From positions 51,111 to 115,110 of IMG/VR virus record IMGVR_UViG_3300032326_001134: a stretch of 64,000 nt of DNA. The stretch is one strand, 5' to 3'. Positions 1 to 64,000 of the stretch are shown one piece after another. The position numbers and the translations under genes are program-made. The notes under the pieces were generated by a model. It made no database searches and had not been told where the DNA came from. It was given only the letters and a program-made list of their open reading frames with translations. The stretch comes from a virus. Every line of letters begins with the position of its first letter. Position 1 is the stretch's first letter.

Positions 1-1
1 T

Positions 2-337
2 CCACTACATAGAAGAAAAAAATACCTAGAATCTTTAGCACTTATTGGATACCCAGTATGGTGTACATTCTTTAAAATATTACCAAGACTTGGACCAGGA
101 TATACTGAAGGAACACAAAAAATGGCTTTAAGCGGACTGTCTATGATATCGTCAGCTGCTAAAAAAAGAATAATTTCAAATAGCAATAAGGCAGAAAAGG
201 TTGTTAAGGGTGGACTCGTAGAAGGTTTAGTTCCTTCTATAAATATGCCAGAAGAACTAGCTGTGTACAAAGACCCAGTGTTCCCAGCATTATTTCACTC
301 TATAAGCGTTTGGGAGCCAAATGATAAAAAATATTAA
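2..337 (+). CDS. C-terminal fragment of unidentified protein (cut by window edge)
   Basis: The frame is open from the first bases to the stop at 335-337, so this is the last ~111 codons of a gene that begins outside the window. The visible part has a basic start, a hydrophobic stretch (YPVWCTFFKILPRLGPGY) and a soluble tail ending WEPNDKKY. The in-frame ATG at 122 has no ribosome binding site and lies inside the continuous frame, so it is unlikely to be the true start. The next gene overlaps its end by 17 bp, implying one operon. I do not recognise the family. Confidence 0.6.
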   Translation, partial: PLHRRKKYLESLALIGYPVWCTFFKILPRLGPGYTEGTQKMALSGLSMISSAAKKRIISNSNKAEKVVKGGLVEGLVPSINMPEELAVYKDPVFPALFHSISVWEPNDKKY

Positions 338-884
338 ATCCATAAATAACGAACTATTATTTTCAGAATATAATAAAATGGTTTCTGAAATGTATGAGCA
401 CGTATATAAGTTTAGTCCAGGATTAAAACTTGGATTTAAGCCTAAAAAAATATCTTTGGTAGACTATAGAACATTTAACTTTTTTGGCATGTATAGTAAA
501 AATATACACTCTTTATATAGAGAAATAAGCGGTATGACAAAAAGCTTATGTGCAGAAAGCAATATTAACTTTGAAAGAAATTCTTTTTATTTGCTTGGCA
601 ATATAGTTAAAAATGAAACATTGCCAATAGGAACCTATATAAACTTTGCCCCAAACTATAAAACAACTTTTATGGGCCTCTATGTAATTAGATCAAATAA
701 TGATAGAATATCTATAGATAACAAAATACTTGAACTGGAGGAAGGACAATTAATTATGCTAAACTCTGGATCAAAAATTTTATTTGAAAATATTAGCGAT
801 AATTTAGTAATGTTATCATTTAATATCTCCCCCATAGAATATCTTTATAAACAATACTATCAAAAATGGATACCAATCTCATGA
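321..884 (+). CDS. Degenerate paralogue of the 2OG-oxygenase-like protein at 3059
   Basis: This 187 aa protein aligns along its length with the 214 aa protein at 3059-3703. Both have an aromatic block followed by a helix (YSKNIHSLYREIS here, YHESIHKLYKNIS there), then the phrase INFE, then a beta-rich half, and both end in a WIP motif. The histidines expected to bind iron in the second protein (HDH and HPH) are absent here, so it is probably a cupin-like scaffold without catalysis. It overlaps the upstream gene by 17 bp and the downstream start by 4 bp, so translation is probably coupled. Function is unknown. Confidence 0.75.
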   Translation: MIKNIKSINNELLFSEYNKMVSEMYEHVYKFSPGLKLGFKPKKISLVDYRTFNFFGMYSKNIHSLYREISGMTKSLCAESNINFERNSFYLLGNIVKNETLPIGTYINFAPNYKTTFMGLYVIRSNNDRISIDNKILELEEGQLIMLNSGSKILFENISDNLVMLSFNISPIEYLYKQYYQKWIPIS

Positions 885-1597
885 TCAATATAGAATTTAT
901 TCCAAAATTTAGACTGTACAGTAAAGTATTTCCAGAGCCAGTTAGCGTAGCTTCCTCGATACCAGAATGGTGGAAAACACAGGAAAGTCATTTAAATAAT
1001 GATCAAAATGTTTACAGGGGAACAATGCTTCTTACCGTAAAGAAATGTCAATCAGTATTTGACTCAATGACTTTTGGATATTATTTAAAATGCCCAACCG
1101 ATATATCTATAGATGCTACTGGAGACACTTTAAGGGTTCAGCTAACTTCAGATATAATGGGAATGCAGCAACATCTTGTTTCAAACCATTTAAAAGAACA
1201 AATGGCTAAATACCCGATTCCAGAATATTTTCATCCAGAAGTTGTCAGAATACATCCAATGTGGCTGGTGCAAACAGAAGAAGGCTATAGCTCTTTATTT
1301 GTTGCACCAATGCACGGAGACGATTCTCCAATCAAAGCCGTCCCAGGAGTAATAGACACAGACGATTACCCGTCAGACGGATACTTATCTTTTTTTGTTA
1401 AAAAAGGGTTTAAGGGAATAATTAAACAGGGGACTCCAATTATTCAGGTTATTCCTTTTAAACGAGATGACTGGGAAAGCTCTATTAATAAAGAAAAAGA
1501 TTCTGACTTTAAAATAAAAGAAAAAAATTTAGGAGTAAGATCAGTTTTTCAAAACGGATACAGAATGAAGTTTTGGAAAAAGAAAACGTATAGATGA
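881..1597 (+). CDS. Phage protein of unknown function, IPxWW family, copy 1
   Basis: The start at 881 overlaps the upstream stop as ATGA; an ATG at 866 in the same frame would add five residues, but neither start has a clear Shine-Dalgarno. The 238 aa product shares a layout with the protein at 2300-3058: IPEWWK near the N-terminus, a GYYLKCP-type strand, HPMW, a PGVIDTDDY segment, then FFVKKGFKGIIKQGTPIIQ followed by IPFKRDDW. The pair are clear paralogues. The fold looks all-beta with no visible catalytic motif. A structural or surface role is possible but not shown. Confidence 0.8.
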   Translation: MINIEFIPKFRLYSKVFPEPVSVASSIPEWWKTQESHLNNDQNVYRGTMLLTVKKCQSVFDSMTFGYYLKCPTDISIDATGDTLRVQLTSDIMGMQQHLVSNHLKEQMAKYPIPEYFHPEVVRIHPMWLVQTEEGYSSLFVAPMHGDDSPIKAVPGVIDTDDYPSDGYLSFFVKKGFKGIIKQGTPIIQVIPFKRDDWESSINKEKDSDFKIKEKNLGVRSVFQNGYRMKFWKKKTYR

Positions 1598-2325
1598 CAA
1601 CTAAAATAGTAAACAGGGTTCCATACGAGTCTGACTCTTGGTCATTGATGTCTAACATGAATTTTGAACAAATAGTTAATTTTTCTAATGTATTTAACAA
1701 ATGGAAAGAATGGTCATACGTTAAAAATAGCCCATTGCATAAAAAATCTATACTTAAACCAGTAAACATGTATGTGTCTCATTTTTCAAATCAGCCAGAA
1801 GTAATAAGAATTTCTGACACATCAGCGTATCTAAGATACTATAGTTATGCAGACATACTTATACAAATAGCAGACCCACCAATGGGGCATAAGGGTATAT
1901 TTAAATCTAGTCCAATAAATAGTTTATTTTATGCTACGGATAAATGCTGGTTAAGACAATTTTATCCTTCTCCAAATGAGTACAATATAAATAAAAAAAA
2001 TGCTATATCGGATAGGATGTTTAAAATATATATACCTTGGTTTTTAGACATGGATATAAAATATTCAGTTAAAACAAATAAAGAAGATTCTTCAATTGTA
2101 GCAATAGAAAAAGAAGACTATTTTACAAAAACAAATGACAATGTTATAATAAAAGAAGCAAATTTTGTTGATTTTTATTTTACAAAATCTGAAAATCATA
2201 TGCAAGATAAAGTATGCGGATTAATAAAAAAAGATTCGTATTTATTTGATATAGAAATTAAAGCAGATAAAAAAACAATTAAAAAGATTATAAGGGAATA
2301 TGAAAAAAAAAGAATTAAAGGTTAA
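1594..2325 (+). CDS. Hypothetical phage protein, 243 aa
   Basis: The gene starts four bases inside the upstream gene (ATGA overlap) and its end overlaps the next start by 26 bp, so it sits in the same operon between the two IPxWW paralogues. The protein is aromatic and lysine-rich, has IYIPWFLDMDIKYSV in the middle and a charged helical C-terminus. There is no signal peptide, membrane segment or recognised motif. Its fixed place between the paralogues suggests a shared process. I cannot name a function. Confidence 0.7.
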   Translation: MTTKIVNRVPYESDSWSLMSNMNFEQIVNFSNVFNKWKEWSYVKNSPLHKKSILKPVNMYVSHFSNQPEVIRISDTSAYLRYYSYADILIQIADPPMGHKGIFKSSPINSLFYATDKCWLRQFYPSPNEYNINKKNAISDRMFKIYIPWFLDMDIKYSVKTNKEDSSIVAIEKEDYFTKTNDNVIIKEANFVDFYFTKSENHMQDKVCGLIKKDSYLFDIEIKADKKTIKKIIREYEKKRIKG

Positions 2326-3058
2326 ATTTACCCCAGCCTTTATTATGAATACAGAAGGCATATCAGACTATAGTAATTTTAATGAGCCACAAGAGTCAAA
2401 AAGATATATTCCGTCTTGGTATAAAAAGCTATCTAAATTTTACAAATCAAATAGCATCAGCAAACTACACCCAGTAAACGATAGAGGAACGGACGGCAGC
2501 GCAGCCTCAACAAAATTATGCATGCCATTTTTTGATGCATTAACATCTGGATACATGTATACCCTAGATTACGATCTTAATGTGAGCCAGGATAAAAATG
2601 GATTTCCTACACTTTCTTGGGAGGGGTCTAATATGATAGTCGATAAAAGATTAATGATAGATGTCCCAGTACCTACACAGCATCACCCAATGCATTATGG
2701 GTGGAAGGTTAATTGGTATTCAGAAACCCCAAAAGGATATTCTTTGTTAATAACGCATCCATTAAATAGACACGATTTACCATTTACAACAATGAGCGGA
2801 ATAATAGACGCAGACCTTTGGCACACTCCAGTATTTACATCCTTCTTCCTAAAACGCAACTTTATTGGTATAATACCTAAAGGAACTCCTATATTTCAAA
2901 TGATTCCTATTAAAAGAGAAGAGTGGTCTCTTGAAATAGATTATTCAAATGAAAATATAGAACAAAATCAGATTAAGGATGAAAAAAGAAGATCTTTAAT
3001 ATATGCATATTATAAAAATATAATATGGCAAAGAAAACAATATAGAGGGAAAATATAA
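2300..3058 (+). CDS. Phage protein of unknown function, IPxWW family, copy 2
   Basis: This 252 aa product is a paralogue of the protein at 881-1597: IPSWYKKL, PFFDALTSGYMYTL, HHPMHYGWKVNW, SGIIDADLWHTPV, then FIGIIPKGTPIFQMIPIKREEW. An AAGGGA ribosome binding site lies just before the ATG. Copy 2 carries extra histidines in the HHPMH and THPLNRH segments that copy 1 mostly lacks. Unknown function; the repeated G-I-I-x-x-G-T-P-I-x-Q-x-I-P block is the family hallmark within this window. Confidence 0.8.
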   Translation: MKKKELKVKFTPAFIMNTEGISDYSNFNEPQESKRYIPSWYKKLSKFYKSNSISKLHPVNDRGTDGSAASTKLCMPFFDALTSGYMYTLDYDLNVSQDKNGFPTLSWEGSNMIVDKRLMIDVPVPTQHHPMHYGWKVNWYSETPKGYSLLITHPLNRHDLPFTTMSGIIDADLWHTPVFTSFFLKRNFIGIIPKGTPIFQMIPIKREEWSLEIDYSNENIEQNQIKDEKRRSLIYAYYKNIIWQRKQYRGKI

Positions 3059-3703
3059 ATGGAAAATATGTATATGAATCAGCCAACAGGTAAAGAGCAT
3101 AAATTTTTTGAGAGATACTTAGACAATGATCTCCCAGAGCTTGCAGAATTTTTGCAAAACCAATATGCCAATATGGAAACCCTTAAATTGTCTGGAATAA
3201 CAAAGGTCACGCCAAGAGATCACTGGCTATCATCTGATAGCGTGTCCACAATCAAATGGAGAGAGTACAATGTTTTTCAGTTTTATCATGAGTCTATACA
3301 TAAGCTGTACAAAAATATATCGGAAACTATTAAGGAAGCCTGTGAATACTATGGTATCAACTTTGAAGAACAGAAATACATGGTACAGGGTTGGTTTAAT
3401 ATTAATTACAATCATAGTGGTAAGCTTGATTGGCATGATCACGGTGGCCCTTATGCCCCGTATTTTCATGGTTACTATTGTGTAAACGCAGAGCCTTCAA
3501 CTACTTACTATAGTGTTTTTGGTAATCAGGTAGAGAACCACAATAAAAATAATCGAATGATTATTTCAGAAATGGGTCACCCGCATGCAATGGGTGACTG
3601 GGACTGGGAAGGTCCTAGAGTAACTATTGCTTATGACATAATGCCTTTAAAAAGCTTAATTACAAACAAGGCAGAGCCACAACATTGGATACCATTACTG
3701 TGA
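3059..3703 (+). CDS. Putative 2OG-Fe(II) oxygenase-like protein
   Basis: The 214 aa protein has a helical N-terminal half and a double-stranded beta-helix-like half. Candidate metal ligands are in WHDH (residues 125-128) and HPH (174-176), with Arg187 as a candidate 2-oxoglutarate ligand. The spacing fits small phage oxygenases, but the HxH in place of HxD makes catalysis less certain than for the two oxygenases that follow. It starts directly after the upstream stop with AGAGGGA as ribosome binding site. Its degenerate relative is at 321-884. The substrate is unknown. Confidence 0.65.
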   Translation: MENMYMNQPTGKEHKFFERYLDNDLPELAEFLQNQYANMETLKLSGITKVTPRDHWLSSDSVSTIKWREYNVFQFYHESIHKLYKNISETIKEACEYYGINFEEQKYMVQGWFNINYNHSGKLDWHDHGGPYAPYFHGYYCVNAEPSTTYYSVFGNQVENHNKNNRMIISEMGHPHAMGDWDWEGPRVTIAYDIMPLKSLITNKAEPQHWIPLL

Positions 3704-4518
3704 CAAGCAATATTGGAATTTGTATATATTCATATCAAAACAAAAAGCTATTAGACTTAATAGAAGAAATTAAAGAAAAGTCTAGTAAAAAAAATATGTT
3801 GTATTTTTATGTCATAGATCAAAATAATTTGGACAGAACAAGAGGGCTCGACGATCCAGAATTTTATCATTCCATTTCATATAACTATGTAAAATGGGAT
3901 TCAATTAAAAGCCCAATTGAATATAAACAACAAGCATTAAACATTTTAAATAAAACATATTATATGCAGGTTGAAGACAACTTAAGCTTAATACAAAATT
4001 GGGACGAATATGCAATAGAATTCATATCAAACAATAAAAACTCAATTTTATCTGGAAATTCTACCGTCTCGCTAGATAATAAAAACTTGTTTCAGATAGC
4101 AGCTACAAGAACGCCATCAAAACATTTTAATGAGATAAAGTATATAGATAGAAATTTTTTATTTGGTCTTACTGAAGATTTTAAAAAGATAGATTACCCT
4201 AAATATTTAAAGTACAACGGGGAAGAAGAATCTATTTCAATAGATATGCTAAACAGGGGAATAAAGATTTATAACTTCCCAGATGAATATTTATCAATAC
4301 ATAAAGTTGATATAGAAAAAGAATATGTTCCCTTTTCTTTAAACCATAATTATAATAAATTTGTTAGCCTGTATAAGGATCAAGTTAAAAAGCATTTTGG
4401 TTTAAAAATAGAGACATTGCCGTTTGAAGATAGCGATGTCCTGTACGACCCATTGCAGTCTCAAACTGACAAAATTGGTGGGTTAAGATATATTAATAAA
4501 GTTAAGGAGCTTAGATAA
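3700..4518 (+). CDS. Degenerate GT60-like glycosyltransferase domain protein
   Basis: The likely start is GTG at 3700, overlapping the upstream stop as GTGA; an in-frame TTG at 3685 is the alternative. The 272 aa product resembles the protein at 34797: a strand then YSYQNKKLLDLIEEIKEKSS matches QISSFQDYELPLTILDCIEK, and YYMQVEDNLSLIQNWD lines up with YYLQIDSHTRFVKDWD. The metal-binding DSH of the active relative is replaced by EDN, so catalysis is doubtful. It sits between oxygenase genes. The relation is my own alignment by eye. Confidence 0.55.
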   Translation: MTSNIGICIYSYQNKKLLDLIEEIKEKSSKKNMLYFYVIDQNNLDRTRGLDDPEFYHSISYNYVKWDSIKSPIEYKQQALNILNKTYYMQVEDNLSLIQNWDEYAIEFISNNKNSILSGNSTVSLDNKNLFQIAATRTPSKHFNEIKYIDRNFLFGLTEDFKKIDYPKYLKYNGEEESISIDMLNRGIKIYNFPDEYLSIHKVDIEKEYVPFSLNHNYNKFVSLYKDQVKKHFGLKIETLPFEDSDVLYDPLQSQTDKIGGLRYINKVKELR

Positions 4519-5060
4519 TGTTAATAAAAATAGTAGAAGACTTTATAACAGAAGAAGATGCAAATACTTTAATTAATGAAATGAAAAACCCGTCAGAAAG
4601 AAATGAGTATCCTGTATATTACAAAGACCGAAATGGTGGAACCGCATTCCCTTATAATAAAAAAGTTATGTCATTGTTAAAAAAATATGCAATACATTCA
4701 AATAAAATACAAAAAGAATTTTTTGGATTAGAAAAAGATGTTATTGTTACAAAAGCTTTTGGTTCGTTTTGGATGCCTGGAACAAGCGGAGCCCCACACA
4801 TAGATGCAATAGAAAAAGAGCCATTTATTGAATACAGTACAGTAATCTATTTAAATGACGAATATGAGGGTGGAGAAATTTATTTTCCAAGACAATCTTT
4901 CGAATATAGTCCTAAAAAATACTCAGCAGTATTTTTTCCAGGAAATAGCATTGACTATGTCCACGGAGTAAAAGAAATAACAAGCGGTAGTAGATTTACA
5001 GCTCTCTATATGCAGTCTACAAAAAAAGACTTTATTGATCCAGATTTTGAAGGGTGCTAG
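4518..5060 (+). CDS. 2OG-Fe(II) oxygenase, prolyl 4-hydroxylase type
   Basis: The 180 aa protein has the complete P4H-type signature: His94-x-Asp96 (in APHIDA), YLNDEYEGGEIYFPR, His149 (in YVHGV) as third iron ligand and Arg159 (in SGSRFT) for 2-oxoglutarate. Enzymes of this family hydroxylate protein or small-molecule carbons using O2 and 2-oxoglutarate. Start and upstream stop overlap as TAATG. A second, divergent oxygenase follows at once. The target is unknown; a virion or host surface component is as plausible as a nucleotide. Confidence 0.88.
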   Translation: MLIKIVEDFITEEDANTLINEMKNPSERNEYPVYYKDRNGGTAFPYNKKVMSLLKKYAIHSNKIQKEFFGLEKDVIVTKAFGSFWMPGTSGAPHIDAIEKEPFIEYSTVIYLNDEYEGGEIYFPRQSFEYSPKKYSAVFFPGNSIDYVHGVKEITSGSRFTALYMQSTKKDFIDPDFEGC

Positions 5061-5061
5061 A

Positions 5062-5715
5062 ATGAATTATAAAGAGTTATCACTAGGGGCAGTATATTAT
5101 AAAAATATTATAGAAGACCCACAGAGTGTCATCAATAAAATAGAAGAACTAGAGCAAAAAAGAAACGAGTCAGAAGGATACAGGTCGGAGTTTGTAAAGC
5201 CATGGCAAGCATGGGACTATAATAACGGAAATAAAGAAAAAACTATTTTTTGCTGGCAAAAGTTTTTACCAAAGCCTGAAGACATAAAGGTGGATGACTT
5301 GTTCTATAAAGAGCAGTTTGAGATATCTTCAATTCTTTTTGATGGACTAGAAAAAGGACTTAAGCATTATTTTTCTTTATACCCATATGCAGAAAAAAAT
5401 ATTAAATCTAGAGAAAAAACAATGCATCTTTTAAAATATAAAGAAAGCGGTTTCCTACCAGCGCACTCAGATCATGGAATAAGTAGCAGGGTATTGTCTG
5501 CTCTTTTATATTTAAATGATGATTACGAAGGAGGGAACATAAGATTCCCTCACGCAGAAATAAACATTAAGCCAGAAGCTGGAAGTTTATTATTTTTTCC
5601 TTCAAACTTTGTTTATGTACATGAAGTAGATGCAGTAACAAGTGGAACAAGATACTCTTTGCCTAACTGGTATCATAATAGAAAAAACGCATATTACTCA
5701 GATGGAACAGAATAA
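5062..5715 (+). CDS. 2OG-Fe(II) oxygenase, prolyl 4-hydroxylase type, second copy
   Basis: Motifs in the 217 aa product: His135-x-Asp137 (in LPAHSDHG), YLNDDYEGGNIRFP, His187 (in YVHEV) and Arg197 (in TSGTRYSL), all needed for iron and 2-oxoglutarate binding. It shares the central block with the preceding gene, so the two are tandem paralogues that have diverged. I chose ATG 5062, one base after the upstream stop and preceded by GAAGGGTG; a longer frame from 5035 adds nine residues inside the upstream gene. The substrate is unknown. Confidence 0.88.
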   Translation: MNYKELSLGAVYYKNIIEDPQSVINKIEELEQKRNESEGYRSEFVKPWQAWDYNNGNKEKTIFCWQKFLPKPEDIKVDDLFYKEQFEISSILFDGLEKGLKHYFSLYPYAEKNIKSREKTMHLLKYKESGFLPAHSDHGISSRVLSALLYLNDDYEGGNIRFPHAEINIKPEAGSLLFFPSNFVYVHEVDAVTSGTRYSLPNWYHNRKNAYYSDGTE

Positions 5716-6413
5716 TGTTTATCGTTACAGGATCTAGTAGTGGAATAGGAAATGCAATTGTAAACAGGCTTTTAAAAAACGGACATTCTGTTTCAGGAAT
5801 TTCAAGAAACATTCCAAAAAATGGTTCTGGATTTAAAACATATCAAGCAGACGTGTCTGATAAAAAATCAATTATAGAAATTGCAGAAGACCTAAAATCA
5901 CAAAACATAACAGTAAGTGGCTTAATAAATTGTGCTGGCTTATCACAAGATTTTTTTATTGCTGATTGGACAAAAATGCCAGCGGAAGAAATTCAATCAA
6001 TTTTTGGAACAAATATTATTGGAATAATAAACACATGCCAGTCATTTGTGCCATTAATGAATAGTAAGGTTCACACTCCAATTATAAACATTAGCAGTCT
6101 CGCAGCTCATGCAAATTCAGATATTTCAGTCTATGCATCTAGTAAGTATGCTGTTAATGGATTTACTAGATCTTTATCTAGAGTTTTAAGAGAAACATCA
6201 ATAAGGCCAAATTGTATAGCTCCAGGAATGATTAAAACAGAAATGACAAAGCACCTACCAGAAGAAATATTTAATAGAATTTTGTTTTTATCTGGTCAAA
6301 CCCTTAGCAGCAAAACATTTACGACAGAAGATATATGCGATGTGGTAGACATGTTAATTGATGAAAAATCAAACAGCTTAACTGGACAGACATTCCACAT
6401 AGGCGGATACTAA
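5715..6413 (+). CDS. Short-chain dehydrogenase/reductase (SDR)
   Basis: A classical SDR of 232 aa: TGSSSGIG cofactor motif at residues 5-12, NCAG at 72-75, Asn100, ISS at 126-128 and the catalytic Tyr140-x3-Lys144 in YASSKYA, with PG after the active site and a typical C-terminal GQTFHIGGY. It should reduce or oxidise a carbonyl/hydroxyl with NAD(P)(H). It is the last gene of the left operon, overlapping the oxygenase gene as TAATG, and is followed by a new promoter. The substrate is unknown; the neighbours suggest a small-molecule or sugar modification route. Confidence 0.92.
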   Translation: MFIVTGSSSGIGNAIVNRLLKNGHSVSGISRNIPKNGSGFKTYQADVSDKKSIIEIAEDLKSQNITVSGLINCAGLSQDFFIADWTKMPAEEIQSIFGTNIIGIINTCQSFVPLMNSKVHTPIINISSLAAHANSDISVYASSKYAVNGFTRSLSRVLRETSIRPNCIAPGMIKTEMTKHLPEEIFNRILFLSGQTLSSKTFTTEDICDVVDMLIDEKSNSLTGQTFHIGGY

Positions 6414-6422
6414 ACCGCTAAA

Positions 6423-6437
6423 TGGTATAATTTTTAA
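6423..6437 (+). promoter_or_regulatory. Extended -10 promoter for a leaderless mRNA
   Basis: TGGTATAAT (6423-6431) is an extended -10 box. Only six bases separate it from the ATG at 6438, so transcription should begin at or next to the start codon. There is no Shine-Dalgarno. The same architecture, base for base in the core, precedes 27834. Confidence 0.65.
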
Positions 6438-8168
6438 ATGTCATACTATTATAAAGTGCTTAAGGATAGCCCGATTGGGTTTTGGAAGCTAGACGATAGC
6501 TCGACCACGGCAACAGATTATTCTGGTTGTCAAAACAATGGATCTTATTTTGGACCACAGGATAAAAAAAATCCAATTGTTAGCGGAAGCGACTATTCAT
6601 TAAGAATAACATCTACGTCTAGCGTAACCTTTCCTTTAATTAAAAATTATTATGGACAAACAGCAAAGGGCGGATTTGCAAATATTAATGACGGGGACAA
6701 CGATTTTTCAATAGAGTGCTGGATATTCCCAAGAGTAGAAACAGACAGCCTTACTACAATTGTTGGAGATAAAGAAAACAATATAGGAATTTTTTGGGAT
6801 AACGGCAATATATATTTTGGGCTGGACACAGACTACCTAGAGTATTCAGTTCCAAATTTTAATAAATCTTTACATGTAGTTTGCACCTACAGTGTAAATA
6901 AAGCATTTATATATGTAGACGGAGTTCTTTGTGTTAGCAAAACAATATCATCTAATCCATTTACAAACACAGAGATTTCCTTAAAATCTGGTCCAACGGA
7001 AAACTTATTAGATTCATTTTTGATTAATAACGTTGCCGTATACAGATACGGATTACCTGAAAAACAAATATACTCCCACTTTGCAGACAACAATAAAGTC
7101 ATGCCGATACAGATAGCATACCCAGAAAATGGAGAAATATTTTATATATATGACAATACAATGAGAAACTCTTTTTCATTTTCATATCCTAAAGACAAAT
7201 CCTGGGAAGACTTTTTAAATCAAGATTTAAATTTAAATAGACTTGAAAACTACATAGAGATATCAAAAACAGACAGCCAGGAAACAAAAGAAGTTATTTT
7301 AAACGATATAATTTCTATGCCATCTGGTATCACAATGGATTCTTCAAAAATATTTTGGAGCGGAGAAAATGGAATTAGGGTGTATACCAGTTTAGATGAT
7401 ATAGACTATCTAGAATGTAAAAATGGAGAGCCAATACCTCAATACAAGTACTCAGAATTTGATGACCAAAAATTCTTTTACATAAGAATTGTAATGGCCT
7501 CTGAAGACTCATCAAAATATTTGCCCAAGCTGTACAGCCTAGAAGTTAATTTCTATAATGCTCAGATATTATATTCTAAAAATGGTGGATCATATATATC
7601 AAAAATTGAAAATTTAGATGCAAGCTTTGGCGAAGATGCGTATCCTATTTTAAGCAATAATGGTTTAAATGGAATACTAGTCGATTCTGATTCTGGGTTC
7701 AATCTAAATACATCAAAATCTATATCAACATTAGAATTTTTTTATACACCAAATACAATTTCTAGCGGAACCATGCTTTCAGCCGACAGCACAGAAATTA
7801 GCTGGTCAAACAATGGCAGTATAAATAAAAATAACATATCCAGCCTTTATGTAAATGGGATTAATAAGACATCTGAAACACAGGTATCTAATATCTTTAA
7901 GCCAAAGGACCTACACCATGTAGTCGTAACCCTTACGTCTCCTGTAACCGAAGAAATTATTTTTAATTATAAACAGGCGGGATCTGAAAAAGCCCTATAC
8001 CAGTATATAACAATATATGAGTATGAGATGGATGTAAATATAATTCAAAACCATTATGATCTATATATGGAGAAATCAAAATATCAGTCCAGCGGATCGA
8101 CACTCAAGGTGTCAGAAAACAACGTAAGCTTATATAATAATGACTGGATAGTGCTCCAAAACTCATAA
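6438..8168 (+). CDS. LamG/concanavalin-like domain phage protein, probably virion-associated
   Basis: The 576 aa protein opens with the usual LamG lead (DSPIGFWKLDDSS, then ATDYSGCQNNGSY) and a jelly-roll domain to about residue 210 (SIECWIFPRVE, VYVDGVLC-like strands). A middle beta-rich region follows and a second concanavalin-like domain is suggested near residues 395-560 (STLEFFYTPNTI, HHVVVTL). Such domains bind glycans and are common in phage fibres. It has its own promoter and stands just upstream of the head genes, so I expect a structural or host-binding protein; no tail-attachment motif is visible. Confidence 0.8.
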   Translation: MSYYYKVLKDSPIGFWKLDDSSTTATDYSGCQNNGSYFGPQDKKNPIVSGSDYSLRITSTSSVTFPLIKNYYGQTAKGGFANINDGDNDFSIECWIFPRVETDSLTTIVGDKENNIGIFWDNGNIYFGLDTDYLEYSVPNFNKSLHVVCTYSVNKAFIYVDGVLCVSKTISSNPFTNTEISLKSGPTENLLDSFLINNVAVYRYGLPEKQIYSHFADNNKVMPIQIAYPENGEIFYIYDNTMRNSFSFSYPKDKSWEDFLNQDLNLNRLENYIEISKTDSQETKEVILNDIISMPSGITMDSSKIFWSGENGIRVYTSLDDIDYLECKNGEPIPQYKYSEFDDQKFFYIRIVMASEDSSKYLPKLYSLEVNFYNAQILYSKNGGSYISKIENLDASFGEDAYPILSNNGLNGILVDSDSGFNLNTSKSISTLEFFYTPNTISSGTMLSADSTEISWSNNGSINKNNISSLYVNGINKTSETQVSNIFKPKDLHHVVVTLTSPVTEEIIFNYKQAGSEKALYQYITIYEYEMDVNIIQNHYDLYMEKSKYQSSGSTLKVSENNVSLYNNDWIVLQNS

Positions 8169-8213
8169 ATATGAACATTGTCCTGACAAAATATGGACAT
8201 TAACTAAAAAGAA

Positions 8214-8231
8214 TGGTAAAATTGATACACA
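8214..8231 (+). promoter_or_regulatory. Extended -10 promoter for the portal operon
   Basis: TGGTAAAAT (8214-8222) lies nine bases before the ATG at 8232, predicting a very short or absent 5' leader. No ribosome binding site precedes the gene, which supports leaderless initiation. Confidence 0.5.
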
Positions 8232-8567
8232 ATGGACATTAAAAGAATAAATCAATCAGTTATTGAAGAGACCACCCTTGGTATATATGTTTGGGAAATG
8301 CCAGATGGAAGATGGATTGGCGACGACGATGGAAACTTTTTATCTATTACTGCAAAAAAGGGAAACAGATCAAAGATAGCTCTTTTGGCGGACGCAGTCA
8401 GAGCACACGGCATATACGAAGGCCAGCCAAAGTTTTTATCAGGACGTAGAAAAATTGATGACGAAGAGTTTCAGCATCAAAAGCAAAGATTAGAATGGGG
8501 CCTAACACCAGACCCACTGGATATCGGAGTTTATAAAGACTCTTTGAAAAATGGAGGTATGCGATAA
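8232..8567 (+). CDS. Small conserved protein upstream of portal
   Basis: The 111 aa protein is acidic and basic in turn with no membrane segment (WEMPDGRWIGDDDGNFLS, FLSGRRKIDDEEF). It is first in the structural operon and its stop touches the portal start codon, so translation is coupled. Small proteins in this place occur in many actinophages. Its function is not known to me; a role in head or portal assembly is an inference from position only. Confidence 0.75.
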   Translation: MDIKRINQSVIEETTLGIYVWEMPDGRWIGDDDGNFLSITAKKGNRSKIALLADAVRAHGIYEGQPKFLSGRRKIDDEEFQHQKQRLEWGLTPDPLDIGVYKDSLKNGGMR

Positions 8568-10151
8568 ATGGAATTCATTAATGATGACGAAGTCAGCGCA
8601 GAAACTATTGACATATCAAACTCAGCAGATTGGTTTAAGTTTAATAATAAAGAAGTGGTTGTAGACACAGACCCATTTAACATAGAGGCTCAAGAGCTAA
8701 AAAAGGTGAACGGACTTAGTACAACATTCCGTAGAAAAGTTTCAAGAGATATCCAGAAGAGACTTGTGGGTCAAGAAGGAACAGGAACTCAGCAAAATTT
8801 ATTGCAGCAAGCAGTCACTGGCTACGCAATGTTCGACCTTGTTCAGCCAGTTTATAATTTAGAATATTTATCAAAGATCTATGAAATATCCCCATACAAC
8901 TACGCAGCAATTAATGCAAAGGTTGCCAACATAGTTGGGCTGGGATATTCTTTTGTAGAGACAAAAAAAGCAAACGATGCTTTAGATAGCATAACTGACC
9001 CTAAGCAGTTAGAACGTGCTCGTAAAAAACTAAATAAGCTAAGACAAGATTTAGACAATTGGCTTGAGGAAACAAACGAAGAAGAAACTTTTACAGAAAC
9101 ATTAATCAAAGCATATACAGATTTAGAGGCAACTGGAAATGCCTATATTGAAATAGGAAGAACGGTTGCTGGAAACATTGGATACATAGGTCATATTCCA
9201 TCTAAGACAATGCGTGTTCGTAGACTACGTGACGGATTTATTCAATTGCTATATGGCAAGGCTGTTTTCTTTAGAAACTTTGGAGATCAAGAAACACTAA
9301 ATCCAATAGATGGTGGCCTAGAAAGACCAAATGAAATTATTCATTTAAAGAAGTATACTCCAATGAATAACTATTATGGAATACCAGACATAATTGCAGC
9401 ACAAACGGCAATGGCTGGAAATGAATTTTCTGGAAAATATAACCTAGATTACTTTGAAAATAAAGCAGTTCCAAGATATATAATTACAGTTAAAGGCGCA
9501 AAGCTATCACCAGAGTCAGAAAGAAAACTTCTTGAGTTTTTCCAAGTTGGTTTAAAGGGTAAAAATCACAGATCCCTATACGTCCCGCTACCAGCCGATA
9601 CATCAGACTCTAAAGTTGAATTTAAAATGGAGCCAATTGAAGCTGGAAGTCAAGAAGGCTCATTTGAAAAATATCGCAAATCAAATAGAGATGAAATACT
9701 ATTGGCACACAGAGTTCCAATTAATAAAATTGGAGTTCCAGAAGGAGTAAGCCTAGCATCTGCTAGAGATGCAGATAAAACATTTAAAGAGCAGGTGTGC
9801 GGTCCCGCCCAAGATATTTTAGAGAAAAAAATCAATAGAATTATATCAGAAAAAACAGATGCTCTAGTTCTTGAGTTTAATGAGTTGACTTTGACTGACG
9901 AAGACACGCAGTCTAAAATTGACGAAAGATATTTAAGAATGCAGGTAATTACTCCTAATGAAGTAAGAATTAGAAAAGGAATGATTCCTATGGATGGTGG
10001 AGACGAAGTGGTTGATTTACAAGCACAGGCAGCAGAAATTAAAGCCCAAGCCTTAAATACTAGAAATAGAACCCAAGAAAGATCTGCAAATTCACCAGAT
10101 AGTTCTGGGGAGGCCAGAAATCCAAAAGGTGAAGGTAGAGTCACTGCTTAA
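8568..10151 (+). CDS. Portal protein
   Basis: The 527 aa protein has the size and pattern of HK97/PBSX-type portals: an N-terminal VQPVYNLEYLSKIYEISPYN segment leading into NYAAINAKVANIVGLG, a wing/clip region with AYIEIGRTVAGNIGYIGHIP, a channel-stem helix region and HRVPINKIGVPEGVSLASAR before a C-terminal helical tail rich in Ala/Gln. Twelve copies would form the DNA channel at one capsid vertex and dock the terminase. It is followed by protease/scaffold and capsid genes, the standard head order, although the terminase itself is 45 kb away. Confidence 0.93.
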   Translation: MEFINDDEVSAETIDISNSADWFKFNNKEVVVDTDPFNIEAQELKKVNGLSTTFRRKVSRDIQKRLVGQEGTGTQQNLLQQAVTGYAMFDLVQPVYNLEYLSKIYEISPYNYAAINAKVANIVGLGYSFVETKKANDALDSITDPKQLERARKKLNKLRQDLDNWLEETNEEETFTETLIKAYTDLEATGNAYIEIGRTVAGNIGYIGHIPSKTMRVRRLRDGFIQLLYGKAVFFRNFGDQETLNPIDGGLERPNEIIHLKKYTPMNNYYGIPDIIAAQTAMAGNEFSGKYNLDYFENKAVPRYIITVKGAKLSPESERKLLEFFQVGLKGKNHRSLYVPLPADTSDSKVEFKMEPIEAGSQEGSFEKYRKSNRDEILLAHRVPINKIGVPEGVSLASARDADKTFKEQVCGPAQDILEKKINRIISEKTDALVLEFNELTLTDEDTQSKIDERYLRMQVITPNEVRIRKGMIPMDGGDEVVDLQAQAAEIKAQALNTRNRTQERSANSPDSSGEARNPKGEGRVTA

Positions 10152-10170
10152 TTATTAGGCAACCAGTTAT

Positions 10171-10199
10171 TTGCCTTATATACAATACCGTTATAAAAT
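10171..10199 (+). promoter_or_regulatory. Candidate promoter of the protease/scaffold/capsid genes
   Basis: TTGCCT (10171-10176), a 17-base gap and TAAAAT (10194-10199) make a plausible promoter; the ATG at 10207 comes seven bases after the -10 box and lacks a Shine-Dalgarno, so the mRNA could be leaderless. Confidence 0.45.
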
Positions 10200-10206
10200 T
10201 AGGCAT

Positions 10207-11517
10207 ATGAATATTGAAAAATCACACTGGTCTGCTAACGGCGAAGATATCAGCCTGTCTGTTCCTTTTACAAAAGTTAATCGTGAAAAAAGAACTGTAT
10301 CTGGTTTTGCAACATTAGACAACCTAGATCAAACAGGAGACGTAGTAACAGCAGAAGCAAGTCTTGGAGCATTTGAAAATTTCCGTGGAAACATTCGTGA
10401 AATGCATGGATCAAATGCAGTTGGCAAAATGGTTTCATTTAGACCAGAAACATATTATGATGCAAAAAGCGGAGAATTCTACAATGGAGTTTATGTAGAT
10501 GCATACATATCAAAGGGATCACAAGATACCTGGGAAAAAGTTTTAGACGGAACACTAACTGGATTTTCAATTGGCGGAAAAATTATTGATTCAGAAAATG
10601 AAGTAAACAAGTCCACAGGACAACCAGTTCGCTTTATTAAACAATACGCACTTATGGAATTGTCAGTCGTTGATTCACCAGCGAATGAACTTTGCAATAT
10701 TTTGTCTATTCAAAAAATGAATGGTCAATTAATGTTTAAAGGAATAGCTGCAGAAACAGTAACAGAGAATATTTTTTACTGTGAAGAAAGCGACTCTGTT
10801 TTTATGTCAACAGAGCAATCTTACGACTCACCAGCAACTGGTAAACCAGCGGTTTTAATTGGTTGGGTAGAAAGTAAAGATATAAACAAAGCGAAAGAAA
10901 TAGAAAAGATTCTTGCTTCATTTAAGAAGTCAAGATTTACGTTGCCTGAAATACAAACAATTGCAAAACAGGCAAACGCAGAAGGAGGTAATGAAGTGTC
11001 AGAAAACACAGAAACAGTAGCAGTCGAAGAGACTGCTCCAGTAGAAGTTTCAGCCCCTGCAGAAGATGTAGTGGTTGAAGAGACTGTTACAGAAGATGTA
11101 GTAGCAGATGCTTCTGCCGAAACCGTTGAAAAAGCATCAGACGTCTCAGAGGTCGTTGTTGATGAACCTGATTTTGCAAAAATGTTAGGTGACTTAAAGG
11201 GCTTTTTCTCAGATACTCTAAGCAAGGCTTCAGAAGCAAATGCTGCACAGGTTTCAACTATTAAAGAAACAGTTGAATCTTTTAGCAAGAGCGTTGAAAC
11301 TCAAATCTCAGAGTTGGCAGACAAACATACAGAACTCAGCAAAACTGTTGAGAGCATCAAGAACACGATTGATACTGTAGAAAAGCGTGTCGACGCAGTA
11401 GAATCAGAGACTGCAATCAAGAAGTCCTCAGACCTTGGCGGGTCACAGGATGTAGTAGTACAAAAATCAAAATGGAACGGTTCTTTCCTCGGTTCCGTAA
11501 ACGAACTATTTAAGTAA
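10207..11517 (+). CDS. Capsid maturation protease with C-terminal scaffold
   Basis: From ATG 10207 the product is 436 aa. Residues 15-170 resemble HK97-fold prohead proteases: VSGFATLDNLDQTGDVV, His67 (in IREMHGS), Ser121 (in LTGFSIGGK) and ELSVVDSPANE. Residues 275-325 are Glu/Val/Ala-rich and 330-410 form a long coiled coil typical of scaffolding proteins. The protease would cleave scaffold and capsid during head maturation. A TTG at 10171 in frame would add twelve residues but has no ribosome binding site and overlaps the promoter. An internal start at 10996 probably makes free scaffold. Confidence 0.88.
   Translation: MNIEKSHWSANGEDISLSVPFTKVNREKRTVSGFATLDNLDQTGDVVTAEASLGAFENFRGNIREMHGSNAVGKMVSFRPETYYDAKSGEFYNGVYVDAYISKGSQDTWEKVLDGTLTGFSIGGKIIDSENEVNKSTGQPVRFIKQYALMELSVVDSPANELCNILSIQKMNGQLMFKGIAAETVTENIFYCEESDSVFMSTEQSYDSPATGKPAVLIGWVESKDINKAKEIEKILASFKKSRFTLPEIQTIAKQANAEGGNEVSENTETVAVEETAPVEVSAPAEDVVVEETVTEDVVADASAETVEKASDVSEVVVDEPDFAKMLGDLKGFFSDTLSKASEANAAQVSTIKETVESFSKSVETQISELADKHTELSKTVESIKNTIDTVEKRVDAVESETAIKKSSDLGGSQDVVVQKSKWNGSFLGSVNELFK
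10996..11517 (+). CDS. Scaffolding protein from an internal in-frame start
   Basis: A full Shine-Dalgarno AAGGAGGT at 10982-10989 sits seven bases before an in-frame GTG at 10996, inside the protease gene. Translation from it gives a 173 aa acidic, coiled-coil protein identical to the C-terminus of the protease, the arrangement of lambda C/Nu3. Most protein needed for head assembly is scaffold rather than protease, so a strong internal start makes sense. The site falls exactly at the junction between the protease half and the scaffold half. Expression is inferred from the sequence, not observed. Confidence 0.65.
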   Translation: MSENTETVAVEETAPVEVSAPAEDVVVEETVTEDVVADASAETVEKASDVSEVVVDEPDFAKMLGDLKGFFSDTLSKASEANAAQVSTIKETVESFSKSVETQISELADKHTELSKTVESIKNTIDTVEKRVDAVESETAIKKSSDLGGSQDVVVQKSKWNGSFLGSVNELFK

Positions 11518-11537
11518 AGGGTAGGTGAAATAATATA

Positions 11538-12590
11538 ATGAGCAATGAATTATTAGAAAAAGCCGTAGCTGCTGATACAACAGTTACAGGTACATTTGCT
11601 TCAAACACTGGAGGAACAGGAATTCACCGTGCATCAGAAGATGGCAACGGAGGATTACTTAATCCAGAACAATCAGCCCGATTCCTAGACTACATGTTCG
11701 ACGCTACCGTAATTGGTAAGGTCGCACGTACAGTCCGAATGAAGTCGGATACAACTGAAATTGATCGCATGGGCGTAGGCGAAAAGCTTATGAAGCTTGC
11801 GACAGAAGGAGATAACACTAACAGCGCAAACGCTGCAGTGACATTCTCAAAGATTTCTTTGACAACAAAGAAGTTACGTCTAGATTGGGAACTATCAACA
11901 GAGTCTCTAGAAGACAATATTGAGGGTGCAGACCTAGAAGACCACATTGCCCGCTTGATGGCAACACAAGCAGGTAACGACATTGAAGATGTAGTCCTAA
12001 ACGGAAATACATCACTATCATCAGATCAGCTTTACAAGGCATTTGATGGTGTAGTAAAGAAGGCTAAGGCAGACGCTCACGTAGTTGATGCTGGTGGTGC
12101 AAACATTTCTCGTGCTGTATTTAACAGCGCATTGAAGGCACTTCCACGTAAGTACAAGCAACGCCGTACAGACCTTCGCTTCCTAGCAGGATCAAACCTG
12201 ATTCAGGATTACTTATACTCAACATCACAAAACATCCAGAACGTCAACCCACAAGATATTGCTTCAGGCATTATCCGTGGAGAGGTTGCACCTGTTTCAG
12301 GTCCAGCAGGATACGTTGCGCCATACGCATTCGGTATTCCAATCGTTGAAGTTCCTCTACTTTCAGAGACACAGGATGGCTCATACTCAGCAGCATCAGG
12401 ATCACACGGTGACGTGCACTTGACATTCCCAAATAACGTAGTTATTGGTATCAAGCGTGACGTAACAGTGTACCGATTCTTCTGGCCAAAGAAGGACTCA
12501 ATCGAGTACACAATGTATACTCGTGTTGGCGTTCAAATTGAGCAGGCAGACGCTTGGGTAGTTGTAAAGAACGTTAAGGTTGCTTCTTAA
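11538..12590 (+). CDS. Major capsid protein
   Basis: The 350 aa protein follows the protease/scaffold gene and has HK97-fold features: a flexible N-terminal arm, a spine helix region (EDNIEGADLEDHIARLMATQ), a P-domain and a C-terminal NNVVIGIKRDVTVYRFFWPK then YTRVGVQIEQADAWVV, typical of actinophage capsid proteins. AGGGTAGGTGA upstream can act as ribosome binding site. All 16 arginine codons are CGN, unlike neighbouring genes that prefer AGA, a sign of very high expression. A strong terminator follows directly. Confidence 0.93.
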   Translation: MSNELLEKAVAADTTVTGTFASNTGGTGIHRASEDGNGGLLNPEQSARFLDYMFDATVIGKVARTVRMKSDTTEIDRMGVGEKLMKLATEGDNTNSANAAVTFSKISLTTKKLRLDWELSTESLEDNIEGADLEDHIARLMATQAGNDIEDVVLNGNTSLSSDQLYKAFDGVVKKAKADAHVVDAGGANISRAVFNSALKALPRKYKQRRTDLRFLAGSNLIQDYLYSTSQNIQNVNPQDIASGIIRGEVAPVSGPAGYVAPYAFGIPIVEVPLLSETQDGSYSAASGSHGDVHLTFPNNVVIGIKRDVTVYRFFWPKKDSIEYTMYTRVGVQIEQADAWVVVKNVKVAS

Positions 12591-12607
12591 TAAGAATTAA
12601 CCAATTA

Positions 12608-12636
12608 AAGGCCCCCAATTAATTTTGGGGGCTTTT
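12608..12636 (+). terminator. Rho-independent terminator after the capsid gene
   Basis: An 8 bp GC-rich stem (12611-12618 with 12625-12632, GCCCCCAA/TTGGGGGC) with a six-base loop is followed by TTTT. It begins about 20 bases after the capsid stop codon. The A bases before the stem can extend the pairing. Confidence 0.88.
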
Positions 12637-12652
12637 CATTTGAATTTAGTAA

Positions 12653-12661
12653 TGCTATAAT
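12653..12661 (+). promoter_or_regulatory. Extended -10 promoter after the capsid terminator
   Basis: TGCTATAAT lies 17 bases after the terminator U-tract and 26 bases before the next ATG (12688), which has its own AAGGAG ribosome binding site. No clear -35 box is visible. Confidence 0.65.
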
Positions 12662-12687
12662 TAAACAACCTAGACTAAGGAGAATAC

Positions 12688-13083
12688 ATGTCATTCGAGA
12701 CATTAAAATTAGCTGAAATTAAAAAGATCGCCGAAGACTTTGGCGTAGATATAGACAGCCTTAAAAGCAAGACAGATATAATCGCAGCATTGTCTGAAGA
12801 GGGAGTAAGTTGGTCAGTTTACTCTAAGACAATAAAGGATGTAGATGACGCAAAAGAAGAAATTGAAGTTTTGCCAAAATTCGATCCTAAGAAGGCTCAG
12901 GACAAAGATATGGTTCTAGTTAGAATGACCAGAGCAAATTTTAGATACGATACAATGGGATTTACATTTACAAACGATCACCCTTTTGTAGCAATGTCTG
13001 AAGATGCAGCACAAGAAATTTTTGATAAGGAGGAAGGTTTTAGATTAGCCACACCAAAGGAAGCACAAGACTTCTATAACTAA
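12688..13083 (+). CDS. HeH/SAP-like domain head protein
   Basis: Residues 1-45 of the 131 aa protein form a helix-extended-loop-helix pattern (LKLAEIKKIAEDFGVDIDSL followed by KTDIIAALSEEG), as in HeH/LEM and Rho N-terminal-like domains often found in small phage head proteins. The C-terminal half has FDPKKAQDKDMVLVRM and a beta-rich segment. Its place right after the capsid gene, with its own promoter and AAGGAG site, suggests a head decoration or head-completion protein. The exact role is an inference from position. Confidence 0.7.
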   Translation: MSFETLKLAEIKKIAEDFGVDIDSLKSKTDIIAALSEEGVSWSVYSKTIKDVDDAKEEIEVLPKFDPKKAQDKDMVLVRMTRANFRYDTMGFTFTNDHPFVAMSEDAAQEIFDKEEGFRLATPKEAQDFYN

Positions 13084-13097
13084 TTTAAACCTTTAAT

Positions 13098-14084
13098 ATG
13101 GCAGAGATCCACATAAACACAAACTCGTCAGTATCTACTAAAATTATATACGGTGGAGAAATTGTCAACGCAGACGGAGATCTTGTAACTGCAACCGTTT
13201 ACGATGTAACAGAAGATCCTGCACTAGAAATACCAGTTGACCCAGAAATTCCTTTATTTTCTTCAGAGGCTATAAAAATAGAAAATGATAATGGGTCATA
13301 CAAATTAAATATTCCATATCATCAAACATCAAGATTAAAAAATCTAAAGATAAGATGGAACTATGCCATTAATGGAACCTCACAACAACATTTTTCTACT
13401 GTTAATATTGTGCAGCCGTATTGCTCTTTAGCAGAAGCAATAGAAGACTTGAATTTTGGAACAGATCCATCTGACCCAAATTATAAAACATATCATGAGC
13501 TAGTAATGGCAGAAAAATATGCAAGAAAAATAATTGATGAGTTTACTGGACAAAAATTTACTTTATACGATGACGTATATGTAATTTATGGGTCAGGCTC
13601 TGATGTTTTACCATTGCCATACAAACTAAACACACTACATGAGCTTTACTCAAACGATATACTTCTTATTAATACAACAGAAGATATAAATAATTGGGGA
13701 AGAACAGTTCGTATATCAGAAACTGGATTTGGGCTAAGAGTAAACAGAGCAGATGAATTAGACAACACCGTATATTCTGCAAACGGAATGGTTCCTCCAA
13801 GCATTAATGACATTGGAAACGGATCATTTATAAAAGATTACAACTATCGTGTCCAGGGCAGATTTGGCTGGAGCGAAGTTCCAGATGAAGTTGAGCAGGC
13901 ATGCATACAATTAATGGGACACTTTTTTGACAAAGATAGAATATGGAAAGATCAATACATGAAGTCTATATCTACTTTTGACTGGAAGTTTGAATATACT
14001 TCAAACATAAATAGCGGTACGGGATGCGCCTATGCTGACAAGCTGCTATCTGGATATGTCTTAAATCAAATGGTTGTGATATAA
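13098..14084 (+). CDS. Head-tail connector (adaptor) with N-terminal Ig-like domain
   Basis: The 328 aa protein appears to have two parts. Residues 1-105 form a beta-sandwich-like domain (YGGEIVNADGDLVTATVYD, then LNIPYHQTSRLKNLKIRW) similar to Ig-like modules in phage structural proteins. The rest looks like a gp6-type adaptor with AEKYARKIIDEFTGQKF and a C-terminal EQACIQLMGHFFDKDRIWK helix. Adaptors form a ring under the portal. No Shine-Dalgarno is visible before the ATG, so translation probably depends on the upstream gene. An adaptor carrying an extra N-terminal domain is uncommon. Confidence 0.7.
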   Translation: MAEIHINTNSSVSTKIIYGGEIVNADGDLVTATVYDVTEDPALEIPVDPEIPLFSSEAIKIENDNGSYKLNIPYHQTSRLKNLKIRWNYAINGTSQQHFSTVNIVQPYCSLAEAIEDLNFGTDPSDPNYKTYHELVMAEKYARKIIDEFTGQKFTLYDDVYVIYGSGSDVLPLPYKLNTLHELYSNDILLINTTEDINNWGRTVRISETGFGLRVNRADELDNTVYSANGMVPPSINDIGNGSFIKDYNYRVQGRFGWSEVPDEVEQACIQLMGHFFDKDRIWKDQYMKSISTFDWKFEYTSNINSGTGCAYADKLLSGYVLNQMVVI

Positions 14085-14513
14085 GTGTATTCACTCATAG
14101 ACTCTATACTGTCTATGAAAATGGACGTTTATAGGCAAACGGATAGCCAGAACCCAGATACTGGGGCTATAACAAAAGAGTGGAATTACTATAAAACAGT
14201 AGACTGCCATGCAAAAGGAATGATAACTAATTCATCCACAATTAGATCAAGCGACAACCAAACATTTAATAATAAGTATATAAACGAGCAGAATATACAA
14301 ATCAGAACAGCAGAAAGAATAACATCACGGGAAAAAATTACAAACATTAGGGATAGCAAAAATAATGTTGTTTGGACAGAAATTAATTTCCCAACAGAAA
14401 CCCCAACTGTTTTTGAGATAATAGGAACCACTCCTATCACCGATCCGTTTGGAACAATAATTGGATACAACTCTTCTTTAAAGAGATCGGAGAACCAGCA
14501 AATTGGACTCTAG
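14085..14513 (+). CDS. Putative head closure (stopper) protein
   Basis: The 142 aa protein begins with GTG directly after the adaptor stop. It is beta-rich (MKMDVYRQTDSQNPDTGA, TPTVFEIIGTTPI) like the small barrel proteins that close the head after packaging. The N-terminal pattern, a helix then DVYRQT followed by a D-x-x-T-G turn and an aromatic strand, is common in stopper proteins. Its position between adaptor and the next neck gene supports this. The motif evidence is weak; the order of genes carries the call. Confidence 0.6.
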   Translation: MYSLIDSILSMKMDVYRQTDSQNPDTGAITKEWNYYKTVDCHAKGMITNSSTIRSSDNQTFNNKYINEQNIQIRTAERITSREKITNIRDSKNNVVWTEINFPTETPTVFEIIGTTPITDPFGTIIGYNSSLKRSENQQIGL

Positions 14514-15291
14514 CGTAGCCTTATTACAAGCAGCCTCTGGCCTTGAAAGGCTTATGGTGGGGCAGTCCCAAAATGCTTCTATTAAAGATAGCAATGTGGC
14601 ACAAATATCTGCAGCCCTATATTACGAGGCAAACGTTATTGCTAAGTTTAATAAGAGTAAGAAGTTTAAAAATGCATTTAAGCAAACAATCTTTACTCAA
14701 ATAAACAAAGATTTTGGAGAACATATAGACTCTCAATCAAGATCAAAGCCAAAATCATTACACCATGTTTATGAGTGGAAAAAAGTTGGAAGCAAGACGG
14801 CAAGACTTTTTAAATTAAAATCAATTGATGGAGACGGTATTTCTTTTAAAATAGATTACGAGTTACAGCCATCTAAATCATTCGTTCCCTCTGCTACAAA
14901 ACGAAGAAAACATGTCTTTGTTAATAAGGCCTCTATCATGGAAGCTGGAATGCCTCTAATAATTGCTCCACGCCATTCTGAGAGACTTGTATTTGAATCT
15001 AATGGTATGACAGTCTTTATGCCCAAAGGTGCTACAGTGACCGTTAAACGGCCAGGAGGGCCTAGTGTAAAAAATCAATTTAGATTATATTATTCTAGAT
15101 TCTTTAGCGGAAATTTAGTTAATAATTCAATTAAAAAATCTGGCTTCCAAAGACTATTTAATTCAGAACTCACAAAGGCTTTAATGATTCCATCAACAAT
15201 TAGAAGAGTACAATATTCTTTTTCTCCTAATTCAATTAGAGGGATGGCAGACTCAGCAGTACAGTCTTCATTTGGAGGGGCAATGATATGA
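14503..15291 (+). CDS. Neck/tail-joining protein (HK97 gp10-like position)
   Basis: The 262 aa protein starts with TTG at 14503, overlapping the upstream gene by 11 bp. It is basic with a helical N-terminal half (EANVIAKFNKSKKFKNAF) and a beta-rich middle (HHVYEWKKVGSKTARLFKLK). Genes of this size between stopper and tail terminator in siphoviruses encode neck or tail-completion proteins. I see no recognised domain motif, so the name follows gene order only. Confidence 0.55.
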   Translation: MDSSVALLQAASGLERLMVGQSQNASIKDSNVAQISAALYYEANVIAKFNKSKKFKNAFKQTIFTQINKDFGEHIDSQSRSKPKSLHHVYEWKKVGSKTARLFKLKSIDGDGISFKIDYELQPSKSFVPSATKRRKHVFVNKASIMEAGMPLIIAPRHSERLVFESNGMTVFMPKGATVTVKRPGGPSVKNQFRLYYSRFFSGNLVNNSIKKSGFQRLFNSELTKALMIPSTIRRVQYSFSPNSIRGMADSAVQSSFGGAMI

Positions 15292-15800
15292 CAGCAAATT
15301 ATAAATTAGACGCTATGTTTGAAATTAGAAAATACCTATGGGAAAACTTGGTAGAATATAATATTTTTGACGAAGACGAGTATTACAGCGATAACCTAAG
15401 TCAGACGATAGTGCCTATAATCCCAGTACAGCAATCTGCAGAAATGAATCATTTTTTAAGCGGTAAAAAGCATATTGTTTATGATAAGGTGGGAATGTCA
15501 TATGAGGACAATTGGCTAATATGCTGTGAGCAAATTTTGTTTACTATTTACTCTACCGACGTATCTGAAATAGTGGAAATTAGAAATATAATGACTGACC
15601 TATTTAGAAGAATGGATGACTCTGCAAGAGAGGTAAATAGATCTGGATCCATAAACGATAAATTTAAATTCCACAGTATCTATATAGCAGATATTTCACC
15701 AACTGAGCCATCTCAAGAAATACAGGGATTCCTGTCCTCAGACATAACCCTAGAGGTCAAGTATTCAAGAATAACAGACCAAGACGGCAGATTCCTATAG
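15288..15800 (+). CDS. Putative tail terminator protein
   Basis: The 170 aa protein overlaps the upstream gene as ATGA and lies just before the tail tube gene, where siphoviruses encode the tail terminator ring. The sequence alternates helices and strands (DAMFEIRKYLWENLVEYNIF, WLICCEQILFTIYSTDVSEI, SSDITLEVKYSRI), matching the alpha/beta fold of this group: a first helix, a mid-protein strand pair and a final long strand. The call rests on position, size and this pattern. Confidence 0.65.
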   Translation: MTANYKLDAMFEIRKYLWENLVEYNIFDEDEYYSDNLSQTIVPIIPVQQSAEMNHFLSGKKHIVYDKVGMSYEDNWLICCEQILFTIYSTDVSEIVEIRNIMTDLFRRMDDSAREVNRSGSINDKFKFHSIYIADISPTEPSQEIQGFLSSDITLEVKYSRITDQDGRFL

Positions 15801-15911
15801 ATTGCTTTATGGTCTGATATCCCGTATCATTGGACAAGAGGAAAGAAGCCTAGCCAGCTTTGGTTTTTAAAATATATATATATAGTTTAAAACACAGGAG
15901 GTAAAGAATAA

Positions 15912-16571
15912 ATGTCATATAACAATGCAAAAAATATTCTTGTAGGTGCATCACCACTTTTCATCTCTGAAAAGGACTCAACACAGTCAGGTTATGGAGT
16001 ACAAGAACCAGGAACAGCAGCATCAGCTGCATATGTACCTGGAACGTCATACACAACAACATTAAACGGTTTAGATGGTTCAAAGTATCGTAACGTTGGT
16101 TATACCAACAACGGTCTTCAAATCACCTACAACCCAACATACGATTCAGTAACCGTAGATCAGTTGCTTGATACAGCTAAGCTGTTCAAGTCTGCGATGG
16201 AGGTTATGATTGCAACCGAAATGTCAGAAGGAACACTAGAAAATATTCTTGTGGTTTTCGGACAAGCGGGAGCCCCAGTAACAGCGGGTTCAACAACTAC
16301 AGAAACAAAGACAATTGGTCTAGAAGCAGGAGCTCTTGGTATTGCACCAACAGAGCGCCAGCTAATCGCAGTTGGTGCAGCACCTACAGCAGATGCTACA
16401 GCAACAGAGCGTATCTATTATGCACGTCGTGTTCTTTCAGTACAACAGTCCCAATTCTCATTGGCACGTACAACTGCAACAACATTCCCAGTAACATTCC
16501 GTCTTCTTCCAGATGCAGCATATGCAGGAGCAGAATACGGTAAGATTATTGACCGTGTATTAACAGTATAA
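15912..16571 (+). CDS. Major tail (tube) protein
   Basis: The 219 aa protein has a strong AGGAGGT ribosome binding site and lies between the tail terminator and the tail chaperones, the standard place for the tube subunit. It is beta-rich with few Cys and includes YRNVGYTNNGLQITYNPTYD and a C-terminal FPVTFRLLPDAAY strand pair. All eight arginine codons are CGN, as in the capsid gene. A near-copy of the capsid terminator follows. The 110 bp upstream hold an AT-rich stretch (TATATATATA around 15875-15885) but no clear promoter. Confidence 0.88.
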   Translation: MSYNNAKNILVGASPLFISEKDSTQSGYGVQEPGTAASAAYVPGTSYTTTLNGLDGSKYRNVGYTNNGLQITYNPTYDSVTVDQLLDTAKLFKSAMEVMIATEMSEGTLENILVVFGQAGAPVTAGSTTTETKTIGLEAGALGIAPTERQLIAVGAAPTADATATERIYYARRVLSVQQSQFSLARTTATTFPVTFRLLPDAAYAGAEYGKIIDRVLTV

Positions 16572-16592
16572 TTTAATTTAATTAAATTGTAG

Positions 16593-16617
16593 AAGCCCCC
16601 ATTAATTTGGGGGCTTT
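16593..16617 (+). terminator. Rho-independent terminator after the tail tube gene
   Basis: AAGCCCCCA pairs with TGGGGGCTT around a six-base TTAATT loop and runs into TTTC. It is almost the same hairpin as the one behind the capsid gene, although the T-run is shorter. Confidence 0.82.
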
Positions 16618-16641
16618 CTATTTGTAGTGATAATAGCTATA

Positions 16642-16650
16642 TGTTATAAT
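16642..16650 (+). promoter_or_regulatory. Extended -10 promoter for the chaperone/tape-measure operon
   Basis: TGTTATAAT lies 25 bases after the tube terminator and 26 bases before the TTG start at 16677, whose CTAGGAGG ribosome binding site is strong. The terminator-plus-promoter layout repeats the one at 12608-12661. Confidence 0.65.
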
Positions 16651-16676
16651 AATTAAGACAATCCTAGGAGGATAAA

Positions 16677-17009
16677 TTGGCTACAACAGTATACAATGTA
16701 GAAGAAATTGAACTACAAAATGGTTCAAAGGTTAAGCTAAAGCCATTAAGCATTAAGGCATTGCGCCTGTTTATGGCAGAAATTCAAAAGACACAAATGG
16801 CAGAAAATGAAGACGAGACATTAACAATTCTAATTAACGCATGCGGAATTGCAATACAGTCACAACTGCCAGATTTAGTAGCAGATAAAGATGCTTTAGA
16901 AGATGCTTTGGACATGCCAACAATTAATCGCATTCTTGATGTTTGCGGAGGAATTAAACTTGACGACCCAAACCTTCTAGCGGCAGCGGTTCTGGCTGGT
17001 CAGAACTAG
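16677..17009 (+). CDS. Tail assembly chaperone, short form
   Basis: The 110 aa protein starts at TTG 16677 after an AGGAGG site. It has the usual N-terminal feature of these chaperones (EIELQNGSKVKLKPLSIKAL) and ends with AAAVLAGQN just after a -1 slippery site. It coats the tape measure protein during tail assembly. Most ribosomes should end here; a minority shift at 16967-16973 to make the long form. Its place between tube and tape measure is invariant in siphoviruses. Confidence 0.9.
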   Translation: MATTVYNVEEIELQNGSKVKLKPLSIKALRLFMAEIQKTQMAENEDETLTILINACGIAIQSQLPDLVADKDALEDALDMPTINRILDVCGGIKLDDPNLLAAAVLAGQN

Positions 17010-17335
17010 ATTTAGCCGCTTTGCTTGGGGAAGTTTTTCTTTTAGGTAATTGGAAAAATTACGAAGAACTAGAAGAAAGTCTTTCAATGCCAGAGTTGAT
17101 TCAAACGTTTAAGTCTATGCAAAAAACTGAAGAAGAAAAAAGAAAGTTTTTAGCTTCTTTGCAGGGCGTAGATTTAAATACAGAAGAAAAAAAAGAAGGT
17201 CCTACCTTCGAAGATATACAAAGAAGAGCTTTAGGAATAGAAGCATCAGCAGACGATGTTGTTTCTTTACAAGGCCCACTTGCAGTACAGCAGGGATTTG
17301 GTATCGGAGCTGGTTTAGGATACTCGAAGGAGTAG
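16677..17335 (+). CDS. Tail assembly chaperone, long form by -1 frameshift
   Basis: Reading 16677-16973 and then continuing in the -1 frame from 16973 gives about 219 aa. The extension runs PSSGSGSGWSELDLAALLGE, then VFLLGNWKNYEELEESLSMP, and ends GAGLGYSKE. The -1 frame has a stop at 16961-16963 and no other stop until 17333, so the shift must happen between about 16964 and 17006, where CCCAAAC sits in the correct phase. The segment GWSELDLAALLGE is typical of actinophage chaperone extensions. Confidence 0.88.
16967..17020 (+). promoter_or_regulatory. Programmed -1 ribosomal frameshift signal
   Basis: The heptamer C-CCA-AAC (16967-16973) is in the zero frame. Five bases later an outer stem AGCGGC (16979-16984) pairs with GCCGCT (17015-17020), enclosing a perfect inner hairpin GTTCTG (16989-16994) with CAGAAC (17001-17006). 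The zero-frame stop lies within the structure. Confidence 0.82.
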
Positions 17336-17345
17336 AATATAGTTA

Positions 17346-20300
17346 ATGGCTGAAGAACAAATAGTAACCAATATAGTTGCTAAATCTGACTTTTCAAATC
17401 TTATTGTAGATCTTAATAAGGTATCTTCAGCATTAACTGGCCTACAAGAAAAACTTCAAACTACTAATAAAACATTAGCAGCACAAGCTGCTGTAATGAA
17501 TAGATCATTTGCTGAAACAATGAGAAGCACTGGTCAGTTCTCTACGCATTTTGTAAGCTTAAGCTCTGACGTTGATAAATTTGGAAATCAGTTAGATAGA
17601 GGCCAATTAAAACTCGGTAAGTTTTTTCAGACATATAGTCAGCATGTTAAAACAAACGGCGGTCTTATTAGAGATTTAGCAAAACAACAGGTACAGCTAC
17701 AAAACTCTATACTACAACCTTTAGGCAGAAATGCCGAAGGTTTAATGCAATACAATGTTCATATTCCAAGAGGCTTAGATGTAGTTAAAAATAAAACAGC
17801 TATAGCAAAACAAGAATTAATGATCATGAATAAAGTTATTCAGGAAGGTGCTGGACAGTTAATTAACTGGGGTAAAAACACTCAGTGGGCGGGTCGTCAG
17901 CTAACAGTGGGATTAACAGTTCCTATAGCAGCATTTGGAAAAGCATCAGCGGATGCATTTAAAGAGGCGGATCAGCAGCTAGTAAGATTAACAAAGGTTT
18001 ATGGCGGACTATCAGCAGTATCATCAGAAGAACTTGCTAAAGTAAGAAAAGATGTAAGCGATACCGCCTCAGAACTTTCAAAATCTTACGGAACATCTTT
18101 CTCAGACACAATTGCACTTGCAGCAGATATAGCTGCCACTGGACAACAAGGCAATGAGCTTCTTGGCTCTATTAGAGAAACAACAAGACTTGCAGTGCTT
18201 GGTGAAGTTGATAGACAAGATGCAATGAAGGCAACTCTTGCAATACAAACGGCATTTAAACAAAATACAGAAGAGTTGTCTCAATCAATTAACTTTTTAA
18301 ACGCAGTAGAAAACCAAACCTCTACAACACTAAATGACTTAGTGGAAGCAATTCCAAAAGCGGGACCAATTGTTAAAGGTCTTGGAGGAGACGTAAAGGA
18401 TCTTGCTCTTTATTTAACAGCAATGAGAGAAGGCGGAATTAACGCATCAGAAGGTGCAAACGCATTAAAGTCTGGTTTAGCTTCTTTGATTAATCCAACA
18501 AAAGTTGCAAAAGCAATGTTTGAAGGATTTGGAATTTCATTAACTGATATTGTTGAAAGAAACGCTGGAAATACAACAGCAACAATTTTAGAATTCCAGG
18601 CTGCTTTAGAAACTTTAAATCCACTACAAAAGCAACAGGCTCTAGAGCAACTATTTGGTAAATTCCAATTTGCCAGAATGAATGCTCTTTTTGAAAATCT
18701 TGGAAAGCAAGGAAGCCAGACACTCCAGGTAATGGATTTAATGAAAGCCAGCTCAGAAGAGCTAACAGACTTAGCTGGTCGAGAATTAACTCAAGTCACA
18801 GAATCAGCTTCTGGTAAATATCGCAGAGCCGTAGAAGGATTAAAAGCAGACCTTGCTGGAATTGGAGAGCAATTCCTTAAAATTAATACTACTTTAATTC
18901 AAGTTGTAAATGGAATACTTAACTTTGTACAGTCTCTTCCAAACCCAATTAAACAAGCACTAGGATTCTTGGGTATGATAACAGCAGCAGCTGGACCATT
19001 GATTATGTTAACTGGTGTTCTTGGAAACTTTTTTGGATACATAATAAAAGGTGCTTCTCATTTTAGAGCATTATTTAAAGGTGGAGCAGGCTGGAAACTT
19101 CTAACTCCAGAAATTTTAGCTGCACAAAAAGCTGGAAATCTAGTAGAGCAAACATTTTATAGTGATGCCAAAGCAGCGTCAGTATTAAAACAATCAATAG
19201 CAACACTGGCTGCAGAGTTTGCAAACCTAGAACAAAAAGCAATGTCCGCTGCTATATCTGTAAACCCAGTTGTTTCAAGCGGAGGAACTGTAGTTATGAA
19301 TGGAGGAGGCAGAGCTGTTAATGCATCACACCCATTAGCAGGAGCACAGGGAACAAGATCGGCTGCCCACCATAATCCAAGATCATTAATGACTCAATCG
19401 CAAAGAGATTCCCAAACCATACACTCATTCACACCAGCACCAATTCCTTTAAATCAAAAAATAGGTGCGGTCCCACAAATATTTATGGATAGCGATCTTC
19501 CAAGAATTGAAGGATTAACTGCATCTAAAGGAGTTTCAACTGGTATTGTTGCTGGAGAAGCTGCCAAGTGGCATGCATTAATGGGAACGCTATCTATGAT
19601 GTCTAAGAAAGAAGTTGCAGATTTAAAGAAAGAAATTGCTAGAACAGGAACATTTAGCGCAGAAATAAATAGTACATTCGGACAGTTGCTTCCAGCTATG
19701 ACAAAATTGACAAGTAATGCAGCATCACAATCTGCTGCAATTGTTGCAGAGTTGCAAGCAGGTAAATTAACAGTAGATGCAGCTCGCACAAAAATTATTG
19801 CAATTAACGCAGAGCTAGAAAGAATGATGGGGCAAACAACCACACAGGTTGCTACTAGCCTTGGAAGAACTGCCAACTTAACTCAAGTTCCATTAGTAGA
19901 TCAACCAATTGTAAGCAGCACAGGAAAGTCAAATATTAAAGAAATATTTAGACCAAAGAGAGCAGCATCTGGAATTATTGATAAAATAGCAAGAGGTCTT
20001 GGCGTAAGAACATGGGGCGGTGGATATTCAACAGAAACTACAATGCCTAAAAAGTTTGCAGCTGGTGGACAAATTTATGGACCAGGAACTGGAACATCTG
20101 ACTCAATTCCAATTATGGCATCTGCTGGAGAGTTTATAGTTAACGCAAAAGCAACTAAAGAAAACCTACCACTGTTAGCAGCAATTAACGGAGGAATGGG
20201 AAATCAAGACGGCAATTACGCAGAAGGCGGATTCTTACCAGCAACAATGCTTTGGCAAGGAAGCAAGATGAATGCAATATTAGCACATCCAGATCAAGCT

Positions 20301-23300
20301 GGTAGAAGAAAATCTTTAGGGCTTGACACACCCCTAGCAAGTGGTAACACAATTCCTGGTGCAATGTTTGCAAAAGACTTTCAACAAATGCGTAGATCTG
20401 GCGTACACCCAGGTGGAATACTATATGAAATAGGATCACAGTTAGGATATTCCTCAAAAGACTTACAATTTGCAATAAATCCAATGGAAAAAGAAATAAG
20501 AGAGACTTTAATGAAGTCTGGAAATATAACTCCAAAGCAATACGATGAAATTGTTTCTAGAGTAATGCACAGACATCTTCAAAGAGTTACTAGAATGAGT
20601 GCTGCAAAGGGAAGAAGAGTTTCCCTAACAGAAGAGATTGGCTCATTAGGCTTTAAAAGAAATGCAAAAAATAAAGGTGTATTAAAAGGCAGCGTAAGAA
20701 ATATTGGTTTTGATGGACAAAAAGTGGCACAACCATTTGTTTCAACTGGTGGCGGAATACCCGCAGACTCAATGGCGGGCAAGCATTTTGAAAGAATGCA
20801 AGAGCTTTACCCAGAAGAACAAAGAAAGGCAACACCAGCATTTGGTAGAGGAAAAACATTTAAATCAATTTTTGGAGCAGAACGAGGTCACGTTGGAGCA
20901 TCTTTACCATTTGGAGGAATGCCTTACAACTCCGCAGCAAGAGGCATACATCCAGATAAATATTCAATAAATGCCCACGGAAGAAAAACATTTTTAAATA
21001 TGCCATTGCAAAAGTTGGCAAAGGGTTGGGCTAATCCAAGATACGTTGCACCAGATCCAAGATCAATAGCTTTAAGACAAAAATGGATGCGTGGATATAA
21101 AGACGGTGGAATGGTTGGAGGCGGATACGCCCCAAGAAAATATGCACAAGGCGGAATGATTAGACAACAAATTGCTCCAATGCTGGGTGGAACTGCTGGA
21201 TGGATGGGTGGGCAAGCATTAGGATCAATGGTTGGCGGAGACATTGGCGGAATGGTTGGAGGAATGGCTGGATCTATGGTTATTCCTGCAATGATGATGA
21301 GAACAGGAAAAGCCACAGATGAAACTATACCAAAATTAGGAAGATTTAAATCTGCCATCACAGCTATTACAGTTCTACCAGGTCCCGTTAAATTACTTGG
21401 AGCAGTACTAGCTGTAGGAGCAGCAGTTAAAACAGTTAACGATAAAATTAATGAACATCGCAAGATAATTAATTTAGCATTTGGTCCAACAGAAGAGTCC
21501 GCACAAAGGCTTGGTATAAAATATAACTCATTAACAAATCAAATGAAAGATTTTGCCGAACAAACAAAACTAACTAAAGCAAAAATAGAAGAGTTCTATG
21601 CTGCAACACAAAATTCTGGTGTGGCTGGACTAAACCTAACTATAAAGCAGCTCGCAGAGTTAAAAGAAACAGTACGCAAAGACTTCCCAGACTATGTAAA
21701 GATGTTTGACAAAGCAAGTCCTAAAGAGGTTATAATAAAAGCACAGCAATTAAAGGCACAATTTGTTGCTGGTGGAATGAGCGCAGAAGAAGCAACTAAG
21801 AAAATATATGCAATGGTTTCTGTTTCTAATAAAGCAAACCAAGCAGTTCAAGCAATAGCCAATGAGGGATTCTCCAGCATTAAAGATAAAGCCACAGCTG
21901 CAGTTCAATCAGTTAAAGTATTTAATGCTTTATTAAAAGAAGGAAATACTGATCAATTATCTACATCTTTCGATACAGTTATAACTTCTTTACAAGAAGC
22001 TGAAAAAGCGCTTATTGGAACAAAAAATGCTCAAGGACAAATAACAACTAGTGCAGAGGCATTTGATGCTACCTTAAAATCAATTAGCGGAACTAAACTT
22101 GGAAACCTTAAGTTAGATCAAGAAGGAGTAGACGCCTTATCTAAGCAAAATGAAATAATGGGACTTATTTTAAATAAGTCAGATACAGTTGCTGGGGCAT
22201 ATTCAAAAATGAAATTGTATTTAAGCGGAGTAAATCTTGACCTAAAATCAATGGATTCAACCATGGCTAGTCTTGCAGTAAAAGCAGTAAACTTAGCAAC
22301 TCAAAATTTAATTGGTGGAAAGTATAAGGGAATATCTGATGAAATAAAAAGATTAACCGAAGCTGGCACCTCACAGAAAGCAATAAAGACACAACAGAAT
22401 GTTCAAAAAGATTTAGATGCTCAAATTAAAAAGCATCAAAAAATAATTGATAAAATCAAAGAGCAGGCTGACGCCAAGGTAGAAGCATTAAGTAGACAGA
22501 ATGACGCAGAAGACTACAACCTTAAAATTCAAAAGTTACAGATCCAGTATCAGGAAAAACTTGCTTCTGGAGATATGGCTGGAGCTGCACAAGATCAGAT
22601 AGACATACAGCTACTTAGCTCATCTAGACAAAAAGATTTAGCTGTTAATGCTATTAGAGATAAAGAAAAGGCAGACGTAAAGGCACAAGAGTTAATTATT
22701 GAGGGCTTACAAAAGAAACTTGAAGGTTCTCAAAAGGCTGTTAAAAAAGCAACATCTGCTGCTGATGTTTCTTTAAAGAAGGCTGCAGAGTTGCAAACAA
22801 CATTAAACAGTTTAGCTCTTGCAACAGTAAACGCTGCACTTGGAACCATTGATTATAAAGAAATAGCAAATCTTCAAACTCAATTAAAGAAATTTGGATT
22901 TACTAGCGAAGCAAATGCAATTGGTCCACAAAACACTTTCTCAGACGCACGTTCCTCACGAGGTGGAATAAATTCAACAACAACAGGAATACAGTCTATA
23001 GGAAGAGATGCTCTGTCAGAAGTAATTAACGGAAATAAAACATTATCTACAAAAGATAATGCGCTACTAAAATTTTTCATAGAAAATAATGGAGCTGGAG
23101 TAACTGGAAAGTCAATTACAAGGGACTACGGAAATATATCATACAACAAGTGGAACCCAGCAACTTGGGCAAATACTGATAATTTAGCAAAACTTGTAAA
23201 AGAAAATAATCTTAAGAAAAATGATACCTTTACCTATAAAGGAAAAACTTATAAAGTTACAAACACTTCTGGTTTAGTTACAGCAGATGAAATTAAAATG

Positions 23301-23633
23301 GCATCTGGAGGTTTTGTTTCTGGACCAGGGACGGGGACATCAGACTCTATACCAGCGATGCTTTCAAACGGAGAATATGTAATAAATGCAGACTCTGTTA
23401 AAAAATATGGAATGGATACATTCCACGCATTTAATAGTAAAAAATATTCAATGGGCGGACCAGTCACAAGAATGCCTTATGCAAACGGAGGCCCAGTCAC
23501 AAGTAGCGGATCGATGTATAATATAAATGTTACACTTAACGGATCAAACCTTGATCCAAACGATGTGGCAAGAGCAATTCATAAAGAGATGAAGATGCGT
23601 GAGATAGCCTCTGGAAGGAGTAGAACTGTATGA
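17346..23633 (+). CDS. Tail tape measure protein
   Basis: At 2095 aa this is the largest gene. It has an N-terminal coiled coil, a TP901-type tape-measure core (about residues 140-520, with QWAGRQLTVGLTVPIAAFGK and LYLTAMREGGINASEGANAL), a hydrophobic stretch at 530-570 and a Gly/Met-rich one near 1276-1315, a coiled coil near 1690-1820 and two copies of a GPGTGTSDSIP module (about 909 and 1993). It sets tail length; at roughly 0.15 nm per residue the tail would be near 310 nm. It forms one operon with the chaperones and overlaps the next gene as ATGA. Confidence 0.95.
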   Translation: MAEEQIVTNIVAKSDFSNLIVDLNKVSSALTGLQEKLQTTNKTLAAQAAVMNRSFAETMRSTGQFSTHFVSLSSDVDKFGNQLDRGQLKLGKFFQTYSQHVKTNGGLIRDLAKQQVQLQNSILQPLGRNAEGLMQYNVHIPRGLDVVKNKTAIAKQELMIMNKVIQEGAGQLINWGKNTQWAGRQLTVGLTVPIAAFGKASADAFKEADQQLVRLTKVYGGLSAVSSEELAKVRKDVSDTASELSKSYGTSFSDTIALAADIAATGQQGNELLGSIRETTRLAVLGEVDRQDAMKATLAIQTAFKQNTEELSQSINFLNAVENQTSTTLNDLVEAIPKAGPIVKGLGGDVKDLALYLTAMREGGINASEGANALKSGLASLINPTKVAKAMFEGFGISLTDIVERNAGNTTATILEFQAALETLNPLQKQQALEQLFGKFQFARMNALFENLGKQGSQTLQVMDLMKASSEELTDLAGRELTQVTESASGKYRRAVEGLKADLAGIGEQFLKINTTLIQVVNGILNFVQSLPNPIKQALGFLGMITAAAGPLIMLTGVLGNFFGYIIKGASHFRALFKGGAGWKLLTPEILAAQKAGNLVEQTFYSDAKAASVLKQSIATLAAEFANLEQKAMSAAISVNPVVSSGGTVVMNGGGRAVNASHPLAGAQGTRSAAHHNPRSLMTQSQRDSQTIHSFTPAPIPLNQKIGAVPQIFMDSDLPRIEGLTASKGVSTGIVAGEAAKWHALMGTLSMMSKKEVADLKKEIARTGTFSAEINSTFGQLLPAMTKLTSNAASQSAAIVAELQAGKLTVDAARTKIIAINAELERMMGQTTTQVATSLGRTANLTQVPLVDQPIVSSTGKSNIKEIFRPKRAASGIIDKIARGLGVRTWGGGYSTETTMPKKFAAGGQIYGPGTGTSDSIPIMASAGEFIVNAKATKENLPLLAAINGGMGNQDGNYAEGGFLPATMLWQGSKMNAILAHPDQAGRRKSLGLDTPLASGNTIPGAMFAKDFQQMRRSGVHPGGILYEIGSQLGYSSKDLQFAINPMEKEIRETLMKSGNITPKQYDEIVSRVMHRHLQRVTRMSAAKGRRVSLTEEIGSLGFKRNAKNKGVLKGSVRNIGFDGQKVAQPFVSTGGGIPADSMAGKHFERMQELYPEEQRKATPAFGRGKTFKSIFGAERGHVGASLPFGGMPYNSAARGIHPDKYSINAHGRKTFLNMPLQKLAKGWANPRYVAPDPRSIALRQKWMRGYKDGGMVGGGYAPRKYAQGGMIRQQIAPMLGGTAGWMGGQALGSMVGGDIGGMVGGMAGSMVIPAMMMRTGKATDETIPKLGRFKSAITAITVLPGPVKLLGAVLAVGAAVKTVNDKINEHRKIINLAFGPTEESAQRLGIKYNSLTNQMKDFAEQTKLTKAKIEEFYAATQNSGVAGLNLTIKQLAELKETVRKDFPDYVKMFDKASPKEVIIKAQQLKAQFVAGGMSAEEATKKIYAMVSVSNKANQAVQAIANEGFSSIKDKATAAVQSVKVFNALLKEGNTDQLSTSFDTVITSLQEAEKALIGTKNAQGQITTSAEAFDATLKSISGTKLGNLKLDQEGVDALSKQNEIMGLILNKSDTVAGAYSKMKLYLSGVNLDLKSMDSTMASLAVKAVNLATQNLIGGKYKGISDEIKRLTEAGTSQKAIKTQQNVQKDLDAQIKKHQKIIDKIKEQADAKVEALSRQNDAEDYNLKIQKLQIQYQEKLASGDMAGAAQDQIDIQLLSSSRQKDLAVNAIRDKEKADVKAQELIIEGLQKKLEGSQKAVKKATSAADVSLKKAAELQTTLNSLALATVNAALGTIDYKEIANLQTQLKKFGFTSEANAIGPQNTFSDARSSRGGINSTTTGIQSIGRDALSEVINGNKTLSTKDNALLKFFIENNGAGVTGKSITRDYGNISYNKWNPATWANTDNLAKLVKENNLKKNDTFTYKGKTYKVTNTSGLVTADEIKMASGGFVSGPGTGTSDSIPAMLSNGEYVINADSVKKYGMDTFHAFNSKKYSMGGPVTRMPYANGGPVTSSGSMYNINVTLNGSNLDPNDVARAIHKEMKMREIASGRSRTV

Positions 23634-24103
23634 GTATAGTAAGTATGCCTAGAGGGTCTATCCTTCAAATTCAAGGATATGACGCATCTGCTAACGGCGG
23701 AGATGGCTCATTAAAGTATAATAAGGTCTCAGAGCATAATAGATCACAGTTTGATATTAGCAATGAGCGTATCGAAAAACAACAAAGAATGGCAAACGGA
23801 ACCCTAAGAAAGTTTTTTGTTGCAGACAAAAAGACGTTTACCTTATCCTGGGACATGTTGCCATCCTATAGAACCTTTACAGTAGACGGAGCCTGGGGAG
23901 CAGAAGACCTAAGAACATTTTATAATAGCGCACAGGGACAATCATCTTTTAATATTAGAGTAAACCTAGCAAAAGACGGAACAAATCAAGAAGCAGCAAA
24001 CTATGAGTCATATACAGTAGTTTTCTCAAACTGTAACTTTACCGTTTTAAAAAGAGGCGCACAGCCATTTTGGAATGTATCAATAACAATGGTACAGGTA
24101 TAA
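23630..24103 (+). CDS. Small distal tail protein
   Basis: The 157 aa protein begins within the tape measure stop codon and precedes the hub proteins, the place of the distal tail (Dit-like) protein. It is beta-rich (LRKFFVADKKTFTLSWDMLP, ANYESYTVVFSNCNFTV) and ends with FWNVSITMVQV, similar in style to tube-like proteins that start the tail tip. It is shorter than typical Dit proteins, so it may carry only the core barrel. The function follows from order and fold impression. Confidence 0.65.
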   Translation: MSIVSMPRGSILQIQGYDASANGGDGSLKYNKVSEHNRSQFDISNERIEKQQRMANGTLRKFFVADKKTFTLSWDMLPSYRTFTVDGAWGAEDLRTFYNSAQGQSSFNIRVNLAKDGTNQEAANYESYTVVFSNCNFTVLKRGAQPFWNVSITMVQV

Positions 24104-24104
24104 A

Positions 24105-26126
24105 ATGATAAATGCTTCAACTAACCTAAAGAACACACTTTATAATAATACAAATATTAAAATAAGTGCTGGCTGCCACATAGAATATAATATGAATAAC
24201 CTACTTGACAATATATCTGCCGTCAACAATATCCCAGACTCATCATATACTGGGCAAATAGTTAACTTAGTAAATCAACCAGCGTGGCCATCAGGAAGGC
24301 CAAACCCGTATAAAAAATTATTCCCAGTAGACTCTTTGATAAAACCATTTCGTCCAATTAACTCTGGAATAAAATATTTCATTCTGGCTGACGCAGACAC
24401 ATATACAAATTCATTTTCATCATACAGATCAGTAAAGTACCCAGAAGCTCAGCCAAGAATATACTATCCAGGAGTGGAGACATTTTATAAGTATTGGGTC
24501 ACTCCAATAAATACTGGGGCTAATTTAACAATAAATTATGCAACATCTGGAATCAAATATGCACTTACAAATAAAATTGTTTTAAGATTTGAAAAGAATC
24601 ATGCGCTTCCATCTACCTACACAATAGTTATAACAAAATCAGATGACACACAGATAACCATTGCAAGCTCACTTAGCGTTCCGTCAAATGGAAATATTGT
24701 ATTGCATTACAACGGATCAGCATGGTCTACCATAGAGCCAGAAGTATTTGCTTCACCTATTTCAATAAAATCTATTGCAATAACAACTCCAAGCGCAGGC
24801 GCTGGTAAGATAATTGGAATAATAGAAGTTTCAGCAAGATGGGTAAAAGATGTATCAGAAGACGTACTTTCTTTTACAATAAATAAAGAGTCTTCCGCTT
24901 CTTCAGAAGACCTACTTCCAGTAGGCAAAGTAACTGCAAACTCTTTAAATTTAAATTTAGTAAAGTATAACCAGACGGCACCAGAATATGTTTCATACAA
25001 CAGAGATATAGCGTTATCAAGCTCTCTTACTTATATATATAAAAATGTTGTATTAAATCCATACTTTAAAATATATCATGATAATGGAACATACACTGAA
25101 GGCTTAGAAAAATACGACAAAATATTTCAGGGACAATACTACATAGACAGCTGGGATATAGATAGCTACGGCGCATCTACAATAACAGCATTAGACAATA
25201 CCAAGTACCTCATGGAAACCATAGCACCAGACATGCTATGCGAGTCTTACCCAGCCACAGCAGTGATAAGAAGATTACTAGACTCAGTAGGGTTTACAAA
25301 CTATGCTTTTAATCTTACATCAGAAACAGATTCCTCAATACCATTTATTAATTACTTTTGGACGGACGGAAGTAAAACAGTTTGGGAGCATATTCAAGAA
25401 CTATGCAGAGATATACAGATGAATGCTGTAATTGATGAAAATAACATACTGCAGTTTTATAGTAGAAATTATATGTACGGAAGAACAGATAAGAATTGGA
25501 ATTTTTACTACGAGCAAAATGAAAGCAGTTTACCAAACATTATTAGCTTAAATCAAAAAGACATCGCATCAGCAAATCAGGTTAAAGTTCTATGGTCTAC
25601 TCCAATATCTTCTACTTACCTTGGGGGATCTGGGCCACTTTGGCAATCTCCAACATCATATTTAATTGCAGGCGGTCTAAAAGAAACATTGACAGCATCA
25701 AGTAATAAAATTATATTAGACTTAGAGACACCAGACAATTACAGCAAGTTTCAATCTGGATTTAATTTTAATGGATACTTTATGATAGATTCTGAAATTA
25801 TAGAGTTTGATGCCATAGGGTATCAATATGTTCCAAGGGACCTAACTCCTTCCACAATGTATGACGCCTTAACAGAAGCAAATGTTTTGAATGATGGAAG
25901 ATTTATTAATATATGGATAGAAAATGCTGCTGATGTGAATAAATATAGAAACTTTTCAAAGGTAGGGTCATACAGCATAAGTTCAGAGATATACTTTAAA
26001 CCAAATGGAGTGTATAGAGTTAAAAAACGAGGAGCCCTAGGAACCACAGCAGCATCACATAACGCCAGTGGAGTTCCATCAACGGGGTATGCTTGGACTG
26101 AAACAATGGTGACTCAAAATGCGTGA
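24105..26126 (+). CDS. Tail hub (baseplate) protein with N-terminal carbohydrate-binding-like domain
   Basis: The 673 aa protein has two visible regions. Residues 130-250 resemble a discoidin (F5/8 C)-like sandwich (NKIVLRFEKNHALPSTYTIV, IGIIEVSARW). Residues 255-480 resemble hub proteins: TALDNTKYLMETIAPD, TVWEHIQELCRDIQMNAVID then ENNILQFYSRNYM, a pattern typical of tail-hub domains. It lies after the distal tail gene and its stop overlaps the next gene, which seems to carry the rest of the hub. It should form the tail tip ring and take part in host attachment. Confidence 0.72.
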   Translation: MINASTNLKNTLYNNTNIKISAGCHIEYNMNNLLDNISAVNNIPDSSYTGQIVNLVNQPAWPSGRPNPYKKLFPVDSLIKPFRPINSGIKYFILADADTYTNSFSSYRSVKYPEAQPRIYYPGVETFYKYWVTPINTGANLTINYATSGIKYALTNKIVLRFEKNHALPSTYTIVITKSDDTQITIASSLSVPSNGNIVLHYNGSAWSTIEPEVFASPISIKSIAITTPSAGAGKIIGIIEVSARWVKDVSEDVLSFTINKESSASSEDLLPVGKVTANSLNLNLVKYNQTAPEYVSYNRDIALSSSLTYIYKNVVLNPYFKIYHDNGTYTEGLEKYDKIFQGQYYIDSWDIDSYGASTITALDNTKYLMETIAPDMLCESYPATAVIRRLLDSVGFTNYAFNLTSETDSSIPFINYFWTDGSKTVWEHIQELCRDIQMNAVIDENNILQFYSRNYMYGRTDKNWNFYYEQNESSLPNIISLNQKDIASANQVKVLWSTPISSTYLGGSGPLWQSPTSYLIAGGLKETLTASSNKIILDLETPDNYSKFQSGFNFNGYFMIDSEIIEFDAIGYQYVPRDLTPSTMYDALTEANVLNDGRFINIWIENAADVNKYRNFSKVGSYSISSEIYFKPNGVYRVKKRGALGTTAASHNASGVPSTGYAWTETMVTQNA

Positions 26127-27813
26127 TATATTTCCAATTGGAGGATCTTATACAGAACTAACATTTATTACAAATTTAGTAATAAAACCTCTGTCAGACA
26201 CGTCAGTAGAAATAAATGTAGATACCTACAACTGGTCCATTACACCAACATCATATAATATTTATATACAAAAAAAGATATTTTCGTTAGGGTCTTGGAT
26301 TAATGACCCGTTGTCGTCAGAGGTAATAGTAAGCAAAACAGTAGATCCATTTGTGATTAACAATTTAATTGCTGGGGCAACATATGACTTTCAGGTAGTA
26401 CCATATTCAAATTCAAATATGGGATACGGCGTACAGCAATTAAACTACACAATGCCAAAAACTGGAGGCTCTATGCAAACAGTATCTTCAAAGTTTGCAA
26501 AATCTTACATAGCACTTTCTGTTACAGAGCAACAATACTTAGCAAAAAAATATTCAATAGCCCACAGAGAGTTTCCAGCAATTGTTGTTCCATCAATAAA
26601 AACTGTTTCTAGAACTAATGGAAATGAATATAATGTTGGATACTTTTCTTACGGAACAAGTTTGGTATTAGACAATATGGTTGACAATCCAAAACAAATG
26701 GGAGGGCTCGGCTTCTTTGTCGATAATCTTGGTCAAACTGGATATTACATTATTATTGAATCCACATCCTCGTCATCAGCCCTAGATAAAAAATCTGTTA
26801 GAATTGTAAAGTTTATTGGAAACAAAGTAAAGCCACTAAAAGAAATTGGTACAAGAACAGAATCCATGGTGGACGGAATCTATGGTGGAAGAATTTATAA
26901 TATTGACGTTAAGGTAAAAATACAAAATAGAATTGTAAACATTGATGCATATGTTAATGGATATAAGATAAGCTATCAAGATTCAACTGTAAGAAAAAGC
27001 GGGGCAGTTGCATTGCCAGAAACATCCATACTTCCACCAACAAATAGGGTAGCAATACTATGTGGAAGAGGAGAAGTAGCATTTGACTATGTATACGGAA
27101 ATGAATTAAAAGATTACCAGTACGCAGACGCTGCATTTGATTTAAATTTCTATCAGGGGCAGTTTGGAAATGACTTAATAAATACATCATTTGGAGATCT
27201 TTCATATATGGCAAATTACTCAGAGGACGAGATATCTTCTGGGAACAAAAAATTAACTGCTCTGGATGAGTTTGGAACTGTGGTGAGAGAGATATTAAAG
27301 GTTGATATTAAATACGACTCAAGGCCATCGTACCCTATTAAATGGGGTACAGGAATAAATAAATATGCAAATATTATTGGACAAAAGGTATCTAATTTTG
27401 GAGCCCAAGCTTTCATATTAAATAACACATCAACAACCATACCAGTTTCAAATGGCCTAGAGGCAAGCTTGTACCTATATGGAAACACTCTTGGAAGCTC
27501 TGGAGACTTAGAATATAAAACAGATGGGCTAAATGATTACACCACCGTAGAGCCCATTATTTTCCAGTCAACATGGCTTCAAAATGAGGCAGATGTAAAG
27601 AGTTTAGCAAACTGGATAAAAAGCAATGTTGTTAATAAGGGAAAATTAGTTACCATGAGTATATTTGGTAACCCATTGATTTCAGTAGGAGATATTGTTA
27701 GTATTAAATATACATATTATGGTTTGGCTGGAACCGAAAGCTTTATTGTTACAAATGTAACCCACTCTTATTCTGAAGGATTGGAGACAGAAATTACCTG
27801 TAGAACTTTATAG
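26119..27813 (+). CDS. Tail tip protein: Fn3, concanavalin-like domain and hub C-terminus
   Basis: The 564 aa protein starts within the upstream stop. Residues 10-115 look like a fibronectin III domain (PTSYNIYIQKK, GATYDFQVVPYSNSN). A concanavalin-like region covers about 145-330 (GGLGFFVDNLGQTGYYIIIE, NIDVKVKIQNRIVNIDAYVN). The C-terminus (VTMSIFGNPLISVGDIVSIK, then THSYSEGLETEITCR) is the usual end of phage hub proteins. Together with the preceding gene it looks like a hub split into two polypeptides. A role in adsorption is likely. Confidence 0.7.
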   Translation: MRDIFPIGGSYTELTFITNLVIKPLSDTSVEINVDTYNWSITPTSYNIYIQKKIFSLGSWINDPLSSEVIVSKTVDPFVINNLIAGATYDFQVVPYSNSNMGYGVQQLNYTMPKTGGSMQTVSSKFAKSYIALSVTEQQYLAKKYSIAHREFPAIVVPSIKTVSRTNGNEYNVGYFSYGTSLVLDNMVDNPKQMGGLGFFVDNLGQTGYYIIIESTSSSSALDKKSVRIVKFIGNKVKPLKEIGTRTESMVDGIYGGRIYNIDVKVKIQNRIVNIDAYVNGYKISYQDSTVRKSGAVALPETSILPPTNRVAILCGRGEVAFDYVYGNELKDYQYADAAFDLNFYQGQFGNDLINTSFGDLSYMANYSEDEISSGNKKLTALDEFGTVVREILKVDIKYDSRPSYPIKWGTGINKYANIIGQKVSNFGAQAFILNNTSTTIPVSNGLEASLYLYGNTLGSSGDLEYKTDGLNDYTTVEPIIFQSTWLQNEADVKSLANWIKSNVVNKGKLVTMSIFGNPLISVGDIVSIKYTYYGLAGTESFIVTNVTHSYSEGLETEITCRTL

Positions 27814-27818
27814 TTAAA

Positions 27819-27833
27819 TGGTATAATAAAAAT
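27819..27833 (+). promoter_or_regulatory. Extended -10 promoter for a leaderless mRNA
   Basis: TGGTATAAT (27819-27827) is six bases before the ATG at 27834. It is the second copy of the arrangement at 6423-6438, and again there is no Shine-Dalgarno. Confidence 0.65.
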
Positions 27834-28631
27834 ATGGCTAAATCAAAAAGAATAGATGTCAAAGATCTAACAAGAGGAGCTATAATTGCTCTCCCAATGG
27901 ATCACCCAGATGCAATACATTTGCACCCAAATGATTATATTGCAATTAAAGCTGGGTCTATCGACTATTCAAGATATTTAAACTCAAATTTATATGCTAC
28001 TGGAGGAGGATCAAATCTTTCCGAGCCAGCTAAAGAGCTAGAGCCAGATGTCCCAGTAGTTGGAGAATCGTTAGACATTCCATCATTGAGCGATATTGAA
28101 AGCATAGTTTATGAGCCGTACTACGACCCAGTACTAAAGGCTCAAAAGGTAAAAGCATTAATTAAAATTAGAAACTCCAGCGATAACCCAGCTAACATTG
28201 CTGGAATAGATTCAAGAATTTTTAATCAAACATCACAGGTCCAGGTTATATCAAATCAAAATTTGTCTTCTATTAGTTTTGTAGAGCCAACGCCAACAAA
28301 GCCTACTGTTGTGTTTAAAAGAGATGGAAGTGCAGTATCGTGGGGATGGAACAATACTTCTGGATTTGGGACATACTCATCTGTTTCGTACGAGTGGATT
28401 GTTAGCACCACAGACTCACCAACTGCTCCTGCTTTAAGTAGCGGTACAATTACATATCCATCTTCTGGAAACTATAAAATTGGAACTAGTAATTATATGA
28501 GACAATATAGAGTTAGCTCAAGAAATGGAGATACCGCATCTTCTTCTTCACCTAGGTGGCTAAGAGTAAGAACGGTGGTAGTTGGTGTAAACGGACAAAC
28601 ATACAGGTCTGCGTACTCAACACCAATTTAA
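27834..28631 (+). CDS. Minor tail protein with Fn3-like C-terminal domain
   Basis: The 265 aa protein has a basic N-terminus (MAKSKRIDVKDLTRGAII), a Pro/Glu-rich linker around 70-85 and a beta-rich C-terminal domain (VSWGWNNTSGFGTYSSVSYE, YRVSSRNGDTASSSSPRWLR) resembling fibronectin III. It is the first gene after its own leaderless promoter and leads a run of tail fibre genes. The role is inferred from neighbours and domain type; the N-terminal 60 residues may be the attachment part. Confidence 0.6.
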   Translation: MAKSKRIDVKDLTRGAIIALPMDHPDAIHLHPNDYIAIKAGSIDYSRYLNSNLYATGGGSNLSEPAKELEPDVPVVGESLDIPSLSDIESIVYEPYYDPVLKAQKVKALIKIRNSSDNPANIAGIDSRIFNQTSQVQVISNQNLSSISFVEPTPTKPTVVFKRDGSAVSWGWNNTSGFGTYSSVSYEWIVSTTDSPTAPALSSGTITYPSSGNYKIGTSNYMRQYRVSSRNGDTASSSSPRWLRVRTVVVGVNGQTYRSAYSTPI

Positions 28632-28642
28632 TAGGAGACAAA

Positions 28643-29713
28643 ATGATAACAAAATTTGGAAAAAGGTTTTTAACAAATCAAATAGCTGGAAACGTGCCTA
28701 ATTTAAATAAAGACATTGCTATTGGAGTAGACTACTCCGCAGAATCAGAGGATAACACCAGACTTGGATTTGAGTTTTATAGAGTCCCAGTTTTATTTGG
28801 AACAACTGATATACAAACAGAGGATGACTCCACAACCTACTCAGTTATATTTAAAACAACAATTCCTCAAGATGTTGAAGGAATAATCAATGAAATTGGG
28901 CTATATCCATCCACAAGATCTTCTATCAATAACTTTGACAGTAAGTTTATAACAGATTTTGAGTCGTATTTAGACTGGACAGACACAGATGGATTTAAGC
29001 CAGACTACCTTACATCTATTTCAAGAATAGGAAATACATTATTGCTTATGCAATCATTAGAGGGAAACTCAAATGAATACATATACAATATTGAAAATTT
29101 AGATTTATCTGGATACAGTGTTAACGACAGTCTTAAATTAGCCTATTACAAACAAGATGAAAATCTAAATTCAATTAAAATTAAATTTTACCACACAGAC
29201 GATAGCTGGTTTTTAAAAACAATTACACCAGAATCTGGCACGGGTCATAAAATTACAGCCGACATACCCATGTCAGAAGTATTTAATGGAGCTACCTCAC
29301 CAGGACCAGACAAATCAAATATAAATAAAATAGGAATTATAATTGAACCAATAGAGTCTGAAATATCTTATGTTGGATTTGATGGATTAAGAATTAATGA
29401 CGAAGATACATTTGATCCAATTTTTGGATTAATTAGCAGGTCATTAGTAATTACAAATACTGCAATATCTGGAACCTCTGAAGAAAACACCATAGTTGTA
29501 GATTCCGTAAGCAATTTGTTTGTTGGACAACCAGTGTCTGGAACTGGGGTAGCAGCAGGTTCGGAGATAACCAACATATCTGGATATACAGTAACTCTTT
29601 CAAAAAATAATATAGCAACAGTTTCTGGTTCTGGTAACTTCTATGGAATACAAAAATTAGCTGGAAGACCACTAGATCTTGAATATAGATTAGATTTGGA
29701 ATGGAATATATAA
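28643..29713 (+). CDS. Tail fibre/baseplate-attached protein
   Basis: ATG 28643 follows an AGGAGA site and gives 356 aa; a frame from 28556 lies in the upstream gene and is rejected. The N-terminal 90 residues (ITKFGKRFLTNQIAGNVPNL then NKDIAIGVD, TRLGFEFYRVPVLF, EGIINEIGLYPST) match a pattern I know from attachment domains of phage fibre proteins. The middle resembles a carbohydrate-binding sandwich, and residues 280-335 a short beta repeat (SGTSEENTIVVDSVSNLFVG). It probably links to or forms a side fibre. Confidence 0.65.
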   Translation: MITKFGKRFLTNQIAGNVPNLNKDIAIGVDYSAESEDNTRLGFEFYRVPVLFGTTDIQTEDDSTTYSVIFKTTIPQDVEGIINEIGLYPSTRSSINNFDSKFITDFESYLDWTDTDGFKPDYLTSISRIGNTLLLMQSLEGNSNEYIYNIENLDLSGYSVNDSLKLAYYKQDENLNSIKIKFYHTDDSWFLKTITPESGTGHKITADIPMSEVFNGATSPGPDKSNINKIGIIIEPIESEISYVGFDGLRINDEDTFDPIFGLISRSLVITNTAISGTSEENTIVVDSVSNLFVGQPVSGTGVAAGSEITNISGYTVTLSKNNIATVSGSGNFYGIQKLAGRPLDLEYRLDLEWNI

Positions 29714-31771
29714 ATGGCTTATCAGGATCTGTTAATAGATAATTCCGTTGCTGTAGAGGGCGGAAACTATTTCATTATAACCGTAACAGATCTAAATATA
29801 AATGAAACATATCCAATTCAGTTTAGATATAAATATCAAGACGGAACTTTTGGGTTATGGTCCGCATCTAGATTATTAGTTACACCAGGAGAAACTTTAC
29901 CAGGAAGCCCAAGTTTATCTGTAACTGATGTCGTCGGCGATGATGGATTTATTAAAATTACCTGGAATGGTAATGATAAATCTGGTAGGCCAATAACAAA
30001 CATAGACAGAATAGATATTTTTATTGATGGCGCACCATTTGATGGAACAAAAGCAGCGGGAAGTTTTAAAACAGCTGGGACACAAACCATAGCTGCACCA
30101 GCAGGACAATATGCAGTAGCGTTATACGCTATTTCAAGTTATGGAAGCAAGTCAGCAGTTAGCGATGCACAAGATGTTATAGTTACAAAATCTGGACAAT
30201 CAATTTTAAATCCAGAAGATCCTTACGCTCCAACAGTTACATCTGGCCTGGCTTCTGTAATAGTTGGATGGAACGGAAAGAAGTCAGATGGGGATGGCGG
30301 ATTTGAAGACTTTACTTCTGGAAGCTTTGCTGGAGCAAAAGTATTTATTGGCGAATCCCCAGATTTTATTCCAAGTGATAATAATTGGGTGCACACATTA
30401 AATTTTGCTAATGGTTATAATGAAGTTTCAATAGGTGTCGGAACAATAATAAATAAATCTTTAGGATTAACTTTAGGATACAACACCCCATACTATGTAA
30501 AAATTGACACGATAAACGCAAACAAGGTAGCAAACGGTCAGCCTATATCTGCTGAAGGAAACCCAATTACTGTAGCAAAACTGCCAGCTAGTGAAATTAC
30601 AACAGGATTTTTAGAAGCAGATGCTTATATTAAAGCTGGAGCAAGCAGTGGGGCAAGGGTTGAAATTTCTGGGTCAGCTAGCCCATTTGTAATTTATGGA
30701 ACAGATGGAACGACAAAGCTTCTTGAGTTTATTGGAGGATCTACAGGAACATTAGCAATAAATGGATCTGGAACATTTACTGGAAATTTAGCTATCGGAT
30801 CTGGAAATGAAATATTTAAAGCAGATCCTTCAGTAGGAATATGGCTTGGAAATGCAAATTTTGCAAGTTCAACATTTAGTGTAAGTAGAAGCGGATATCT
30901 TAAAGCCACAGTTGGAGAAATTGCTGGATGGACAATTGCTAGCACATATTTACAAAATGCAACAGGGACCATTAAGCTAAACGGTGGATACGACCCTGCT
31001 TTATTCATTGGAAGTGCATCTGGCGCACACATAAGATTGGCACCAGACTCTATAGCCCATTATAATGGGGGATCTGCAACTGGTAAATTTACATTAAATA
31101 CTTCCACTGGAAATTTAACAATGAATGGTGGAACGTTAACAAATGGTGAAGTTAATTCATCAACAATAACTGGTACAACAATTAACGTAAGTGGAAGACA
31201 AATTGGAACTGGAACTAATATTGATTACTCAGAGTCCTCAGATACTTCTACAAAAATTAATTTTACTGAAGCAAATTACAGCATAATTCCAGGTTACGAT
31301 ACTCTGTCAGAAGAAGTTTCTACAGGATATTATGATCCTATTAATGAAACTTGGGTAAGCGGAGTTACAACTACTACAAATACGGTAAGGACTCTTAAAA
31401 TTACAGACTCAATTGAAAAGGGTGGAGTCCCATCATCTGGATATTATTCTGAATTATGGTTGCAAACTGGAACTTCTTCTGGCGACGCAACAATATACGG
31501 AAACTATCCTGGAGGATATATAAGCTTTGAAGTTAGATCAAATAGTACCGAAAGGGCTTTTTATATAAATGGTTACGGCGAGAACTGGACAAATAGACAT
31601 GAGACAACAAGCTTCTCAGATCAGCCAGCAGTTCTACAGGCAGACGCAAATGGAAAAATAACTAGAGGAAGAGCCTTTTTTTCTTCAGGTGCTAGCTCTG
31701 CAACAATTTTAGGTGTGAACTGGCAAAATGTTGGACAAAATGGCGATATTGTATTTAGTACAAATAACTAG
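29714..31771 (+). CDS. Tail fibre protein with Fn3 domains and beta-helical stalk
   Basis: The 685 aa protein starts directly after the upstream stop. Residues 5-160 hold fibronectin-III-like domains (ETYPIQFRYKYQDGTFGLWS, GQYAVALYAISSYGSKSAVS); 165-300 another; 300-520 form a repetitive Gly/Thr/Ser-rich stalk (VGIWLGNANFASSTFSVSRS, GEIAGWTIASTYL, NLTMNGGTLTNGEVN) as in trimeric fibres; the last 160 residues are a globular tip. Such proteins reach the host surface. It is followed by another adhesin-like gene with AGGGAGA as its ribosome binding site. Confidence 0.75.
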   Translation: MAYQDLLIDNSVAVEGGNYFIITVTDLNINETYPIQFRYKYQDGTFGLWSASRLLVTPGETLPGSPSLSVTDVVGDDGFIKITWNGNDKSGRPITNIDRIDIFIDGAPFDGTKAAGSFKTAGTQTIAAPAGQYAVALYAISSYGSKSAVSDAQDVIVTKSGQSILNPEDPYAPTVTSGLASVIVGWNGKKSDGDGGFEDFTSGSFAGAKVFIGESPDFIPSDNNWVHTLNFANGYNEVSIGVGTIINKSLGLTLGYNTPYYVKIDTINANKVANGQPISAEGNPITVAKLPASEITTGFLEADAYIKAGASSGARVEISGSASPFVIYGTDGTTKLLEFIGGSTGTLAINGSGTFTGNLAIGSGNEIFKADPSVGIWLGNANFASSTFSVSRSGYLKATVGEIAGWTIASTYLQNATGTIKLNGGYDPALFIGSASGAHIRLAPDSIAHYNGGSATGKFTLNTSTGNLTMNGGTLTNGEVNSSTITGTTINVSGRQIGTGTNIDYSESSDTSTKINFTEANYSIIPGYDTLSEEVSTGYYDPINETWVSGVTTTTNTVRTLKITDSIEKGGVPSSGYYSELWLQTGTSSGDATIYGNYPGGYISFEVRSNSTERAFYINGYGENWTNRHETTSFSDQPAVLQADANGKITRGRAFFSSGASSATILGVNWQNVGQNGDIVFSTNN

Positions 31772-31780
31772 GGAGACAAA

Positions 31781-34159
31781 ATGCCAGTAGCATTTGTAAA
31801 AAGATCTGTCGATGGAGTTTCTAAATGGGTACAGATTAAAAAAATGTATTTAAAAAAGAATGGAAGCTGGACAGCCCTTGCTACTGCATATCTAAAAAAG
31901 AATGGAGCTTGGAGTAAAATTTTTGCAGGATCTGGTCCTTCTTTAAATTCATCTCCTGTGATAACCCCACGATTAGGTGGAAAACTTTTTGACACCTATG
32001 ACTCAACAAATGGAAGCTGGGACAATGCAACTACATATACAAGACAGTGGAGCAGGTCAGACAATGAAACTGGACCATTTGAAAATATTACAAATGCAAC
32101 TTCTACTTCATATAAAACAGTTTCTGGCGATGATGACAAATGGATTACTGTAACAGTAAGGGCATCTGATGGAACTAATTTTAACGAAGCTGCTGCAAAA
32201 GCAGTAAAGATAACAAAATATAAACCAGTTGCGTTAACCCTACCAGCAATTAGTGGTACATTGACAGAAGATTCAACAGTAACAGCCTTAACGACACTTG
32301 GAACATATTGGAAAAATACCACAGATAATACAGGAGACACAGCACCAGATGATTTTACTTATAGGTGGTACTGGGGAGATACCACTGGAGATGATCTTGG
32401 ATATAGTTCTACATACACTATTCAAAGCACAGACGTTGGTCATACACTAAGGGTATCTGTAACTGCTACAAATACAGGTGGAGAAACAACATCAACTAGC
32501 AATGAGACATCCACAATCGGTCAGCCAATAGGAATATCGGATGTTGATTTTGAGGATGAAAACGGAGATAGTGGATTTAACAACAGAGACAATCTAGTAA
32601 CAGCCACATATTTAACATTAAAATTTAAAGTTTCTGGAGTAAATACTTCTACAACGTTTAGAGTAAGATACAGGGTATTAAATAATCAAACTGGAGCTTA
32701 CTGGAGTCCAGAGAGTGAGACAGCAACAACAGCATCTGCAGCATGGCTTGTGTACGAATCAGATTACTATAATGTTGGAAACATAAGCAATGTTACAATA
32801 TCTGGGGGAGATGCTTTTATATCAGATACATTTGTGATACCAGAGATATTTAATGGATCAACATTTAGTGGTGGTATTGCAAGATGGACCTGGGAGTATG
32901 ATATAAGTGCAGTAATAGGTGGAAATAGATATTACTGGGTTCCTGGAGATACAGTTTCAAGAAGCTTTACATATGACTGGTGGGATATTGATCCAACAAC
33001 TAATCCAACGATAAGCCCTACATCAGCAACCAGGACCACATCGACTTCAGTTACATTTAGTGGAACACTCGCAAGCTACCCAGCATCACTTAATGCATAT
33101 ACACGTGCTTATAAAATGGTTTATGGTGACGGTACAGATAGCGGATGGTTTTATCCAAACTATGGTGCCTCAAATACAACATACAGTTTTACAAAAACAT
33201 ATTCAACTGAAGGAACATACTATCCATATATAACTGCAATACCATACTATGCAGCAGCTTCTTCAACTATAACTGTATTCGATCCAAAAACAAGAACACT
33301 TTCTTTTGATGCAAACGGTGGAACAGGGGCCCCAGCTTCACAAACTGGAACAGATAATGGATCGGGCGCAGTAATTACTATTACCGCTACAAAACCTACA
33401 AGAACTGGGTATACATTTAGTAAGTGGAACACAAATTCTTCTGGAATTGGCACAGACTATAATCCATCTGGATCAATAACTCTGACATCAAATGTTACAT
33501 TATATGCAGTGTGGACAGAAAATACAGCTGTTCTTTATACTGTTACATTTAGCAGCAATGGCGCTGGTGGAAGTCCATCGGTAGCTTCTGTCAAGCAAAC
33601 ATCGGAAGGTGGCACAGTTACATTGGCATCAAAAGGAACACTGGCATCTTCTGGCAATATTTTTGGGGGTTGGAGAACTGAGTCTTCTGGTGGAACCGTT
33701 TATGGATTTGGAGCTACTTTTACTCCTACTGAAAATATAACTCTATATGCTTACTATGGAGCAATCCCTACTTGTGCAGCACCCGCATGGACTCTTGCAA
33801 ATAACTTTAGAAGATCAAACACTGACAGTCAAATAATATGGTTTACGGATTTTCCTACACCATCTGGTGCCTATACAGCAATTGAAAGCATGCAATTTCA
33901 AATAAGTACAACTGCAAGTACTTCGGGTATATTAATAGGAGATTCACCAATTGCCACCAGAGCGTATCCTGGAGCATTTACTTATCCATACTCTGGAGCA
34001 GGAACAGTTTGGGGATTTAAATGCGGTAGAGACAGATCCTCAGTTGGTCAAGTTGCTGACGTTGCGTTTAATACAGCAAATAGATTTGCTAGAGCTAGAG
34101 TTAGAATGACAGGAATAGACGGACTTAGCTATCCAGGAACATACACGGGTTGGGTATAA
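31781..34159 (+). CDS. Tail adhesin with InlB-type (Listeria-Bacteroides) repeats
   Basis: The 792 aa protein begins with two short repeated strands (IKKMYLKKNGSWTALATAYL, KKNGAWSKIF). Ig/PKD-like beta domains follow to about residue 505. Residues 505-665 hold two InlB B-type repeats: TLSFDANGGTGAPA to VTLYAVWTEN, and YTVTFSSNGAGGSPS to ITLYAYYG. These repeats are common in bacterial surface adhesins and in fibre proteins of phages from Gram-positive hosts. There is no signal peptide, so it is a virion protein. The last 125 residues form a separate tip domain. Confidence 0.78.
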   Translation: MPVAFVKRSVDGVSKWVQIKKMYLKKNGSWTALATAYLKKNGAWSKIFAGSGPSLNSSPVITPRLGGKLFDTYDSTNGSWDNATTYTRQWSRSDNETGPFENITNATSTSYKTVSGDDDKWITVTVRASDGTNFNEAAAKAVKITKYKPVALTLPAISGTLTEDSTVTALTTLGTYWKNTTDNTGDTAPDDFTYRWYWGDTTGDDLGYSSTYTIQSTDVGHTLRVSVTATNTGGETTSTSNETSTIGQPIGISDVDFEDENGDSGFNNRDNLVTATYLTLKFKVSGVNTSTTFRVRYRVLNNQTGAYWSPESETATTASAAWLVYESDYYNVGNISNVTISGGDAFISDTFVIPEIFNGSTFSGGIARWTWEYDISAVIGGNRYYWVPGDTVSRSFTYDWWDIDPTTNPTISPTSATRTTSTSVTFSGTLASYPASLNAYTRAYKMVYGDGTDSGWFYPNYGASNTTYSFTKTYSTEGTYYPYITAIPYYAAASSTITVFDPKTRTLSFDANGGTGAPASQTGTDNGSGAVITITATKPTRTGYTFSKWNTNSSGIGTDYNPSGSITLTSNVTLYAVWTENTAVLYTVTFSSNGAGGSPSVASVKQTSEGGTVTLASKGTLASSGNIFGGWRTESSGGTVYGFGATFTPTENITLYAYYGAIPTCAAPAWTLANNFRRSNTDSQIIWFTDFPTPSGAYTAIESMQFQISTTASTSGILIGDSPIATRAYPGAFTYPYSGAGTVWGFKCGRDRSSVGQVADVAFNTANRFARARVRMTGIDGLSYPGTYTGWV

Positions 34160-34320
34160 TGGATAACGATAAAGAAAACAAGATATACTATATTTCATGT
34201 AGGATTAAATCCCTAAATGGAAAAATTAATTTAATTGAAACTGATGAAGCGTCTGGGGAGTCTTTAGAAGACCTACAGGCACAAATACAAGCATTGACTA
34301 ATTTGATTGAAATGCTATAA
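34159..34320 (+). CDS. 53 aa coiled-coil protein downstream of the adhesin
   Basis: The ATG overlaps the stop of the adhesin gene as TAATG, giving tight coupling. The product (MDNDKENKIYYISCRIKSLN to LIEMLX-like end) has a short basic strand pair and an acidic helix (SLEDLQAQIQALTNLIEML). The stop codon TAA is part of the next TATAAT box. The frame is too short for most gene finders but its overlap, codon use and coiled-coil pattern support it. Function unknown; small helical proteins next to fibre genes may be chaperones or tip proteins. Confidence 0.6.
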   Translation: MDNDKENKIYYISCRIKSLNGKINLIETDEASGESLEDLQAQIQALTNLIEML

Positions 34321-34321
34321 T
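34313..34321 (+). promoter_or_regulatory. Extended -10 promoter overlapping a stop codon
   Basis: TGCTATAAT at 34313-34321 contains the stop TAA (34318-34320) of the preceding small gene. The next ATG at 34338 has a strong AAAGGAGG ribosome binding site. Confidence 0.6.
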
Positions 34322-34337
34322 ATGAAAGGAGGACAAA

Positions 34338-34571
34338 ATGACTATTAATTTAACAAAAGAAGAAAAGACTCAAATCATATCTTCGCATATTAAAAATCTA
34401 AATTATACAAAATACAATTTAGAACTTGATATTATTCAAGAAAATGCTAGAGTTACTCCATCTTTAAGTGCAATAAATAATTCTAATTCACAAATGGATG
34501 AAGTAAATAATCAGATATTAGCTCTTGAAGCAGAGCTAACAGCAGTTAATTCCACAACAGAAGAGGCGTAA
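34338..34571 (+). CDS. Small helical coiled-coil protein, 77 aa
   Basis: The start has an AAAGGAGG site seven bases upstream. The protein is helical throughout: SSHIKNLNYTKYNLELDIIQ, then QMDEVNNQILALEAELTAVN as a coiled coil. There is no membrane segment, so it is not a holin. Together with the 53 aa protein before and the 59 aa protein after it forms a set of three small coiled-coil proteins between the adhesin and the glycosyltransferase. The set looks like a local assembly-chaperone or fibre-tip group, which is a guess. Confidence 0.7.
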   Translation: MTINLTKEEKTQIISSHIKNLNYTKYNLELDIIQENARVTPSLSAINNSNSQMDEVNNQILALEAELTAVNSTTEEA

Positions 34572-34572
34572 A

Positions 34573-34752
34573 TTGGACAAAACACAACTAGTAATAACAG
34601 CACTACAACAGCGCATAGGAGAACTTGTATCTAATTATGAAACTCAGATTGCAGTATTACGTGCAGAAATTACTCAACTTATTGATGAAAAGCAGGAGCA
34701 TGGAAAAGCTATTCAAGAGTACTCAGACTCACTTAGTAACCTCTCTATCTAA
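34573..34752 (+). CDS. Small coiled-coil protein, 59 aa
   Basis: The frame begins with TTG one base after the upstream stop and encodes a single long helix (LVITALQQRIGELVSNYETQ, IAVLRAEITQLIDEKQEHGK). The heptad-like spacing of Leu/Ile indicates a coiled coil. The start codon and lack of a strong ribosome binding site (GAAGAGGCG is weak) lower confidence, yet the phase and unbroken frame match its two small neighbours. No function can be assigned. Confidence 0.55.
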   Translation: MDKTQLVITALQQRIGELVSNYETQIAVLRAEITQLIDEKQEHGKAIQEYSDSLSNLSI

Positions 34753-34796
34753 CCCTACTTCAGTAATTACGTTTAAGTCTAATAAGGCAAACTAAA

Positions 34797-35708
34797 TTGC
34801 CTAGTATTTTTGTACAGATATCATCATTTCAAGATTATGAGCTACCACTCACAATACTAGACTGTATTGAAAAATCTTCAGGAAGTAACGAGATACACTT
34901 TGGTGTATTTAACTGCTACTTTAAAGATGATAAAATTAATCTCCCAGATGTTCCTAATATTAAATTTGAAGAGGCTGTAGCGCCAGACAAAATTGGAGTG
35001 GGAATAGGAAGATTTATAGCAAACTCTTTTTATGATGGAGAAGACTACTATTTACAGATTGATTCTCATACAAGATTTGTTAAGGACTGGGACAGTAATT
35101 TTATTTCAGACTATCTATATTACAAAAATGCCAACCTTAATCCAATTCTAACGACCTACCCAGGAGTATATCTTTATGGAGATAACGGCATTGAGTATTT
35201 AGAAAATAATAGTACTCCGTATATAGGATTTTCAAATACAGACTGGGCACAAATGGAATTTTTTAAAAATAAAATATTGCCACAGGTAGCTATGACTAAT
35301 AAAGAAAATAATATATTTACAAAAGGTGTATCTGGTGGACAGATATTTGGATCAGGAGATTTGCATAAAATTGAACCAAATAAAAAAATACTTCATTGGG
35401 GAGAAGAGACCTTGTACTCTATTAGATTTTATACTCATGGATACGATCTATTGATTCCTAGGTCAAATAACCTATATCATCTATACTATAATATAGATAG
35501 CGAAGAACTAAGTAAAAGAAAATTGCCTATAAAGTATTTTAAAGAAGAGACTAGCAGTCTACTAACAGAATCAATGTCAGAGCTATCAAGAATAATTGAC
35601 AACAATGTTATAGGATATCAGGCTCTAGGAACAAAAAGAACCTTGTCAGATTACGAAAAATATGCTAAAGTAAACTTTAAAGTAGGAGTAATAGAAGGAG
35701 AAGAATGA
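34797..35708 (+). CDS. GT60-like glycosyltransferase (GlcNAc-transferase family)
   Basis: The 303 aa protein matches the GlcNAc (Skp1 GnT1/GT60) family pattern: N-terminal FVQISSFQDYELPLTILDCI, then GGIG-like ARF region IGVGIGRFIANSFYDGEDYY, the metal/donor motif YYLQIDSHTRFVKDWD around residues 83-98, and later FTKGVSGGQIFGSG and HWGEETLYSIRFYTHGYDLL. Members transfer a sugar from a nucleotide sugar to protein hydroxyls. In the tail operon the natural target would be a virion protein, perhaps a fibre. The start is TTG after a weak AAGG. A degenerate relative is at 3700-4518. Confidence 0.78.
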   Translation: MPSIFVQISSFQDYELPLTILDCIEKSSGSNEIHFGVFNCYFKDDKINLPDVPNIKFEEAVAPDKIGVGIGRFIANSFYDGEDYYLQIDSHTRFVKDWDSNFISDYLYYKNANLNPILTTYPGVYLYGDNGIEYLENNSTPYIGFSNTDWAQMEFFKNKILPQVAMTNKENNIFTKGVSGGQIFGSGDLHKIEPNKKILHWGEETLYSIRFYTHGYDLLIPRSNNLYHLYYNIDSEELSKRKLPIKYFKEETSSLLTESMSELSRIIDNNVIGYQALGTKRTLSDYEKYAKVNFKVGVIEGEE

Positions 35709-36103
35709 AAAATATATTCAAGACCACCCAGACACACCTAGTAACATCTCCGACTAATTTTCCTTCGGGAATTGCGGTTAAGACCAACAAGGCAACCTAT
35801 TGGATTAAAGACAATAAAAGATATAGGCTTATATCTGATAGGGCTTCTAAGTCTTGGGCATTTACAACGGTTAATGCAACAGAAGAGTCTTTATCTTTAA
35901 TTAAAATTGCTGGCAAGCTTGGATTTAGAGATGGCGCTTTGATAAAAAACATAGCAGATGGTAGAATATATTTAATATCGCAAAATAAAAAAAGGCATAT
36001 TGTAGACCCAGACGTATTTACCAAGTATGGTTTAGATAGATCAAAAACTATAGAGGTAAGTGAAGCAGAGTCAAATGCTCATGATTTAGGAGAAAATTTA
36101 TAA
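35705..36103 (+). CDS. Small repeat protein of the tail operon, 132 aa
   Basis: The protein begins within the stop of the glycosyltransferase gene, preceded by AGGAG. It holds two related units: ATYWIKDNKRYRLISDRASK with SWAF, and GRIYLISQNKKRHIVDPDVF with KYGL. Units of this kind (a short hairpin Y-x-I-x-x-x-x-K-R-x-I) occur in extracellular and fibre-associated proteins. Position suggests a virion or fibre-linked protein, possibly the substrate or partner of the glycosyltransferase. No catalytic motif is visible. Confidence 0.65.
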   Translation: MKNIFKTTQTHLVTSPTNFPSGIAVKTNKATYWIKDNKRYRLISDRASKSWAFTTVNATEESLSLIKIAGKLGFRDGALIKNIADGRIYLISQNKKRHIVDPDVFTKYGLDRSKTIEVSEAESNAHDLGENL

Positions 36104-36537
36104 TGGCAGAGACATGGAAGTCCGTAACATTTAATGAGGGTGCCCCACTTGACCCTAATGATTTAAATCAATTACAAACTAATTTAACAAATGTATTTAA
36201 TACATCAAAGTCACTATTAAATGCCACAAAAGACTCTAGCGGAACGAATAGAGTTGCCATCATAGATTCTGATACAGAAACTGTTCCTTTGAGCGGAAAA
36301 GCAAATGTCCCGTCGGCGGCATATGCAGTTACATTTAGCTCTTCCTTTAGCCCTTCTGTCGACATATCATTCACAGCCTCAGTTGGAGAAGCGCTGACTT
36401 CAAAAATGGGAACTGTCTCAGTAGCAGCAGTAGTTTCACCAAATACATTAAATGGCAAGATATACGTAACAACCAGTCTTGCATATGCTGGATCTATTAA
36501 AATAAACTGGATTGCAGCACAACTAAAAGACATCTAG
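36103..36537 (+). CDS. Tail fibre-type protein ending the structural operon
   Basis: The 144 aa protein starts with WKSVTFNEGAPLDPNDLNQL followed by QTNLTN, a lead often seen in phage fibre and collar proteins (a short helix after LDxNDLN). The remainder is a small beta domain (SVDISFTASVGEALTSKMGT, GSIKINWIAAQL). Its start overlaps the previous stop as TAATG. It is the last gene before a promoter/terminator region that divides tail and replication genes. Confidence 0.65.
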   Translation: MAETWKSVTFNEGAPLDPNDLNQLQTNLTNVFNTSKSLLNATKDSSGTNRVAIIDSDTETVPLSGKANVPSAAYAVTFSSSFSPSVDISFTASVGEALTSKMGTVSVAAVVSPNTLNGKIYVTTSLAYAGSIKINWIAAQLKDI

Positions 36538-36540
36538 TAC

Positions 36541-36568
36541 TTGACAGTACTTGGCAATATGCTACAAT
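36541..36568 (+). promoter_or_regulatory. Consensus-like promoter at the tail/replication boundary
   Basis: TTGACA (36541-36546), 16 bases, then TACAAT (36563-36568) with a TGC extension make one of the two best sigma70-type promoters in the window. A dyad GCTACAA-TTT-TTGTAGC (36561-36577) overlaps the -10 box and could be an operator. AGTACTTG is repeated over the -35 region. Confidence 0.75.
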
Positions 36569-36582
36569 TTTTGTAGCAAACA

Positions 36583-36606
36583 AAGTCACGACAACGTGAC
36601 TTTTTT
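36583..36606 (+). terminator. Hairpin terminator or attenuator before the replication genes
   Basis: AAGTCACG pairs with CGTGACTT around an ACAA tetraloop, followed by a T-run. It lies 15-20 bases downstream of the promoter start site and 20 bases before the next gene, so it can act on transcripts from the tail operon or attenuate the new promoter. Confidence 0.8.
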
Positions 36607-36623
36607 AATTTAAGGGATAATGC

Positions 36624-37439
36624 ATGTCTAACGACTTAAAATGGATGTTATCGTCAGATCAACAGTTTCCATATCAAGATGACAAAATGATTGAACTTTG
36701 GTTTAAGGTTATGAAATGGTTTAAGCCAGACGTGGTAGACTATTTAGGTGATACAGATGATCAGGCTTGCTATAGCAAGTACACCGAAGGCAAGCCAACT
36801 GAATTTTTAAAGGCATATAAAAATGATGATGTGGTAAATGATTTAGAGTTAATGATGAAAGACATGAGAATTGAAGCTAGTGGTGCAAGAGAATTTTATA
36901 CTAGAACAAGAAAAATGTTGCCAAAAGCTGAATTATTTTCTGCATTAGGAAATCACGATATTAGAATTTTTGATTATCTTGGAAAGAAAATTCCAGAATA
37001 TGCCAAGTACGTTACTCCAGAAGCTCTATGGAGTTTAGATTCATTGGGCTACGATTATATTTATTATGATAGCCTTCCTAAAAAACGCTTTGGAGATATT
37101 CACGTGCATCACGGTATGTCAATCTCTGCAACTGGAGCAGTAAGAAAAGATATGGAAGACATGCAGGTGTCTTTAATTAGAGGACACTCACACAGAATTG
37201 CTTCTCACATGGTTACCTACGAACTTAGAAATAACGGTAAAGGCGAAACATTAAGAGGTTATGAGATTGGTCACATGTGTGACGAAAAGGGTCCAGGAAT
37301 GAAGTATACTCAGCACCACGATTGGCAAAAGGGATTTGCTATTGCTCATATTGAAAATGGAAAGTATCCACACGTTCAAATGATTCACGTATCTCCAAAC
37401 TATACATGCGTGGTTGATGGAAAGACGTTTAGCCTATAA
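36624..37439 (+). CDS. Calcineurin-like metallophosphoesterase
   Basis: The 271 aa protein carries the metallophosphatase motifs in order: SSDQQFPY near residue 12, DYLGDTDDQ near 40, ALGNHD near 112, HVHHG near 159 and GHSHR near 187. These bind two metal ions and hydrolyse phosphoester bonds; phage members include nucleases and phosphatases. It opens the replication operon after the boundary terminator, with AAGGGATAA as weak ribosome binding site. A DNA-processing role is likely from context, but the substrate cannot be read from sequence. Confidence 0.88.
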   Translation: MSNDLKWMLSSDQQFPYQDDKMIELWFKVMKWFKPDVVDYLGDTDDQACYSKYTEGKPTEFLKAYKNDDVVNDLELMMKDMRIEASGAREFYTRTRKMLPKAELFSALGNHDIRIFDYLGKKIPEYAKYVTPEALWSLDSLGYDYIYYDSLPKKRFGDIHVHHGMSISATGAVRKDMEDMQVSLIRGHSHRIASHMVTYELRNNGKGETLRGYEIGHMCDEKGPGMKYTQHHDWQKGFAIAHIENGKYPHVQMIHVSPNYTCVVDGKTFSL

Positions 37440-37624
37440 TGTGGTGCTCTAAATGTAATGGAAGAGTTTTTGTTGACAGAGTATTTTCTCAAAAACTACA
37501 TGTTGAACTTTTTTGTATGCTTTGTGGAAAAAGGTGGATGATAAATAAAGAGACAAGTAGGTTTGGTAAATGGTTAGAAAAAAAAGACCAGGAACTCGCA
37601 AAAAGTTTCTCTATTTCTTCTTAA
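37439..37624 (+). CDS. Zinc-ribbon protein, 61 aa
   Basis: Cys-x2-Cys near the start (WCSKC) and Cys-x2-Cys at about 29-32 (FCMLCGKRW) form a four-cysteine zinc ribbon. The start codon overlaps the upstream stop. Its end overlaps the next gene by 55 bp in another frame. Zinc ribbons like this bind nucleic acid or proteins, and small ones are common in the early genes of actinophages. No specific role is known. Confidence 0.7.
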   Translation: MWCSKCNGRVFVDRVFSQKLHVELFCMLCGKRWMINKETSRFGKWLEKKDQELAKSFSISS

Positions 37625-38049
37625 ATAATAAACTTCATAAGGTAATTAGATCATCAAGATCCAAAGATGAGTTAATGGCCTGGTGCTATCTAGATAAAAA
37701 AAGAGTTCTATATTCATTTCAAGATGTGCAAAAAAACATGGAAAATGCATACACAATGAAACAGGTTGGAGAGATCTTAGGTAGACACAAAGTAACCCTA
37801 GAGGAATATATTTTACAGGGCAAGATTAGCCAGCCCCAAAGAATTTACCCAATAGGTAACCCAGAAAGCAAATGGTATAAATTTATGTTTAGTGAATCTA
37901 ATATAATTAAAGTCCATGAGTATATACTGGAGGCTGGGTATTCTAATAATTTACCTTCAAAGGCAGAATTAAAAGCACTTCTCAAAAACAATATGATATT
38001 GTATACTAAGACAGAAGGCGGATTTGTTCCAGTCTGGAAGGCGGACTAG
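37570..38049 (+). CDS. Putative DNA-binding protein with MerR/excisionase-like helix-turn-helix
   Basis: The 159 aa protein is basic (MVRKKRPGTRKKFLYFFLN) and has AYTMKQVGEILGRHKVTLEE followed by YILQGKISQPQRIYP and a wing-like strand, the pattern of winged helix domains of the HTH_17 type. The overlap with the upstream gene is long; starts further inside are possible. It may regulate transcription or act in DNA handling. Position in the early operon suits either. Confidence 0.7.
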   Translation: MVRKKRPGTRKKFLYFFLNNKLHKVIRSSRSKDELMAWCYLDKKRVLYSFQDVQKNMENAYTMKQVGEILGRHKVTLEEYILQGKISQPQRIYPIGNPESKWYKFMFSESNIIKVHEYILEAGYSNNLPSKAELKALLKNNMILYTKTEGGFVPVWKAD

Positions 38050-38162
38050 TGTCCAGTAGGTTTATTGTATGTGATTTGTGTAGTAAAGAAATAGAAGTAC
38101 GTTGGGGAATATTTGCAAGCGATACGCTTCAAAGACATTTAAGGGCGGAGCATAAAGAATGA
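38049..38162 (+). CDS. 37 aa C2H2-type zinc finger protein
   Basis: GTG at 38049 overlaps the upstream stop and the frame ends in ATGA with the next gene. The peptide has Cys-x2-Cys (VCDLC) and, 18 residues on, His-x4-His (LQRHLRAEH), a complete C2H2 finger with a longer than usual loop. It is shorter than most gene finders accept, yet both junctions are the coupled type used across this operon. A DNA- or RNA-binding role is likely. Confidence 0.62.
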   Translation: MSSRFIVCDLCSKEIEVRWGIFASDTLQRHLRAEHKE

Positions 38163-38365
38163 CAGAGACAAGAGTTAAAGTAGACTTATCATTTACTCGA
38201 AATTTAGGAAACTATGAGAGTATTAAAATAGGGGTAGGCATTGAGGACGATGTACGACAGGGAGAAACTGTCGATACAGCAACTGAGCGTGTTTACAAAT
38301 TTGTTGAAGACAAGCTTATCCAGAAAACACAAGAAATAGAAGAAGAGCTAAAGAGTGGCAAATAG
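38159..38365 (+). CDS. Small conserved actinophage-type protein, 68 aa
   Basis: The protein (VKVDLSFTRNLGNYESIKIG, then a C-terminal helix VYKFVEDKLIQKTQEIEEEL) has one beta sheet and one helix. It lies just upstream of the helicase genes and overlaps both neighbours. The strand pattern S-F-T-R-N-L-G-N-Y-E-S-I-K-I is one I associate with small proteins near phage replication genes, but no biochemical role is known to me. Confidence 0.72.
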   Translation: MTETRVKVDLSFTRNLGNYESIKIGVGIEDDVRQGETVDTATERVYKFVEDKLIQKTQEIEEELKSGK

Positions 38366-38672
38366 TAAAGAGCCATATATTCTTTTAAGCATGTATCAAA
38401 ACATGTATCAGGAAAAATATGGCAAGATGCCCTTTCTAAATAAATACAGAGAAAAGTGGGCTATGCAAGATGTCATTGATAGTGTAGGATATGCTCGTGC
38501 AAAAGAATTATTGGAATACTATTTTACCACTGGAAAGCATGGTCATCCAATTCAATTCTTCTTTTTTAATTTTGATAAAATTGATATAATGCAAATAGAA
38601 ATTGCAAAAGATAAGAAAAACAGAAAGGCTTTACAAGAAGCCACAAAGAGATTAGTTGAGGGTGAAGAGTGA
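38355..38672 (+). CDS. Small helical protein before DnaB, possible helicase loader
   Basis: The frame starts with GTG at 38355, 11 bp inside the upstream gene, and its stop overlaps the helicase GTG. The 105 aa product is helical (LNKYREKWAMQDVIDSVGYA, RAKELLEYYFTTGKHGHPIQ, then FFFFNFDKI) with no Walker motif. Small helical genes directly before a phage DnaB often encode loaders or primosome partners. That role is inferred only from position and coupling. Confidence 0.68.
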   Translation: MANSKEPYILLSMYQNMYQEKYGKMPFLNKYREKWAMQDVIDSVGYARAKELLEYYFTTGKHGHPIQFFFFNFDKIDIMQIEIAKDKKNRKALQEATKRLVEGEE

Positions 38673-39907
38673 ATACAGAAGCAACAGTAATATCAGCAGT
38701 TTGCAAAAACAAAGACATAAGTACTTTGCTTGCAGACAATGTTGATGATTTATTTACTTCACATAAAGACGTGTGGGATGGATTAAAGTCTTACTACTAT
38801 AAATTTAAAGCAGTTCCAGAGATTGGAATCCTGCAAGAAAAGTTTAAAGACTTCGACCCAGACACTAATGTTAAAGCCGAGACTGGCTACTATTTAGATA
38901 AATTAAAAAATGAGTATCTGTCCTCTAGGCTAAAATCAATTATGTTACAAGGTGGCGCTGCCCTTAAAGAAGACGCAGCTTCCAGAGTTTTGTCAGATAT
39001 GCAAAGTAAACTTGCTGGGCTTTCTAGATTTACTAATAACGTAAGAGACTTAGATGTAACAGACCTAGATGCAGCAGAGCGACACTTCATGTCAGTAAAA
39101 GATAGATCAGCAGCAATGGGTGGAAGCCCTGGAATTAAAACTGGATTTCAAGCAATAGATACAGCGTACCCAACTGGAATGGCTCCAGGTCATTTAATTG
39201 TTGCAATTGGTTGGCCAGGAAAGGGTAAGACATGGTTTACTTCTTATCTTGCGTGTAAGGCTTGGGAGCAAGGCTTTAAGCCAATGATTATCTCTCTAGA
39301 AATGTCACCAGAAAATATGCGTGATCGTATTTACACAATGCTAGGGTCAGGGCTATTTAAAGCAAGCGATTTATCTAAGGGAGATATTAATATTGATGAC
39401 TTTAAGTCATGGGGTCAAAAGAAATTTGAAGGAAAAAATAGTTTTGTTTTAGTTTCTAATGAAGGAGCTGGCGATGTTACACCTGCCACAATTCAAGGTA
39501 AGATTGACCAGCATAAACCAGACTTGGTTATTTTAGACTACCACCAATTGTTTAATGACAATAAAAGAAGTAATTCAGAAGTAGAAAGAAATAGAAACGT
39601 ATCTCGTGAATTTAAGTTGTTGGCTGTAACAAATAATATCCCAGTTATTGACATTACAGCAGCAACCGCAGACGACATATCAGATCAAGATAATCCACCA
39701 ATGATGTCTCAAGTTGCTTGGTCGAAGGCAATTGAATACGATGCAGATATGGCACTTGCGGTACATAGACACCCAGGCACAAATTTAATTGAAATTGTTT
39801 CTAGAAAGAATAGGCATGGGCATGAATTTGCTTTCCATCTAGACTGGGACATTAATCGAGGCGTTATTAAAGAGTTATATGACTACGTACCATCACAAGC
39901 AAATTAA
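38669..39907 (+). CDS. dnaB: Replicative DNA helicase, DnaB type
   Basis: The 412 aa protein has an N-terminal helical domain to about residue 130 and a RecA-like core with Walker A GWPGKGKT (181-188), a Walker B VILDYHQLF, and a C-terminal DMALAVHRHPGT then VSRKNRHGHEF segment typical of DnaB motif 4. A hexamer should unwind DNA at the fork, working with the primase two genes on. The GTG start overlaps the upstream stop (GTGA). The N-terminal domain is shorter than in bacterial DnaB, as is usual in phages. Confidence 0.92.
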   Translation: MNTEATVISAVCKNKDISTLLADNVDDLFTSHKDVWDGLKSYYYKFKAVPEIGILQEKFKDFDPDTNVKAETGYYLDKLKNEYLSSRLKSIMLQGGAALKEDAASRVLSDMQSKLAGLSRFTNNVRDLDVTDLDAAERHFMSVKDRSAAMGGSPGIKTGFQAIDTAYPTGMAPGHLIVAIGWPGKGKTWFTSYLACKAWEQGFKPMIISLEMSPENMRDRIYTMLGSGLFKASDLSKGDINIDDFKSWGQKKFEGKNSFVLVSNEGAGDVTPATIQGKIDQHKPDLVILDYHQLFNDNKRSNSEVERNRNVSREFKLLAVTNNIPVIDITAATADDISDQDNPPMMSQVAWSKAIEYDADMALAVHRHPGTNLIEIVSRKNRHGHEFAFHLDWDINRGVIKELYDYVPSQAN

Positions 39908-40190
39908 AAGATTTCAAATTGATGTAGAGTTCAAAGATGACTCAGACATGATTAGAATTAAAAATCAATACGAAAACATGCTAACTCATCAAATGAGGGA
40001 TAAAGGATATTCAAGGGTCCTTGACATAGACACCGCCTTTTCGGTAGAATTTACAGGACAAACGTGGAGGTTCTTAATGACACTTCATGGTGTATACACA
40101 GGAAGGAAGAAGGCATGGCACTCAGAGGGATTAACACAGGGCAAGCTAATACCACGCAGTATGCACCAAACCATATCAAATCAGTCGTAA
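39879..40190 (+). CDS. Small protein overlapping helicase and primase genes
   Basis: The 103 aa frame begins 28 bp inside the helicase gene and ends 75 bp inside the primase gene. Its N-terminal half reads like a small alpha/beta domain (QIKRFQIDVEFKDDSDMIRI, then FSVEFTGQTWRFLMTLHGVY). The first 80 codons fill what would otherwise be a 207 bp gap between helicase and primase, so it is probably real. Function is unknown. Confidence 0.6.
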   Translation: MTTYHHKQIKRFQIDVEFKDDSDMIRIKNQYENMLTHQMRDKGYSRVLDIDTAFSVEFTGQTWRFLMTLHGVYTGRKKAWHSEGLTQGKLIPRSMHQTISNQS

Positions 40191-41113
40191 AAGAAATAGG
40201 CTTAAGAGTAATAAGCGAGTCTAATAACAACTTAGTAATATATTGTCCATTTCATAATAACACCCATAGCCCAAGCTTCTATATAAGCGAAGAAAATGGA
40301 GCATGGCTTTGCTTTAACCCTTCATGTGGAGAAACTGGAAACATAGTTCAGTTGGTTAAGCGTATTGCAAATAAAAACGATTTTGAAGCCATCAGGCTAA
40401 TTACATCAAAAGAGTCCCAGGCTTTAGATAATTTTGATGAAACACTAAGTCAAATGTTCGAGGAGAAGCCAGACTTTATAGAATTTGATCAAAGTAAACT
40501 TGACGCTTTATTTTTAGAGTTAACATTAAATAAGCCTGCTAGAGATTATTTTGAATCTCGTGGAATCAATCAAGAGTCAATGACTCATTTTAAATTAGGT
40601 TATTCAGAGGCACAAGGCATGGTCATCGTTCCAGTTCATAGTCCAAATGGAACACCAGTAGGTTTAGTTGGTAGATCAATATCAGAAAAGAAATTTAAGA
40701 ATAGTACAAACTTGCCAAAGAACAAAACTTTATTTAACATTCATAGAGCAAAAAGAATTGGTGATCAGGTCATCATCGTTGAATCTAGTTTTGATGCAAT
40801 AAGAATACATCAGGCTGGATTCCCAAATGTTATTGCAACTTTAGGTGGACATATATCTACAGACAACTTAAATCTATTAAATAGACATTTTAATAAAGTA
40901 GTTATCATGACTGATGCAGACCAAGCTGGCAGAGAATTAGGAATATCAATTTCTAATAAATTAAAGAATAAAGACATCTTGTGGGCTTCGTGTTCTTATG
41001 GTAAGATATACCCTCATGATGCAAAAGATGCAGGAGATATGACTGAAGAAGAAATTAAGCTTTGTATTAACAATGCTGTTTCTGACATAGAATACAAATC
41101 CTGGAGCTTGTGA
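40115..41113 (+). CDS. dnaG: DNA primase, DnaG type
   Basis: ATG 40115 has a strong GGAAGGAAGAAGG region upstream, so I prefer it over GTG 40064. The 332 aa protein contains a CHC2 zinc finger (Cys44, His47, Cys66, Cys71) and a TOPRIM core (VIIVESSFDAI and VVIMTDADQAGREL) with catalytic Glu and Asp-x-Asp. It lacks the bacterial C-terminal helicase-binding domain. It makes RNA primers for the phage polymerase. The stop TGA at 41111-41113 is also the TGn part of the next promoter. Confidence 0.92.
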   Translation: MALRGINTGQANTTQYAPNHIKSVVKEIGLRVISESNNNLVIYCPFHNNTHSPSFYISEENGAWLCFNPSCGETGNIVQLVKRIANKNDFEAIRLITSKESQALDNFDETLSQMFEEKPDFIEFDQSKLDALFLELTLNKPARDYFESRGINQESMTHFKLGYSEAQGMVIVPVHSPNGTPVGLVGRSISEKKFKNSTNLPKNKTLFNIHRAKRIGDQVIIVESSFDAIRIHQAGFPNVIATLGGHISTDNLNLLNRHFNKVVIMTDADQAGRELGISISNKLKNKDILWASCSYGKIYPHDAKDAGDMTEEEIKLCINNAVSDIEYKSWSL

Positions 41114-41119
41114 TATAAT
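41111..41119 (+). promoter_or_regulatory. Extended -10 promoter of the ssb gene
   Basis: TGATATAAT at 41111-41119 uses the primase stop codon as its TGn element. The 5' leader of about 43 bases contains a hairpin GATGG/CCATC (41129-41145) and an AGAGGA ribosome binding site. Confidence 0.65.
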
Positions 41120-41168
41120 AAAGTAACAGATGGATTTATACCATCAAATATAGAAAAGAGGAAATAAA

Positions 41169-41834
41169 ATGGGTCTAGTAAAAGGACTAAAAGATTTAAA
41201 TAAGGTAATGGATAAACCGCAATCATCTGGCGGTGACGGAACAAAAGCTCGTTGGGTAAAACTAGATGACTCAGAAAGTGTAAAGATTAGATTTCTTCAA
41301 GAACTGGATCCAGACTCACCACACTATAATGAAAAAAATAGTTTAGGATTCATTGCAGTAGAACACACAAACCCTAAAGATTACAAGCGAAAAGCATTGT
41401 GCACAATTGACGATCAAGGAAAATGCTGGGGTTGTGAACAACACAGAAAAGATTACAAGGCTGGATGGAAGGGACGTTCACGTCTATACATCAATGTTCT
41501 TGTAGATGATGGCAAAGAAGAACCGTATGTTGCTATCTTGTCTCAGGGAAGTAGCGGAAAGACTATTACCCCAACACTAATTGAATATGCTGGCGAAATG
41601 GGTAGCATTTCAAACTTAGTGTGGCGCATTAAGCGTACAGGCACAAAAACAGATACAAGCTACACAGCAATTCCATTAGCAAAAGACGAATCTCCTTTTG
41701 ATTCCTCTAGCTTGGAACTGTACGAATTAGAAAAGGTTGCAGTTCGTGACTTACCCTACACAGAACAAGATGCCTTTTTTAATGGCGAAGGCGGAGAAGA
41801 TCAGTCTTCAGGCTCAGGTAGCGTAGAGTGGTAA
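41169..41834 (+). CDS. Single-stranded DNA-binding protein, T4 gp32-like
   Basis: The 221 aa protein has a basic N-terminus, a core KARWVKLDDSESVKIRFLQE, a zinc site formed by His66, Cys78, Cys86 and Cys89 (compare His64, Cys77, Cys87, Cys90 of T4 gp32), WKGRSRLYINVLVDD and an acidic, Gly/Ser-rich C-terminal tail (EGGEDQSSGSGSVEW) for partner binding. It should coat ssDNA at the fork and in recombination with the phage RecA. It has its own promoter and is followed by a very stable hairpin and a tRNA gene. Confidence 0.9.
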   Translation: MGLVKGLKDLNKVMDKPQSSGGDGTKARWVKLDDSESVKIRFLQELDPDSPHYNEKNSLGFIAVEHTNPKDYKRKALCTIDDQGKCWGCEQHRKDYKAGWKGRSRLYINVLVDDGKEEPYVAILSQGSSGKTITPTLIEYAGEMGSISNLVWRIKRTGTKTDTSYTAIPLAKDESPFDSSSLELYELEKVAVRDLPYTEQDAFFNGEGGEDQSSGSGSVEW

Positions 41835-41838
41835 AAAG

Positions 41839-41860
41839 GTGGGGCGGGAAACCGCCCCAC
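41839..41860 (+). other. Perfect 9 bp RNA hairpin with GAAA loop
   Basis: GTGGGGCGG pairs with CCGCCCCAC around a GAAA tetraloop. It begins five bases after the ssb stop and ends three bases before the tRNA. There is no U-tract, so it may be an mRNA 3'-end stabiliser or processing signal rather than a classic terminator. Confidence 0.75.
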
Positions 41861-41863
41861 TCT

Positions 41864-41936
41864 GCCAGGGTAGCCCAGCGGTAGAGGCGATAGACTTAAA
41901 ATTTATAAAGCGTGGGTTCGAATCCCACCCTTGGTA
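41864..41936 (+). tRNA. tRNA with UAA anticodon (Leu, UUA codons), short variable loop
   Basis: The 73-base gene folds into a cloverleaf: acceptor GCCAGGG/CCTTGGT, a D stem of about three pairs (GCC/GGC), anticodon stem ATAGA/TTTAT with loop CTTAAAA (anticodon UAA), a five-base variable region and a perfect T stem GTGGG/CCCAC with TTCGAAT. The discriminator is A and no CCA is encoded. Leu tRNAs normally have a long variable arm, which is missing here. It would help read UUA, a codon that suits this AT-rich phage. Confidence 0.85.
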
Positions 41937-41955
41937 CTAGAAAGAAAAGGCGGAA

Positions 41956-42162
41956 ATGATTAATCTAGAGATACCAGATCCATTTACAACATTTGTAGCT
42001 AATAAGTACTCTAATTACAAAGGAATGATTTATGACTTCTTTGCAAAAGAGTGGTATTTAAAAGCTGCATGTTGCGGAGAAGAATTATATGCTCCAAATA
42101 AAAAGACTATGACAAAGATTAGACTTTATCATACAAGAAACGAATGCTTGGGAGGATACTAA
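41956..42162 (+). CDS. Small protein between tRNA and polymerase, 68 aa
   Basis: The gene begins 20 bases after the tRNA, with AAGGCGG as ribosome binding site, and its stop overlaps the polymerase start (TAATG). The protein has aromatic residues, a CC pair (LKAACCGEELYAPNKK) and no clear domain. As it lies directly downstream of a tRNA, its mRNA 5' end may be made by tRNA processing. Unknown function. Confidence 0.68.
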   Translation: MINLEIPDPFTTFVANKYSNYKGMIYDFFAKEWYLKAACCGEELYAPNKKTMTKIRLYHTRNECLGGY

Positions 42163-45100
42163 TGAGCTTTGTACACTTACATGTTCATTCATACTACTCC
42201 CTAATGGACGGACTAAATTCCCCAGAAGAATTATGTCAGGCAGCATTAGATGCTGGACAAACATCAATTGCTATTACAGACCATGGAACTTTATCTTCAC
42301 ATAGAGAAATGCAAATTGCTGCAAAGAAGCTTGGTATAAAGCCAATCCTTGGAGTAGAAGCATACATTTCTCCAACAGATAGATTCGACAGATCTTCAAA
42401 AACAGATAAATCTATTCAGGCTTATAACCACATAATATTGCTAGCAAAAAATAAAAAGGGATTAAAAAATATTAACACTCTCCAAGAGCTTGCTTGGAAT
42501 GAAGGCTTCTATCATAAGCCAAGAATTGACAGGGAGATTTTAAATGATTACAGCGAAGGTATTATCGTTCTTAGCGGATGTCTTAATGGACTCATTAGTA
42601 AGGCTATCGATAAAGGTAACATGGAGGAAGCAGAACTTCTTCTCAAAGGCTTTAAACAAACTTTCGGACAAGATTTTTACGTGGAAGTGCAATCACATAA
42701 CCCTGTGGAGATCAACTCCGCCCTTCTAGATCTAGCAGATAAGCTTGGAATTAAATCGGTAGCAACAGGTGATGCTCACTTTGCTAAAGGTGAGGATAAA
42801 GTTTTAGAAGAAGCAATGTTAATTCTCTCTACATCTCCTAAATCTGATAAAGATGCGGACTTTGAAATGTCTAGGAATATGAATAACATGTTAGACAGAT
42901 TTAATTATCTTTATCCTGAACGTAGAATTTCATTCCAGGACTATAATTTATTTATTCAATCACGTTCTGAAATTGAGGCGGACTTTAATAAGGCTGGAAT
43001 TACCCGTACAGATATATATGAGAATACTATAGAAATAGCCAATAAAATTGGAGAATACGATTTTAACGTAGGTCTAGACCTACTTCCAGTACCCAAGACG
43101 GATGCCGACGAAAAGTTGTCTCAAATGGCCCTAGAAGGCCTTAAAAGGCTATCCCTAGACCAAGACAAGGTCTATATTGATAGATTAGAAGAAGAGTTAT
43201 CTATAATTAAAGATAAATCTTTTGCCTCATATTTCTTAGTGGTCGCAGACATGATTAATTGGGCTAAGGATAATAATATTATGGTGGGCCCTGGTCGAGG
43301 TTCTGCAGCTGGATCTTTAGTTTGTTATTCATTAGGCATTACAGATGTTGATCCAATAGAATATGACCTGCTGTTCTTCCGCTTTATCAACCCAGAGCGT
43401 AACGACTTCCCAGATATTGACACAGACTTCGAGGATCGCCGTCGCAAAGAAGTTAAAGACTATCTTAAAAAGAAATTTAAGCACGTAGCATCTATTTCAA
43501 CATATACTTATTTTAAAGATAAAGGTGTAATTAGAGATGCTGCCCGTGTCTTTATGGTTCCATTACAGGATGTAAATCGTGCAATGAAGTCAATTGATAC
43601 ATTTGAAGACTTTATGGAATCTCCTAATACAAAAGAATTTAGAATGAAGTATCCTGAAGTTGTATGGCTTGCTGAAAGACTTCGTGGAAAAATTAGAAGC
43701 GTTGGAGTCCATGCTGCTGGAGTTGTAGTTGCAAAAGATGATTTAAGAAATTTTGCTCCAATTGAGTCTCGTGAAGATGCACAAGATAAAGTTTCTGGCA
43801 GGATACCAGTAGTCGCATACGATATGGATACGGTAGCAGATATTGGATTAATTAAACTAGATGCACTTGGTCTAAAGACATTATCTGTAATCTCAGACAC
43901 ATTGAAAGCAATTAAAGAGAGACACAATAAAGAGATTGTGTTATCTGATTTGCCATTTGACGACCTAGATGTTTATAAAACATTAAGCGAAGGATACACC
44001 AAGGGAGTCTTTCAGGCTGAAGCTACACCATATACAAACTTATTAATTAAAATGGGTGTCGATAAGTTTGAAGATCTCGCTGCATCAAATGCTTTGGTTA
44101 GACCAGGAGCAATGAATACGGTTGGTGCTTCCTACATTAATAGAAAGCACGGACGAGAAGCTGTTAGCTATGTTCATGAAATCATGAAGCCATTTACAGA
44201 AAATACATATGGGGTTATCATATATCAAGAACAGGTTATGCAAGCCTGTGTGCACCTAGGAGGAATGTCCTGGTCAGAAGCTGACAAGGTACGTAAGATT
44301 ATTGGAAAGAAGAAAGATGCAAAAGAATTCGACCAGTTCAAGGATCAATTTATTGATGGAGCTTCAAAACACATTTCTAAGAAAAAGGCCGAATCGTTAT
44401 GGCATGACTTCGAGGCTCATGCTGGCTATTCTTTTAACCGTAGCCATGCTGTTGCTTATTCCATGCTTAGTTATTATACGGCTTGGCTTAAGCACTATTA
44501 CCCACTTGAATTCATTTTTTCTATTCTTAAAAATGAAAATGATAAAGATAAAAGAACAGAGTATTTGATTGAGGCTAAAAGATTAAATCTTAAAATTTTA
44601 TTGCCACACATCAATGAATCAGAGTTGTATTTTTCTCTTAAAGAAAATGCAATTCAATTTGGCTTGGCTGAAGTTAAATTTATTTCTGACAGCATAGCCA
44701 ATAAAATAATAGAAAAGAGACCATATGAAACTTACTCAGAATTTATTCAAAAGGCGTCTGCCAAGGGTAGCGGTATTAACAGCAGGGCCATTGCTGCTCT
44801 TAATAACATTGGTGGGGCTGCTTTTGAGGATAATAAGCGTAGTGGCAAAGAAAAAGAAAACTACTACGAATACCTAGGAATACCAACGTTTAACATAGAC
44901 CTGCCACCAAGAATTAAAGCTCAAGCAAGACCAATTCAAGACTTTGACGACTTAGGATCATTTCCAGTATTTGGAATGGTTAAGAGTATAAAAAGAGGAA
45001 CTGGTTGGGCTAGGGTAGAACTTGTTGATGAAACTGGGTCAATCGGACTGTTTCATAATGAGCAAACACAAATTGAAACAGGACAAATGTATTTTATTCT

Positions 45101-45428
45101 TGTTGGAGACAATAGAATTGCAAGATACATTAAGGTAAATGAAATTGATCCAAATGGTTCTGATTTATTTGTAGATTACCTATACAGAAAAGAATACGAT
45201 ATGGAAGATGATGAAATGATGGTAATTAATTTTAATCCATATAAAACAAAAGCTGGAAAAACAATGGCTCACATTGTTATGACAAATAAAAATAAAGAAT
45301 TGCAACGTGCAATTGCTTTCCCAACAATGTATTCAAAGGTGCTTGGCAGAATGCGTGAGGGAATGAAATGTAAACCAGTTCTTTCTAAATTAGAAGATGG
45401 AACATTAATGATAAAGGAAATAAAATGA
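42162..45428 (+). CDS. dnaE: DNA polymerase III alpha subunit
   Basis: The 1088 aa protein begins with a PHP domain (FVHLHVHSYYSLMDGLN, DHGT at 40-50, GDAHF near 203). The polymerase core has GPGRGSAAGSLVCYSLGI near 371 and the catalytic DFPDIDTDFEDRRR near 413. Helix-hairpin-helix-type sequences and an OB-fold (about 920-1000, FPVFGMVKSIKRGTGWARVE) follow. It should be the replicative polymerase. ATG 42162 shares bases with the previous stop and has GGAGG upstream. DnaE-type polymerases are common in actinophages and spare the phage from using the host's. Confidence 0.95.
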   Translation: MSFVHLHVHSYYSLMDGLNSPEELCQAALDAGQTSIAITDHGTLSSHREMQIAAKKLGIKPILGVEAYISPTDRFDRSSKTDKSIQAYNHIILLAKNKKGLKNINTLQELAWNEGFYHKPRIDREILNDYSEGIIVLSGCLNGLISKAIDKGNMEEAELLLKGFKQTFGQDFYVEVQSHNPVEINSALLDLADKLGIKSVATGDAHFAKGEDKVLEEAMLILSTSPKSDKDADFEMSRNMNNMLDRFNYLYPERRISFQDYNLFIQSRSEIEADFNKAGITRTDIYENTIEIANKIGEYDFNVGLDLLPVPKTDADEKLSQMALEGLKRLSLDQDKVYIDRLEEELSIIKDKSFASYFLVVADMINWAKDNNIMVGPGRGSAAGSLVCYSLGITDVDPIEYDLLFFRFINPERNDFPDIDTDFEDRRRKEVKDYLKKKFKHVASISTYTYFKDKGVIRDAARVFMVPLQDVNRAMKSIDTFEDFMESPNTKEFRMKYPEVVWLAERLRGKIRSVGVHAAGVVVAKDDLRNFAPIESREDAQDKVSGRIPVVAYDMDTVADIGLIKLDALGLKTLSVISDTLKAIKERHNKEIVLSDLPFDDLDVYKTLSEGYTKGVFQAEATPYTNLLIKMGVDKFEDLAASNALVRPGAMNTVGASYINRKHGREAVSYVHEIMKPFTENTYGVIIYQEQVMQACVHLGGMSWSEADKVRKIIGKKKDAKEFDQFKDQFIDGASKHISKKKAESLWHDFEAHAGYSFNRSHAVAYSMLSYYTAWLKHYYPLEFIFSILKNENDKDKRTEYLIEAKRLNLKILLPHINESELYFSLKENAIQFGLAEVKFISDSIANKIIEKRPYETYSEFIQKASAKGSGINSRAIAALNNIGGAAFEDNKRSGKEKENYYEYLGIPTFNIDLPPRIKAQARPIQDFDDLGSFPVFGMVKSIKRGTGWARVELVDETGSIGLFHNEQTQIETGQMYFILVGDNRIARYIKVNEIDPNGSDLFVDYLYRKEYDMEDDEMMVINFNPYKTKAGKTMAHIVMTNKNKELQRAIAFPTMYSKVLGRMREGMKCKPVLSKLEDGTLMIKEIK

Positions 45429-45664
45429 GTAGAACACCAACAGAAGTATATCAAGCAATGAATGCTTCTAATATTTTAGTTGCAATCTTGCGCTCTCAAA
45501 AAAATGTATCTGTCCCTTTAAATGTATTTTTAGAGGCGTCTAATGAAGATCAACAATTAAATGTTGAATATAATGAAGAAACGTCTTCATTTGTATTCCA
45601 GTTAAAGGAGAAAATTGAGCAACCTAATAATCAAGAGAATGCTGAGCCAGATTCAGATGAATAA
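45425..45664 (+). CDS. Small acidic protein after the polymerase, 79 aa
   Basis: An AAAGGAAA site and ATGA overlap with the polymerase stop support the start. The N-terminal helix (TPTEVYQAMNASNILVAILR) is followed by a strand pair and an acidic C-terminus (PNNQENAEPDSDE). The end overlaps the next gene. It may be a polymerase-linked factor, but there is no motif to prove it. Confidence 0.65.
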   Translation: MSRTPTEVYQAMNASNILVAILRSQKNVSVPLNVFLEASNEDQQLNVEYNEETSSFVFQLKEKIEQPNNQENAEPDSDE

Positions 45665-45998
45665 CCTAGTTACAGATTATGGCTTAGATGCCTTGTCCGC
45701 AGTGCTTCACGAAAATGCTAAAGAAAAAGGTTTTTGGGATGGAGACTATTCTCATGACAAAATTGGAAATAAGCTTGCCCTAGTCCACTCAGAGGTAACA
45801 GAAGTTTTAGAGGCAATTAGAAAAAATAAAGGATCAGAAGAAATTGTAGAAGAAATAGCTGATATTATTATTCGAATTTTAGATGTATATGCAGCAATGA
45901 AAAATGAAGATCAAATTCTTCATAGTTTAGATGAAATATTAGAAAGTAAAATTAATAAAAATAAAGAGAGAGCAAGGCTACACGGAAATTTGTTTTAA
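45615..45998 (+). CDS. MazG-like nucleotide pyrophosphohydrolase
   Basis: The protein has the MazG/all-alpha NTP-PPase pattern: a helix with LALVHSEVTEVLEAIRKNKG (metal-binding Glu) and EEIVEEIADIIIRILDVYAA with E-x2-D acidic residues. The TTG at 45615 has an AAAGGAG site four bases upstream and gives 127 aa; ATG 45657 would give 113 aa and lacks such a site. MazG-type enzymes remove NTPs or lower alarmones and are frequent in phages. It precedes recA with its own -10 box. Confidence 0.85.
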   Translation: MSNLIIKRMLSQIQMNNLVTDYGLDALSAVLHENAKEKGFWDGDYSHDKIGNKLALVHSEVTEVLEAIRKNKGSEEIVEEIADIIIRILDVYAAMKNEDQILHSLDEILESKINKNKERARLHGNLF

Positions 45999-46007
45999 TG
46001 CTATAAT
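45999..46007 (+). promoter_or_regulatory. Extended -10 promoter of recA
   Basis: TGCTATAAT (45999-46007) starts right after the MazG stop codon, 22 bases before the recA ATG at 46030. The leader has AGAGAAAG as a weak ribosome binding site. Confidence 0.6.
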
Positions 46008-46029
46008 AAACCAATAGAGAAAGAATTCA

Positions 46030-47034
46030 ATGACAATTTTAATAGATGATATATTAGCAAAACTAGATCCAAAAACAAGAGCAAGAGTCCAATCAGCACA
46101 AAACATTATTGTTGAAAAACAAAAAACGCCAAGTATTGGATTAAACATGGCCCTTCGTGGAGGGCTTGGATACGGCAGACAAGTACTTGTATGGGGAAAT
46201 AAGTCTGCTGGAAAATCCTCCTTCTGCCTACAGATGATAGCCCTTGCTCAAAAAGAAGGAAAAACTTGTGCATGGATTGATGCTGAAGCATCCTATGATC
46301 AATCTTGGGCAGAGTCCCTTGGAGTAGATTCATCTAAATTAATTTATTCACCAGCAAAAACAGTTAATGATATGGTTGATGTTGGCGTAAAGCTTATGGA
46401 GGCTGGAGTAGATATGATCGTCGTTGATTCTATATCTGCATTGCTTCCTGGAATTTATTTTGAAAAAGATGGAAATGAAATGAAAGATTTGCAGGACACA
46501 AAGCAAATAGGCGCTGAAGCAAAGGATATGACCCACGCAGTCAAAATGTTAAACTATGCAAACAAAAACACACTACTTGTACTTATCTCACAACAACGAA
46601 ATCAGTTTGGATCTATGCATGCTAGTCACATCCCCACAGGTGGCATGGCAGTCAAGTTCTTTTCTTCCACCGTCATTAAGCTCTGGTCGTCTGAGGCTGA
46701 GGCGAATGCTATTAAAGCTGGGGTTAAAGTTGGCGACAAAATCATTGAACAAAGAGTTGGAAGACCAGTTAACTGGATTATTGATTACAACAAACTTGGC
46801 CCCCCAAATCTATCAGGACAATACGACTTTTATTACCAAGGGGAATCTCTTGGTGTAGACGGCATAGGCGAAACCCTAGACGTTGCAGAAATGTGTGGAG
46901 TTGTAGAAAAAGGTGGAGCTTGGTATACGGTAAATGGAGAGCGTTTTCAAGGACGTGCAAAAGCCGTAGCATACTTAAGAGAAAACCCAAATGTTGTAGA
47001 AATATTAATTGGGGAGATAAATGCCAGATCTTAA
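46030..47034 (+). CDS. recA: RecA-type recombinase
   Basis: The 334 aa protein has Walker A GNKSAGKSS (56-64), a Walker B MIVVDSISALLPG near 138, a NTLLVLISQQRNQFG-type L2-near element and a C-terminal hub region. It should pair and exchange DNA strands, with the gp32-like SSB as partner. RecA-like proteins of phages in the actinobacteria are often of this shorter form. It overlaps the next small gene by 14 bp. Confidence 0.92.
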   Translation: MTILIDDILAKLDPKTRARVQSAQNIIVEKQKTPSIGLNMALRGGLGYGRQVLVWGNKSAGKSSFCLQMIALAQKEGKTCAWIDAEASYDQSWAESLGVDSSKLIYSPAKTVNDMVDVGVKLMEAGVDMIVVDSISALLPGIYFEKDGNEMKDLQDTKQIGAEAKDMTHAVKMLNYANKNTLLVLISQQRNQFGSMHASHIPTGGMAVKFFSSTVIKLWSSEAEANAIKAGVKVGDKIIEQRVGRPVNWIIDYNKLGPPNLSGQYDFYYQGESLGVDGIGETLDVAEMCGVVEKGGAWYTVNGERFQGRAKAVAYLRENPNVVEILIGEINARS

Positions 47035-47209
47035 TGAGTTTTTTCACAAACCAGAAATTCTTCATAAAGCAGATCTTGAAAAAATAACTGGAGTTAAGCC
47101 ATGCTCCAAATGTAAAAAAGATGCAGAAGAAGCTTTTTGGGACCCATCAACATTAACAATGAGTTGGAAGTGTCCAGAAGGACACGACAATCAGTATAGG
47201 GTTAACTAA
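47021..47209 (+). CDS. Zinc-ribbon protein, 62 aa
   Basis: Cys-x2-Cys (KPCSKCKKD at 27-31) and a later Cys...His (WKCPEGHDNQ) suggest a small zinc ribbon. The start overlaps recA, the stop overlaps the next ATG (TAATG), and GGGAGA acts as ribosome binding site. It may aid the recombination proteins or bind DNA; nothing more can be said. Confidence 0.7.
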   Translation: MPDLNEFFHKPEILHKADLEKITGVKPCSKCKKDAEEAFWDPSTLTMSWKCPEGHDNQYRVN

Positions 47210-47520
47210 TGTCTGAAAGATCTGAAGTTAAACGTGATGGCGCTAAAGCTCAAAAAAATAGCGGACGAGGAGACTACCAAAAAGGTGACGCCAAATGGAA
47301 TCAGTTTCTTGTAGACTATAAAGAAGCATCGTCATCCTTTACTCTAAACAAGACGGTCTGGTCTAAAATATGCACAGATACCTTTAAGGTAAGTAGGGAC
47401 ATGCACCCAGCTTTAAAAATTATTATTGGCACAGAGTCTAAGGTTAGATTAGGTATAATTGAATGGTCTATTTTAGAAGAGTTAATTAATTGTTGGGAGG
47501 AAAATAATGGGAAACAATAA
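47209..47520 (+). CDS. Putative PD-(D/E)XK-type nuclease or resolvase-like protein
   Basis: In this 103 aa protein the block KNSGRGDYQKGDAKWNQFLV then DYKEA contains Asp27 and Asp36-Tyr-Lys38, spaced like the catalytic residues of PD-(D/E)XK nucleases of the Hjc type. The C-terminal half (VRLGIIEWSILEELINCW) forms the final strand and helix. Proteins with the same GRGxxxKGD block recur in phages, with unknown activity as far as I know. Location between recA and the Cas4-like nuclease fits DNA repair. The assignment comes from motif spacing only. Confidence 0.55.
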   Translation: MSERSEVKRDGAKAQKNSGRGDYQKGDAKWNQFLVDYKEASSSFTLNKTVWSKICTDTFKVSRDMHPALKIIIGTESKVRLGIIEWSILEELINCWEENNGKQ

Positions 47521-47638
47521 TAAAATACCTTTTAACGAAACAATTATTAAAAATGGTAGAATTATTAGATTAAGAAAAGACGGATCAGTAAAAGCAGATC
47601 TTGGTCCATATATAAAAAAGGAGAAAAAGCAAAAATGA
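47507..47638 (+). CDS. Small basic protein, 43 aa
   Basis: TGGGAGG precedes the ATG by seven bases. The peptide (FNETIIKNGRIIRLRKDGSV, ending KKEKKQK) is basic. It overlaps both neighbours (14 bp and ATGA). The good ribosome binding site and the coupled ends make a real gene likely, though too short for most gene finders. It could bind nucleic acid through the Lys/Arg-rich part. Confidence 0.6.
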   Translation: MGNNNKIPFNETIIKNGRIIRLRKDGSVKADLGPYIKKEKKQK

Positions 47639-47739
47639 TTAAATTTCTTTTTGGAGTTCTTTTTGGATTTGTAATTGCATACCCATTGGGACTATGGGCT
47701 GGATATTATACCGATTGGGTAAATAGAGATGGAAAATAA
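47635..47739 (+). CDS. Single-pass membrane peptide, 34 aa
   Basis: The frame starts in the stop of the previous gene with AAAAAGGAG upstream. It encodes one hydrophobic helix (FLFGVLFGFVIAYPLGLWAG) followed by a short charged tail ending in NRDGK, so it is membrane-inserted. A holin is conceivable by topology alone, but its place among DNA repair and cobalamin genes does not suggest lysis. Confidence 0.6.
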   Translation: MIKFLFGVLFGFVIAYPLGLWAGYYTDWVNRDGK

Positions 47740-48076
47740 AACTGAGTCAAAAAATACTCTAGAGTTAATTAGCGATATTACAGAATTTAACGATCTTCAT
47801 AAGTTTATGAATGACGAGCACCTAGATAAAGCTTTAGCAATTGTAGTAAAGCTTTTAATGAATCCAGATGTTCCTTCTGCAAAATCTCCGATGCTTATTA
47901 TGGAGCTTCAAGCAATGTCTACTAAGTTTGCCGTACTCGCTTCATACTATTCTACTATTGCAAAAGATAAAGCTGGAACTGAAAACAATAATAAAAAAAA
48001 CGTTTACTATTCATTAAAAGAGTCTATAGACAAACTAGTAGATGCACTTAAATATGTAGTTAGGTATAATTCATGA
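47729..48076 (+). CDS. Helical phage protein of unknown function, 115 aa
   Basis: The protein is all-helical: FNDLHKFMNDEHLDKALAIV, MLIMELQAMSTKFAVLASYY, then NVYYSLKESIDKLVDALKYV. The last helix and the size bring to mind small recombination mediators, and the gene is near recA and ssb, but I see no proven motif. The start overlaps the membrane peptide by 11 bp and the end overlaps the secreted protein gene as ATGA. Confidence 0.65.
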   Translation: MENKTESKNTLELISDITEFNDLHKFMNDEHLDKALAIVVKLLMNPDVPSAKSPMLIMELQAMSTKFAVLASYYSTIAKDKAGTENNNKKNVYYSLKESIDKLVDALKYVVRYNS

Positions 48077-48522
48077 GAAATAGATTAGTTATATCTTTCT
48101 TTGTAATAGTTTTATCTGCATTTACAATACAAGCATTTGGAGTAAAACCTTCTTGTATTAATCTATATGTAGACTACGGATCTCTTGATAATAAAAAGAA
48201 AATAAATGAATGTATAGATCAAGACAATATAAATGCATTAGATTTTATAAAACAAGCTGGATACACCACAGAAGGAACTATCAAATACGGCGATGCCGTT
48301 CTATGCAGATTTAATGGCCTACCATCCAATAAAGAAGAATCTTGCAGTGAGATGCCACCAGAAAATGCTTACTGGGCAGTTATTATAAAAAAGAAACAGA
48401 CTCTTCTTTTACCAAGAAATGAATGGGGCTGGGCAGAAAAAGCAATAAATGAAACTTATTTGTCTGCTGGGGACAGTATAGGATTAGTTTTTTCAACTAA
48501 CGGAGATTTAAGATGGCCTTAA
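48073..48522 (+). CDS. Secreted transcobalamin-like (DUF4430-type) protein
   Basis: The 149 aa protein starts with a signal peptide (MRNRLVISFFVIVLSAFTIQ, then AFG). The mature part has INLYVDYGSL, ALDFIKQAGYTTEGT, VLCRFNGLPS and MPPENAYWAVI, ending with a WGWAEKAIN...GDSIGLVFS segment. The order follows secreted actinobacterial proteins of the DUF4430 (transcobalamin C-terminal-like) group that, as I recall, lie near ECF cobalamin transport genes. Two cysteine pairs may form disulfides. Two genes on lies a cobalamin adenosyltransferase, which supports a B12 role. The family call is from memory of the pattern, not a search. Confidence 0.68.
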   Translation: MRNRLVISFFVIVLSAFTIQAFGVKPSCINLYVDYGSLDNKKKINECIDQDNINALDFIKQAGYTTEGTIKYGDAVLCRFNGLPSNKEESCSEMPPENAYWAVIIKKKQTLLLPRNEWGWAEKAINETYLSAGDSIGLVFSTNGDLRWP

Positions 48523-48659
48523 ATTTATTAGATAAACCAGACAAAGTAAAAAATAAAATATCGATACTTTACACAATTCAATTAACGGCTACCATATTTT
48601 TAATGTATGTTGTCAATAAAATTGGAATCGATATTTGGAGAGCAATTAAGGGACATTAA
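48513..48659 (+). CDS. Small membrane protein between the two cobalamin-linked genes, 48 aa
   Basis: The ATG lies 10 bp inside the secreted protein gene and the stop overlaps the adenosyltransferase start (TAATG). It has a charged N-terminus and one membrane helix (LYTIQLTATIFLMYVVNKIG). Strict overlap on both sides suggests a working partner of the cobalamin pair. It has no recognisable transporter motif. Confidence 0.62.
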   Translation: MALNLLDKPDKVKNKISILYTIQLTATIFLMYVVNKIGIDIWRAIKGH

Positions 48660-49156
48660 TGGTCATACTAAGTAAAATTTATACTAAAACTGGTGACGAT
48701 GGGCAAACTTCTAACGCTAATAACGAAAGGGTGTCTAAGACTAGCCCTATAATGGAAGCAATAGGTGCTGTAGATGAAGCTAACTCTGCTATTGGAATGG
48801 CAACCGATGAGTATAATGATGTTATTGAGAGAGTTCAGAGCGACTTATTTGATCTTGGTGCAGAGCTTGCAGGTGCCCCAACAATAACAATATCTGAAAA
48901 CAGAGTGACATATTTAGAAAATGTAATTGATGACTACAATGAATATCTAGAGCCTCTAAGATCTTTTGTTTTACCAACAGGTCCACTGCACAATGCAAGG
49001 ACTGTTGTAAGAAGGGCAGAGCGTGAGGTTTGGAAGATAGAAAATGTAAATCCAAACATTGCTAAGTATTTAAATCGTCTATCAGACCTATTGTTTGTTA
49101 TGGCTAGATATCACAATAAAGGAAAAGAAAAAATGTGGGTTCCAAACAATGGGTAG
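48659..49156 (+). CDS. pduO: Cob(I)alamin adenosyltransferase, PduO type
   Basis: The 165 aa protein has the PduO signature: N-terminal KIYTKTGDDGQTS, then MEAIGAVDEANSAIGMA, QSDLFDLGAELAG, FVLPTGPLHNARTVVRRAER with catalytic-region Arg/Glu and YLNRLSDLLFVMARY at the end. It transfers adenosine from ATP to cob(I)alamin to make coenzyme B12, needed by class II ribonucleotide reductase and mutases. It is slightly shorter than bacterial homologues but all blocks are present. I know of few phage cases with such a gene. A class II reductase of host or phage is the likely user. Confidence 0.9.
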   Translation: MVILSKIYTKTGDDGQTSNANNERVSKTSPIMEAIGAVDEANSAIGMATDEYNDVIERVQSDLFDLGAELAGAPTITISENRVTYLENVIDDYNEYLEPLRSFVLPTGPLHNARTVVRRAEREVWKIENVNPNIAKYLNRLSDLLFVMARYHNKGKEKMWVPNNG

Positions 49157-49925
49157 AGATATAGTTAAAAATTTAAAATTTAAAAAATCATCTGGCAACT
49201 TCGACCCAGAAGTGTTTGCAAGGATGCTTGATGATGCATACTTGGCTACAAAAAGAGAAGATGCAATTACAACAAAGACCTCGTTTAGCCCCAGCTCTTT
49301 AGGGTATGGCCACGGAAACTGTCCAAGGTATTGGTACTTGGCATTTAGTGGAGTTATGTTTATTAATGATAATGATTCAATTGCTATTGCTAATATGGCT
49401 CAGGGAACACAGGCTCACGAAAGACTACAAAATCTAATAAAGACTATGCCTAACTTTGTTGCCGAAGAGCAGGAAATTAAAAATGAATATCCGCCAATCA
49501 GGGGATTTATTGACCTTGTTATGGATTGGAATGGAGAAAAGGTAATTGGAGAAATTAAAACTGCAAAGCAGGAGGTTTGGGATACCCGCCAAGCAGAAAT
49601 GAAATCATCAGCAAATCACATGCTACAATTACTTACATATATGAAATTAACTGACGCCAAAGAGGGATTCTTTTTATATGAGAACAAAAATACACAAGAG
49701 GTAGTAGTCATCCCAGTTGCAATGAACGATAGAAATAAAAAGATTATTGATGATACATTTACATGGATGTGCGAGGTGTGGGATAACTTTAAAGACGGAG
49801 ACCTCCCAATGAGATCATTTACTAAATCAACATCTTCTTGTAAGTATTGCCCAGCAAAAGAGGCATGTTGGTCTATGGAAACTGGCACTGTTCAAATTGA
49901 AAAGTTTGAGGTTCCCAAAATATGA
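49149..49925 (+). CDS. Cas4/RecB-like PD-(D/E)XK exonuclease with Fe-S cluster
   Basis: ATG 49149 overlaps the upstream stop by 8 bp; a longer frame from 49095 is less likely. The 258 aa protein has Cys58 (GNCPRYW), His90, Asp122 (RGFIDLVMD), Glu135-x-Lys137 (GEIKTAK), a QLLTY motif and Cys231/Cys234/Cys240 (CKYCPAKEAC), all the residues of the nuclease site and the four-cysteine 4Fe-4S cluster of Cas4-like enzymes. No CRISPR array is seen, so it is a recombination or replication nuclease. It works next to RecA and the RuvC-like protein. Confidence 0.9.
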   Translation: MGRDIVKNLKFKKSSGNFDPEVFARMLDDAYLATKREDAITTKTSFSPSSLGYGHGNCPRYWYLAFSGVMFINDNDSIAIANMAQGTQAHERLQNLIKTMPNFVAEEQEIKNEYPPIRGFIDLVMDWNGEKVIGEIKTAKQEVWDTRQAEMKSSANHMLQLLTYMKLTDAKEGFFLYENKNTQEVVVIPVAMNDRNKKIIDDTFTWMCEVWDNFKDGDLPMRSFTKSTSSCKYCPAKEACWSMETGTVQIEKFEVPKI

Positions 49926-50200
49926 TTTGCTCTAATACAGAGTGTGCAAAAGATTTTAATCCAAAAACACATAATCAAAAATACTGTAACGAGCAATGTT
50001 GCAGAGTTGCGACAAATCGTAAGATTATGGAAAAATATTATGAAAAAAAGGCAATTAAAAATGGGGCAGAAAGATCCTGTAAATTTTGCAAAACAAAATT
50101 AAGTAGATACAATCAATTATCGGTATGCTCTACTTGTGAAAAAAACTTAAATAATGAAAGCAAAAAAATGATATGGAGCATACTAAGTGAACTTAGCTAG
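49922..50200 (+). CDS. Double zinc-finger protein, 92 aa
   Basis: Two metal sites are visible: ICSNTECAKDF then QKYCNEQCC, and SCKFCKTKL then VCSTCEKN. The first resembles the short treble-clef finger seen before some phage endonucleases; the second is a CxxC/CxxC ribbon. The ATG overlaps the nuclease stop and the gene ends 14 bp inside the RuvC-like gene. A DNA-binding role beside the nucleases is likely. Confidence 0.72.
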   Translation: MICSNTECAKDFNPKTHNQKYCNEQCCRVATNRKIMEKYYEKKAIKNGAERSCKFCKTKLSRYNQLSVCSTCEKNLNNESKKMIWSILSELS

Positions 50201-50753
50201 TTTGGTAAAAACAAAAGCGCATAAAGTTCTTGGTATAGATGCCTCTACTAATTCCGTTGCGTTTTGTTTAATGGAAAACGATACCCCATTAAAATGGGGT
50301 AAAATTGAATTTACTGGATCAGACATATTTGAAAAAATTCATGACGCCAAAAACAAAATGAATGCAATGCTTGATGAATTAAAAGCTGATTATATTGTAG
50401 TAGAGGGAGCGATACTTGTCAGATCTCCAGATGCTGTGATAAAATTGTCTTATGTCTATGGAGTTGTTATTGCTGAGCTTATGTCTACTGGTGCTAAGGT
50501 TATTACAATTAGCCCATCCTCGTGGCAGGCATATATTGGTAACAAAAATCCAACGAAAGATGAAAAAGCTGGGATTAGATTAAAAAATCCAGGGTATGCA
50601 GATTCTTGGTATAAAACTCAATTAAGAAATATGCGTAAACAAAGAACGGTAGATTACTTTAATAAGAAGTATAGTCTATCGTTAAATGATTTTGACGTAG
50701 CAGATGCATTTGGTATTGCTCATTATTCTAATGAAGTTTTAACAAAGAGATGA
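50187..50753 (+). CDS. ruvC: RuvC-like Holliday junction resolvase
   Basis: GTG start at 50187. The 188 aa protein has the RNase H-like acidic residues Asp18 (VLGIDAST), Glu73 (IVVEGA) and Asp173 (DVADAFGIAHY), plus a VYGVVIAELMSTGAKVITIS helix-strand of RuvC. It would cleave branched DNA before packaging. The insertion with RLKNPGYADSWYKTQLRNMR is longer than in bacterial RuvC. It belongs to the recombination group with RecA and the Cas4-like nuclease. Confidence 0.88.
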   Translation: MNLASLVKTKAHKVLGIDASTNSVAFCLMENDTPLKWGKIEFTGSDIFEKIHDAKNKMNAMLDELKADYIVVEGAILVRSPDAVIKLSYVYGVVIAELMSTGAKVITISPSSWQAYIGNKNPTKDEKAGIRLKNPGYADSWYKTQLRNMRKQRTVDYFNKKYSLSLNDFDVADAFGIAHYSNEVLTKR

Positions 50754-50777
50754 TAGTAAATATGAAAGAGGTAGACA

Positions 50778-51359
50778 ATGAGCGATAAAGCACAAGTCGA
50801 GTACAATAAGCTGTCAGAAAAATTTAATTTCATACATCATAAAAACTACGATGTGTCAAGAATAAAAGATATAATTAGTAATTTTAAAGAAGAATGGAAT
50901 TTACAGGAGTCAAGACAGTATCAACAAAAAGCCTTATCAAAAACTCTAACATATTTTTTAAAAAAGTATCAAATTGGATGGAAAGTTGGAGAAGAATATG
51001 ATACAAGAATAAACTATGAGGGTACAGAAATATGGAAAATTATTGATCCAATAGTTAAAGATTTGGAAAATATTCATAATGGAAAAAGAGGATCTGTTAT
51101 GATTTGTATGCTAACAAATGAAGATATCATACCAGCACATTTTGATCCAGGAGAGTATTTAGGGGTAGTACGCAGAAATCATATCCCTATAATAACAAAC
51201 GAAGATGTTTTATTTTCAGTAGACAACGAAACTGTAAACATGAAAGAAGGAGAATGTTGGGAGATAAACAACAGCAAGCTACATAGGGTTGCCAACAAAT
51301 CCAAAACAGATAGAGTTCATTTAATCATCGACGTAATCCCAGATAAGTATTTAAAATAA
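50778..51359 (+). CDS. Aspartyl/asparaginyl beta-hydroxylase-like oxygenase
   Basis: AAAGAGGTAGA precedes the ATG. The 193 aa protein has the cupin pattern of this family: His121-x-Asp123 (IPAHFDPG), VVRRNHIPIITN, WEINNSKLHRV with His169, and Arg179 (TDRVHLIID). These bind iron and 2-oxoglutarate. In phages such enzymes have unknown targets. It opens a small group of modification genes ahead of the terminase. Confidence 0.82.
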   Translation: MSDKAQVEYNKLSEKFNFIHHKNYDVSRIKDIISNFKEEWNLQESRQYQQKALSKTLTYFLKKYQIGWKVGEEYDTRINYEGTEIWKIIDPIVKDLENIHNGKRGSVMICMLTNEDIIPAHFDPGEYLGVVRRNHIPIITNEDVLFSVDNETVNMKEGECWEINNSKLHRVANKSKTDRVHLIIDVIPDKYLK

Positions 51360-51362
51360 AAA

Positions 51363-51509
51363 ATGAAACTTTATCAAAGCCATCCCTGGCTATATAGAAG
51401 GTACATTGTTCAAAAGAAAACAGTTACCGAAATTGCTAAAGAATGCGGTGTTTCAGCAATGACCATACAAAGATATCTAGAACAGTTTGGATTAATTAAA
51501 AAAAGATGA
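51363..51509 (+). CDS. Helix-turn-helix microprotein, 48 aa
   Basis: The peptide is nearly all a Hin/resolvase-type helix-turn-helix (VTEIAKECGVSAMTIQRYLE) with a basic C-terminus (IKKR). The start follows the upstream stop by three bases and the stop overlaps the next ATG (GATGA). It is too short for most gene finders. It may be a transcription regulator for the downstream operon. Confidence 0.68.
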   Translation: MKLYQSHPWLYRRYIVQKKTVTEIAKECGVSAMTIQRYLEQFGLIKKR

Positions 51510-52186
51510 ATATATGCTATAACATTTTTCATATTGAAAATCTAGGACAATCTTCGCTAATTAGAAAAAAATTAAGTGATCGTGTTATTTCTACATTAGA
51601 CGGAGTTGTTGATAGAATTGACACCGACCCAGTGCTAATCAATAGTCAAGAGTTATACGACAGTTTTGTAAATAATGTATTTAACCTTAAGCCACATTTT
51701 GAATTTAAATTTGGAGAAATGGGAGTGTGGGCTAGTAATATAGTTGCACTTAATAAGTTTATTAAGTCAGACTATGATGTGCTTATGCTGATGGAAGATG
51801 ATATTGAAATAAATGAAAATTTTTATGAACTTCTTTCTGAGTATTTAAATGTTATACCAAAAGACTGGGATATATTTAGCTATTTTGTTCACCCAAATCA
51901 ATTTGATAGATACAAAAATATTCGTAGCAAAGATGAAATAGTCCTGGCATACCAAGACTGGTCTATGCTTTGTTGGCTAATAAACAAACCTGCTGCTAAA
52001 AAAATGATAGATGATATATCTAAAAATGGAATAGGAATGCCAATAGATTGGTACGTATTTAGACAGCCAGAAAAATTTAAATCATATTCATTAAGCCCAA
52101 CGGCTAGACGTGGATGTGAGCTTTACGACACAACGTCAACATTTCAACAAATAGATGATAGGATAAAAATAAATGGGATACTCTGA
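51506..52186 (+). CDS. GT25-type glycosyltransferase
   Basis: The 226 aa protein has the pattern of LPS-type GT25 enzymes: FGEMGVWASNIVALNKFI, then LMLMEDDIEINENFYELL with the acidic metal motif EDD, and a W/F-rich middle (DWDIFSYFVHPNQFD). It transfers a sugar to an unknown acceptor. The start overlaps the helix-turn-helix gene and the end overlaps the methyltransferase by 14 bp. With the oxygenase and methyltransferase it is part of a modification cluster. Confidence 0.8.
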   Translation: MNICYNIFHIENLGQSSLIRKKLSDRVISTLDGVVDRIDTDPVLINSQELYDSFVNNVFNLKPHFEFKFGEMGVWASNIVALNKFIKSDYDVLMLMEDDIEINENFYELLSEYLNVIPKDWDIFSYFVHPNQFDRYKNIRSKDEIVLAYQDWSMLCWLINKPAAKKMIDDISKNGIGMPIDWYVFRQPEKFKSYSLSPTARRGCELYDTTSTFQQIDDRIKINGIL

Positions 52187-52694
52187 TCCAACCAATAAAC
52201 CTTGGACTAAAGAAAAAATAATTGAATTGAATCCAAAAACAGTTCTCGATGTCGGCGCTGGACAGGGTGTTTATCTTGATTTAATTAGAGATGGCCTAGG
52301 AACTGGAGTGATTGTAAACGCAGTAGAAGTTTGGCAGCCATACATAGACCAATTTAATCTAGAAAATAGATACGATAAGTTATTTGCAATGGATGTAAAA
52401 AGCATGACAAATTTTGCTTACGATCTTGTTATTTTAGGAGATGTTCTTGAGCATATGTCTGAGGAATCTGCTGTCGATCTTTGGGACAGAATATCTAAAC
52501 AGGCTAAGCATGCAATTATATCCATCCCAATTATTCATTACCATCAAGATGCAATTAATGGCAACCCATATGAAATTCATGTAGAAGAGGACTGGAATAC
52601 CGAAAGGGTCTTGCAAAAATTTAAAAATATAGTAGAATATCAAGAGTTCCCACAAACGGGAGTGTTTGTAGCAAAATTTGATGAAATGGAGTAA
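52173..52694 (+). CDS. SAM-dependent methyltransferase
   Basis: The 173 aa protein carries motif I VLDVGAGQGVY and motif IV LVILGDVLEHM, with DEILG-like acidic residues, as in small class I methyltransferases (ubiE/type-11 fold). The acceptor is unknown. The downstream gene has a nucleotide-related look, so methylation of a nucleotide, sugar or protein is equally possible. It is compact and lacks target recognition domains of DNA methylases. Confidence 0.85.
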   Translation: MGYSDPTNKPWTKEKIIELNPKTVLDVGAGQGVYLDLIRDGLGTGVIVNAVEVWQPYIDQFNLENRYDKLFAMDVKSMTNFAYDLVILGDVLEHMSEESAVDLWDRISKQAKHAIISIPIIHYHQDAINGNPYEIHVEEDWNTERVLQKFKNIVEYQEFPQTGVFVAKFDEME

Positions 52695-52696
52695 TA

Positions 52697-53038
52697 ATGG
52701 CGGGTTATCCAGAAAAAGAAAAAGGCTATCAGATGTGGATTACAGATCTGCAATTAATAGCAACAAGTGCTCCATCAGGCAATAAGATCATTAAAGAATG
52801 CCTTGAAATAGCAGAGATGCTTATTAATAAAAATATATCATATGGAGATTCAGCACTTAGCCCAATTCGTATATTTTCCCAGGCGGATAATCAAGAGCAA
52901 ATTAAAATTCGTATTGATGATAAGATTAATAGAATAAAAAATGGTTCAGGATTTGCAGGAGATAACGATATTGACGACATGATTGGGTACTTAATTTTAC
53001 TTAAAATTGCCAAGAAACTTGCTATTTCAGTCGACTAG
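52697..53038 (+). CDS. DUF1599-like (nucleotide modification-linked) protein
   Basis: The 113 aa protein has KNISYGDSALSPIRIFSQAD, IKIRIDDKINRIKNGSGFAG and DNDIDDMIGYLILLKIAKKL, a pattern I associate with DUF1599, a family proposed to act in phage nucleotide modification. The Asp residues of the D-x-x-D-D-M-I-G helix resemble MazG-like metal sites. It starts two bases after the methyltransferase stop. The true activity is not established. Confidence 0.6.
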   Translation: MAGYPEKEKGYQMWITDLQLIATSAPSGNKIIKECLEIAEMLINKNISYGDSALSPIRIFSQADNQEQIKIRIDDKINRIKNGSGFAGDNDIDDMIGYLILLKIAKKLAISVD

Positions 53039-53041
53039 AAG

Positions 53042-53055
53042 TACAATGTATATAT
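53042..53055 (+). promoter_or_regulatory. Candidate leaderless promoter of the terminase operon
   Basis: TACAAT (53042-53047) is eight bases before ATG 53056, with TTGCTA 17 bases upstream as a weak -35 box. No Shine-Dalgarno is present. Confidence 0.5.
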
Positions 53056-53592
53056 ATGGAAATTGAATTAGCAGATCATTTTGATCGCATGAATAAGGTT
53101 GTTGCCGAGCTTTTAAAAGGAAACAATCCAACACAAATTGCTACCCTAACTGGACTAAAAAGATCTGACGTAGTAGATCTTATAGATGAGTGGAAGGCCG
53201 TTGTATACAATGACAACAGTTCTAAAGAAAGAGCCAAAGAGGCTATCTCTGGGGCAGACAAGCACTACTCTATGCTTATTAAAGAGGCCTGGAAAACAGT
53301 AGAGGACGCTGATACACAGGGACAGCTAAACGTAAAAGCTGGAGCTTTAAAGTTAATTGCAGATATTGAAACAAAAAGAATTACAATGCTTAAAGAAGTT
53401 GGAATTCTTGATAATGCAGAGATGGCAGCCCACATTGCAGAAACAGAACATAAGCAAGAAATATTAGTTAAAATTTTAAAAGAAGTTACTGCGTCTTGTC
53501 CAAAATGTAAAATGGATGTAGCAAGAAGACTTTCACAAATTAGTGGCATAGTTGAACCAATTGAGATAATTGAGCAGGCAAATGAGTCTTGA
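53056..53592 (+). CDS. terS: Terminase small subunit
   Basis: The 178 aa protein starts with a helix-turn-helix (NPTQIATLTGLKRSDVVDLI, then DEWKAV) for binding the packaging site, a long helical middle and a C-terminal CPKC pair that may bind zinc (CPKCKMDVARRLSQ). Its end overlaps the large subunit by 11 bp. It would select phage DNA and activate the motor. The zinc-binding C-terminus is not typical of most small subunits. Confidence 0.85.
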   Translation: MEIELADHFDRMNKVVAELLKGNNPTQIATLTGLKRSDVVDLIDEWKAVVYNDNSSKERAKEAISGADKHYSMLIKEAWKTVEDADTQGQLNVKAGALKLIADIETKRITMLKEVGILDNAEMAAHIAETEHKQEILVKILKEVTASCPKCKMDVARRLSQISGIVEPIEIIEQANES

Positions 53593-55375
53593 TTTTAATG
53601 ATCTTATTGATATTTTAGATGGCGAAGAGTTTGAGGAAAGACCAGTTGATCTTCGTGAGTTTGTAACAAGCCCAAATTATTTAGGTCTACCACCTTTATC
53701 TGAGTACCAGTATACTTTAATTGAAAAATCCTCACAGATATATAAAGAGTCTACCTTAATAAAGCTTTTTGGGGAAGATGAAGGAAGAAGAATATTTAAG
53801 CAAACCGCTACTGAGGTAATTGCTCAACTAGGAAAGGGATCTGGAAAAGACTACTCGTCTACGATTGCGGTTTCTTATATAGTTTATTTGTTGCTTTGCC
53901 TAAAAGACCCAGCCTCTTACTATGGAAAACCGCCAGGAGATGCTATAGATATTCTTAATATTGCTATTAACGCACAACAAGCAAACAATGTTTTTTTTAA
54001 GGGATTTAAAACAAGAATTGAAAAGTCTCCTTGGTTTACTGGAAGGTACACCGACAAAGCTTCAGAAATGAAATTTGATAAAGCTATAACAGTTCACTCA
54101 GGACACTCAGAAAGAGAAGCTTGGGAAGGATATAACGTAATAGTTGTTATTCTTGATGAGATATCTGGATTTGCTACAGAAAATACTACGGGACACGATC
54201 AAGCAAAAACAGCAGACGCTATATATGATATGTACCGTGCATCTGTAGACTCAAGATTTCCAGATTTTGGAAAGGTTATATTATTATCTTTTCCAAGATT
54301 TAAAAACGATCCAATACAAAAGTTTTATGACTCAGTTATTTCAGAAAAAGAAACTGTTATCCGAAGCCATAGATTTAAAATGGACGAGGACCTACCAGAT
54401 GGAACAGAAGGAAATGAATTTACTGTAGAGTGGGAAGAAGATCACATAATTTCATATAGTATTCCAAGGGTGTATGCATTAAAAAGACCAACTTGGGAGA
54501 TTAATCCAACACGAAGCATAAATGATTTTAAAGTTGCATTTTATAAAAACTCAATGGATGCTCTTGGAAGATTTGCATGCATGCCAGCAGAAGCGGTTGA
54601 CGCATTTTTTAAATCAAGAGAAAAAATTGAGGTTGCATTTAACAACACAGCTTTAGCACTAGATCAATTTGGTAGGTTTGAAAATTGGTTCGCACCAGAT
54701 CCAGACAAACATTATTTTATACATGTTGACCTTGCTCAAAAACATGACCATTGTGCAGTTTCAATAGCACATGTTCAAAAATGGGTAAATGTAAAGTTGA
54801 CAGACACCTACTCACAACCTGCTCCAATAGTAGAAGTAGATGCGGTTAGATATTGGACCCCAACGCCAGACAAATCTGTAGATTTTGCGGAAGTTAGAGA
54901 TTACATATTATCACTAAGAACAAAAGGATTTAACATAAAGCTTTGTACATTTGACAGATGGAACTCTCATGACATGATGCAACAACTAAAACAATATGGC
55001 ATCAATACAGAGATTCTGTCTGTCGCTAAAAAGCATTATGACGACATGGCTATGGTTGTTCTAGAAGAAAGATTACGTGGCCCACACATACCGTTACTGA
55101 TAGACGAACTTTTGCAGTTAAAAATTATGAGGGATAAGGTTGACCACCCAAGAAAAGGATCAAAAGACTTGGCAGACGCAGTATGCGGGTCAGTTTACAA
55201 TGCAATTAGCGGAACTAGATTTGATTTAAATCAAGAAATAAAAATACACACATATGAATCCATGAGCTATGATAATGATTTTGAAAAAGAAGAAGAGTTT
55301 TCAACAAATATGATTAGAGCCCCAAAGATGCCGAACCATCTGTCAGAGTCTTTAGAAAGGATGACTATGCTATGA
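53582..55375 (+). CDS. terL: Terminase large subunit
   Basis: ATG 53582 gives 597 aa; a TTG 12 bases earlier in frame is the alternative. Walker A is QLGKGSGKD (82-90) and Walker B VVILDEISGF near 185-195. The C-terminal nuclease has HVDLAQKHDH near 382, a CTFDRWNS segment near 458 and DLADAVCG near 533 as metal-binding Asp residues. It cuts and pumps DNA into the head. The gene is far from the portal, contrary to the usual side-by-side order. Confidence 0.94.
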   Translation: MSLDFNDLIDILDGEEFEERPVDLREFVTSPNYLGLPPLSEYQYTLIEKSSQIYKESTLIKLFGEDEGRRIFKQTATEVIAQLGKGSGKDYSSTIAVSYIVYLLLCLKDPASYYGKPPGDAIDILNIAINAQQANNVFFKGFKTRIEKSPWFTGRYTDKASEMKFDKAITVHSGHSEREAWEGYNVIVVILDEISGFATENTTGHDQAKTADAIYDMYRASVDSRFPDFGKVILLSFPRFKNDPIQKFYDSVISEKETVIRSHRFKMDEDLPDGTEGNEFTVEWEEDHIISYSIPRVYALKRPTWEINPTRSINDFKVAFYKNSMDALGRFACMPAEAVDAFFKSREKIEVAFNNTALALDQFGRFENWFAPDPDKHYFIHVDLAQKHDHCAVSIAHVQKWVNVKLTDTYSQPAPIVEVDAVRYWTPTPDKSVDFAEVRDYILSLRTKGFNIKLCTFDRWNSHDMMQQLKQYGINTEILSVAKKHYDDMAMVVLEERLRGPHIPLLIDELLQLKIMRDKVDHPRKGSKDLADAVCGSVYNAISGTRFDLNQEIKIHTYESMSYDNDFEKEEEFSTNMIRAPKMPNHLSESLERMTML

Positions 55376-55611
55376 GCGAATACCAAGAAAAAGCAAAGGA
55401 GTGTAAATGTTGCAGTAAACATGTTCCACTTCCAATTGTTTTAAAGGAATATAATAATAAGGCTGTATGCCCAACTACATTTTCAAATATTATTGAATAT
55501 CAAAGAATATGGAATGCTATTGGCAAAAGGCCTCAAGGAAATATAAGAAAGCATTTTTCTGAGTACGTTCAGCAAATTGTAGAAGAATCATTTAGAAATG
55601 TAGCTGAATGA
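55372..55611 (+). CDS. Small Cys-rich protein after the terminase, 79 aa
   Basis: KECKCCSKHVPLP and a further Cys (AVCPTT) suggest one zinc-binding site; the second half is a helix pair (NIIEYQRIWNAIGKRPQGNI). The ATG overlaps the terminase stop and the stop overlaps the next gene. Such small zinc proteins near packaging genes have no known role. Confidence 0.68.
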   Translation: MSEYQEKAKECKCCSKHVPLPIVLKEYNNKAVCPTTFSNIIEYQRIWNAIGKRPQGNIRKHFSEYVQQIVEESFRNVAE

Positions 55612-56543
55612 AAGCAATTGTAATAAATAAATTTGGTGGCCCAGAAGTTATAGAGTATGAGGACTACAATGAACCAACTCCTACACAAAATCAAATTCTA
55701 GTAAATATTAGAATGGTAGGTGTAAGCTTTTTTGATACCTATCAAATTGAAAATAGTCACTTTATTTTAAAAAGTGAAACCCCGCCAATAGTTCCTGGTG
55801 TCGAAGCATCTTTTTCTATAGACAACAAAATTTTTGTTGGGTTTACAGAAAGCGGATCCTACGCCGAAAAATCTGTTGTTGATAAAACCAAGATGTTTGA
55901 GGTCCCAGAAGGAGTTATGGAAGAAGAGGCGCTATCAGCACTTTCCCAGGGGGTAACGGCCTATGGACTTGTAAACTATGCATGTAAAATAAAAAAAGGA
56001 GACCTTGTTCTTATAAATGGCGCATCAAGCGGACTATCAATGATTTTAATACAGCTTTGTAAGATGGCGGGTGCGGATGTTATTGGTGTAACATCGAGTC
56101 AAAAAAAGATAGATTTTATAAAAACTTTAGGTGTTGATTTTGCTTGCTTAAATAGCTTTAATGAAATAGAAAAAACACTAAGATCTATAGGTCGCAAACC
56201 AAACTTAATTATGGATTCATATAGCGGTAGGTCTTTTATGAAGTACTATGAAATTTTGTCAGACGATGGGCATATATGCACATATGGGGCTTCTGCTAAA
56301 GAGGGTATTCAAACCCCTAATAGAAAAACAGATTCTTTAAAAACATTTTCTATATTCTGGGGAACAAAAGAATTCAGTGATAGGGAAAAATTAAAAAACG
56401 CAGTCAACTATATATTTAATTTAATTAAAACCAAAAAACTTAAAATAGTTATTGGAGATAAAATGGAATTAAAAAACGCAAAATTAATGCATGAAAAAAT
56501 TAGAAATAGAAATACCTTTGGGAAACTGATATTAACAATATGA
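55608..56543 (+). CDS. MDR-family NADPH:quinone-type oxidoreductase
   Basis: The 311 aa protein shows the whole medium-chain dehydrogenase/reductase plan: GroES-like start (MKAIVINKFGGPEVIEYEDY), VPGVEASFSI, ALSALSQGVTAYGLV, the cofactor loop VLINGASSGLSMILIQLCKM, GVTSSQKKIDFI and the last LMHEKIRNRNTFGKLILT. There is no catalytic zinc cysteine set, so it belongs to the quinone oxidoreductase branch. It leads the carbamoyltransferase/SGNH island. A phage copy of this enzyme is unusual and may be a tailoring enzyme for the island product. Confidence 0.9.
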   Translation: MKAIVINKFGGPEVIEYEDYNEPTPTQNQILVNIRMVGVSFFDTYQIENSHFILKSETPPIVPGVEASFSIDNKIFVGFTESGSYAEKSVVDKTKMFEVPEGVMEEEALSALSQGVTAYGLVNYACKIKKGDLVLINGASSGLSMILIQLCKMAGADVIGVTSSQKKIDFIKTLGVDFACLNSFNEIEKTLRSIGRKPNLIMDSYSGRSFMKYYEILSDDGHICTYGASAKEGIQTPNRKTDSLKTFSIFWGTKEFSDREKLKNAVNYIFNLIKTKKLKIVIGDKMELKNAKLMHEKIRNRNTFGKLILTI

Positions 56544-57454
56544 TAGAAAAATTTAGCACATATAGCAAACAGCTTAACGAATACCTAAGTACTCCTAAAG
56601 GTTTAAATAATTGGGACAAAAAAACTTTTCTTAAAAATTATAAACATAATTATGATTACATTTTACCAGAAGGATGTGTTATAAATTCTCATGGATTTAG
56701 AGGAGAAGAATTTAAAAAAGATACAGATCTGATATTTGCTGGCTGCTCACAAACATACGGATATGGCTTAAAAGAAGAATCAATGTGGGGAGTTATGTTA
56801 TCAAAAGAAAATAATATGTCATATGCAAATATATCAATTCCAGGAGCATCTCCAATGCACATAGTGTTTAACATATTTAAATATTTTGAAAAATATGGAC
56901 ATCCAAAAGTCATAGTAGCGCTATTTCCAGATTTTTACAGAATAAGAACATTTTTAGACTCTAAAATATTAAATAGAAGATCCCAAGAGATTGCAAAAAA
57001 GAATCAAAAAAATATTTTTGTAGATTCTCATGGGAATAATGGTTTAGGGTTTTTAAAATATCTTAAGCTACCCACCTCACCAGAAAAGGTTTATTCTCAA
57101 GAGTTTACCTACATGATAAATTCAATGTTTATTACTATGCTAGAGACCTATTGTAATAAAAATAATATAATTTTTATTTGGAGTAAAACATTTAATTATG
57201 AAAAATATGATGATTATCAAGACTCATTTTTATCTTTTAAAAATTATTATAGTTTTGATTTAAGAAAAGAAATTGTTGGAGACGGTAAAAGCAGCCCTTT
57301 AAAATATGGAAATTATTCCTGTCACGAAAACAACAACAAAAACGATCCCTGCTGGGACGCAGCCTTAGACAATCTTCATTTTGGCACACATATTAATATA
57401 CATATAAAAGATTTTTTTCAAAAAATACTCAAAGAAAAAATACATTATAGATGA
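56540..57454 (+). CDS. SGNH/GDSL-like hydrolase, copy 1
   Basis: In this 304 aa protein, LIFAGCSQTYGYG (block I, nucleophile Ser), SIPGASPMHIVF (block II), VIVALFPDFYRI and DNLHFGTH (block V with the Asp-x2-His) match the SGNH scheme. These enzymes remove or transfer acyl groups on sugars. It overlaps the oxidoreductase and carbamoyltransferase genes as ATGA, pointing to one operon. No signal peptide, so it acts in the cytoplasm or virion. Two paralogues follow at 58880 and 60288. Confidence 0.8.
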   Translation: MIEKFSTYSKQLNEYLSTPKGLNNWDKKTFLKNYKHNYDYILPEGCVINSHGFRGEEFKKDTDLIFAGCSQTYGYGLKEESMWGVMLSKENNMSYANISIPGASPMHIVFNIFKYFEKYGHPKVIVALFPDFYRIRTFLDSKILNRRSQEIAKKNQKNIFVDSHGNNGLGFLKYLKLPTSPEKVYSQEFTYMINSMFITMLETYCNKNNIIFIWSKTFNYEKYDDYQDSFLSFKNYYSFDLRKEIVGDGKSSPLKYGNYSCHENNNKNDPCWDAALDNLHFGTHINIHIKDFFQKILKEKIHYR

Positions 57455-58887
57455 TAATATTAGGTATAAACGAAACCTCCCACGATGCATCAGTATCTTT
57501 AATTAAAGATGGAGACATATTGTTTGCTGGACATGCAGAAAGATATAGTAAACAAAAAAATGATTGGTACATTAATGACAGCCTGATTGAGGATGCTTTA
57601 TCATACGGGGTACCTAATGCTATAGCTTACTATGAGAAACCGCTTCTAAAGGCCTCCAGGCTATTTTTAAAGGGTGGTTCTGGTGACTGGAAGCCACAGT
57701 TTAATATAGAAGGAATCCCTAGAAAATCATTTAATCATCATTATTCTCATGCATGCGCTGGTTACTATACTAGCAAATTTACAGATGCAGCAATAGTAGT
57801 TCTAGATGCAATGGGAGAATATAACACTTCAACTATTTGGGTAGGAGAGGGTGAAAAAATTAAATTAAAATTTAAGCAAAACTACCCAGTAAGCTTTGGA
57901 CTTTTTTATTCTGCATTTACTAAATTAATAGGACTTATGCCAAATCAAGAAGAATATATTATGATGGGTATGGCAGCCTATGGAGATTGGGAAAGATACT
58001 ATAAAGAAGTAGACTCATACTTTCCAAAATACTATGATCAGTCATATAATTTTCATAAAGGAATAACAGATTGGGGAATTCCAATTAATGAAAAAGATAG
58101 GTTTGACATAGCAGCAGCCGCTCAGGTTGTATATGAACAAAGGCTAATTGATTTTATGCAAATGGCAAAGAAATTAACTGGAAAAACAAATCTTGTTTTT
58201 ATGGGCGGATGTGCTTTAAACTCATCTGCTAACACATTGCTTTGGAAAATATTTAAAGATATTTGGATTATGCCAAATCCAGGTGACGCTGGATCATCTT
58301 TGGGTGCAGCAGCAGCTCTATACGGTAAACACATTAACTGGAAAAATCCTTATTTAGGTTATGATATGGGTGGAGAGTATCCTGTAAATCAAATACTTGA
58401 AGAACTAAAAACTAATAAAATAGCAGCAGTTGCAACAGGCAGAGCAGAATACGGACCAAGAGCTCTTGGAAATAGAAGTATTTTAGCAGACCCCAGGGAT
58501 CCAAACATTAAAGATAAAGTTAATACAATTAAACAAAGAGAGCAGTTTAGACCGTTTGCTCCAGTAGTACTTGAAGAGTTTGCAAGCGAGTGGTTTGATA
58601 TGGATTTTGCATCACCATATATGCAGTATACAGTCAAATGTAAACAGCCAGAAAAGATACCTTCAGTTGTACATAAAGATGGAACTTCTAGAGTTCAAAC
58701 AGTAAACAAAGAACAACACCCAGGACTACACATGCTTTTAAGAAAATGGTATTGGGATACAGGTTGCCCAGTTCTTTTAAATACAAGTTTGAATATAAAA
58801 GGACAGCCTTTGCTAAATGATGAAACCGATTCGGTAAAATGGAAAGATTATTATAATTATAGTATAATTGGGTTACAGAATGTTTAA
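57451..58887 (+). CDS. NodU/CmcH-type carbamoyltransferase
   Basis: The 478 aa protein has GINETSHDASVSLIKDG at the start, HHYSHA (96-101, metal-binding), VLDAMGEYNTSTIW, MGGCALNSSANTLLW and a C-terminal lobe with GRAEYGPRALGNRSILADPR, FRPFAPVV and CPVLLNTSLNIKGQPLL. It should make carbamoyl-AMP and transfer the carbamoyl group to a hydroxyl. Possible acceptors are a sugar, a natural product or, as shown for some phages, a hydroxymethylated base. At 478 aa it is somewhat short for the family but all motifs are kept. It is flanked by SGNH genes with direct overlaps. Confidence 0.93.
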   Translation: MIILGINETSHDASVSLIKDGDILFAGHAERYSKQKNDWYINDSLIEDALSYGVPNAIAYYEKPLLKASRLFLKGGSGDWKPQFNIEGIPRKSFNHHYSHACAGYYTSKFTDAAIVVLDAMGEYNTSTIWVGEGEKIKLKFKQNYPVSFGLFYSAFTKLIGLMPNQEEYIMMGMAAYGDWERYYKEVDSYFPKYYDQSYNFHKGITDWGIPINEKDRFDIAAAAQVVYEQRLIDFMQMAKKLTGKTNLVFMGGCALNSSANTLLWKIFKDIWIMPNPGDAGSSLGAAAALYGKHINWKNPYLGYDMGGEYPVNQILEELKTNKIAAVATGRAEYGPRALGNRSILADPRDPNIKDKVNTIKQREQFRPFAPVVLEEFASEWFDMDFASPYMQYTVKCKQPEKIPSVVHKDGTSRVQTVNKEQHPGLHMLLRKWYWDTGCPVLLNTSLNIKGQPLLNDETDSVKWKDYYNYSIIGLQNV

Positions 58888-59785
58888 TAAAAATAATACA
58901 AAGGACGATGTAATTTTAAATGAATATCTTGATGATTATTTTATAACTGGGACAACTTTTACAAAAAGAAAAAGTAAGTTTGCAAACAAGTATGAAAAAC
59001 AAAACGAGTATGTCATAACGGATCATGTTTATGGAAAAGATCTGGTAGTCGGCCCAGATATTACATATAAAATTAATAAATATGGATTTAGATCTCAACA
59101 CTTTGATAATTTTAATAAAAATCAAAAAAACATACTAATAGCTGGGTGCTCCGTTTCTTTTGGAATCGGCATACCAGAAGATTTTATTTGGTATAAAGAA
59201 ATGATAAAGAATATTGAATTTGACGAATACTATAATATATCTTCTCTTGGAGCCTCAACTAGATTAATAGTAAAAAATATTCTAACATTTATAAGAAAAA
59301 ATGGAAAGCCTGATTATATTTTTGCAATATTCCCAAATTTTTCAAGGGACCTACAGTTTGACCAATACTCCAAAGAGTTTCAAAATTGCATTGTAAATAA
59401 GCTTTTCCCTACTGCTCCAAAAGAATATATGACAAACAACCTGTATGTAAAAAATTATCAATACGAATATTCTGTTTTCACATATGTGGACTATATAAGA
59501 ATTTTAGAGGACGTATGCAAATACTTAGACATAAAATTAATTTGGTCAACATGGGACATTGAGGCAAAATCTATATTAAGTAAATTAAATTTTAAATACT
59601 ATTTTGATTTAGACTCCAGTTTTTCATTTAAAGGGATAGATACAGATTTTAAAATCACAAAAAATATAAACAATTTGCCATATTGGGAAATTGCAAAAGA
59701 TGGTAGCCACCCAGGAGCCTGTTGGAACACCTTGCTGGGTAAAGAATTCTACAATGAATTTTTAAGGAGGGGTTATGATCATTAG
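58880..59785 (+). CDS. SGNH/GDSL-like hydrolase, copy 2
   Basis: ATG 58880 overlaps the carbamoyltransferase end by 8 bp; a frame from TTG 58868 is four codons longer. Motifs of this 301 aa protein: ILIAGCSVSFGIGIP (block I), SSLGASTRLIVKNI (block II), YIFAIFPNFSRDL and DGSHPGACW (block V). The N-terminal 70 residues are more divergent than the core. Paralogous to copies 1 and 3. Confidence 0.8.
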   Translation: MFNKNNTKDDVILNEYLDDYFITGTTFTKRKSKFANKYEKQNEYVITDHVYGKDLVVGPDITYKINKYGFRSQHFDNFNKNQKNILIAGCSVSFGIGIPEDFIWYKEMIKNIEFDEYYNISSLGASTRLIVKNILTFIRKNGKPDYIFAIFPNFSRDLQFDQYSKEFQNCIVNKLFPTAPKEYMTNNLYVKNYQYEYSVFTYVDYIRILEDVCKYLDIKLIWSTWDIEAKSILSKLNFKYYFDLDSSFSFKGIDTDFKITKNINNLPYWEIAKDGSHPGACWNTLLGKEFYNEFLRRGYDH

Positions 59786-59864
59786 AATAAAAATTTTATT
59801 TTTTATGATAATTCATCCAATAAAATACAAAAAAATAAAAAAATTTAAAAAATATATTTATTAA
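59775..59864 (+). CDS. Possible basic membrane-active peptide, 29 aa
   Basis: A very strong AAGGAGG site (59764-59770) precedes ATG 59775 by four bases, at the end of the SGNH gene. The peptide has a hydrophobic half (IKILFFMIIHPI) and a lysine-rich half (KYKKIKKFKKYIY), so it is amphipathic and cationic. It is much too short for safe prediction; the site may also be accidental. Confidence 0.35.
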   Translation: MIIRIKILFFMIIHPIKYKKIKKFKKYIY

Positions 59865-59871
59865 TAGATTA

Positions 59872-59901
59872 TTGACATAACTAGGCCACCCTATGTATAA
59901 T
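59872..59901 (+). promoter_or_regulatory. Consensus promoter of the tRNA-CAU transcript
   Basis: TTGACA (59872-59877), 18 bases, TATAAT (59896-59901). Transcription should start about three bases before the tRNA, and the next gene begins 11 bases after it. This is the closest match to sigma70 consensus in the window. Confidence 0.85.
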
Positions 59902-59910
59902 ATATACAAG

Positions 59911-59984
59911 GTAACAGTAGCTTAGTCGGTTAAAGCCCCGAACTCATAATTCGGTAATCGTAGGTTCGAGTCCTACCTGTTGCA
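59911..59984 (+). tRNA. tRNA with CAU anticodon (elongator Met or Ile2)
   Basis: All four stems pair well: acceptor GTAACAG/CTGTTGC (one G-U), D stem GCTT/AAGC, anticodon stem CCGAA/TTCGG with loop CTCATAA, T stem GTAGG/CCTAC with TTCGAGT. The first acceptor pair is G-C, so it is not an initiator. CAU could decode AUG or, after lysidine modification, AUA. The CCA end is not encoded (ACA follows). Confidence 0.9.
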
Positions 59985-59995
59985 CAAGGAGAAAA

Positions 59996-60304
59996 ATGGA
60001 AGAAGATGAGTTCGAAAGAGATCTAGATTACTACATGGAAATTGGCGCTGTTGAATTTTCTGGCGTAGACGAATATGGCGAAATTATTTTTAAAATTACT
60101 GACGAGGCAGAGCATCTTGTACCAGAGCTTTGGCAAGCTCATAAAGATTATATAGATCAAACTCTATTAGATTTATATGAAAAGGATTTAATTTCTGTTG
60201 AGTATAATGAAAACCTTGAGGCTACAATTACCCTAACAGAAGAAGCTAAAAAAATAGCACGACAACATGGAATGATTGAGGTTGAAAATGAAGAAGATAG
60301 ATAG
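59996..60304 (+). CDS. Small acidic phage protein, 102 aa
   Basis: AAGGAG lies right after the tRNA, five bases before the ATG. The protein is acidic and mostly helical (FERDLDYYMEIGAVEFSGVD, LWQAHKDYIDQTLLDLYEKD, LTEEAKKIARQHGMIEVE) and looks like a small winged-helix-like domain with two strands per repeat. It is co-transcribed with the tRNA. Function unknown. Confidence 0.72.
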   Translation: MEEDEFERDLDYYMEIGAVEFSGVDEYGEIIFKITDEAEHLVPELWQAHKDYIDQTLLDLYEKDLISVEYNENLEATITLTEEAKKIARQHGMIEVENEEDR

Positions 60305-61280
60305 CATGAAAATATATGAAAAAAGAAATTTTAAAAGATACTTTTATGATGGATTGATCCCATATGAAGCTCCAAACTCTTCTTATCATAGACAAAATTT
60401 TGAAATAAGAATCGGAGTCCCAGAAGATTTAAGTCATTTGTACAAATACAACTCTGATGGATATAGGTCAGACGACTTTAAAAATATTGGCGAGATTCAT
60501 GAAGGAAAGCATGTGTTATTTGCAGGATGCTCCGAAACCGAAGGCGTCGGAAATAAGTTAGAAAATATTTGGGCAAACATAGTTTATCAAAAAATAACAG
60601 AAACAGAAAAATGTTCTGGATTTTTTAATATTGGATCTAAGGGGTTCAGTATAGACCTTATATTCGAGCAAGTTTTATCTTATATTGAAAAATGTGGAAA
60701 GCCAGAAGTACTATTTATAAATTTCCCAGATCTTTTTAAATTTTATGTTTGGGATGAAAGATTGCAATCCTGGGCAGCTAAAATTGGAGTAGAGTCAGTA
60801 TCTTCTTACAATATGTTCGATAAGATTTATTTAAAAGATTTTAAATCTAGCATAGAAGGCGAAGACTCTTTGCTAGTAGAAGACATAATGAATGAGTATA
60901 TTAAAAGATTTACAAGCTCAATAAACGGAGTATACTTTGTGCCAGAGTCAATGTCCGAAGAGAAATATGCAGAGTCGGTAATTAATGGGTTTAGATATTT
61001 TCATTTAATGGAAAAACTTTGTAGAGTGCTTGGAATAGAATTATTTTGGGGAACATGGGATAGATACTGTGCAATAAGCGCAGAAAATAGTGAAATATTT
61101 AATAACTACACAAACATAGGAAACACCAAAGATTTTTACGAGTGGGCAGATAAAAATGGCTACACCGTAAAAGATTTAGTAGCAAGAGATAATTTTCACG
61201 GTGGAATTGCTTATCATAATTACTGGGCAGAGAAGCTATTTGCATCATACAAAAATGATCTCAATAAAAAAATGGTATAA
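60288..61280 (+). CDS. SGNH/GDSL-like hydrolase, copy 3
   Basis: The start is uncertain: TTG 60276, ATG 60288 (with GAGG six bases before) and ATG 60306 are all in frame; I prefer 60288, which gives 330 aa. Block I is VLFAGCSETEGVG, block II NIGSKGFSIDLIFE, followed by VLFINFPDLFKF, and block V ARDNFHGGIAY. It is separated from the other copies by the tRNA gene. Its stop codon is part of the next -10 box. Confidence 0.8.
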   Translation: MKKIDSMKIYEKRNFKRYFYDGLIPYEAPNSSYHRQNFEIRIGVPEDLSHLYKYNSDGYRSDDFKNIGEIHEGKHVLFAGCSETEGVGNKLENIWANIVYQKITETEKCSGFFNIGSKGFSIDLIFEQVLSYIEKCGKPEVLFINFPDLFKFYVWDERLQSWAAKIGVESVSSYNMFDKIYLKDFKSSIEGEDSLLVEDIMNEYIKRFTSSINGVYFVPESMSEEKYAESVINGFRYFHLMEKLCRVLGIELFWGTWDRYCAISAENSEIFNNYTNIGNTKDFYEWADKNGYTVKDLVARDNFHGGIAYHNYWAEKLFASYKNDLNKKMV

Positions 61281-61281
61281 T
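61273..61281 (+). promoter_or_regulatory. Extended -10 promoter of hsp20, overlapping a stop codon
   Basis: TGGTATAAT at 61273-61281 contains the stop TAA of the SGNH gene. The leader is about 50 bases long. Confidence 0.65.
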
Positions 61282-61288
61282 TATATAC

Positions 61289-61339
61289 AGGTCGCCGAAT
61301 GGGGCCTAATTTAACTTATTCGCTTGAAGGAGGAATAAA
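61289..61339 (+). promoter_or_regulatory. Structured 5' leader of hsp20
   Basis: A hairpin with one bulged G (AGGTCGCC/GGGGCCT, 61289-61307, loop GAAT) begins near the transcription start. A second, AU-rich stem TTATTC (61316-61321) with GAATAA (61333-61338) holds the AAGGAGGA site in and next to its loop. A temperature-sensitive site is possible. Confidence 0.45.
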
Positions 61340-61747
61340 ATGGTAACAAAACTTGCTATGGATCTTTTTAATGATCCATTTTTTATTGGATGGGATACTA
61401 ATTTTGCAAAAATGCAATCTTCAAACTCTAACTATCCAATTTATGATCTAGTTAAATTCGATAACGGTGCTTATGGCATTAGTTTGGCAATTGCTGGATT
61501 TCAACGTGAAGACATAAGTGTTTATGTTGAAAATAATAATTTGGTAATCAAAGGTGAGCTACACGGAGAACACTGGGATGGAGAATATATCCACGAAGGT
61601 ATTGCCAAAAGAAACTTCGAAAGGTCATTTTCATTAGGAGAGTATATGGAAGTTGATAACGCTGAAATGAAAGACGGCATGCTTCATATACACATTAGAA
61701 AAAATGTCCCAGAAGAGAAAAAGCCTAAAACAATTAAAGTAAAGTAA
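61340..61747 (+). CDS. hsp20: Small heat-shock protein, Hsp20 family
   Basis: The 135 aa protein carries an alpha-crystallin domain: YPIYDLVKFDNGAYGISLAI, AGFQREDISVYVENNNLVIK, then GIAKRNFERSFSLGEYMEV and the C-terminal MLHIHIRKNVPEEKKPKTIK with an I-x-V-like end. Such chaperones hold unfolded proteins and are known in other phages, chiefly those of cyanobacteria. An AAGGAGGA site precedes the ATG. Likely helps capsid or host protein folding late in infection. Confidence 0.92.
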   Translation: MVTKLAMDLFNDPFFIGWDTNFAKMQSSNSNYPIYDLVKFDNGAYGISLAIAGFQREDISVYVENNNLVIKGELHGEHWDGEYIHEGIAKRNFERSFSLGEYMEVDNAEMKDGMLHIHIRKNVPEEKKPKTIKVK

Positions 61748-61749
61748 GA

Positions 61750-61755
61750 TATAAT
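61750..61755 (+). promoter_or_regulatory. TATAAT box of the structured RNA
   Basis: TATAAT three bases after the hsp20 stop, with no TGn or clear -35 element. It places a start site near 61760-61762, the exact beginning of the first hairpin. Confidence 0.5.
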
Positions 61756-61759
61756 AGAA

Positions 61760-61876
61760 GTCTGCACCCCGTCACTGGGGAGTCGCAGACTATTCGGGTC
61801 GCTACCCGAAGGATAGTCGGGGGAGACAGCGACTATAAACAACTGGCATACACCTGAGCAAGTGTATAAACTGCTC
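61760..61876 (+). ncRNA. Structured RNA or riboswitch-like leader with pseudoknot
   Basis: Visible pairings: GTCTGC/GCAGAC (61760-61765 with 61785-61790) enclosing CCCC/GGGG; TTCGGGT/ACCCGAA (61793-61799 with 61804-61810); alternative long-range AGTCGC/GCGACT (61781-61786 with 61829-61834) and GACTA/TAGTC (61788-61792 with 61814-61818), which exclude the first stem; and an H-type pseudoknot ATACAC/GTGTAT (61848-61853, 61862-61867) with GAGCA/TGCTC (61856-61860, 61872-61876). It is G/C-rich in an AT-rich genome and ends just before the AAAGGA site of the next gene. I do not recognise an Rfam class. Confidence 0.65.
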
Positions 61877-61893
61877 CTTAACAAAGGATTATA

Positions 61894-62076
61894 ATGCCAA
61901 CATATGAATACTCTTGCATAGAGTGTGATTTAACAAAAGAAGTCAACAGACCGATTGCAGAAGCAGACCGTATAGAGGTTTGTAAAAAATGTGGGTACGT
62001 AATGAATAAAGTTTATCATTCTTTTGGAATACAGTTTAAAGGAAGCGGCTTCTACAAAACAGATAATTCTAAGTAA
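61894..62076 (+). CDS. FmdB-family zinc ribbon protein
   Basis: The 60 aa protein starts MPTYEYSCIECD, the classic FmdB lead, with Cys-x2-Cys (CIEC) and Cys-x2-Cys (CKKCGYVM), then a typical FKGSGFYKTD ending. FmdB-like proteins are putative regulators. AAAGGA lies six bases before the ATG and next to the pseudoknot, so the RNA may control its translation. Phage versions are seen in several actinophages and cyanophages. Confidence 0.9.
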   Translation: MPTYEYSCIECDLTKEVNRPIAEADRIEVCKKCGYVMNKVYHSFGIQFKGSGFYKTDNSK

Positions 62077-62101
62077 CTAAAACTATTTAAATAGATATAC
62101 A

Positions 62102-62135
62102 TGATATAATCTCTATGTAACAAAAATTTTGTTAC
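62102..62135 (+). promoter_or_regulatory. Extended -10 promoter with perfect dyad at the start site
   Basis: TGATATAAT (62102-62110) is followed at 62117-62135 by an inverted repeat with 9 bp arms (GTAACAAAA and TTTTGTTAC) around one A. The dyad sits at the expected start site, where a repressor would block initiation. It may also form a weak RNA hairpin. Confidence 0.6.
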
Positions 62136-62147
62136 TTGGAGATCCAA

Positions 62148-64000
62148 TTGCATAGAAAGTTAAAACTATTTTTAGCTAGCCTTTTTGTAACAGGTTGGCT
62201 ATTTTTTATTGGTCCAAGTTACGCATGGGCAACAGAGCAAGGCGGACAAGAACAGGTAATAGTAAGCCCAGCTCAACAAGCAGTTAACGAAGCACTTGCA
62301 ACTGCCACTACAGAGGTACAGCAGGCTAATACAGCCACAAACAATGCCACAGTAGAGATAACACAGGCACAAACCGAATATTCTCAAGCTCAAGGAATTA
62401 CGGCAGAGGTAGCTACAAAAATATCTTTAGCTAATGCAGAAATCAATAATGTGCAGTCTGCTATTAATACTGTTAGCAGTGTTGACCTATCTGCTACACC
62501 AATAGATCAAAGTTCTCAGGTAGTTCAAGATGCAAAAGCTACAGTAGCTACTGCAACTACCGCTATAAATAATATAGCAACACAAATAACAGAGGCCCAG
62601 ACAGCAATATCTGAAGCCGTAGTTGCAAAAACAGAAGCAGTTACAGCACAAGCAACTGCACAAACAGAATTAACACAGGCAAACCTTGCTATTGATGCTG
62701 CTCAAACAGCAGTCAATAATTTACAAGCTACTATTGGAACTAGCACAAATGTTTTGGCTGGAGTAGATGATGCTGGTGTTCAAATGAATCTTCCGTTCGG
62801 AATGCAAATGGGTGGAACTGTTTACAACAATGTATTCGTTGGATCAAATGCAACAATAACATTTGGAACAAATGAAGGATGGGTTTATCATACAACTCCA
62901 GGAGCACCTTCAGTATCTATTGCTGGATGGGACTGGACTACTTGGAGTACAGGAACTGGAATTACATATTCAACCACTGGAACAAGTTTAGATATTGCTT
63001 GGGATTTAAGACCATTTCCACAACAAGATGCTTCTACTCAAATGGTTCAGGTAAGATTTAATGCTGATGTAAATCCAAATAATGGTGCATGGATGGCAAA
63101 TGTAACTGCTAATGGACCAATACCAGATCAAGCGAGATTTAATGTTAGAGAAACAACTAACGGCGCACTCATTCCAATTACAGATACTAATGTTGGAGCA
63201 GGTTTTGCTGGACAAATAAGCCAAGGTGCAGCATTTACTCCGTATGTAGACCCAAATACAAAAACAGTTCAGGCAGCGGTTGACTCAGCAAATGCAACTA
63301 TTGCACAATTAAACTCAAGCCTTACTCCAGTAGTTGCTCAAAATACTACAAACACATCTAATATAAATGCTATTAATACTACATCTTTAACCAATACGGT
63401 AAACTCAGCGGTATCAACAAAGACATCTCTTGAGTCATCATTAAATACTAAATCAAGTCAATTAGTTACTGCAATTAATAACAATATTCCTACACCTGCA
63501 CCAGTACTTGCAGAGCCAATTGTTGAAGGAACTACAGTAACAATTGTTCCTGAACTACCAACAGGATATACAGCAAATACTTGGTTTTATCAGGTAATAA
63601 CAGATGATCCAGACGCAGAAAATCCTTATGCTAATGGAACATATAATACAGACGGAGCTCCAGAGTCTATTGAATTAACTGGATTAACAGAAGGAGCTAC
63701 ATATACAATTAGAGTTGCAAACTGGTCTGGACCTGTTAGTAATTATACTGAAACAATAATTTCTATTCCAGTAACACAAAGTTCAAATTTAACTGGTGGA
63801 GGAGTAGCAGAACCACCAGCAGCAGAACCACCAGCTGAAGAACCTCCTGCTGAAGAACCTCCTGCTGAAGAACCACCAGCAGAGGAGCCACCTGCTGAAG
63901 AACCTCCTGCTGAAGAACCTCCTGCTGAAGAACCTCCTGCTGAAGAACCTCCTGCTGAAGAACCTCCTGCTGAAGAACCTCCTGCTGAAGAACCTCCTGC
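62148..64000 (+). CDS. Secreted coiled-coil/Fn3 protein with PPAEE repeats (cut by window end)
   Basis: TTG 62148 follows a GGAGAT site. The product opens with a signal peptide (LKLFLASLFVTGWLFFIGPS then YAWA), an Ala/Thr/Gln-rich coiled coil to about residue 200 (EVQQANTATNNATVEITQAQ), a beta domain about 205-365, a second short coiled coil, an Fn3-like domain about 450-545 and PPAEE repeats up to the edge. At least 617 codons are open. A phage gene with a signal peptide and a Pro-rich wall-spanning region suggests a protein put on the host surface, e.g. for superinfection exclusion, or a decoy. Downstream sequence is missing. Confidence 0.8.
   Translation, partial: MHRKLKLFLASLFVTGWLFFIGPSYAWATEQGGQEQVIVSPAQQAVNEALATATTEVQQANTATNNATVEITQAQTEYSQAQGITAEVATKISLANAEINNVQSAINTVSSVDLSATPIDQSSQVVQDAKATVATATTAINNIATQITEAQTAISEAVVAKTEAVTAQATAQTELTQANLAIDAAQTAVNNLQATIGTSTNVLAGVDDAGVQMNLPFGMQMGGTVYNNVFVGSNATITFGTNEGWVYHTTPGAPSVSIAGWDWTTWSTGTGITYSTTGTSLDIAWDLRPFPQQDASTQMVQVRFNADVNPNNGAWMANVTANGPIPDQARFNVRETTNGALIPITDTNVGAGFAGQISQGAAFTPYVDPNTKTVQAAVDSANATIAQLNSSLTPVVAQNTTNTSNINAINTTSLTNTVNSAVSTKTSLESSLNTKSSQLVTAINNNIPTPAPVLAEPIVEGTTVTIVPELPTGYTANTWFYQVITDDPDAENPYANGTYNTDGAPESIELTGLTEGATYTIRVANWSGPVSNYTETIISIPVTQSSNLTGGGVAEPPAAEPPAEEPPAEEPPAEEPPAEEPPAEEPPAEEPPAEEPPAEEPPAEEPPAEEPPAEEPP
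63806..64000 (+). repeat. 15 bp tandem repeats coding for PPAEE
   Basis: From about 63806 the gene repeats a 15-base unit (CCTCCTGCTGAAGAA); early copies vary (CCACCAGCAGAGGAG) and the later ones up to the window end are nearly identical. Each unit encodes Pro-Pro-Ala-Glu-Glu. The array runs past the edge. Confidence 0.92.

Follow-up and report, generated by a model that had tools for sequence, protein, structure and literature searches.

How do the many phages that rely on a B12-dependent ribonucleotide reductase (RNR) secure adenosylcobalamin when their hosts are B12 auxotrophs? Viruses with the class II enzyme RTPR must infect a host that either makes B12 or assimilates and modifies a precursor, and enhanced B12 uptake by such viruses was raised in 2023 as speculation only (PMC10547690). 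A three-gene operon in a freshwater phage, widespread among freshwater viral contigs, offers a concrete and testable answer. It lies in a window of 64,000 nucleotides (positions 51111-115110 of a 115,110-base IMG/VR virus record) that contains portal, prohead protease and phage recombination genes, marking it as part of a genuine phage genome. A first, sequence-only reading had described three overlapping genes at 48073-49156, the second encoding a 48-aa membrane protein, as one cobalamin module. The three open reading frames are present at these coordinates and overlap as described, and the second encodes a single helix. We call these genes sec, tm and pduO; together with the genes discussed alongside them, they are as follows.

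48073..48522, + strand: sec, 149 aa; predicted signal-anchor helix (about residues 6-24) and extracytoplasmic domain; proposed cobalamin-capture protein
48513..48659, + strand: tm, 48-aa single-helix membrane protein that adjoins sec in nearly all loci
48659..49156, + strand: pduO, PduO-type ATP:cob(I)alamin adenosyltransferase, 165 aa, short phage form
47729..48076, + strand: conserved phage gene phrog_9818, 5' neighbour of sec
49149..49925, + strand: Cas4-like exonuclease gene, 3' neighbour of pduO; ATG at 49149 is the likely start
G000:C1:37095-39029 of the same record: class II (AdoCbl-dependent) RNR, RTPR, 644 aa, by matches to TIGR02505 (below cut-off) and 1l1l

The overlaps measure 10 nt between sec and tm and 1 nt between tm and pduO (TAATG). 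With a further 4-nt overlap (ATGA) between phrog_9818 and sec, the trio is embedded in a longer series of overlapping genes that runs from phrog_9818 to the Cas4-like exonuclease (from ~49149). Elsewhere, the window encodes a phage DNA polymerase III alpha subunit with a PHP domain (42144-45428), a protein resembling aspartyl/asparaginyl beta-hydroxylase (50778-51359), a zinc alcohol dehydrogenase-like protein (55608-56543), a carbamoyltransferase (57451-58887) and HSP20 (61340-61747). Two tail-fibre-region proteins (L101:6157-7032 and L101:9501-10787, at ~46.2-47.0 kb and ~49.5-50.8 kb of G000:C1) carry apparent Hint/intein-type domains beside FGFTP repeats.

To assess how widely the trio is conserved, we searched viral contigs and found 245 stretches encoding PduO relatives and 173 encoding sec relatives. 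Many of the sec contigs are near-identical, and the phage sec proteins collapse to 30 when those at least 93% alike are merged. pduO follows sec in 73 of 74 loci, the remaining one being a contig end, and BLAST detected tm between them in 70 of the 73. As these 70 loci keep the three genes adjacent and in an unchanged order, they are more than chance open reading frames. BLAST did not pick up tm in L154, L155 and L159, where the spacing between sec and pduO is similar.

The sec-tm pair is separable and may be missing where pduO stays. Other relatives lack both genes, and phrog_9818 directly adjoins pduO in most of those examined; capture is therefore dispensable in the phages that keep pduO without sec-tm. 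The cassette as a whole also occurs in more than one genomic context, lying away from the phrog_9818 and exonuclease flanks in some phages. Streptomyces phage Sham (Stanwilliamsviridae) has no trio at the syntenic site, where its phrog_9818-like gene adjoins the exonuclease gene; this makes the exonuclease gene the right border of an insertion relative to Sham. The Streptomyces phages are close to the window phage in RNR (~66% identical) and portal (~57% identical), yet a search of the phage collection returned no sec match anywhere and no PduO match among the Streptomyces phages. The window phage shares its type of RNR with other RTPR-carrying phages, both Stanwilliamsviridae and B12-dependent virioplankton (PMC10547690), but differs from the former in filling a site that is empty in Sham.

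A search for nrdJ in the rest of the genome, one of the checks proposed with the sequence-only reading, located a class II RNR gene in the viral record, at a distance of ~60 kb from sec-tm-pduO. The protein matches TIGR02505 with E = 3.9e-90 and 303 bits, below the curated cut-off of 340.05, which the RNRs of three sec-carrying relatives exceed. Its closest PDB entry is 1l1l (E = 1.9e-45), the Lactobacillus leichmannii enzyme, and the NPC-E, CNL-EV and N-terminal NC blocks match in the alignment. These blocks contain the cysteines that act in catalysis. RTPR was found in 13 of 22 contigs tested, including all eight of at least 91 kb; the nine contigs with no RTPR match are all shorter (46-86 kb).

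The link to the trio is much tighter in relatives. In 38 other phage loci, sec-tm-pduO follows closely behind an RNR gene, in most cases with a short gap or an overlap between them, as in L115 (RNR 3962-6004, sec 6001-6453, a 4-nt overlap), L178 (RNR 3961-5991, sec 6001-6456) and L171 (RNR 3944-5866, sec 5908-6375). The distance is larger in L091 and L092, and L177 ends before pduO. These sec-linked RNRs fall into two groups, with ~28% and ~81% identity to that of the window phage; the L171 protein (81%) belongs to the second.

The product of pduO is, with certainty, a PduO-type corrinoid adenosyltransferase by family, as had been proposed. It matches PF01923 (E = 2e-50, 171.6 bits; cut-off 24) and NCBIfam TIGR00636 (E = 1.7e-45, 154.8 bits; cut-off 108.45), and its best solved relative is the Mycobacterium tuberculosis enzyme, to which it aligns over its full length. 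The sequence-only reading had made its case depend on conservation of the ATP-binding residues, and the motif blocks YTKTGDDG, FVLP, RRAER and YLNRLSD proved to align with the M. tuberculosis enzyme and to be invariant in 17 phage members. The conserved residues of these motifs serve ATP and corrinoid in the family. Given family membership and motifs, phage PduO is expected to adenosylate cob(I)alamin. It shares domain and motifs with other PduO-type ATP:corrinoid adenosyltransferases but differs in being encoded in a phage operon and in its length, 165 aa against ~190 aa for cellular forms, the difference arising from loop deletions. In a tree, it falls inside a phage-only clade whose members are of this short form, with a best cellular identity of ~54%. 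Other sec-tm phages carry a PduO of 187-191 aa that groups with cellular actinobacterial PduO and is 74-77% identical to the PduO of small genomes, so sec-tm has been paired with two distinct PduO clades. PduO matches were also present in Listeria, Enterococcus, Salmonella and Acinetobacter phage records, but these are 32-43% identical, lie mostly in short unannotated records and seem likely to be host contamination or prophage-free host DNA.

The sec protein is less readily classified. It had been read as a secreted protein with a signal peptide. The hydrophobic N-terminus is clear (mean Kyte-Doolittle 2.25 over residues 6-24), but secretion fits less well: a lipobox-like site is absent from 30 of 30 distinct phage sec proteins and, by eye, most lack an obvious cleavage site. 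We therefore favour a protein that is probably membrane-anchored and faces outward rather than being freely secreted. Four cysteines of the extracytoplasmic domain are invariant over the whole phage set. Direct searches against Pfam, PHROG, NCBIfam and PDB sequences returned nothing useful. The DUF4430-like pattern of the earlier reading also found no counterpart in Pfam by sequence, as the DUF4430 HMM (PF14478) had no match in the phage's own genome up to E = 10 and matched none of 15 sec members. Nor did phage sec match NF040672 (the SCO2322 family), for which cellular sec homologues score 17.7-23.6 bits, below the cut-off of 85.

Predicted structure agrees better with that pattern. We built AlphaFold models of phage sec (pLDDT 86.9, pTM 0.76) and of a cellular homologue (pLDDT 86.9, pTM 0.77) from alignments of phage and cellular sec homologues, most of which the two models share. 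In Foldseek searches of the PDB, the phage model ranked 3u7z first and second, and 14 of the next 15 ranks (3-17) went to transcobalamin or intrinsic factor (16 of 17 overall). For the cellular model, ranks 1-14 were all transcobalamin, intrinsic factor or 3u7z, as were ranks 16-17. 3u7z, which we take to be a DUF4430 structure, is titled a putative metal-binding protein in the PDB. Probabilities were 0.97-1.0, E-values mostly ~1e-3 to 3e-2 and TM-scores ~0.4-0.5 by query length; as these E-values are modest, the case for the fold rests on consistency across the two models and on context. A search of viral structures in BFVD gave no convincing match. Collectively, these models support a transcobalamin beta-domain-like predicted fold for the sec ectodomain, in line with the earlier expectation of a transcobalamin-like match; according to PMC4350170, transcobalamins have DUF4430 as their C-terminal domain. 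Likeness to transcobalamin, intrinsic factor and 3u7z is limited to the predicted fold, as sec has no DUF4430 HMM match and no transcobalamin alpha domain, is probably membrane-anchored and is encoded by a phage. With the operon, the sec family, which has no Pfam match, gains a candidate function.

The small tm protein is conserved at its C-terminus (D-I/V-W-R-(S/A)-x-x-G-H) and may act with sec in raising cobamide uptake. As sec is predicted to be anchored in the membrane and exposed at the surface, and is homologous to a host surface protein, it could instead serve in superinfection exclusion, acting as a decoy or mask of a B12-uptake surface protein that phages use as receptor. We consider this very unlikely, as pduO comes after sec wherever a phage locus extends far enough and class II RNR often comes before, which points to metabolism.

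Cellular relatives of sec provide independent context. A scan of genome contigs identified 41 homologues, in Actinobacteria, and in the loci inspected the homologue sits before EcfT/EcfA and EcfS-like genes. Of 12 loci scanned, three (L193, L207 and L217) have a cobalamin riboswitch upstream; the phage record contains none that we could find. In L180 and L184, a metH-like gene, read from translation, is nearby. The phage cassette resembles the actinobacterial cobalamin ECF operons with an SCO2322-like protein (NF040672), some of them with riboswitches, but has only the sec-type protein and tm, no ECF gene, and an added PduO. A Met_synt_B12 domain is encoded in each of the 18 genomes tested, and 11 of them, of the Microbacteriaceae type with sec-ECF operons, lack both PduO and CobA/BtuR. 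The idea that the phage supplies PduO to a PduO-less host was not established, as the cellular PduO proteins nearest to the phage form come from small genomes that have a PduO and a class II RNR of their own.

From its predicted fold, its operon context and the riboswitch control of its cellular relatives, we infer that sec binds cobalamin. Another tetrapyrrole such as haem would suit Ca. Nanopelagicales, possible hosts that are haem auxotrophs (PMC10202952), but it is hard to reconcile with homologues under cobalamin riboswitches, fold neighbours that bind cobalamin and linkage to PduO and class II RNR, and we regard this ligand as highly improbable.

The genomes encoding the closest cellular PduO proteins are small (1.2-2.2 Mb, mostly 1.2-1.6 Mb), and a class II RNR is present in every one of the 20 tested. 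Two of them, G195 and G267, encode a sec homologue (E = 2e-53 and 1e-46) behind a riboswitch: an RF01482 AdoCbl riboswitch at 5980-6126 ahead of sec at 6179-6706 in L250, and an RF00174 riboswitch at 8449-8591 on the minus strand ahead of sec at 7847-8374 in L251 (riboswitch-to-sec distances of 53 and 75 nt). A 53-56-aa single-helix gene follows sec in both. It is like phage tm in where it sits, how long it is, its one helix and a C-terminal W-R...G-H/C pattern; homology was not significant with an HMM made from phage tm alone. Apparently the same chromosomal neighbourhood, with adjoining gcvT-like and peptidase-like genes read from translations, occurs in three relatives, where the site holds riboswitch-BtuFCD (L258) or riboswitch-SCO2322-like-EcfT-EcfA-EcfS (L259 and L260). 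The SCO2322-like proteins of the latter two (L259:6258-6797 and L260:6578-7159, both minus strand) are apparently circularly permuted relative to sec, with a RYWGY...GWSFVF block ahead of a VALVIDFG block.

Searches of the full G195 and G267 genomes, by tblastn and with HMMs from relatives, found no EcfT, cobalamin EcfS, BtuC or BtuF, with completeness inferred from their single-contig assemblies. sec-tm may therefore serve without them. BacA-like ABC proteins (PMC10960864) and BtuM are other transporter types. The size and GC content of the small genomes suggest the abundant acI lineage, whose genomes are reported to be B12-auxotrophic and to have an ECF module downstream of cobalamin riboswitches (PMC5301498). 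G195 and G267 are near the size range reported for that lineage, and their arrangement suggests a B12 uptake route not yet characterised.

These observations bear on how sec-tm would work. One plausible option, although we lean against it, is that the pair provides an extra substrate-capture subunit of a host cobalamin ECF or BtuFCD transporter and has no uptake route of its own. Encoding of the sec homologue beside EcfT/EcfA/EcfS genes in Microbacteriaceae and other Actinobacteria fits this arrangement, whereas the two streamlined genomes with riboswitch-sec-tm and none of those subunits detectable do not. Conversely, and more doubtfully, sec-tm might be a minimal stand-alone B12 uptake unit that replaces ECF or BtuFCD at one riboswitch locus in two streamlined freshwater-type actinobacteria, and to which phages have added class II RNR and an adenosyltransferase, giving a complete capture-activate-use operon.

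Under either arrangement, we think it probable that sec, tm and pduO form a module that supplies cofactor to the B12-dependent class II RNR of the phage itself. Anchored in the host membrane with its transcobalamin-like domain outside, sec would bind cobalamin and, with tm, raise cobamide uptake into the infected cell, either by feeding a host transporter or by forming a minimal uptake unit. PduO would then adenosylate the imported, reduced corrinoid with ATP, and the adenosylcobalamin would serve the phage RNR in making dNTPs for phage DNA. Formation of adenosylcobalamin by PduO and its use by class II RNR are established for these families. The sequence-only reading of a cobalamin module is thus largely borne out by gene content, conservation, the RNR in the same genome, operon linkage to RNR in the 38 relatives, the pairing of sec-tm with two PduO clades and its presence in more than one genomic context, the fold prediction and the cellular ECF and riboswitch context; from these, we infer B12 uptake and benefit to the phage. 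Counting against cofactor supply are the modest fold E-values, the lack of a transporter subunit in the phage cassette, the phages that keep pduO without sec-tm, the distance to the RNR gene in the window phage and the score of that RNR below its cut-off.

The same reading had stated that no phage system was known to join outside capture to adenosylation. Our literature search, which had preprints and most subscription papers outside its scope, likewise turned up neither a published phage system that combines B12 capture with adenosylation and class II RNR nor a PduO or capture protein from a phage. The available portion of PMC11183165 describes the viral cobalamin auxiliary genes cobS, cobT and cobA, including a CobA-named adenosyltransferase. 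The trio is similar to these as a set of cofactor-related viral auxiliary genes but, unlike what that portion mentions, includes a capture protein and operon linkage to class II RNR.

A different use of adenosylcobalamin is suggested by G267, a host-type genome in which a cobalamin riboswitch precedes apparent nrdH/I and class I RNR genes: PduO might mainly raise adenosylcobalamin so that host riboswitches silence host genes. Cofactor supply is the simpler explanation for finding pduO in one operon with phage class II RNR in relatives, and we regard riboswitch-mediated shut-off as the least probable reading. The riboswitch itself, the second cobalamin riboswitch noted in G267 (L261; G267:C1:246000-254800), suggests B12-controlled switching between RNR classes in that genome.
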